Origin: a virus
Direction: 5' to 3' (one strand)
DNA: 30,110 nt
Virus record (IMG/VR): IMGVR_UViG_3300030329_002764
Coordinates: 1 to 30,110 of that record
Shown here: positions 1 through 30,110 of the stretch, one piece after another
How the letters are laid out: each line of letters begins with the position of its first letter
Position numbering within the stretch: position 1 is the first letter of the stretch
Notes under the pieces: model-generated
The model's database searches: none
Seen by the model: the letters and a program-made list of their open reading frames with translations, nothing else
What the model was told of the DNA's origin: nothing
Made by a program: the position numbers and the translations under genes

Positions 1-1
1 T

Positions 2-262
2 GGAGGTAGATTTACACAAGCTGCTTCAGGAACAGACCAAGATGATGCTATGTTAGCAACAGGACCTTTAAAAGATATACCAGAACAATTTCATGAAATA
101 CTTGCAACTGGAGCAATAGCTTATGGTTATAAGTTTCCACCTAATTTAAATATGCAAGCACATCAAGTATTTATGGATGATTTTATGAATGGAATAAGTA
201 GAATTAAAACTTTTGAACGAACAAAACAAACAACAGGCTTTATAAAGCCACAAGACTTTTAA
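2..262 (+). CDS. C-terminal end of a phage structural protein, possibly head-tail adaptor (5' truncated)
   Basis: The reading frame is open from base 2, so the gene begins outside the window; the Met at base 50 is internal and has no good SD, so I do not treat it as the start. About 86 residues are visible. The tail contains a segment near 'DIPEQFHEILATGAIAYGY', then a helical stretch ending in 'GFIKPQDF'. This resembles the end of podoviral gateway/adaptor-type structural proteins, where a 'lP..fh.lL..gAi' helix is followed by a charged helix. That comparison is from memory and weak. The neighbours downstream run in the same direction and are virion genes. Partial virion protein is fairly safe; adaptor identity is a guess. 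Confidence 0.55.
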   Translation, partial: GGRFTQAASGTDQDDAMLATGPLKDIPEQFHEILATGAIAYGYKFPPNLNMQAHQVFMDDFMNGISRIKTFERTKQTTGFIKPQDF

Positions 263-271
263 GGAGAAATT

Positions 272-451
272 ATGGACTTAAAACAAATGATAGCAGATTA
301 CGTATTTAATGATGAGATGAAAGCTAAAATCATCAAAAAATTAAATGATAATGTTGATGTACCTTTCATTTCTGAAAAAACAGAAGAGAAAATACTAACT
401 GCAATATATGATTCTGTTGAAGACGTAGTAAAAGAAGCTATCTTAAAATAA
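272..451 (+). CDS. Small acidic/helical hypothetical protein (59 aa)
   Basis: A 59-codon frame starts with ATG after an AAGGAG SD (261-266), 9 nt after the previous stop. Its TAA overlaps the next ATG by one base (TAATG), a typical coupling arrangement. The product starts MDLKQMIADYVFND and looks alpha-helical, with a lysine-rich first half and an acidic second half. No membrane segment, cysteine motif or family is recognised. The SD, the tight packing and uninterrupted coding support a real gene. Function unknown; position among virion genes suggests a late-expressed accessory or scaffold-like role, but this is only context. Confidence 0.6.
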   Translation: MDLKQMIADYVFNDEMKAKIIKKLNDNVDVPFISEKTEEKILTAIYDSVEDVVKEAILK

Positions 452-765
452 TGATAGACAAACTATTTGTTTTACTTAATGATATAACCGACAAAGAAAA
501 AGGAGATATAATTGAAAAAATTGGTGTCGAAGATAATAAATGCTATAAAAAAAGGCCTGAACGCTGTCCTTCATGTGCTAAAAAAGCTATCGCGGGTTTG
601 GAAATAATAGGAGCCTGTGACGGAAATTTAATATGGCAATGTTTAAAATGTGGAGATAGATTTTTAAAATTAAGTAGAACAGAAACACTAAAACTTTTGG
701 AAGACGCGACTTCCGCCTGGACAAATCCCAACGATTGGGGAGAAGTAGATAAAAAAATGAATTAG
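451..765 (+). CDS. Zinc-ribbon protein of unknown function (104 aa)
   Basis: The protein has two CxxC knuckles, Cys39/Cys42 (CPSC) and Cys64/Cys67 (CLKC), 21 residues apart, which is the spacing of a zinc ribbon. The N-terminal 35 residues are helical and charged and the last 25 are acidic, with a Trp-rich end. Zinc ribbons of this type bind nucleic acid or act as structural knobs in phage proteins; which applies here is not shown. It starts at an ATG overlapping the preceding stop by one base and ends 7 nt before the phosphoesterase gene, so all three are probably one operon. A 62-aa frame on the opposite strand lies entirely within it and is taken as a shadow. Confidence 0.65.
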   Translation: MIDKLFVLLNDITDKEKGDIIEKIGVEDNKCYKKRPERCPSCAKKAIAGLEIIGACDGNLIWQCLKCGDRFLKLSRTETLKLLEDATSAWTNPNDWGEVDKKMN

Positions 766-772
766 GAGAGTC

Positions 773-1564
773 ATGGCAAAAGATAAAGGTGTTTTAAAGC
801 GCGCAATAGTCACACCAGATAAACATGCGCCTTTACAAGACAAAGCAGCAATTAATGTTGTAAAGAAAGCAATAGAAATAATTAAACCCGATATTTATAT
901 AGATTTGGGTGATTTAGGTGAATGGGGTAGCGTATCTCATTGGCAATGGAAAGCTAAGAAAAAACCGCCATTAGAATACATTATACCTAGAGTTGACAAG
1001 GATGTAAAAGGTGTTAACGAGCTTCTTGATAATATAGATGAATCTTTGGATAAAGTAGATTGTAAAGAAAAATACTTGTGCGGAGGCAATCATGATGAAT
1101 GGTGTAATATGTTTGTTAATGAACATCCATATTTACCACAATATAAGTTTGATACGGCCGTTAAGTTAAAAGAAAGAGGATATAAATATTATCCTGCTGA
1201 CTTTGAACCTAAGAAATGGTTAAAGATAGGTAAACTACATTACTATCATGGACATCATAAATCAGGTATGCATCATGCAAAAGCACATTTACAATTAGGT
1301 GCTAATGTAATGTATGGTCATCATCACGGATTACAACAAGCATCTGTGACTCATATAGACGGACCAAAATCTGCTTGGAGTTTAGGATGTTTAAAAGATA
1401 TGAGCCCTGAAAAGAATAAATGGCTAGGTGGTAAAGCTATAAATTGGGCACATGCTTTTGCAGTAGTAGATTACTTTAGAGGAGGTTTATTTACTGTACA
1501 CATAGTACAGATAATTAATGGTAAAACCTCATTATGGGGGGAACTTATAGATGGGAATAAATAA
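773..1564 (+). CDS. Calcineurin-like metallophosphoesterase
   Basis: All the metal-binding blocks of the calcineurin-like phosphoesterase superfamily are visible in order: D-x-H (Asp16, His18), GDxxE (Gly46-Asp47...Glu50), GNHD (105-108), a His block around 159-161 (HGH) and a final GHxH (Gly182, His183, His185). These coordinate a dinuclear metal site that hydrolyses phosphomono- or diesters. The length of 263 aa suits a single-domain enzyme. There is no signal peptide. A TAGGAG-like SD lies just upstream of the ATG. The gene sits between small structural-module genes rather than in the replication module, so the substrate could be nucleic acid, a nucleotide signal, or a virion or host phosphoester; nothing in the sequence decides. 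The family call is strong and the biological role open. Confidence 0.88.
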   Translation: MAKDKGVLKRAIVTPDKHAPLQDKAAINVVKKAIEIIKPDIYIDLGDLGEWGSVSHWQWKAKKKPPLEYIIPRVDKDVKGVNELLDNIDESLDKVDCKEKYLCGGNHDEWCNMFVNEHPYLPQYKFDTAVKLKERGYKYYPADFEPKKWLKIGKLHYYHGHHKSGMHHAKAHLQLGANVMYGHHHGLQQASVTHIDGPKSAWSLGCLKDMSPEKNKWLGGKAINWAHAFAVVDYFRGGLFTVHIVQIINGKTSLWGELIDGNK

Positions 1565-1863
1565 TGGACATACTTACAATATTGGAACAATTTGGAATAC
1601 CAGTGGCAGTAGCCCTAGCATTCGGATTCTTCATTTGGAGACAAAACAAGTTCATCCAATCTACTCTTATGCAAGAACTCGACCAAGACTTCAAGAGGTT
1701 GGAAGGTATTATTATTAAATTAATAGACCAACAAAAATTGGTACAAATGGAACAAAAGAAATTAAATGGAATATTTAAAGCACAGGTAGAAATAATGGCT
1801 AGATTAAGTGGTAATGGACTTAAAGATAAATTTTTAAGAATAATGGAAAAGAACGAAGAGTAA
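1564..1863 (+). CDS. Membrane-anchored coiled-coil protein, holin-like candidate (99 aa)
   Basis: Residues about 9-26 form one hydrophobic stretch (FGIPVAVALAFGFFIW), followed by a basic residue and a long charged, heptad-like helix to the end. This single-pass plus coiled-coil layout is seen in BhlA/UviB-type holin-like proteins and in some spanin-like or membrane-anchoring phage proteins. The ATG overlaps the phosphoesterase stop by one base (TAATG). The next gene is a putative metallopeptidase, and a second protein of the same layout follows that, so a lysis role is reasonable. Topology is clearly readable; the holin function is inferred. Confidence 0.6.
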   Translation: MDILTILEQFGIPVAVALAFGFFIWRQNKFIQSTLMQELDQDFKRLEGIIIKLIDQQKLVQMEQKKLNGIFKAQVEIMARLSGNGLKDKFLRIMEKNEE

Positions 1864-1867
1864 ATAA

Positions 1868-3010
1868 ATGAGTGAACAAGTAAGAATTGATAACTTTGGA
1901 AATGAAATCACAACTATAGATGGTGTAGATTATGATGAATTTGGACGAGAAATAACTTGGGGACAAGAAATAGTTGGAGATAATATGCTTCAGTTTATAG
2001 GTTCTCCTACACATGAAGATTATGAAGATTTAATTATTAAACAAATAGCAAAAAATGAAGGTGTTACATATAAAAATGCAAAAATAGCTTTTGACACCTT
2101 AAATGAAAGATATGGTGGTTTTCATTTTAGACCAGACCCAGGTGGTTGGGATAGAGCTTCTTATAACGCTGCGGAAAGAGAGTGGGGCTTTCCCGTAAAA
2201 CATGGAGACAAAAAAACTAGAGAAATCAGTCCATGGGCCGAAAATTATGATAAAAATGACCCATATTATGATACATGGTATGGTTATCCTGAAGATTATG
2301 ATTTTCAAGCAGATGAATTTAAACCAAGACATGAAAGAGTTCATTCACATGATACTTGGCATCCCGATACAATTAATTTTAGTGTAGAGCCAAAGGCATA
2401 TGGTGGTACATCAGGTGAAGAAGCGTACAATGAGTGGATTGCTGAAGTAGGTGGGCATGGCAAACAATATGGAAGAGATATTAAAGTTGATGAATATGGA
2501 AGACGATGGAAATCTGGTGCACTTAGAGATTCTATAGACCAAGAATGGCAAAGGCAATGGGATTTATATGGAGATACAAAATGGATAAAACCTACAGGAG
2601 ATAAAGATTGGAAAAGAATTGGTGAACAGAGACGACATTGGGATAAGACTAAATATGGCAGAAGATTTCACTCAAACGAAAATTGGCCTAATAAATATGG
2701 ACCGCTAAGTGCATATACAGTTTATAGGCAACATCCTCATGTTGTAAAATATGATGTATCAGAAAATATAGAAGATAAACCAACAAATTTTGAAAATATA
2801 GATACAACTCATTTCCCAATTGGACCATATCATATTATGGCAGCCAATCCAGGGCTATGGAATCCTGATGCATGGGGTAAACCAACAATTGAAGCTCAAG
2901 CTCATGGAATAGATGCTCCTCCAGGATTTAAAAGTAATGAAGATTTATTTTACGAAGAACTTGAACAAGAATTATTCAAACTAGGATTAACTAAATTAAA
3001 ACCACAATAA
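1868..3010 (+). CDS. Trp/Tyr/His-rich protein with HExxH motif, candidate zinc metallopeptidase (380 aa)
   Basis: The whole protein is unusually rich in Trp, Tyr, His, Asp and Lys. Near the middle is HERVH (His155, Glu156, His159), the HExxH signature of zincin peptidases, where the two His bind zinc and Glu is the catalytic base. About 25-34 residues later comes GEEAYNEWIAEVGG, giving Glu184/185/189/193 as possible third ligands, as in gluzincins. The N terminus has repeated short 'D.FG.EIT' units. No signal peptide or membrane segment is seen. It lies between two single-pass coiled-coil proteins, so it may be a lysis peptidase, a virion peptidase, or simply a structural protein with a chance motif. 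Two antisense/offset frames inside it are shadows. Confidence 0.5.
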   Translation: MSEQVRIDNFGNEITTIDGVDYDEFGREITWGQEIVGDNMLQFIGSPTHEDYEDLIIKQIAKNEGVTYKNAKIAFDTLNERYGGFHFRPDPGGWDRASYNAAEREWGFPVKHGDKKTREISPWAENYDKNDPYYDTWYGYPEDYDFQADEFKPRHERVHSHDTWHPDTINFSVEPKAYGGTSGEEAYNEWIAEVGGHGKQYGRDIKVDEYGRRWKSGALRDSIDQEWQRQWDLYGDTKWIKPTGDKDWKRIGEQRRHWDKTKYGRRFHSNENWPNKYGPLSAYTVYRQHPHVVKYDVSENIEDKPTNFENIDTTHFPIGPYHIMAANPGLWNPDAWGKPTIEAQAHGIDAPPGFKSNEDLFYEELEQELFKLGLTKLKPQ

Positions 3011-3021
3011 GGGACATTAAA

Positions 3022-3270
3022 ATGATTGATAAAAAAATATCTTTAGGAACATTATTAACAGGAGCTACTATAATAGGTACTTTTATTTTTACACAGGGGT
3101 CTACCCAGTCAAAGATAGATAGTGTCCAAAAAGAGCAAAATACGGTCGTTAAACGGGTGGACAACAATTCATCTGCAATAGTTAACCTTAAAGTAGGGCA
3201 AGCAAAAATTGAAACTAAATTAGATGAAAGATTTAATAAAATAGAAGAATTAATTATGGATTTAGAATGA
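3022..3270 (+). CDS. Small membrane-anchored coiled-coil protein (82 aa)
   Basis: Residues about 7-25 are hydrophobic (SLGTLLTGATIIGTFIF), followed by roughly 55 residues of charged, heptad-like helix. The layout mirrors the 99-aa protein at 1564-1863, so the two could be paired lysis or membrane-tethering proteins, for example holin and antiholin, or a spanin-like component; no lipobox is seen. It begins 11 nt after the previous stop with GGGACA upstream, and ends with an ATGA overlap to the next gene, implying translational coupling. Topology is visible in the sequence; the function is inferred. Confidence 0.55.
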   Translation: MIDKKISLGTLLTGATIIGTFIFTQGSTQSKIDSVQKEQNTVVKRVDNNSSAIVNLKVGQAKIETKLDERFNKIEELIMDLE

Positions 3271-3476
3271 TATTATCTAAACTTCTTATAAATCAAGTTG
3301 CTAATTATTTAACTAGACATTTTAAGTTAGATAAAATGAGAGACTATGTATTTGAAGATAATGAATTAGATGAAAAAGTAAAAAAATTAGAAAAAGATGT
3401 AGAGTTATTAAAAGTAATAGCTCATACACCAAAAGAATTTAAATGTAATTATAAGAAGGAGGAAAACAATGGCTAG
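3267..3476 (+). CDS. Small coiled-coil protein (69 aa)
   Basis: The start overlaps the previous stop by four bases (ATGA) and the end overlaps the next gene by eight. The product begins with a mildly hydrophobic amphipathic helix, then residues about 30-52 are a charged heptad-like helix rich in Lys, Glu and Leu, and it ends with a basic tail. No cysteine pair or known domain is seen (one Cys near the end). It may partner with the preceding coiled-coil protein. Tight overlaps on both sides support expression; function unknown. Confidence 0.5.
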   Translation: MILSKLLINQVANYLTRHFKLDKMRDYVFEDNELDEKVKKLEKDVELLKVIAHTPKEFKCNYKKEENNG

Positions 3477-3945
3477 GTCATTCTCGACAGCCACATTAAC
3501 TGTAAAGATACAAGAAGGTATAGTACTTGGTGGGCAAAATATGGGCGCATTAAACTCATTTTCTGTAACTGGTATAAAGAATGTTGTAAAACGTTTAATG
3601 ACTGCTACAACTGATTTAATGACTATTATGACTTTTCATGCAACAACTGAAGGTGCTGGTCAGTATATAGAAGGTAATATTAGATATATAAGAATAACAA
3701 ATCTTGATGATACTAATCATATATGTTTAATTTTTGTAAATGAAAATAGTGATGAGTTTGCTGTAAAAGTTGATAAAGGGCAATCATTTATATTTAATGC
3801 TGATTTATCAGGAGGTGTTGTTGATGTATTTGATGCTAATGGAGCAGGAACTGCTTCATCAGGCTCAATAGGAGATTTAACAACAATAAAAGTACAGTCT
3901 GATACTGCATCTTGCGATATTGAAACTTATATAGCGACTACTTAA
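3469..3945 (+). CDS. Beta-rich virion protein (158 aa), unknown function
   Basis: A strong SD (AAGGAGG at 3457-3463) precedes the ATG. The protein is rich in Thr, Ser, Gly, Asn and Val, alternates polar and hydrophobic residues and has no long helix, so it probably folds as a beta-sandwich, as in small capsid decoration, tail or fibre-base proteins. Motifs such as 'IRYIRITNLDDTN' and 'GQSFIFNADLSGGVVDVF' look like strand-turn-strand units. It lies one base before the giant nozzle-like gene and shares its orientation, so it is probably part of the tail or head-tail interface. No enzyme motif is present. Virion role likely; exact position unknown. Confidence 0.6.
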   Translation: MARSFSTATLTVKIQEGIVLGGQNMGALNSFSVTGIKNVVKRLMTATTDLMTIMTFHATTEGAGQYIEGNIRYIRITNLDDTNHICLIFVNENSDEFAVKVDKGQSFIFNADLSGGVVDVFDANGAGTASSGSIGDLTTIKVQSDTASCDIETYIATT

Positions 3946-3946
3946 A

Positions 3947-6900
3947 ATGCCTAAAGCATTAGAAGAAATAAAAGGTTTTACTACTGGGATAATAAGTTCT
4001 CCATCAACTTTAGATGTTCCAAAAGAATCCTCTATTTATTCCTTAAATATTGACCCTAATATAGAACAAGGGGCTTTACATGGTATTGCTGATAACAAAT
4101 ATATTGGTCTTGCAGGATGGACTAATCCTAGATATTTAACTTATAGGTTAAAAATTAAAAACCATTCTAGTAGTTTTAATGTTAATGAATATCAAAGACA
4201 ATGGTTTCATTTTAATACTTATAACAAAAGATATTGGGTATGGTTAGCTCAAGATGACAGTACTACAGATTGGATAGATAATAGTGCTAGTAGATTACAA
4301 GAATATGAGCTTCACGTTCATAGAGCAAATCAAGAAGAAGTAAGAATAGCACTCACAGGTTCTACTTCTACTACAGATGTAGCTACTAAAATAGCAGCAG
4401 CTTTAACAGCTTTAGGTCCTTCTTCTGATAGTTTTTTATATGATGAAATAGCAACTACTTGGTTTACTGCTCAAGCAGAGATAATATCTAATATAGCTCA
4501 TGTTAAACTTACATCTAATTATTACGGAAACATAAATTCAGCACTTATGGATAACGATGCAGATAATGCTTTAAGTACTGATTTTTTTGAATTACCTGCA
4601 GTTGATGGTAATATAGCTGGAAGTGGTATTACTCCAATTGATATACCAGCTGATTTTAACTTTGAATATATTAAAACAATAGATAGAGGTGATAGACATG
4701 CTTTTGTTGGAGTTACTAATAATTCTGTATACTATTCTAAAAATATATTATCAGCAGGAGGAGAAAATGAATTTGTTTCTCTATCAACAGAAAGTACTTT
4801 CAATGATGGTTTAAATAATATAACCTCTAATGAAAGAAATAAAAATTTATATTTAGGTCTTGGAAATAAAGTTAGTACTCCTACAAAATGGATAGGAGAA
4901 ATAAATAGAGACCAAATAAATCTTCATCATGAAGGTGCATTTATGGAAGGGGCAGAATGTTTACCTCCTAAAAAAGGTTTACTTGGATTAGATTATGACC
5001 AAGTAGTTGTACCTTTATTACATTCAGGAATGAATAGTACAAATAGCATGATAGCAGGTGCAGCTAGTTTATATGGGCACGGAAGTACTGCGGCTGATTT
5101 TGGTGGAAATGATGTAACTTATAACGGTTCTAATTGGCATGATGCATCAGGAAATTCTCTTGCTTGTTATAGAACATTAAATGGTTGGATAATGAAAGCT
5201 TTATCTAATGCAGGTATTGCTTTTCAATCAGATGGTATATCAGCCTCTACTGATGATAGTACTTTCCATTGGAGCTCTTTAAAAAGAGGTATGATATTTA
5301 GAGTAAATATAGGACAAGAGAATGACGCTACTAAACATACAGTAATACAAGACGGTTCTTTAGGTGTTCCACCATCAGGTACTGCTCTTACTGAGTTACG
5401 TAGAATAAAAGAAATAGGATTTGCAGATACTAGCGTAATCGATACAGCAAGTGCTGAAGGTGTAGAACTTCATGATGGTGATTTATTCCAAGTAGTTACA
5501 GTCCCTTCTGGAGCTGGTAATGGTCATGATACTGTAGGAAATTCTTTTGGAGATAATGCTAATTATCCAAGATTATTATATGTAGGTTCTTTAATAGGTA
5601 ATCACACAGACCATGATAGCACGAATGCTTATCATGCTGCTCCTGCATGGGCTTATGCTTGTACCGATGATGATAACCAAATAGCTAGAATAGCATTATC
5701 TGAATGTAATGATGCAGATATTACAAGTACAAATCAAAGTTATACTTTTTCTACTTCTGGAGCTACAGGAAAACAAACATCTAATGAAGAGTTTTTAACT
5801 AGAGAAACTTTGGTTGATTTACGAAACGTTATACATGAAAATTTTAAAATAGGAACTATTTCTAATTGCGTTTCTACTGATGGTGAAGGCGGTATAAATG
5901 GTAGAGTTGGAACTTTAAAAAAAGGTTATATTACTGGAGTTGCAGTTAGTGGGGCGAATGTAACTTTTACTGTACAAGATGCTGCTTCATCAGGTACTAA
6001 TTTAACTCATGGTTATATGATAGGAGATTGGGTTACTATAAGCGATTTACATGCTGACCATAATGGAACATATCAAATCACTGCTGTACCAGCAAATCAT
6101 CAATTTACTTGCGTTACTGGTGGTACTAATACAGGGGATACAGCTGGCAGAGTAGTAGGTCTTACTAGAAACTATTATGCAGGACATGGTAAGTTATGGG
6201 TTACTTCTTCCAATGTTTCTCATTCTTCGAAAATATGGTTAGTTGATGTAGTTAATTGGCATGGAGATGATGCGGATAATACAAAGGTAACAGCTATAGA
6301 ATTTAAGTTAGATTTTACTAGAATACACGATTCATTAATATCGTCAATTTCAGGTAAAGGTTTAATTGAAGAGCCTTATTGGTCTAAAATAAAACCAGGA
6401 GATGCAGAAAAAACAGAAGTTGATTGGGTTGATAGAGAATGGAGCAGAAATCCACAGGAAGCTTTTATAGGAGGGGTTTGTGAAACTTATTCACATCAAC
6501 CTCATTTAGATGATGGTGCTAATACTGGAGCTGGATTAGGACGTTGGCGTGTTTGGATGTCTTATTGTAAAATAAATGTAGATGACACTTTTAATAGATG
6601 GGATTTATTTTTATTTAATATAAGACCAACTGAATTTTGTGAAGATGGAACTTCAACAACTGCTTTTATGTATGATAAAACTCCTCCTTACCAGGAATGT
6701 GGTAGTATGAAAATATATTATAATAATACAGAAAATAGAGTAGCTTGTAAATCTGAACCTATATTTTTTCCTAAAGATAAATTTATGTTTAGTAGAGGTC
6801 CTTTAACTTGTGACAAATTTAGTAATTCATTTGTAAATAGTGCAAATTGGGCTAATTATGAAGATGTATACACTCAAGTATATAGTGATTTTTCTGCTAA

Positions 6901-9900
6901 TTTAACAATTCAAGATAGCAGTGATGGAAGTAATATAGACCTTTTAGCAGGTTGTCATGTTGCGGATACAGGTGATGGTATTAATGCTGATAATTATAAT
7001 GCTAGAGCTTTAGGAGTACATTGTTTTGTAAAAGGAAATGAAGCTACTGAAAAAAAATTCGAAGGTACAAATGCTAATGCAGGTAATCAATGTTTAATAT
7101 TTAGAGATTCAACAGAATTTTATAGAGAATCTCGTACCACAGTATCATTAGGTGGGCCTATGTTTAAAGACCCTAGTGGTATGTGGCATATGTTAGAATT
7201 AGGAAGTCATGCTTCAACTGGTGCTGATGCCCTTGAAGATGCGTATTCTTCTTGGGGTAGTTCTACTCCTGGACAACTTAGTAGAATAAATTTAGGGCAT
7301 AATTTAGGATGGTTAAATAGTAGTTTTGATGATACTCAACAATTTCCAAGAGCTACTAAAGTATTAAGACATAGTTTAATTCCAATGCATTTAAAATGGT
7401 TTGATACTGGAGGTTCTGATTCTACACAAGAATATCTAGATACTATTGAAGGAACTGCTTCAAAAGTAGCTCATCAAATTAATTTATTTACAAGAATTAG
7501 CGGGAAATTTGTAAAATTTGGTGGGATAATAGGCGGAGGAATGGAAAATTGGCGTTCAGATTCTACTGTTACTGAAAGTGCTTGGGCTGTTAGAAAGGGA
7601 GGAAGAACGAACGAATATGAAGAAACTCATATGTTATTTCAAGTTCATGATTCACCTTGTGCATTTACTACTACTGCAGTTGCAGATGACAATACTATGG
7701 ATAATACTGTAACAAGTTGGGGTGGTGGACATGAAATACAAGGTAGACCAGGAATTATAGATAGTGATAGTGCTGTTCAAGATGATATAATAGCTAATTG
7801 GAACGTTAATAAAGCTGTGGCACCTTCACAAGGATTTAGTGCTTATAATCAATTTAGATGGGGACAAAGTAAAAACGGAACAGCAGATATTGATGCAGGA
7901 TATAATGGTCAAAGTGAATATTCTACTAATAGTTTATGGAATACTTGGGATAGTTACAGAGGAAATGACGGATATGGTCATTATACAAATATAACAACAA
8001 CATGGAGTTCTGTGTGTGATGCTTCATACCCTGCATTATATTTAGATATTCCTGCTTATAATTGGGATAGATATAGAAATTTTAATACAGCATATAGTCT
8101 TAAAGCAGGTGGTGATGCTGTAGTTGGTAGTCCTAGTGGCACAAAATCTAATGACCAAGATATGACTAATGGAGGAGTTGATGGTTCTGGTTACTTTACT
8201 TGGCATGCAAATAATTATGAACAAGAAGGAACAGAAGATTATGTAACTCGAGTAAGAGGCTTTTATCCAAAAGTTGCTAATTGGAAAATAGCAGATGGAA
8301 GTCATACTGATTTATTTTCAGATTCAAATGATGCTCCAGATGGAACAAAATGGGATAATAGAAGAATAGTTATGTGTTGGTCAACTTTAGAAGGAGATAC
8401 TGGTTGGAAAAAGAATTCTACTGCTTTTTCTGATGACGGTGATACTGGAACAAATTTAGCTAAAAATCCTAGATGTGTTATGAAAAAAGTAGACAAATCT
8501 TTTACTTCGTATGATGGAGATGAAGAAAAAGGGCCTTATAATTCTATTCATAATGTGGACCAAATACCAGTATATAATACAACAAATTTTGGAGATGGAG
8601 CTATTAATGAATTAGAGTCATGTTTTTTAGTTAATGGACATGTGCCTAATGGTGATATTCAATTAAATATGACGGCAGTTTATTCTTCTTTTAGAGGTTC
8701 GAATATAAGTACACATTGGGGGGAAAAGGTGTTTCCTGATATTAGTGATAAATATTATCCTTCAATCAAAAGGTCTTTAGGAGCGATAAGACCAGTTCAA
8801 AAAGTATCTTCAGGTACAACATATAATTCTAAAAGGTGTTATTACAATGAATATATATATACTAAAAATTTAACCCCTACTTCATTTTTAGCGGGAACAG
8901 CATGGGATTTATATTGTCCTATTATAGTTAGTAGCACAAAAGAAAATGATAAAACATATCTAGGTATTTGGAGAAGAAGTTCTTGGCTTACAGCAAATGA
9001 TAATGCTCAAGCTAAAGAAATTGATGATGGATACAGTGCAGATGAAGGATACAAATTTGATAGATTTTATAATTTAGCAGGAAGCGATGCTGAAACAACT
9101 CCTTATGGGCTTGATAATTCTTCAGACGCTACTGTATCTACAAGATTTCCTAGTGAATTTATAGGTTCTACAGCAGGAACAGGTACTGGAGATGCAGATA
9201 CAGCTTCAGGGTCAGATTCAACTGCAGCTGGAGTTCATATGAAAGAATCAAAAGTTAATTTATTTTCTCTTTCTACGCTAGCTACAGACCCAGGTGAGTC
9301 TGGAGAATTTAAAGAAAATGATACAATAGAGTATAAAATATCTTATGTATACGATGGATTCCAAGATAGTCCTTTATCTAGTCAATCATGGCCTTATAGA
9401 GGAACAAGCTCTACTGTTACCGATGGATTAGACCAAGCTTACAAAGGAATAGATTTATCTATATCAATTCCATCAGCTGAAGAATTAGGATTATCTAAAA
9501 GAGTAACGCATATTTATTTATGGAGAAGAAATAACTTTTATGAAAATTTTAGATATATAGACCAAATAGATTTAAGTAAACTACATAAAGAAGGCCAAGA
9601 TGAAAATGGCAATTATAATGTAAGAATAACTGATAAAAAATCTTTTGAAACTTATGAAAATCTTACAGGTATATCATCAGTATTAGATAATACTTCTTTA
9701 AACTATTCTATAGCAACTCAATTAAATGATTTTTTATATGTTAGCGGAGTATATCATAAAGATATAGAAGATTCTTCTAATTTTATATTCAGGTCAAAAC
9801 CAGGTAAATTTTCTGTATTTGATTGGAGCAATGACTTTATTTCAATGCCTTCAAAACCTATAGCATTAGCTGCATTTGCAGGAAAATTATATGTATTTTC

Positions 9901-11170
9901 AAGAGAAAAATTATATAGACTTGACCCTGACCAAATGTTTATAGAGTCAGTATTAGACGGTATTGGTATATTAAATCAAGAATCCATTGTAGTAACTGAT
10001 TATGGAATGTTTTTCTGTGATGCAAATAATATGTACCATCATGATGGTAGTGCTCCTAAACCTATAGGAGATACTGTATTAGAAAATCAATCAAATTCTG
10101 AATGGTCTATTGGGTATAAAAAAGCAGTACAAAAAGCTATACAAAAAGGTTATGTACCAATAGTAAAATTTGATGCAAAAAATAAGTGTGTTTATTTTAT
10201 GATACAAGGATATAATGAAGGAGTTTCCTCATATTCGAATGATAAATCAAGAGTTTATGCTTATAGTTTTAGAAGCGGAAGATTTGATTACTTAGAAATG
10301 CCTCCTGTAAAATCTGCATGTGTAGGAAAAGATGGAGAACTTATATTGTCTGATGGTTATCAATTATGGGGATGTAGACAAAGTAGTCATAAAAGAAAAG
10401 CTTGGTCATGGGATAGTAAATTGTTTGATATGGGAACTTTAGTTTCTAATAAAGTATTTAAATCATTAAAATTAACAGGCTCGCCTACTATAGCAGATTT
10501 ATCTGGAGGTTCTGATGACGATGTGCTTGTTTATATAGATGGTGTTCAACAAAAAATGACTATTGATAAAAGAAGTCATTCAATTACAAGACCTATTGCA
10601 GGATTTACTGCTGACCAAAATTGGGATGGTAATAGCGGGGCAGATTCAGGAGCGATTTATGCATTAATAAGTGCATTACCTGGAAAAGATGAAATTACTT
10701 ATGGAGGAACAAATCCTAATTCTTTTGTATTAAAACCAGATTCAATGCCTGAATTTGCTTCAGGTGTATTAACTAATCAAGATAGACCTGTACAAGAAGG
10801 TGAAATAGAAAATTTAAAATATATATCTCCAGGGCAATATTTAATGATGGAAATGACTAACTCTTCTAATAATAGAAAAATAAAAGAAATAGTAAAAGTA
10901 TCATCAGTTAACTTTATATGGGCATCTGATAATAGTATTTCAAGAATTGAGATTGAATGTGAAAGAGGACAACTTGGAACTTCTGCATATGATTTTCAAT
11001 CGACTTTAGCAACTGACCAAAATTGGGAACATGCATCTATTAGGTATGTAGGAGTTTCACTTAAGTTTCCTACTGCAGCAAAAGGAAGAAGTATGCAAAT
11101 TAAACTAAGAAACCAAAAAGGTACTATAGACTCTATATCTTTTGTATATAGACAAAAAAATGTAAAATGA
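3947..11170 (+). CDS. Giant tail nozzle-like structural protein (2407 aa)
   Basis: The N terminus (MPKALEEIKGFTTGI..., about 1-45, with 'SIYSLNIDPNIEQG') resembles the opening of podoviral tail tube/nozzle proteins of the T7 gp12 / P22 gp10 kind. The last ~620 residues return to that style: a 'YKISYVYDGFQDSPLS' block near 1795-1803, 'THIYLWRR' near 1854, then beta-propeller-like repeats ('GKLYVFSREKLYRLDPD', 'YGMFFCDANNMYHHDG', 'SRVYAYSFRSGRFDYLEM') to about 2200 and a beta-rich end. Between lies about 1400-1700 residues of Ser/Thr/Asn/Gly/Trp-rich, beta-looking sequence with no family I recognise. T7 gp12 is about 800 residues, so this is some three times longer. There is no clear SD (stop and start are separated by one base), so translation may be coupled. 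It ends in an ATGA overlap with the fibre gene. Structural role is firm; the nozzle assignment is moderate. Confidence 0.65.
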   Translation: MPKALEEIKGFTTGIISSPSTLDVPKESSIYSLNIDPNIEQGALHGIADNKYIGLAGWTNPRYLTYRLKIKNHSSSFNVNEYQRQWFHFNTYNKRYWVWLAQDDSTTDWIDNSASRLQEYELHVHRANQEEVRIALTGSTSTTDVATKIAAALTALGPSSDSFLYDEIATTWFTAQAEIISNIAHVKLTSNYYGNINSALMDNDADNALSTDFFELPAVDGNIAGSGITPIDIPADFNFEYIKTIDRGDRHAFVGVTNNSVYYSKNILSAGGENEFVSLSTESTFNDGLNNITSNERNKNLYLGLGNKVSTPTKWIGEINRDQINLHHEGAFMEGAECLPPKKGLLGLDYDQVVVPLLHSGMNSTNSMIAGAASLYGHGSTAADFGGNDVTYNGSNWHDASGNSLACYRTLNGWIMKALSNAGIAFQSDGISASTDDSTFHWSSLKRGMIFRVNIGQENDATKHTVIQDGSLGVPPSGTALTELRRIKEIGFADTSVIDTASAEGVELHDGDLFQVVTVPSGAGNGHDTVGNSFGDNANYPRLLYVGSLIGNHTDHDSTNAYHAAPAWAYACTDDDNQIARIALSECNDADITSTNQSYTFSTSGATGKQTSNEEFLTRETLVDLRNVIHENFKIGTISNCVSTDGEGGINGRVGTLKKGYITGVAVSGANVTFTVQDAASSGTNLTHGYMIGDWVTISDLHADHNGTYQITAVPANHQFTCVTGGTNTGDTAGRVVGLTRNYYAGHGKLWVTSSNVSHSSKIWLVDVVNWHGDDADNTKVTAIEFKLDFTRIHDSLISSISGKGLIEEPYWSKIKPGDAEKTEVDWVDREWSRNPQEAFIGGVCETYSHQPHLDDGANTGAGLGRWRVWMSYCKINVDDTFNRWDLFLFNIRPTEFCEDGTSTTAFMYDKTPPYQECGSMKIYYNNTENRVACKSEPIFFPKDKFMFSRGPLTCDKFSNSFVNSANWANYEDVYTQVYSDFSANLTIQDSSDGSNIDLLAGCHVADTGDGINADNYNARALGVHCFVKGNEATEKKFEGTNANAGNQCLIFRDSTEFYRESRTTVSLGGPMFKDPSGMWHMLELGSHASTGADALEDAYSSWGSSTPGQLSRINLGHNLGWLNSSFDDTQQFPRATKVLRHSLIPMHLKWFDTGGSDSTQEYLDTIEGTASKVAHQINLFTRISGKFVKFGGIIGGGMENWRSDSTVTESAWAVRKGGRTNEYEETHMLFQVHDSPCAFTTTAVADDNTMDNTVTSWGGGHEIQGRPGIIDSDSAVQDDIIANWNVNKAVAPSQGFSAYNQFRWGQSKNGTADIDAGYNGQSEYSTNSLWNTWDSYRGNDGYGHYTNITTTWSSVCDASYPALYLDIPAYNWDRYRNFNTAYSLKAGGDAVVGSPSGTKSNDQDMTNGGVDGSGYFTWHANNYEQEGTEDYVTRVRGFYPKVANWKIADGSHTDLFSDSNDAPDGTKWDNRRIVMCWSTLEGDTGWKKNSTAFSDDGDTGTNLAKNPRCVMKKVDKSFTSYDGDEEKGPYNSIHNVDQIPVYNTTNFGDGAINELESCFLVNGHVPNGDIQLNMTAVYSSFRGSNISTHWGEKVFPDISDKYYPSIKRSLGAIRPVQKVSSGTTYNSKRCYYNEYIYTKNLTPTSFLAGTAWDLYCPIIVSSTKENDKTYLGIWRRSSWLTANDNAQAKEIDDGYSADEGYKFDRFYNLAGSDAETTPYGLDNSSDATVSTRFPSEFIGSTAGTGTGDADTASGSDSTAAGVHMKESKVNLFSLSTLATDPGESGEFKENDTIEYKISYVYDGFQDSPLSSQSWPYRGTSSTVTDGLDQAYKGIDLSISIPSAEELGLSKRVTHIYLWRRNNFYENFRYIDQIDLSKLHKEGQDENGNYNVRITDKKSFETYENLTGISSVLDNTSLNYSIATQLNDFLYVSGVYHKDIEDSSNFIFRSKPGKFSVFDWSNDFISMPSKPIALAAFAGKLYVFSREKLYRLDPDQMFIESVLDGIGILNQESIVVTDYGMFFCDANNMYHHDGSAPKPIGDTVLENQSNSEWSIGYKKAVQKAIQKGYVPIVKFDAKNKCVYFMIQGYNEGVSSYSNDKSRVYAYSFRSGRFDYLEMPPVKSACVGKDGELILSDGYQLWGCRQSSHKRKAWSWDSKLFDMGTLVSNKVFKSLKLTGSPTIADLSGGSDDDVLVYIDGVQQKMTIDKRSHSITRPIAGFTADQNWDGNSGADSGAIYALISALPGKDEITYGGTNPNSFVLKPDSMPEFASGVLTNQDRPVQEGEIENLKYISPGQYLMMEMTNSSNNRKIKEIVKVSSVNFIWASDNSISRIEIECERGQLGTSAYDFQSTLATDQNWEHASIRYVGVSLKFPTAAKGRSMQIKLRNQKGTIDSISFVYRQKNVK

Positions 11171-12516
11171 TGAAAAGTAGGCATTCTACTCCTTATTTAA
11201 CTAATTTAGATTTAAAATCATTAAATGATATTTTAATTGATATATATAGAAGATTAAATATAATAAGTGATAGTGCTAATGAAATAACATTTAAAGATAC
11301 AAAAGATGGCACGAAAGAATTACTTATAAAAGATAATGGAAAAGAATATGTAGACGTATCTAATATGACAAGATTTACAGCAGATTTACCATCAGAAAAG
11401 AAAAGGGTTCAAACAAATTTAAAGAAAGATTTATCATTAGATAAAGTAACTAATGAATCTAAAGCTACTATGTTTACTCAACCTTCTTTTACAGGAGACA
11501 CAGGTTCAGGTAGTAATCCAATAATAAATACAGCATCAAGTAATGTTATTAATACAGGATTTAATGATTCTGATGCTGATTATTTTTTTAGACTTACTGG
11601 TAGTGGTACTGCAGATAAAGAAGCTACTTTACAATTTTTTCAAGCTGCTGCTGCTAAATGGGCTATAGGATTTAATTCTAGTAGTAATACGACTTTAAGA
11701 ATCAACGCAGGCGCTGATGTTTCTGCAGATGTATTAAGTTTAACAAGCGCAGGTGCTTTATCAGTAGATAGTACAGTCACATCAAGCAATGGTGTATGTG
11801 GCGGAACAACAGCAGCATCTACATCTGCTTCAGGAATAGTAGAATTAGCAACAACTGCTGAAACTACAACAGGAACAGATACAGCAAGAGCAGTAACACC
11901 TGATGGTTTAAAAGACGGTTATCAAGGCTCTTCAAATATAGTTACTACAGGAGCATTAGATAGTGGTAGTATTACTAGTGGATTTGGAACTATAGATACT
12001 GGTAGTTCTAGTATAACAACAACAGGTGATATTAACGGTTCAGCAATATGGCAAGAATGGGTGTTTAATACGAACAGAGGAGTTGCAGATAGGTACTATT
12101 ATAGAGATAATGATGATGCTGATGATTGGAGAAGATGGGACCAATATAGTACTCTTTCAGGTTCGAATATAAGTATTTCATCAAATGTAATTGCAGGTCA
12201 GTTTGTTATACCTGAAAATTGTACAATAAAAGAAATGCGTGGGCAAATTATGAATAGTGGAAGTACTTCTGTACCTACTGTAACTATATGGCATGGAACT
12301 CCATCAGATGGGACTGCTGTTACTATGACGAATGCAGGGAGCGCTTATCCTAATAGTGGGTCAGCATTGACTTCATTAAAAAATTATACATTTTCTAAAA
12401 CTGATTTTAGTGCTGATTTAAGTGCAGGAGATATTGTAGTTCCAACAGTTCATTATGGAACAGGTAGTTTACAGAGTTTTATAGGAAGCTTAACAGTTAA
12501 ATTTGTAACAAGATAA
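11167..12516 (+). CDS. Tail fibre / receptor-binding-type protein (449 aa)
   Basis: The first 100 residues are helical and charged, with 'YLTNLDLKSLNDILIDIYRR', likely the attachment region. Residues about 110-300 are low-complexity Ser/Thr/Gly-rich and include the tail-fibre signature 'ASGIVELATTAETTTGTDTA' followed by RAVTPDGL, and then 'NIVTTGALDSGSITSGFGT', both typical of trimeric phage fibre shafts. The last ~120 residues are beta-rich with Gly/Ser turns and look like a small C-terminal head domain that could contact the receptor. The start overlaps the stop of the nozzle-like gene (ATGATGA). It is the last gene before a 60-nt gap, so may end that operon. Fibre identity is well supported; receptor binding is by family analogy. 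Confidence 0.8.
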   Translation: MMKSRHSTPYLTNLDLKSLNDILIDIYRRLNIISDSANEITFKDTKDGTKELLIKDNGKEYVDVSNMTRFTADLPSEKKRVQTNLKKDLSLDKVTNESKATMFTQPSFTGDTGSGSNPIINTASSNVINTGFNDSDADYFFRLTGSGTADKEATLQFFQAAAAKWAIGFNSSSNTTLRINAGADVSADVLSLTSAGALSVDSTVTSSNGVCGGTTAASTSASGIVELATTAETTTGTDTARAVTPDGLKDGYQGSSNIVTTGALDSGSITSGFGTIDTGSSSITTTGDINGSAIWQEWVFNTNRGVADRYYYRDNDDADDWRRWDQYSTLSGSNISISSNVIAGQFVIPENCTIKEMRGQIMNSGSTSVPTVTIWHGTPSDGTAVTMTNAGSAYPNSGSALTSLKNYTFSKTDFSADLSAGDIVVPTVHYGTGSLQSFIGSLTVKFVTR

Positions 12517-12521
12517 AGTGT

Positions 12522-12550
12522 TTGGAAAATTAAGATAAATGTATTATATT
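12522..12550 (+). promoter_or_regulatory. Candidate sigma70-like promoter upstream of the ejection/RNA polymerase operon
   Basis: In the only notable gap of the plus-strand module, TTGGAA (12522-12527) and TATATT (12545-12550) are separated by exactly 17 bases. They match 4/6 and 5/6 positions of the sigma70 -35 and -10 boxes. An AAGGAG SD follows before the ATG at 12577. AT-rich DNA yields such matches by chance, so this rests on the spacing and the location. Confidence 0.4.
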
Positions 12551-12576
12551 AAATTGATAAAAAGCAAGGAGTTTTT

Positions 12577-13125
12577 ATGAGTTGGCCCGCTATGGCTTTA
12601 GGTACAGGAATGAACCTTCTTACAGGTTATCTTGCAAACCAACAAATGCGTAATACCCAGAAAAAAGTTAAAGAACATTTAAGTGACTGGAGAACTGGTA
12701 TAGATAAGTATCAAACTTTATCTGACGATTTAATGGATGTAGGTAGCGGTGCTAATCAAGCGCTACGTACAGATATAAGACAAAATATGATGGATTATGC
12801 TAGTGCAGGCACAAGAATGAACCAAAGAGCTTTATCCAGTGGTGGTATGGGAGGATTTAGTGGTATTCAACAACAAAATCAAAGTCAATTATTTGATAAA
12901 GTAATGGCTAATGCAGAAGATAGTTTTCAATCTGCTTTTATGAAAAATAAACAATTAGGAACTTCTTTATTAGATAGTTACGTTAAAAACTTACAAGCTT
13001 ATGGTGAGAATCTAGCTCAAGGACAAATACAATCAGACTCAATGAAAGCAGGAATGATAAGTCAATTAGGAATGGGAATGGGTAATGCAGCATTTCAATT
13101 TGGAATGGAGAACCAGTTTGGATAG
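12577..13125 (+). CDS. Ejection-type internal virion protein (182 aa)
   Basis: The start has an AAGGAG SD. The N terminus is a short Gly/Ala/Met-rich hydrophobic stretch (PAMALGTGMNLLTGYLA), then helices rich in Gln, Asn, Ala and Met, a Gly/Ser/Gln linker around residues 88-107, and another long helix ending with Met/Gly-rich sequence. This small Gln/Ala-rich helical layout with a membrane-seeking N terminus is typical of podoviral internal (ejection) proteins such as the T7 gp14 group. It is the first gene after the promoter-like gap and is followed by two further ejection candidates and the giant polymerase candidate, all in one direction. No specific homologue is claimed. Confidence 0.6.
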   Translation: MSWPAMALGTGMNLLTGYLANQQMRNTQKKVKEHLSDWRTGIDKYQTLSDDLMDVGSGANQALRTDIRQNMMDYASAGTRMNQRALSSGGMGGFSGIQQQNQSQLFDKVMANAEDSFQSAFMKNKQLGTSLLDSYVKNLQAYGENLAQGQIQSDSMKAGMISQLGMGMGNAAFQFGMENQFG

Positions 13126-13137
13126 AAAGGATAAATT

Positions 13138-14214
13138 ATGGCTTTAGATTGGTCACCAATGACAATACCTAGTTATTTAATGATGAAGAATCTGGAACAA
13201 ACAGGTTCTGATATAGGTAGATTTATGTTAGGTCCTGGAGCAGAAGCTGCTCTTGGAAGGCCTGAAAAAACAGCAAAAACAACAGATGAATTTCTTAGAA
13301 ACTTCGGACAATCTTATTGGATAGATGAATTAGGTGGTAAAAAAGGGGATTATAAAACATACGAAGAATTTGCTGAAACTAATCCTTTATTAAAAGCTGT
13401 ACATGAAGGAGAAAAATTTAAACATGATGATATAACAGGCCAATTAAGTCATTGGGTACCTGATGTTGATGACCCTACAAAAGGTACATGGCAAGTTTGG
13501 GATACTTCTGGTGGTATAGTTGGTGATACTGGTGAAGAAAGTATAGAATTATATTCTCCTTTTGGAGCGCAAGACAAAAAAAGCCAATTTGAAACTTATC
13601 TTGATAATGTTTGGGGTGATACTTTTGCTTTAGGTGGTGATTTAACTTATAAAACACCTAGAAGTATGTTAGGCGCACTATTAGACCCTAATTATAAATA
13701 TTCAGGAGAGAAACAAGATTTTGGGATAAAGGATATAAATCTTGGAGGGGTAAAGGATGTATTTAGTAATTTAGAAAAACCTGATTTAAAAACATTACCT
13801 AATTTAACAAAAGCAGGTGGATATATAGGAGATTTATTAAAACAAGGATTTAGTGGATTAAAAGATACAAAAGTTTCTAATGTAATAGATAAACTAAAAA
13901 CTAGAAAAACTCCTATATTAGATTTATTATCTAATCTTCCTTATAAACCTGAAGGGTCAATGCAAACTTATGATATGAGAGGAACAGGTAGAACAAGTGG
14001 ACTTCCATCAACATATAATGTGAAAGATGTTTATGGCAATCAAAAAGGAGCTGAAACTCCTAATGTTTACGAGGTTCAATCAGGTGACTATTTAGGCAAT
14101 ATAGCTAGTCAACATGGTTTAACTCTGCAAGAAATTATAGATTTAAATCCACATATTACTTGGGAAAATATGAATAAAATACATCCTGGACAACAAATTA
14201 ATATAGGTAAATAA
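13138..14214 (+). CDS. Internal virion / ejection protein with C-terminal LysM domain (358 aa)
   Basis: The first 300 residues are of mixed composition with no recognised fold. The last ~49 residues (about 310-357) form a LysM module: 'YEVQSGDYLGNIASQHGLT' followed by LQEIIDLNP and a closing 'IHPGQQINIG'. LysM binds N-acetylglucosamine in peptidoglycan or chitin, so this protein probably touches the cell wall during DNA entry or lysis. No muramidase or transglycosylase motif is visible in the rest, so it need not cut the wall itself. It lies 12 nt after one ejection candidate and 1 nt before the next. The LysM call is strong; the ejection role comes from context. An antisense 60-aa frame inside it is a shadow. 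Confidence 0.78.
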   Translation: MALDWSPMTIPSYLMMKNLEQTGSDIGRFMLGPGAEAALGRPEKTAKTTDEFLRNFGQSYWIDELGGKKGDYKTYEEFAETNPLLKAVHEGEKFKHDDITGQLSHWVPDVDDPTKGTWQVWDTSGGIVGDTGEESIELYSPFGAQDKKSQFETYLDNVWGDTFALGGDLTYKTPRSMLGALLDPNYKYSGEKQDFGIKDINLGGVKDVFSNLEKPDLKTLPNLTKAGGYIGDLLKQGFSGLKDTKVSNVIDKLKTRKTPILDLLSNLPYKPEGSMQTYDMRGTGRTSGLPSTYNVKDVYGNQKGAETPNVYEVQSGDYLGNIASQHGLTLQEIIDLNPHITWENMNKIHPGQQINIGK

Positions 14215-14215
14215 T

Positions 14216-15421
14216 ATGGCAATAGATAGAGACGCTCAAATACAGAACTTAAAAAATCAAAAATCACAGATGTATAATCAAGATTATTTTAATTCTAAAA
14301 TGCCAGTATATACAGCTAATTCAGGAGGTTTTACATTAGATGCTGATGGTAGTGTTAAATATAATGAAAGAACAAATGCAGTTCCTTCATTAAATCAAAT
14401 GTGGGGTGAATATGCAAGAGGAGCTAAATCTAGAGGTATTAAACCAGATTATATAACGTTTAAGAATTTTTATGATACATTAAATCAAAATCAACTTGCT
14501 CAAACTAAAAAACAATTTATAGATGCTTTTGAAAATGATAATTTTAGTAATGAACAAATTACAGAAATTTTAAGAGAAAACCCTCATTTATCTAAAAAGT
14601 TTTATGCTTCTACATCTGGTGGTGGTGAAGATGATTTATTATTAAGAGATGCTCTTGCTCCTAAAAAACAAACAACTCCTTCATCGTTTTGGGAAGACCA
14701 TAAATTAAAATTATTAGCAGGTCTTGGAGGAACTGCAATAGGTGCTCAATATTTATTTGCTCCTAGAACTCCTGCCGACCATGCTACAAAAGTAAAAGAG
14801 TCTGAAAAACTTAAAAATCAAGCTAAAAAAACTCATGAAAAATATGTAGAAAAAAATAGACCTAAATATACAAGCGGGAAAAATAAAGGTAAAGTGATTC
14901 CAAAAACAATTTTAAAAGATGGAAAAAGAATATCTAATCCAGATTATGTTAAATTTAAAGAATCAAAAGGTTATAAAACAAGTGTAAGTAAAAAAGAAGC
15001 TGCAATAAAGAAAGCTAAAGAACTTATTCCTGAGAAAAAATTAAGTAAATTTTCCGAATTAAGGAAAAATAGAAAACTTAATCAAACTGGACTTGGAGTA
15101 ACTCCAGTTACTTTATCAGTTTTATCTACTGAAGTAGCAGAAGAAATTTTAAAGGGAGCAGGATTTTCTGAAGAAGATGCTGCAATTGGTAGCAGAATTA
15201 TAAGTGGTAGTACTGGCGCAGGATTAGGTATATCATCAATAAAAGATTTAGCAAAACCAGGTATGATGAATAAAATAAAAGGACTTATAAAAGCTGCTGG
15301 TAGTTCTCATCAAATATATCATGCAACTACAGGTGAATCTCTTTGGGGCCTTGATACAACTGCAGGAGAAGGTGGAATAGAACAATCAGACATTAATATG
15401 CCTGACGAATTTAAAAAATAG
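14216..15421 (+). CDS. Ejection-type protein with two hydrophobic segments (401 aa)
   Basis: The protein has a helical N-terminal part, a Gly-rich hydrophobic segment around residues 165-180 (LKLLAGLGGTAIGAQYLFA), a very basic middle (about 190-290, many Lys), and a second Gly/Ala-rich hydrophobic stretch around 290-345. The basic middle could bind DNA and the hydrophobic patches could enter the host membrane, which suits a podoviral ejection protein. The end is acidic. The gene begins one base after the LysM gene and stops 9 nt before the giant gene. No catalytic motif is recognised. Role inferred from composition and neighbours. Confidence 0.55.
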   Translation: MAIDRDAQIQNLKNQKSQMYNQDYFNSKMPVYTANSGGFTLDADGSVKYNERTNAVPSLNQMWGEYARGAKSRGIKPDYITFKNFYDTLNQNQLAQTKKQFIDAFENDNFSNEQITEILRENPHLSKKFYASTSGGGEDDLLLRDALAPKKQTTPSSFWEDHKLKLLAGLGGTAIGAQYLFAPRTPADHATKVKESEKLKNQAKKTHEKYVEKNRPKYTSGKNKGKVIPKTILKDGKRISNPDYVKFKESKGYKTSVSKKEAAIKKAKELIPEKKLSKFSELRKNRKLNQTGLGVTPVTLSVLSTEVAEEILKGAGFSEEDAAIGSRIISGSTGAGLGISSIKDLAKPGMMNKIKGLIKAAGSSHQIYHATTGESLWGLDTTAGEGGIEQSDINMPDEFKK

Positions 15422-15430
15422 AGGTAATTC

Positions 15431-18400
15431 ATGTATAATCCTTATGAATCGCTAGGATATCAAGAGCCTTCAATACCTCAACTACAAACTCAATATCAAC
15501 CTATTGGAGATAACGCTACTCCAGAAGAAGGTTTTGCTCCAGAATATAGCGAAAAAAAACTAAGAGATTTAATAAAGCTATATAAAAGCAACCCTAAAGT
15601 AATCAATTCAAAAATGTTAGACAAAATGCAGAAGCATGCTGTATACTATAATGTCCCATTTTATACAGGTGACTTTAGTATATTAGGAGCTTTATCAGAG
15701 CTAGGAAAAGGGTTATTTTCGGGATTTACTACTCTAGAGATAGGTGACCCTCCTGATAACGAATATGAGGCTATAGTAAGGAATTTAGGGCATTTAATAG
15801 GATTTGCTCCTGGATTGATGGCTAAACCATTAAAGCTTCTAGGATTTGCTAATCAAGCACGTTCTATTGCAGGTATACGTTCAGTTCCAATGAAAGTTGC
15901 TGACTTTGTAACTAAAAAAACTAAGAATACTATTTCAAATGTTAGCGCTGGTGCTATAGCTAGAAGAGGAGATGCTGCACAAACCGCTGGTAAATTCTTA
16001 ACTGGTGGTGCTGTTAAACATGTAGCAGAAGGAGCGTTTCATTTAGGAGTTGCTAGTGCAGCAAGTAGTTGGCAACAAGGCATTGATGGAATGATTCATG
16101 GTGGATTAGGTGGAGCTAAATTTGGAGGAGCTTTTGCTGCTCTTGGTAATATAGTTCCTGGAAAGGGTGGAGGTTCTTATATATTAAGAGCATTAGCTGG
16201 TTCACTATTTCAAGGATTACCTGCTACACAAAGAGGAGCTACTACTCCTGAGCAAGTATACGAATATATGCTTGGTGCTTATTTTGGTGGAGGTGCAGTA
16301 GGATGGGTTGAAAAAGCCACTAATGAATTCTTTGTTAAAAAAACAAAACAAGCCTATGGTACAGAACCTGGAAAAGCTGACCATAAACTTTTAGCTACTA
16401 ATGACCCAAGACTTGTAAAAGGTTGGAGCGAATTAGACCCTGCTGTAAAAAAATCAATAGAAAAAGAATTTAAAGACCCTAAAAGTAATCATTATGACCC
16501 AGATGCTATTGGCGAAAATTTAGAAGAAACTCCTTACAGAACAGTTCAACAAGAGTTTGTTATAAAAACATTAGGCCTTCATTTAGATAAAGTAGGTAAT
16601 CCAACAAAAGAAAGTTGGCAATCACTTAATGAATTAGCTTTACCTGCAAAGAAAAGAACTGGACTTGCTAATAAAACAGAAAAAGATTTAATTGAAGTAA
16701 GAGAAAATAAAGAGAAAATTACAGAAGATTTAAGAACTTTAAGAAAAGCTTTAAAAATAGCTAAAAAAGATGAAAAGATTATTATCCAAGAAGATATAAG
16801 GTTAAAAACTTTAGAACTTGAAAGAGAAAATACTTTTGAAAAAGAATTATTAAAGCTAAAACCTTATGAGTTTTTTGAAGAAAAAGCAGGAAAGAGAACA
16901 ATCCAAGTTGAGCCAAGAGCTGATGGAAATGATATTGGAATGTTCAACAGGAGAGATTTAACTAGAAAGTCTGAACAATTTGTAGAAGAGAATTTATCAG
17001 AAATATGGGATAATGCTAAATTTTCACCTCAAAGAAAAGCAGAAGAAAAAATAAGATTAACTGCTGTTATAGATGATGTAATAACAAAGCCAGAGTATTT
17101 TACTAAAGGTCAAAAAGTAAATATGACTAAACTGAAAAAAGATATTGTAAATACTATTAAGAGAGAAGAAGGTATAAAAGTAAAAATAGATAAAGAAACA
17201 GAAGATGGATTACGACAATGGCTTACTCGTAATAATTTTGGTAAAATAGTTAAACAATTAAATGTTTCTTTAGATTATAAAGGTAATATTATTGAAAAGG
17301 ATATAGAAATAAGAGGTGAAGATGGATTTACTTTGGCAGGTAATCGTGCGCAGAATTTAGAACCTGTAAAATTAATTCAAACTATATTTGAAACAATGGT
17401 TCCGCCTCCTAAAAAAGGACAAGCTGCTCCTGAATCGCATATATTATTTGACAATATAACAATACGGGCTAAAGATGGGTCTTTTAAAGATATAAAATTA
17501 TCTCATTTAAGAAAAAATTTAAAAGTTGATAGTAAAAGTGAGAAAATAGCTCTTGAAGGTAGAGAAAAATATGATTCTATTATAAGAAAAGTTCATGATA
17601 AAATGGCAAAAGATGGGTTTTATCCTTTCGGAGGTAAAGGTGATAGTGATATAATAATGTATGTTAAATTACATCCTCATTTAAAAAATAAAAAAATAAC
17701 CCAATATGTAAAGAATTCTATAACCAAGGCAGTTAATAAGAGTAAAAATGCAAAACATCATATAAAAGGCTTTTTAACAGCTATGAAAAGAAATAAATTT
17801 TTTACTGAAGAACAAGCTAAAGAGCAATATATTAGTAATCTATTGTGGGATATATCTTTAAACGGATTTAAACCAAAAAGCCAAGCTGGGTATTCAAGAG
17901 TAATAAATAAGCTATTTTTTGGAGAAGGGTTTATTAAAAATGCAACTGCTTGGAATAAAAGAAACCAAATATGGTTTACTCCTGCATGGGCTGCAGACAA
18001 AGCATTAATTAAAAAGTTTTTTGATGAAGCATCATTGGGTCTTCCTACTTTAAAAGTAAATTATGTAACAACACCTATTATAGGTGAGGGAGGAAAAGTC
18101 GTTGCTGCTCAAACAGATTATAAAAATAATCAATTATTGGTTAATAAAAAAGAAGCCGCTAAAACATTTAAAGATAAAGTTTGGACAAAACCTAAAATAA
18201 AAGGAGTAAAACCTTTACCCTTAGATTCATTTAGAACAGTAAAAGAATGGATAGATTTTCAAATAGCTCATGAACGAGCTCGTTTTACGCGTCAAAATAA
18301 AAGAATAAAAAATATAGCAGAAAGAGAAAACCATGCTAATAAGCTTGCTATGCAATCATTTGAGCAAGCTAAAAAATTTAACAAGAGTATTAAAAATGGT

Positions 18401-21400
18401 AAATTAAGATACATTATTGCTAGAGATTTAGACCCTGCGTTATTTAAAAAAGTTAAAGGTGTACTCAAAAGAATAAAAAAATTAGATAAAAACAGTTTAA
18501 ATACTGAACATGGTGAACATGTTGATGGACAAATATTAGTTGAAGATACCGTATTAGATGCAATAATAAGAGATAGTGGAATGCCTGATTCAGGACAAAG
18601 TAAATCATTTATTGTAAGTCCTGATGCTGTAAAAGGAGCATTACTTGGTAAATATATGATGCATTCAGCTGGTCCTGAAGCCTCAAGAATGATGAGAGAA
18701 AATGGATTGCATATGATTATGCAAGAATCAGCGGCTAAACAAACAGGGGAAAGAAAGCTTACTGATTATAAAGTAAACCCTTTAGTTTTACCTCAAATTC
18801 AAATGACATCAAACCAAATTTTAAAAGCGTATAATAAATATATTAGAGAACCTAATTGGTCTGTTGATGCTAAAAAAGATATTATCAGAATAGACCATTT
18901 TAAAAAATATGATAAAGCAACAGGGAAATTATTAGAAGATAAATTTGACCCTGTACAAGCAAAAACACAATTTGCTGATTATATGAGAAAAGATAAAGGC
19001 ATAAATGTAATATACGATAAGGCTACTGATACTTTTAAAGATGCAACTACAAGACAAATTCCAAAACATTTAGAAATAGATGATATAAAAAGGATATATG
19101 AACTTCCTATCGAAGATATCAAATACGCTTACAATGTAAAACAAGACACTAAAATGGCTGGGTATATTATTAAAGATGGCAAAAGGATTCCTCATCATCA
19201 TCATATTCCAAAACAATTGTTAATGGCAATGGCTCAAAATACTTTTTCAAAATTCCCTAAATCTTTAGTAGATGAATTTTATACTGAAACTGTATTAAAA
19301 AGATTTAATGGTAATGAAGAATATAATGAAATGGTAGGAGAATATTTAAAAAATCCAAAAGATAAATTAAGATATAATATATTAGAAAAAAATATTGATA
19401 AACTAGGTATTCAGCAATTATTAGATATTTTAAATGGACCTCCAACTCCTTTAACGGATGCTGCTTATTTTAAATTAATGAAAATAAATAAAGAAGCTAT
19501 AGCAGAAAGAGTAGCAGAAGGAGAAATTACTCCAGAAGAAAGCGATGCGATTCTGAACAATATAAATGAATTTAATTCTGTTGTTGATAGAATCACTAAT
19601 GCTGCAATAGAAGTAAAAAATAGAGAAAGATTAGCTGGAAGAGAAGGAAATGTAAACTCTATGTTATTACATCAATACATGCGAAAATATAGATTTAATG
19701 TTATAAAAAATTATGTATTCGATTCAATATCTAAACCTAAAATAGGTAATTCTGGAATGGCTAGAATGAGAGGTTTTGATAAGTTTTTTCAAGCTGACCC
19801 TGAATTTCAAGAATTAAATCATAGAGATGATATTTTCTTTTTAGATAATAGTTTTCATAATATGCCTTTAAGAACTTTTATAAAAGGATATGAAAATACT
19901 ACTTTAGGAAAATTTTGGCACGATTATAAAAATAACACAGAAAGCAAAATATACAAAAGCAAAGATGCAGAAGAGGTATTAAAAGCAACAACAGTTCGTG
20001 TTCCTATGGACTCTGTAAGTGGAGCACAAGTGCTTAAATTCGCAGGATTTACTGGAAGAAAAGGTCATGGTATACTAATGCATGCAAGAGCTATGAGAGC
20101 TGAAGGTGGTGCTGACCTTGATGGTGATGAAGCGTTTATCTTTTTTGGTGGTAGAAAAGGTGGAAAAGGTGGAGGATTTAAAAAAGAATGGGCTGAAGCT
20201 TTTGAAGCTAATAAAAGAGAGTATGAAAAAGCTGATGGCACTACTCCTGATAGGAAGCAAGGTAAAGTTCCTAAAATAGATAAAACTTATGAAGAATATT
20301 TAACAAAAGAAGATTCTATAAAAGAAACTGGTATTGACCCTGAATGGAGAGATGGGCCGTTTTGGAAATATGATTCTGGTTGGAGAGAAGAATTATCTGG
20401 AAGAGCTGTTGATGGAAGAAATGATTTAAGTGTTGTGTCTAATATGACTCAAACAATGAAAGCTTCTCATAATGCTATGCTTTATTTAAAAGGTCAAAAA
20501 CAGACTATAGAAGTTAAAATTCCTGACCCTACTAATCCTCGTGAACGTATAAAAATAAAAGTTACTATAAAACCTAAAACAGATGAAAAAGAATTAACAA
20601 ATGCAAGACAATTAGCATCTTCTATGATAGCTTTTACTTCAGACCCTTTAGATGTAGCTGGACTAAAAGGTACTAGTGATTATTTTAGAAAACTTCATAA
20701 AGCTTTTTTTGATGTTAGTGTACCTAAAAAGCATGAGAAAAAATTTAATGCATTAAGTGATGATGCATATAGAAGTTTATTTTTAAATAATAAGAGTATT
20801 TTAGGACAAATGACTGAATTTAATTCTGCTTTATTTGGAAGAAATTATTCAGATAACAGGTCTTGGACTGCTGGAGATATAGCTCATAAAACAAGATTTA
20901 TAGCAGACGAAAAAACTTTTGGTGCAGAAGAAGATATTTCTCATACTATGTTACCTAAATTAGCACGTCTTGCTCATAGAGTAGATTTAAGAGATAAACT
21001 TTTTCATAAAATTAGTAGAATCAATTTAAATAAAATGTATAGAGACCATGAAAATATTATTAAAAATTTTCCTGAAATGTCAGAGATAGTAGACAATCTT
21101 GAAGTTCCACAAAGTCGATTAATTACTGATGTTCTTAGAAGTAAAGTATATACAAAAATGATGTATGATGCAGTAGCAAATAATTTTGATTGGTTTAAAA
21201 AAGTAATAAGGAACAGTCAATATGCACAAGGTAAAAAATATGAAATAAATCTTGATTATTACTCAGATAAAGTTCCAAGAGATGTAAGAGTAGCAAGAAG
21301 AAAACGTATATTAGATAAACTATTAAATTTTGCTGAAAATATTATTACACAAGATGTTACAGATATGGTATCTTATAGAATGGTTTGGAAATACTATGAT

Positions 21401-24400
21401 GGTAAAGAGGTTAATAAAACATTGTTTAGAAAGATGTTAAAAGAAGCTAATTCTATTAGAAGAGAATCTTATTTAGCTAGAGAAAATGTTGGAGCTCCTA
21501 AAGAAGCTTCTGAAGAAGTTCAAAGAAGTTATTTTGGTGGACCTAAAGTTCCTACTGGTAAAAATAGAGCACGTTTATTAGACCAATCAAAAGTAGATAA
21601 AAGAATATCTGATTTTAAAAAGACTTTACCTAATAATAGAGCTATAAAATTATTTGATATGCTTTTACTTGGAAGTTATAGACACGGAACTAAACAAACA
21701 TCTCTAACTAAAATAGGTTTAGCTTCTAAAGCTGTGGACAAAGATAGTGTTGTTGAATTTTTAGGAGAATTTAATACAATTATGAATAAAGCAATAAAAC
21801 CTAAAGAGACAAAAACTGCTGAAGAATTATTTGAAAGAATGGAAAAAGGTGATATGATGGAAATGGAAAAAGATTCACCTGTTACTTTAGCAAGAACAAT
21901 ACTTAAAGATACTACAACAGGTTATGAAGGTCTTCATGGTAAACCAGATATGAAAAAATTACCAAAAGAAGTAAGGCAAGAATTAACAGAGCTTGTTGAA
22001 AATTTAGATTTCTATGGGAATAAAGTAAAAAAAGATTTGAATTTAATTGTTAGAGGCATTTTACAAAAAGATTTAAATACATTAAATTTTGCTGATTTTA
22101 AAACTTTAAATAATTATTTCAAAGAATTAAGAGGCGGTACTTTTTGGCAAAGATTATTTGGAGATAAAGGTCCTCATCCTGAATTAAAAAGGAGATATTG
22201 GTTTCAATTTCCAGCTACTGTTGGTAGAGAAACTATGAAGTATGATATAGAGTTATTAAAGAAAAGAGGTTTATTTACTACAAAGACTGGAGAACATGTA
22301 GGAGAAGGTGATATAGCAATACCTACTAACTTTATGGAAAAATTACAACATGGTATTAGTATAGCTATGGATGCTGCTCAATCTAAAGGAGATGAAGAAG
22401 TTGGTAGATTAAGAAGGGAATTAGATTTTATTGGTGACTTATCAGATGGAGAATCTTTAAGGCAAGTTGCTGTTAGAAAAATTGAAAAGGCTAATGCAAG
22501 TAAAACATTTGATGAAGTTGAATCATTTTTAGGTAAAGAGTGGGCAAAAACTTATCTTGATTTATATAAAAAAACTGTAAATGAAGTTGATTATAATTCT
22601 TTAAGAAATAAAAAATATATGATAACTAATAAAGATGGTAAAAGAGTTGAAATGTCAGGTGAGCAAATTGTAAATGATATTACAAAAGTTTATAAAAATT
22701 TCTTTGATGGAATGCATAAAATTATAGTTGGTAATAAAGAATTTACAGAAAGATATATAAAGACAAATAAAAAAGGTGAAAAAATGTATTGGGATATTGC
22801 TGATTATAAAAAATTTCCTGATAGAACAAAGCCTATGGAACCTGTTTATGATTATAAAAAAGTTATGAAAGATATATATGAAGCATATAATAGAGGTGAA
22901 GATTTAACTCTTCATTTTGGTATTGATGGATTAAGACAAATAGCTCGTTCTATGATGATTAGATTACATGACTATAAGAAACAACAATATAAATCTAGAT
23001 TTGAATTAAGAAAAGAATTTGAATTGCCAAGACCTACAAATAAAATAGAAGAAGGTTATTGGCCTCATATGTTTTTTGATAAAACTATAGCATGGAATGC
23101 TATGAAAAAAGCGATTGATAAAATTGAAAAATCTAATTTACCTAAAGAAGATAAAGAAGCTGAGATAGAGAAAATACTTTATAGAAGTAAAAGTTTAACA
23201 GGTGATTGGATAATTGGAACTGAAAATTGGGAAAGTTATGATAATGCTTTAAATAATATAAAGGCTCATAAAAAAACAGATAAAGTTAATTGGTTTAATC
23301 ATAGTCAAATGACAGGTTCTATGCATAAAAGAACAAGCCATATCCCTGGTTGGTCTATTGATGCTACTGTTGCTGAAACTTATGGAAGAAATGTTTATAA
23401 AGTTTATTATAAACAAATGGCTCAATTATTTTCTAGAAATATACTACAAGAATTTGATAATATGGCACTTAGAAAGAATTGGGATAAAGTAGATTATGAT
23501 AAAGGTCGTAGTTTAATGGACAGATGGTCTGATTATTATAAATTATATATTCAAGATGCTATGGGACATCCAAGTGTTATTCCTGACCATATGATAAATG
23601 ACCCTGGAATGCGTTTAAAAGGAACTCCTTATGCTTGGTGGGCTGATAATAAAGTAAAAGATAGAGTAAATTCTATTGCTAAAAATCTTGGTATTAAATC
23701 AAAAATAGAAGGTTTAGAAAGATTTGATTTAACAGATATTATGAGATGGTCTAATCTTGAGGCTAAATTTGAATTAATGTCTTTACTTGCACATCCTAAA
23801 TCAATGATAAATAATTTATTTGGTGGTACTATGCATACAATCCAATCAACTGGATTTCCTGCTCTTCGTAAAGCTCGTGATTATAACTTTTTAAGAACAA
23901 TTAATCCTGAATGGACTAGTAATCAAGCTGTATTAGATTTTGTTATAAAACAAGGTGTTTTTCCAGAAATGTTAATGCATGAATGGGGATTACAAAAAGA
24001 ATTACAAACTGCTAAAGCAAAAGCTTTCTTAAAAGATGTTGGTAAAAGATTAAATTCTAAAGGTGAAATAGATAAAAAAACTTTTAGAGAAATAGCAAGT
24101 GAACATAAAGTTACTGCTCCAATTATGAAAGCTGCTTCTAAATTTATGTCTGTACCTGAAATGGCTTTAAGACGTGATGCTTTTATGTCTCATTATATTA
24201 AAGCTTGGGAACGTTTTGGTGGGGCTATTACTCAATATGACCATCCGTTTTTAATTGAAATGGCTAAGAAAGGTGTTAAAGCTACACAGTTCTTATATAG
24301 TGCTCCTTTTCGTCCTGCATTTTCCAGAACAGCTCTTGGTAAAATTATGACACGTTTTCATTTATGGTCATGGAATTCTTTTAGATTTAGAAATGATGTT

Positions 24401-24925
24401 ATAAGAGAAGCTAGAATTAGAGGATATAGAGCGGGTACTCCTGAATATGAGAAGTTTAAAAGAACAGCAGAAATTGATTTGCTTGTTTATGGATTAGCTA
24501 GTATATATACAATGTCTCTATTTGAAAATGTTTTACCAGCTCCTTTAAATCATATTAAAGAAACTAGTGAATGGTTATTTGGTGATGAAAAAGAAAGAAA
24601 TAGAGCTTTCTTTGGTGCTTGGCCTACTGCTATAGCTCCTTTGCAAATAGTTACTCCTCCTATTGCTAGATTTCCATTAAGTTTATTAAAAACTTTAACT
24701 GATGACAATTATGATAAATTTCTTGATTATCATATTTATACTATGTTTCCATTTGGGAGAATAGCTAGAGATATAGCTCCATTTGCTCCAGGTAATATTT
24801 TAGACAATCCTTATAGGGCTATTGAAAAGTTTACGGGAATACCTTATGGTGATTTTCAAAGAAAAAGAAGAGAGTTAAAAGAAGAAGGTTCTTATCATCC
24901 TCTTTTTCCTTCTATAGCAGATTAA
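15431..24925 (+). CDS. Giant single-chain two-barrel RNA polymerase candidate, probably virion-packaged (3164 aa)
   Basis: Starts after a GAGGT SD and encodes about 360 kDa. Residues ~85-310 are Gly/Ala-rich and hydrophobic, as in phage polyvalent or ejected proteins; ~417-475 is a coiled coil. Residues 1032-1034 (DGQ), Lys1074 (in LGKYMMH) and Lys1103 (in QESAAKQTG) match the beta-type double-psi barrel with its two catalytic lysines. Arg1523-Val-Pro, followed by GADLDGDE (Asp1562, 1564, 1566), matches the DxDGD metal-binding loop of the beta-prime barrel. Single polypeptides with both barrels are known as DNA-dependent RNA polymerases: phi14:2 gp66 (packaged in the virion), YonO, and related QDE-1. 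The C-terminal third (~2250-3164) is helical with a hydrophobic segment near 3015-3035 and is unassigned. Its place as last gene of the ejection operon suggests injection into the host. Polymerase identity rests on motifs read by eye; the packaging is inference. Confidence 0.72.
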   Translation: MYNPYESLGYQEPSIPQLQTQYQPIGDNATPEEGFAPEYSEKKLRDLIKLYKSNPKVINSKMLDKMQKHAVYYNVPFYTGDFSILGALSELGKGLFSGFTTLEIGDPPDNEYEAIVRNLGHLIGFAPGLMAKPLKLLGFANQARSIAGIRSVPMKVADFVTKKTKNTISNVSAGAIARRGDAAQTAGKFLTGGAVKHVAEGAFHLGVASAASSWQQGIDGMIHGGLGGAKFGGAFAALGNIVPGKGGGSYILRALAGSLFQGLPATQRGATTPEQVYEYMLGAYFGGGAVGWVEKATNEFFVKKTKQAYGTEPGKADHKLLATNDPRLVKGWSELDPAVKKSIEKEFKDPKSNHYDPDAIGENLEETPYRTVQQEFVIKTLGLHLDKVGNPTKESWQSLNELALPAKKRTGLANKTEKDLIEVRENKEKITEDLRTLRKALKIAKKDEKIIIQEDIRLKTLELERENTFEKELLKLKPYEFFEEKAGKRTIQVEPRADGNDIGMFNRRDLTRKSEQFVEENLSEIWDNAKFSPQRKAEEKIRLTAVIDDVITKPEYFTKGQKVNMTKLKKDIVNTIKREEGIKVKIDKETEDGLRQWLTRNNFGKIVKQLNVSLDYKGNIIEKDIEIRGEDGFTLAGNRAQNLEPVKLIQTIFETMVPPPKKGQAAPESHILFDNITIRAKDGSFKDIKLSHLRKNLKVDSKSEKIALEGREKYDSIIRKVHDKMAKDGFYPFGGKGDSDIIMYVKLHPHLKNKKITQYVKNSITKAVNKSKNAKHHIKGFLTAMKRNKFFTEEQAKEQYISNLLWDISLNGFKPKSQAGYSRVINKLFFGEGFIKNATAWNKRNQIWFTPAWAADKALIKKFFDEASLGLPTLKVNYVTTPIIGEGGKVVAAQTDYKNNQLLVNKKEAAKTFKDKVWTKPKIKGVKPLPLDSFRTVKEWIDFQIAHERARFTRQNKRIKNIAERENHANKLAMQSFEQAKKFNKSIKNGKLRYIIARDLDPALFKKVKGVLKRIKKLDKNSLNTEHGEHVDGQILVEDTVLDAIIRDSGMPDSGQSKSFIVSPDAVKGALLGKYMMHSAGPEASRMMRENGLHMIMQESAAKQTGERKLTDYKVNPLVLPQIQMTSNQILKAYNKYIREPNWSVDAKKDIIRIDHFKKYDKATGKLLEDKFDPVQAKTQFADYMRKDKGINVIYDKATDTFKDATTRQIPKHLEIDDIKRIYELPIEDIKYAYNVKQDTKMAGYIIKDGKRIPHHHHIPKQLLMAMAQNTFSKFPKSLVDEFYTETVLKRFNGNEEYNEMVGEYLKNPKDKLRYNILEKNIDKLGIQQLLDILNGPPTPLTDAAYFKLMKINKEAIAERVAEGEITPEESDAILNNINEFNSVVDRITNAAIEVKNRERLAGREGNVNSMLLHQYMRKYRFNVIKNYVFDSISKPKIGNSGMARMRGFDKFFQADPEFQELNHRDDIFFLDNSFHNMPLRTFIKGYENTTLGKFWHDYKNNTESKIYKSKDAEEVLKATTVRVPMDSVSGAQVLKFAGFTGRKGHGILMHARAMRAEGGADLDGDEAFIFFGGRKGGKGGGFKKEWAEAFEANKREYEKADGTTPDRKQGKVPKIDKTYEEYLTKEDSIKETGIDPEWRDGPFWKYDSGWREELSGRAVDGRNDLSVVSNMTQTMKASHNAMLYLKGQKQTIEVKIPDPTNPRERIKIKVTIKPKTDEKELTNARQLASSMIAFTSDPLDVAGLKGTSDYFRKLHKAFFDVSVPKKHEKKFNALSDDAYRSLFLNNKSILGQMTEFNSALFGRNYSDNRSWTAGDIAHKTRFIADEKTFGAEEDISHTMLPKLARLAHRVDLRDKLFHKISRINLNKMYRDHENIIKNFPEMSEIVDNLEVPQSRLITDVLRSKVYTKMMYDAVANNFDWFKKVIRNSQYAQGKKYEINLDYYSDKVPRDVRVARRKRILDKLLNFAENIITQDVTDMVSYRMVWKYYDGKEVNKTLFRKMLKEANSIRRESYLARENVGAPKEASEEVQRSYFGGPKVPTGKNRARLLDQSKVDKRISDFKKTLPNNRAIKLFDMLLLGSYRHGTKQTSLTKIGLASKAVDKDSVVEFLGEFNTIMNKAIKPKETKTAEELFERMEKGDMMEMEKDSPVTLARTILKDTTTGYEGLHGKPDMKKLPKEVRQELTELVENLDFYGNKVKKDLNLIVRGILQKDLNTLNFADFKTLNNYFKELRGGTFWQRLFGDKGPHPELKRRYWFQFPATVGRETMKYDIELLKKRGLFTTKTGEHVGEGDIAIPTNFMEKLQHGISIAMDAAQSKGDEEVGRLRRELDFIGDLSDGESLRQVAVRKIEKANASKTFDEVESFLGKEWAKTYLDLYKKTVNEVDYNSLRNKKYMITNKDGKRVEMSGEQIVNDITKVYKNFFDGMHKIIVGNKEFTERYIKTNKKGEKMYWDIADYKKFPDRTKPMEPVYDYKKVMKDIYEAYNRGEDLTLHFGIDGLRQIARSMMIRLHDYKKQQYKSRFELRKEFELPRPTNKIEEGYWPHMFFDKTIAWNAMKKAIDKIEKSNLPKEDKEAEIEKILYRSKSLTGDWIIGTENWESYDNALNNIKAHKKTDKVNWFNHSQMTGSMHKRTSHIPGWSIDATVAETYGRNVYKVYYKQMAQLFSRNILQEFDNMALRKNWDKVDYDKGRSLMDRWSDYYKLYIQDAMGHPSVIPDHMINDPGMRLKGTPYAWWADNKVKDRVNSIAKNLGIKSKIEGLERFDLTDIMRWSNLEAKFELMSLLAHPKSMINNLFGGTMHTIQSTGFPALRKARDYNFLRTINPEWTSNQAVLDFVIKQGVFPEMLMHEWGLQKELQTAKAKAFLKDVGKRLNSKGEIDKKTFREIASEHKVTAPIMKAASKFMSVPEMALRRDAFMSHYIKAWERFGGAITQYDHPFLIEMAKKGVKATQFLYSAPFRPAFSRTALGKIMTRFHLWSWNSFRFRNDVIREARIRGYRAGTPEYEKFKRTAEIDLLVYGLASIYTMSLFENVLPAPLNHIKETSEWLFGDEKERNRAFFGAWPTAIAPLQIVTPPIARFPLSLLKTLTDDNYDKFLDYHIYTMFPFGRIARDIAPFAPGNILDNPYRAIEKFTGIPYGDFQRKRRELKEEGSYHPLFPSIAD
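18512..18748 (+). other. Candidate beta-type double-psi beta-barrel of the giant protein
   Basis: Residues ~1028-1106 read HVDGQI, a strand-rich stretch ending KSFIV, then LLGKYMMHSAG, ENGLHMIM and QESAAKQTG. In two-barrel RNA polymerases the beta-like barrel begins with a DG motif and carries two invariant lysines that contact the nucleotide phosphates; Lys1074 and Lys1103 are the candidates, 29 residues apart. The 'SA.K' ending recalls the equivalent block in large phage polymerases. Confidence 0.6.
19985..20150 (+). other. Candidate beta-prime double-psi barrel with DxDGD metal-binding loop
   Basis: Residues ~1519-1573 contain RVP (1523-1525), a hydrophobic strand (VLKFAGFTG), a GHGILMHA strand and then GADLDGDEAFIFF. 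The three aspartates 1562, 1564 and 1566 occupy the positions that hold the catalytic magnesium in cellular RNA polymerase (NADFDGD) and in phage YonO/gp66-type enzymes. The Arg-x-Pro about 40 residues upstream is also part of that conserved block. Confidence 0.7.
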
Positions 24926-25101
24926 TTCTTTTTTATATGTTCTAATATTTTAGCTAAGAGCATATCATCTGATATACAATCCAAATGAATAATTAAATGA
25001 CTATCTTCAATAAATGAGCCATTATGGGCGAATCCATATGACAGTTTAAAACAAGGTTCTAAATTGTTTATTTCATCGCCACATTTATCACAAAAGTCCA
25101 T
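24922..25101 (-). CDS. Small zinc-binding protein (59 aa)
   Basis: Read from ATG at 25101 to TAA at 24922, 59 residues. Cys4-x2-Cys7 near the start (FCDKCGDEI) and His39-x2-Cys42 (HLDC) form a plausible four-ligand zinc site of treble-clef or zinc-ribbon style; Cys17 is extra. Such small proteins are common in phage early modules as nucleic-acid or host-protein binders. The SD is weak. It is the last gene of the minus-strand cluster, 8 nt after the preceding stop, and its stop overlaps the stop of the giant polymerase gene by three bases. Function unknown; the metal site makes a real gene likely. Confidence 0.65.
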   Translation of the reverse strand: MDFCDKCGDEINNLEPCFKLSYGFAHNGSFIEDSHLIIHLDCISDDMLLAKILEHIKKN

Positions 25102-25109
25102 ATCTTAAT

Positions 25110-25367
25110 TTAAGAAGTTTCCTCTTTTTTTGCTACCTTTTTTTGCTCTTCATCATACTTTTTTTGGAATTCTTCTAAGTATTTATGAAACTTTTCTTTA
25201 TCTTTATTAAATTCAACATACAAATCTAGAGCTACATCAGTTGATTTAGCAAATTGTTCTAGGTATTCTATTTTTCTTCCTAAAAGTTGAAGACCTTGAA
25301 AAAGATTTTTTAATGCTTCATCTACTTGTTTTCTTGTTGGTTTTCCTCTTTTACCCTTTTGGCTCAT
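25110..25367 (-). CDS. Coiled-coil protein (85 aa)
   Basis: An AAGGAG SD lies 7 nt before the ATG. After a basic N terminus (SQKGKRGKPTRKQ) the rest is one long charged helix rich in Leu, Lys and Glu, which should form a coiled coil. It overlaps the end of the upstream coiled-coil gene by 17 bases, so the two may be translated together and perhaps form a heteromer. No enzymatic motif is present. Unknown role in the early module; a basic tail plus coiled coil would suit DNA or host-factor binding, but this is speculative. Confidence 0.65.
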   Translation of the reverse strand: MSQKGKRGKPTRKQVDEALKNLFQGLQLLGRKIEYLEQFAKSTDVALDLYVEFNKDKEKFHKYLEEFQKKYDEEQKKVAKKEETS

Positions 25368-25551
25368 CTTGAATCTCCTTATTTATACTCTCTTTTAAAA
25401 AGCCTTCGACTTCTTTTACATAGTCTTCGGCTTTTTTTCGGAGTTGTTTTTCTCCTCTTAATTGTTTTTCAAGAGAGCTAACTTGTTTTGCCAGCTCTCT
25501 TACTCTCTCACAGCATTTCGTCAATGCTTTTTCCATTATCTGTATTTCCAA
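25351..25551 (-). CDS. Coiled-coil protein (66 aa) with probable TTG start
   Basis: The frame can be extended to an ATG at 25602, but that has no SD. A perfect AAGGAGG (complement of 25561-25567) sits 9 nt before a TTG at 25549-25551, which I take as the start; an ATG five codons later would be 24 nt away. The product is a charged heptad-like helix from the CCERVRELAKQ region onward (Leu, Lys, Glu and Arg rich). It overlaps the upstream nuclease gene by 44 bases and the downstream coiled-coil gene by 17. No known domain. The start choice rests on the SD. Confidence 0.6.
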   Translation of the reverse strand: MEIQIMEKALTKCCERVRELAKQVSSLEKQLRGEKQLRKKAEDYVKEVEGFLKESINKEIQDEPKG

Positions 25552-26272
25552 GGCTAAATACCTCCTTAAGTTTAGCTTTATCTTTTGGTTTAGGTTTTCC
25601 ATATGGAAAGTTTAAAAAGCACCATAATTCATATACTTTATGATGAATTTTATACCGTTTATCAAATTTTCTTAATTGATAATTAGGTTCTTTTATCCAT
25701 TTACCTTTTAAATAAAGCCCGTATATGTCTTTTATTCGATGTTCGAAAGGAAATATTGTATTCCATAAGTCCATATACATAAGTTGTTGTATTTCGTGTG
25801 ATTTGCGGTAATCTCCAGTCTTTATATCTATAATAGATAAACGTCCGTTTATGTTTGCTATTATATCTGGAGTTCCAGCCCATGGTACGTCCTTGTGATA
25901 TAGGAATATCTCTTGGGTTTGTATCTTGGGTGAATGTTCTTTATAGAATTTCTCAAATGACATTAATGACTTCTGAATAAATTCGTCATTAACAATTATT
26001 TCTTCGCCATTTAATAATAGTTCTATGTTTTCGTGTACTGCTGTGCCGCGTTCTGCTGCCTCGTCTCTTAGGTTAATAGCGTTTAACCCATTCTTCATTA
26101 ACCATTCATCAAAGAATTTACCTTTTGAGCAGGTTTCTCCTATAACGGTTGTTACAGATGGTTTCCAGTTTTTGCTTGCTCCCTGACTATACCATCTGCC
26201 AGCTCCTTCGTGTCTTTTAATCTGTGTCTTTTTTAGGTATTCTTCTATTATCTCTATTAGTAGTTTGTTCAT
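25508..26272 (-). CDS. PD-(D/E)XK nuclease, RecB/Cas4-like exonuclease (254 aa)
   Basis: The motifs of the RecB/Cas4 nuclease family are present in order: RGTAVH with His80, Glu121 in a 'QTQEIFLYHK' strand, Asp136 in AGTPDII, Asp149-x-Lys151 in IIDIKTGD (the D/E-x-K core), and the Gln162/Gln163...Tyr166 motif (IQQLMYMDLW). These bind the metal and cut DNA, usually as a 5'-3' or 3'-5' exonuclease in phage recombination or host DNA breakdown. No cysteine set for an iron-sulphur cluster is seen, unlike many Cas4 proteins. An AGGAGG SD lies 4 nt before the ATG. It sits in the replication module downstream of primase-helicase, HNH and HTH genes. A 60-aa frame inside it is a shadow. The family is firm; the polarity is unknown. 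Confidence 0.85.
   Translation of the reverse strand: MNKLLIEIIEEYLKKTQIKRHEGAGRWYSQGASKNWKPSVTTVIGETCSKGKFFDEWLMKNGLNAINLRDEAAERGTAVHENIELLLNGEEIIVNDEFIQKSLMSFEKFYKEHSPKIQTQEIFLYHKDVPWAGTPDIIANINGRLSIIDIKTGDYRKSHEIQQLMYMDLWNTIFPFEHRIKDIYGLYLKGKWIKEPNYQLRKFDKRYKIHHKVYELWCFLNFPYGKPKPKDKAKLKEVFSLGNTDNGKSIDEML
25561..25567 (-). promoter_or_regulatory. Shine-Dalgarno fixing the TTG start at 25551
   Basis: On the minus strand this reads AAGGAGG, nine bases from the TTG codon. It lies inside the 3' end of the nuclease gene, so the downstream gene is translated from a site embedded in its neighbour. Confidence 0.55.
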
Positions 26273-26342
26273 TGAGCCTCCTGACCCATTGTTTGCTAAC
26301 TCCTTGTGTTTTGATTGAACTCAATCTAGGTGTAATATCGCT

Positions 26343-26435
26343 TCAAGTTTCGTTGTAACCACATGTCATACATGTATAGCCACAATCGCTACCTGAAACG
26401 ACATTACCACATTGTAAACACTTAACTATTTCCAT
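26343..26435 (-). CDS. Micro zinc-ribbon protein (30 aa)
   Basis: A 30-residue product with Cys6-x2-Cys9 (CLQC) and Cys22-x2-Cys25 (CMTC), a complete four-cysteine zinc ribbon, plus Cys18. The ATG overlaps the end of the upstream HTH gene by ten bases and a weak SD (AGGT) precedes it. Such tiny ribbons occur in phages as nucleic-acid or host-protein binders. The four well-spaced cysteines make chance coding unlikely despite the length. After the TGA the same frame stays open for about 40 more codons. Confidence 0.55.
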   Translation of the reverse strand: MEIVKCLQCGNVVSGSDCGYTCMTCGYNET

Positions 26436-26557
26436 TTGTACCTGTAAATTGTGCGAATTGACACTTTAAAAATGTCTGCTAATTTACGAGGTTTATATCC
26501 AAGAAGCAAAAGAAAATTTATCTTCCACTCTTTAAAGTTGTTTATCTTTTTTCTCAT
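26426..26557 (-). CDS. Micro helix-turn-helix protein (43 aa)
   Basis: Starts in an ATGA overlap with the upstream stop and encodes 43 residues. From about residue 20 the sequence GYKPRKLADIFKVSIRTIYR has the shape of a DNA-binding helix-turn-helix: helix (RKLADIFKV), turn (Ser-Ile), recognition helix (RTIYRYKWK). This recalls sigma-like or resolvase-like HTH segments. The first half is a basic amphipathic helix. It probably regulates phage genes or binds DNA as a dimer, but no target is visible. A 77-aa frame on the opposite strand covers the same bases and is rejected. Confidence 0.6.
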   Translation of the reverse strand: MRKKINNFKEWKINFLLLLGYKPRKLADIFKVSIRTIYRYKWK

Positions 26558-26697
26558 CTTCTTACTTTATTATGATGGTTATGAGTTAACATTTGATATA
26601 GCCACCAGCATCGACCATTGCCAGTTGCTTTTAAAATTCTTTCTTTTCTCTTATCATTTAACTTTTTCATATTTGCTTTTCTAACTTCTTCTTCCAT
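26554..26697 (-). CDS. Micro basic protein (47 aa)
   Basis: An AGGAG SD lies five bases before the ATG, in an 8-nt gap after the HNH gene. The 47-residue product is basic and helical in its first half (many Lys, Arg, Glu), has an aromatic pair (Trp31, Trp32) in GRCWWLYQML, then a His-rich end (HNHHNK). No family is recognised. It ends in an ATGA overlap with the HTH gene, so both are likely translated in series. The SD and overlap support it being a real gene; function unknown. Confidence 0.5.
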   Translation of the reverse strand: MEEEVRKANMKKLNDKRKERILKATGNGRCWWLYQMLTHNHHNKVRR

Positions 26698-26705
26698 TTT
26701 ATCTC

Positions 26706-27182
26706 CTAATTAAATACATCTGATTTTGCTAGTTTTCTTAAGATGTAATCTTTTACTCTTTCGTCTTGTTTAGATACCCATTTGATAAATGTTTTATATT
26801 CTTTATCTGTAAGGGGACCTTTTTTGGTATTACAAGATGCACATATCATTTGAAGGTTGCTCTTAAATGAACCTCCTCCACTAGATATTGGATGTTTATG
26901 GTCACAAACCATATTAGTTACATCTAACTTTTTTTTACAGTATTTGCAAGGTTTATTATATGCTTTATATAACATTTCGCGTATTTCAGTTAAAGATATG
27001 TTAAATATTACTTCATACTCTTTACTTCTTTTCTTTAAAGATGACTTTAAAGTTGAAGATTTTTTCATAAGTCTATGAAACATTCTTTTAGCATGTGTCC
27101 CATGAGTGGGATGAAGCTTTTTCATAAACTTCTTTTCCCACTCTTTAGGACTACGCGACTTCCGATTGGAATTCTGGTTCAT
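26706..27182 (-). CDS. HNH endonuclease (158 aa)
   Basis: The HNH/beta-beta-alpha-metal core is clear: Cys79-x2-Cys82 (CKYC), Asp94-His95-x-His97 (DHKHPIS), GGG, Asn109-Leu110, then Cys114-x2-Cys117-Asn118 (CASCN). The four cysteines form the structural zinc site and the His/Asn residues the catalytic metal site that nicks or cuts DNA. The first ~55 residues are very basic and could contact DNA. It may be a free-standing homing endonuclease or a phage replication/packaging nuclease; no intron or intein is seen beside it. It begins one base after the winged-helix gene ends and has only a weak, distant SD, suggesting coupled translation. Two plus-strand frames within it are shadows. Confidence 0.85.
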   Translation of the reverse strand: MNQNSNRKSRSPKEWEKKFMKKLHPTHGTHAKRMFHRLMKKSSTLKSSLKKRSKEYEVIFNISLTEIREMLYKAYNKPCKYCKKKLDVTNMVCDHKHPISSGGGSFKSNLQMICASCNTKKGPLTDKEYKTFIKWVSKQDERVKDYILRKLAKSDVFN

Positions 27183-27183
27183 G

Positions 27184-27432
27184 CTAGCTTGCTTTTACCT
27201 TTTGTCCAGTCGGTGTTTTTGTCATTTGGTATCTCCCGAAACCTTTATATATACCTCTTGAATTTTGGGTTGTGACAATTTCAAAACCCTTTTTTCTTAA
27301 GTTAAATATAATTGCTGACAATCTCCAAGCTCCGAAAAGTTTAGCTGCTTGTGCTTGATTTAAAGTTTTACCTTTAAGCAAATGCATCATTACTTTGCGG
27401 CTTTTTGAAAGCTTCTTTGAAGTTTTTCGCAT
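27184..27432 (-). CDS. Winged-helix / HTH DNA-binding protein (82 aa)
   Basis: The segment LKGKTLNQAQAAKLFGAWRL continuing into SAIIFNLRKKGFEIVTT is the signature of a small phage helix-turn-helix domain (helix QAQAAKLFG, turn, recognition helix RLSAIIFNLRK, then a wing strand). The family is usually described as HTH with 'l....a...fg..rLsarI..LR..G'. The N terminus is basic. It probably binds DNA as a regulator. The start has an AAAGGA-like SD eight bases away. It overlaps the end of the upstream 73-aa gene by 59 bases. The fold is well supported; target unknown. Confidence 0.78.
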   Translation of the reverse strand: MRKTSKKLSKSRKVMMHLLKGKTLNQAQAAKLFGAWRLSAIIFNLRKKGFEIVTTQNSRGIYKGFGRYQMTKTPTGQKVKAS

Positions 27433-27595
27433 TTTCGTTTTCCTTTCCTAGAGAAATAAAAGTAGATAGTTTCCATAATTTAATATATATATGAAAAGTA
27501 TTATTTATTGTACCTTTATTTACTCCAAATTCTAATCGAAGTATCCAAAATAAGCATACTCCAATTATATTTTCGTATTTTATTAACTTAATCAC
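27374..27595 (-). CDS. Small GTG-started hypothetical protein (73 aa)
   Basis: A GTG at 27595 lies five bases after an AAGGAG SD and overlaps the primase-helicase stop by eight bases, so translation would be coupled. The product begins IKLIKYENIIGVCLFWILR, a partly hydrophobic helix, then is mixed and ends in a basic helix and a polar tail. No domain is recognised. Against it: it overlaps the winged-helix gene by 59 bases, which is long for this cluster. The perfect SD makes me keep it. Confidence 0.48.
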   Translation of the reverse strand: MIKLIKYENIIGVCLFWILRLEFGVNKGTINNTFHIYIKLWKLSTFISLGKENENAKNFKEAFKKPQSNDAFA

Positions 27596-29366
27596 ATCTT
27601 CTCCTTAATCTAAAGCATGGTTGCCATTCTAAATCAACTTTAAATAATTCTCCATCAGTATTTTTTAATACTTCTAAAGATTTTTCAGATGAGTTAGCTT
27701 GTCCGTTTAAACCAATAACTTTTCTTGATGCGTTTTCTATTGCTCCAGACCCTTTACCTGCATATAAATCTAATGCCTCATTTCTAGAATATTCTCTAGA
27801 TACTTGAGATACTTGAATTATAATCAAATCATTATTAACAGCCATACTTGAAAGTGAATGTGATATATATTTAATTTGTTCATACTCTCCTCTAACATGA
27901 GGTGGAGTTTCAACTAAATCAATATAATCTACAATTACTAAAGCTGGTCTTAATTCTTTAACTTTTGCTTGTATTTGTTCTAAGTTTGGAGGGATTGTTT
28001 GAATGACCATATGATTTAATTTATCTTTATTATCACTATAAGCTTGTTTAGGATTATCGTTTATTTCTTCTTTTGTTAATCCTGATACGATTTGCATATT
28101 ACGTCTATGCATATACCAAGCTGATAATTCTAAAGATAAATATAATGTAGGAATTTGCCAATCAGTATTTATGTCATCATTAGCAAAATCAACACCTAAT
28201 GCTATACATTGTGCTAGTGTTGTTTTACTTGAGCCAGTGGGCCCGAAAACTGTTACTAATTCGCCTGGATATATTTCTGTATCCGAGTTGTCTGCTCCTA
28301 ACATTTTAGCAAGAGGTATTGAACGTCCATCAAAATCTGCTGACATTCGTTTTTCTAACTCTTGTTGTAAATCATCTGAATTAAGGACATCAATAAGGTA
28401 GTCTTTTCTTTTGAAATGTATGCATCTAGTCTTACAATGCTTTAACATTATCTCATCTTGACAACCAAATCTATAACCTCTATTGTAAACATACTCAACT
28501 TTTTCGACCACACTATTTTCATTTAAAGAATTATTATTCCAATGTAAAATAGCAGTTTTTGCATATTCTGAAGGTATACCATGTCTGTAGAAATGACTTG
28601 CTATTCTTATTAGCGTTTGATTTCTATTGCCCTCTTGGGGCCCATTTGTCAACATTTCTTGTACACACGGTATAACGTCCCTTGGTTCAACAACTTTACG
28701 TATTTGGGTCATTCTAGGGGCTCTATTAAGAATTTTGTTTTCTAGCTCACCATTTCCTACTAGTTCACTATAAGCAAATTCTATTCTTGGTGATTCAGCT
28801 AATTCCTTTATCCATTTAACATCTTTATTTAAGATTTCAGCTATTGTTAAAGGTATTTTATGAAGATTAGTTTTCTTATTTATTGTATGTTGAACACGGT
28901 ATATACCTGTTCTCATAAATATTGAACTATCTATTATATCTCCAAAAATAGATTTAAGAGTCCCTTTTACCAAGTAATGTATATTATCGCTACTTGGAAA
29001 ATTAAATACACTATTAGGTAAAGCTAAATGATAACCACTTCCACTGAAATATGGCTGTATAGAATAATTTATATCTACTCCCATATCATCAATGTCTGTT
29101 ATTATTTTTCTAGCTTTTTTTAATGTATATTCATCACTATTGTCACCTTTATCTATATCGATTAATATCCAATCTATTGCTCTTTGACCAAAGTAATTCT
29201 TTAGTCCACCGTTTGATTCGGCATAATCTATAGCGGATTTATCATATAAATAAACTGACCTAAATAGTGGAGTATCATGATTTATATATTTAACTAAATC
29301 TGATTTTGCAATAAGTCGCCCTCTGTTACGAGGGCTACCTACTGCTATTTCAATATAGTCAAACAC
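27588..29366 (-). CDS. Bifunctional primase-helicase: AEP-type primase fused to DnaB-like helicase (592 aa)
   Basis: The N-terminal half carries archaeo-eukaryotic primase motifs: Asp70-x-Asp72 (ILIDIDKGD), the S-G-S-G-Y-H113 block (FSGSGYHLALP), Asp146, and 'RTGIYRVQHTINKKTNLHK', the usual lead to the third motif. A linker has Cys302, Cys311 and Cys315, a possible metal site. The C-terminal half is RecA-fold DnaB: Walker A GPTGSSKT (375-382), the catalytic Glu413 in LSLELS, Walker B LVIVD (Asp480), IIIQVSQVS and a GSGAIENASRKV arginine-finger region. It would unwind the fork and prime synthesis. The start is GTG, overlapping the upstream TAG by one base. Phage fusions of this type stand in for separate primase and helicase genes. 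Confidence 0.88.
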   Translation of the reverse strand: MFDYIEIAVGSPRNRGRLIAKSDLVKYINHDTPLFRSVYLYDKSAIDYAESNGGLKNYFGQRAIDWILIDIDKGDNSDEYTLKKARKIITDIDDMGVDINYSIQPYFSGSGYHLALPNSVFNFPSSDNIHYLVKGTLKSIFGDIIDSSIFMRTGIYRVQHTINKKTNLHKIPLTIAEILNKDVKWIKELAESPRIEFAYSELVGNGELENKILNRAPRMTQIRKVVEPRDVIPCVQEMLTNGPQEGNRNQTLIRIASHFYRHGIPSEYAKTAILHWNNNSLNENSVVEKVEYVYNRGYRFGCQDEIMLKHCKTRCIHFKRKDYLIDVLNSDDLQQELEKRMSADFDGRSIPLAKMLGADNSDTEIYPGELVTVFGPTGSSKTTLAQCIALGVDFANDDINTDWQIPTLYLSLELSAWYMHRRNMQIVSGLTKEEINDNPKQAYSDNKDKLNHMVIQTIPPNLEQIQAKVKELRPALVIVDYIDLVETPPHVRGEYEQIKYISHSLSSMAVNNDLIIIQVSQVSREYSRNEALDLYAGKGSGAIENASRKVIGLNGQANSSEKSLEVLKNTDGELFKVDLEWQPCFRLRRRCD

Positions 29367-29980
29367 TATAAGTTTCCAATACCTTCTTGTGACATTTCAA
29401 CATTTTGTTTAGGTGTTGATATATCAGCTTCTGTTGCTTCTTTAATAAAACCTTTATCTTTAAACCACTTAACATCTGATTCAAGAGTTTGGCGGCCTTT
29501 ATCATCATTTCTTTGTACTCTATGGAATACTCTAGAATAAACTTTACCACCTTTTTCTTTTGGTTTTTCTTTATATATATAAGCAAGATAATTAAAATCA
29601 GGTTCTGTATCTGGCATTACTGATGCAACATGCCTTTGATTTAAATAGCTAGCTATATTATCAATAACATTGCCATCTTCATCTTCCCATGTACCATCTA
29701 CAGTTAAACCTGCTTTTTCACCTATTATATCAAAGAAATTATACATTCTTTTAAGAACAGAACCACCTGAAATTTTACCATTAGTATCTTTTTCCAGGTC
29801 ACCTGCTATTCTTAATTGTTTAGTATAATCACTACCTTTTTGTTTTATTTCTATATCTAGATAAATGTCAGCCCACTTAAAGTTTGAAGATTTATCTTCT
29901 ACTCCAAGTATTGCTATTTCACATATTCCATAGAAACTATTTCCTGTTGAACTGCTTCCTTTAGGCCTAAATATTGCCAT
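29366..29980 (-). CDS. Conserved phage early protein, possibly single-stranded DNA binding (204 aa)
   Basis: An AAGGAG SD lies six bases before the ATG. The product has a soluble beta-rich N-terminal domain, with an aromatic strand 'FKWADIYLDIEIKQKGSDY' and a 'GGSVLKRMYNFFDIIGEKAG' helix, and a charged, flexible C terminus. This family sits beside primase-helicase genes in uncultured marine phages as I recall them, and size plus position suit an SSB-like protein, but no OB-fold signature is certain. The acidic tip typical of bacterial SSB is absent. It overlaps the primase-helicase start by one base. A 75-aa offset frame inside it is a shadow. Confidence 0.55.
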   Translation of the reverse strand: MAIFRPKGSSSTGNSFYGICEIAILGVEDKSSNFKWADIYLDIEIKQKGSDYTKQLRIAGDLEKDTNGKISGGSVLKRMYNFFDIIGEKAGLTVDGTWEDEDGNVIDNIASYLNQRHVASVMPDTEPDFNYLAYIYKEKPKEKGGKVYSRVFHRVQRNDDKGRQTLESDVKWFKDKGFIKEATEADISTPKQNVEMSQEGIGNL

Positions 29981-30110
29981 CTTTATCTCCTTTTATTTCT
30001 TGTTTATATATGTTAGACCAATCAAATTCTATGCATTGGCCACGTAAGTGTTCACATCTACTACCTGCTTCTATAGATTCATCTGCTTTAAATGAAACCA
30101 TTAGTTTATC
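29967..30110 (-). CDS. C-terminal end of an early-module protein (5' truncated)
   Basis: The frame is open from the window edge and ends in TAG at 29967, overlapping the SSB-like gene by 14 bases. The 47 visible residues include a Cys pair in RCEHLRGQC and end in a Lys/Asp-rich tail. No family is recognised from this fragment. The overlap with an SD-led downstream gene and the absence of stops support a real coding end; the protein's function cannot be judged here. Confidence 0.5.
   Translation of the reverse strand, partial: DKLMVSFKADESIEAGSRCEHLRGQCIEFDWSNIYKQEIKGDKDGNI

Follow-up and report, generated by a model that had tools for sequence, protein, structure and literature searches.

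Single-chain RNA polymerases with two barrels are already known as a kind among phages, and few of them have been solved or assayed. The enzyme of phage phi14:2, gp66 (PDB 6vr4), is a chain of 2180 aa from a 100-kb Cellulophaga phage. Its gene lies in a block of structural-protein genes, with other very large structural proteins among the neighbours, and in its annotation gp66 is a structural protein, with detection by MS/MS. The proteins associated with the polymerase of crAss001 have been detected in virions and are probably stored in the capsid; extrusion and refolding are thought to follow (PMC10172136). Phage P23-45 encodes two enzymes of this kind, of which gp96 carries a polymerase without a clamp at the N-terminus of the tail tape measure protein and transcribes the pre-early genes, whereas gp64 is a non-virion polymerase encoded among those pre-early genes (PMC10770324). 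In YonO, replacement of the aspartate triad results in an inactive enzyme (PMC5467207). A further giant single chain, N4 gp50 (about 3,500 aa), has been called the largest ejection protein and analogous to T7 gp16 (PMC12633501).

We analyzed a virus fragment of 30,110 bases, referred to here as the window, in which an ORF with an ATG start and 3164 open codons is the final long plus-strand gene ahead of an opposite-strand module. A gap of 9 bases separates its start from the end of the preceding gene (15421). We consider it probable that this giant protein is a DNA-dependent RNA polymerase with two barrels in one chain and a helical C-terminus, probably part of the ejection apparatus, and that the protein is most likely carried in the virion and injected, to transcribe the replication module on the other strand. 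The locus resembles that of gp66 in the single chain, the two barrels and the position of the gene among structural genes; it differs in the length of the chain, the size of the genome (about 52 kb in the window family), the very large structural neighbours of gp66, and the long helical region that the window protein carries at its C-terminus, within the one chain. The features of the locus are collected in Table 1.

Table 1. Features of the giant gene and its surroundings, in window coordinates
Feature	Coordinates	Strand	Basis
Giant protein, 3164 aa: putative two-barrel RNA polymerase, long extensions at both termini	15431..24925	+	ORF, predicted fold
Conserved Gly-rich N-terminal block, residues 205-286	16043..16288	+	18 columns of 201-300 invariant, 47 relatives
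Predicted polymerase region, residues 800-2116	17828..21778	+	Collinear QDE-1 matches
Beta-type barrel block (DPBB-B), residues 1030-1110	18518..18760	+	D1032 G1033, K1058, K1074, K1103 Q1104 invariant
K1103	18737..18739	+	Aligned with phi14:2 gp66 K1065
Beta-prime-type barrel block (DPBB-A), residues 1518-1576	19982..20158	+	R1523-V-P ... G-G-A-D-L-D-G-D-E
D1562-L-D1564-G-D1566, predicted catalytic aspartate triad	20114..20128	+	Sequence, conservation
SDPLDVAGL, residues 1737-1745, conserved after DPBB-A	20639..20665	+	Conservation
Helical region, residues 2300-2717, weak likeness to podophage ejectosome proteins	22328..23581	+	PhiM1 Z 7.0, E1004 Z 5.6
Top-conserved C-terminal motif GVKATQFLYSAPFRPAFSRTALGKIMTRFHLW..., residues 2948-2989	24272..24397	+	Conservation; weak hhalign match, PhiM1 internal core protein 1113-1131
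Hydrophobic helix, residues 3017-3035	24479..24535	+	Hydropathy
Three small genes upstream: 182 aa, 358 aa (LysM at the C-terminus) and 401 aa; candidate ejection proteins	12577..15421	+	
Replication module: exonuclease, HNH/endonuclease VII, primase-helicase, 204-aa protein	25508..29980	-	

Motifs of the giant protein and their conservation

A preliminary description had read GADLDGDE, RVP, DGQ and ESAAK motifs in the 3164-aa ORF, and all of them are present as described, with RVP at 1523, DGQ at 1032, ESAAK at 1099-1103 and K1074 inside VKGALLGK. The lysine block had been placed about 460 residues upstream of the aspartates; K1103 and D1562 are indeed 459 residues apart in the window protein, and 338-459 among relatives. 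Relatives were obtained from IMG/VR, where a close search returned three, a profile of the core 55, and a profile of the C-terminal part 284 stretches. In the window, as in every full-length relative, one ORF encodes both barrels. These relatives are 2919-3525 aa long, crAss-type CDSs reach about 4,900 codons and P23-45 gp96 has 5,002 residues (PMC10770324), so that a length earlier said to exceed most such enzymes is ordinary for the kind.

As the first set of 55 loci had been fetched partly with the pattern "ADLDGDE", the invariance of those letters in that set is partly by construction. Conservation was therefore recounted on loci fetched with C-terminal patterns alone, and this count replaced the first, partly circular one. 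D1562, D1564, D1566, R1523, P1525, K1058, K1074, K1103, D1032 and G1033 were invariant in 56 of 56 aligned sequences, an alignment which includes the window protein and whose other members are 33-58% identical to it. The letters between the aspartates differ among relatives (DLDGD, DKDGD, DLDAD, DLDID, DHDID, DFDGD). Judged from the alignment, fixed aspartates, R-x-P and lysines amid varying neighbour letters are the pattern of catalytic selection. The same observation bears on the idea of a degenerate polymerase fold retained solely as a structural or ejection scaffold, which would suit an overall sequence so divergent from every known polymerase; we regard it as highly improbable, given that the three aspartates, R-x-P and three lysines remain fixed while the letters around them vary.

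The spacing of the motifs is equally constrained. R-x-P lies exactly 39 residues ahead of D-x-D-x-D in all 61 testable relatives (57 by regular expression, 4 as R-T-P), the same distance as from R1322 to D1361 in gp66. Among 455 other ORFs of the fetched contigs (169,144 aa), nine contain DxDGD and none has an RxP at the right distance; since the spacing is exact in every testable relative and absent from these other ORFs, the motif pair is not due to chance. In the six near-complete relatives, no protein besides the giant one contains the pair.

The lysines K1074 and K1103 had been proposed as the catalytic pair. K1103 stood, being aligned by HHalign with gp66 K1065. K1074 as the second lysine was not established: it faces no gp66 lysine, and K1058, which is equally invariant, falls about two positions or less from gp66 K1027. 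From the alignments, K1058 may take the place of K1074 as the second predicted catalytic lysine. Further along the chain, the conserved SDPLDVAGL sits where, by inference, the bridge-helix and trigger-loop elements are expected, and the Gly-rich N-terminal block is possibly related to the envelope or to ejection.

Two variations of the gene were observed among the relatives. A DUF7831 domain is inserted shortly after the aspartate barrel in 3 of 42 members (best E 4.4e-30; L001:12287-15574, L021:9725-13006), and in another locus (L032) the giant gene is broken into two overlapping frames, 6816-8153 and 8102-12796, through either a sequencing error or a genuine break.

Predicted fold of the central region and its relation to known families

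The window protein and the family alignments gave no usable match to Pfam, to PHROGs or to the sequences of the PDB, a tblastn search of 50,697 INPHARED phage records returned nothing relevant, and the family was not found in a check of the open-access literature. Pairwise sequence similarity to gp66 is likewise not detectable. Profile comparison by HHalign of the family core with nine crAss-type polymerases gave a P of 4e-4 with a probability of only 34%, and one alignment pairs SAaK1103 with gp66 K1065 and RVP...DLDGD with RIP...DFDID. The N- and C-terminal parts of the giant protein, compared with the same polymerases, gave P values of 0.79 and 0.045 and no such motif alignment, and the motif blocks taken singly reached the right place (P 0.013 and 0.009), the minimum in 12 control segments being 0.054. 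On crAss-like membership, this HHalign match stands beside the lack of any PHROG or Pfam match, and the best matches of the portal and terminase are to non-crAss phages (24-28% identity), in genomes of about 52 kb versus about 100 kb for the crAss type. As far as sequence can tell, the window family is separate, invisible to Pfam, PHROG, PDB and INPHARED sequence searches, and has much smaller genomes. A search of 20 relatives for the T7-type RNA polymerase family (PF00940) found none, a result that is not evidence of absence, as the control was also not found.

An AlphaFold2 model of residues 800-1960, built from 42 sequences, had a pLDDT of 82.3 and a pTM of 0.77, and its top Foldseek match in the PDB was the phi14:2 virion RNA polymerase 6vr4 (E 3.7e-4), followed by QDE-1. 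With VIA-align, the core model matched QDE-1 with a Z of 14.6 (421 residues), plant RDR2 with 14.2 and 6vr4 with 12.1 (577 residues), followed by P74 gp62 (11.2), P23-45 gp64 (11.1) and gp96 (10.6), the eukaryotic largest subunits (about 8.4-9.6) and E. coli beta-prime (8.3); viral largest subunits were within 8-10. The range matching QDE-1 and 6vr4 covers both barrels. Far from lacking a double-psi barrel, the model matches two-barrel polymerases, and together with the in-register crAss-type profile comparison it supports the earlier proposal of a single-chain two-barrel polymerase of the gp66, YonO and QDE-1 kind. Residues 800-1857 correspond to QDE-1 266-807, and residues 1973-2116 of a second model to QDE-1 823-966 (Z 7.6), in collinear order. 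Because the QDE-1 matches continue collinearly through 2116, we place the polymerase part at about residues 800-2116. In the predicted active site, the beta-type barrel (residues about 1020-1120) would supply the lysines and the beta-prime-type barrel (about 1518-1576) the three metal-binding aspartates D1562, D1564 and D1566.

QDE-1 and RDR2, the matches with the highest Z, differ from the giant protein in being eukaryotic RNA-silencing enzymes without a phage context. Their rank could point to a two-barrel polymerase that serves replication, making primers or copying DNA or RNA instead of producing mRNA (PolD-like or RdRP-like); DLDGD, which we take to resemble the RDR signature, was counted in the same direction. 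One relative (L042) also gave a weak Pfam RdRP match (E 0.0014), which we rejected, as a genome search did not reproduce it and a better terminase match overlaps that stretch. The phage encodes its own primase-helicase and the top Foldseek match is the DNA-dependent phi14:2 enzyme, and we give a replicative polymerase very little weight compared with a transcribing one. Natural variants in the family could be used to test the relationship between the RNA-silencing polymerases and the phage enzymes.

Several unnamed viral proteins in BFVD (A0A516M3R5, A0A516L9L2, A0A516LUR1 and others) match the core fold at 9-11% identity, with E values of about 1e-11 to 1e-4. These model-based matches suggest further undescribed families of two-barrel polymerases.

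The C-terminal region and its likeness to ejection proteins

The model of residues 1965-3164 was poor and mostly helical (pLDDT 63.5). Ranking second and fourth among its PDB matches are podophage ejectosome or core proteins, both over residues 2300-2717: that of PhiM1 (8vb2, T7 gp16 type), with a Z of 7.0 over 229 residues, and E1004, with a Z of 5.6 over 228 residues, values under the safe threshold and too low to exclude a common helical arrangement. Profile comparison of the region with eleven PhiM1-type internal core proteins was not significant (P 0.073). A single short profile match pairs PAFSRTALGKIMTRFHLW with PAWMQFSSVGKVILPYMTF, in collinear order with the structural match to PhiM1. 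Near residue 3017, a hydrophobic helix with a 19-mer mean hydropathy of at least 1.4 was seen in 34 of 47 relatives. A role of the C-terminal region in ejection is likely, the polymerase part being fused to a helical region of approximately 1000 residues that probably belongs to the ejection apparatus.

A likeness to sigma-70 region 2 at approximately residues 2834-2958 (23930-24304) recurred in the searches; with a Z of about 4 over approximately 64 helical residues in a low-confidence stretch, it is probably a coincidence and was set aside.

According to the models, a central polymerase followed by a long helical C-terminal part is an architecture different from that of the known enzymes. 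Like the giant protein, P23-45 gp96 combines a two-barrel polymerase with a virion part in one chain; in the window protein the polymerase occupies the middle of the chain, and no tape measure can be recognised in the part fused to it. N4 gp50 is similar in position and size. We take the N4 polymerase to be of the T7-like kind, and therefore the likeness would be convergent. On a bolder and more tentative reading, a polymerase of the cellular and RNA-silencing fold, with a core as near to QDE-1 and the RDRs as it is to any phage polymerase, might be fused in one chain to an ejectosome protein of the T7 gp16 type. Such an enzyme would lie within the DNA-entry channel of these approximately 52-kb phages, could pull the genome in by transcribing, and would be the two-barrel counterpart of the unrelated polymerase of N4. 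The window family is in any case a separate addition to the known single-chain enzymes, with 284 IMG/VR stretches carrying a relative of the C-terminal half.

Genome context and the proposed time of action

The six near-complete relatives are 50-56 kb long and consist of two opposed modules. One strand carries the terminase, portal, capsid and fibre-side genes together with the giant gene, and the other the genes for HNH, primase-helicase and recombination proteins and, in part of the genomes, for an exonuclease. Primase-helicase and HNH genes were found downstream on the opposite strand in all 33 relatives with enough sequence. In the window, the giant gene closes the structural and ejection-side module, with a LysM gene nearby, in agreement with its earlier placement at the end of an ejection-protein operon. 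The small proteins encoded upstream had also been called membrane-seeking, a description that fared less well, as hydropathy shows no clear membrane segment in the three of them.

By analogy with phi14:2, crAss001, P23-45 gp96 and N4 gp50, packaging, injection and transcription of the opposite-strand module first are a reasonable inference. The giant protein would be made late alongside the structural proteins and stored in the capsid; at infection, it would be extruded through the tail and refold in the cell, where it would transcribe the replication module of the opposite strand at a time when no phage proteins have yet been made. An enzyme that is active and not injected would instead be made during infection and transcribe other phage genes, its C-terminal region having another intracellular role. 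That such non-virion two-barrel phage polymerases exist is known from P23-45 gp64, which the core model resembles (see above), and we consider this explanation unlikely though worth keeping in mind: the giant gene ends the structural module beside a LysM gene, in contrast to gp64, which is encoded among pre-early genes (PMC10770324), and its product has a helical extension that is very large, as in virion polymerases. If delivery with the virion, which we favour, holds true, injection of a polymerase would be found for the two-barrel fold in one more architecture, in parallel to N4, and some uncultured phages presumed to depend on the host for transcription may carry in an enzyme of their own.

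In the divergent early regions of the six genomes, a search for promoter-like words gave repeated 18-mers that barely exceed a shuffle and no shared motif. Among bacterial genome contigs, 593 pattern matches included no relatives, and hence these contigs offered no clue to a prophage or a host.

Some other genes around the giant one were also observed. An extra same-strand gene of 480-613 aa follows it in three of the six near-complete relatives (G002 40228-42066, in L074; G008 1265-2704, in L078; G017 43654-45204, in L086). At positions 3947-11170, the window encodes a 2407-aa protein without a Pfam or PHROGs family match, tail- or fibre-like by composition; its homologues, at the same place in relatives, evolve fast and reach about 3100 aa. 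The structural module also includes a metallo-phosphoesterase (773-1564; phrog_221, E 3.8e-21), which is 63-82% identical in relatives.
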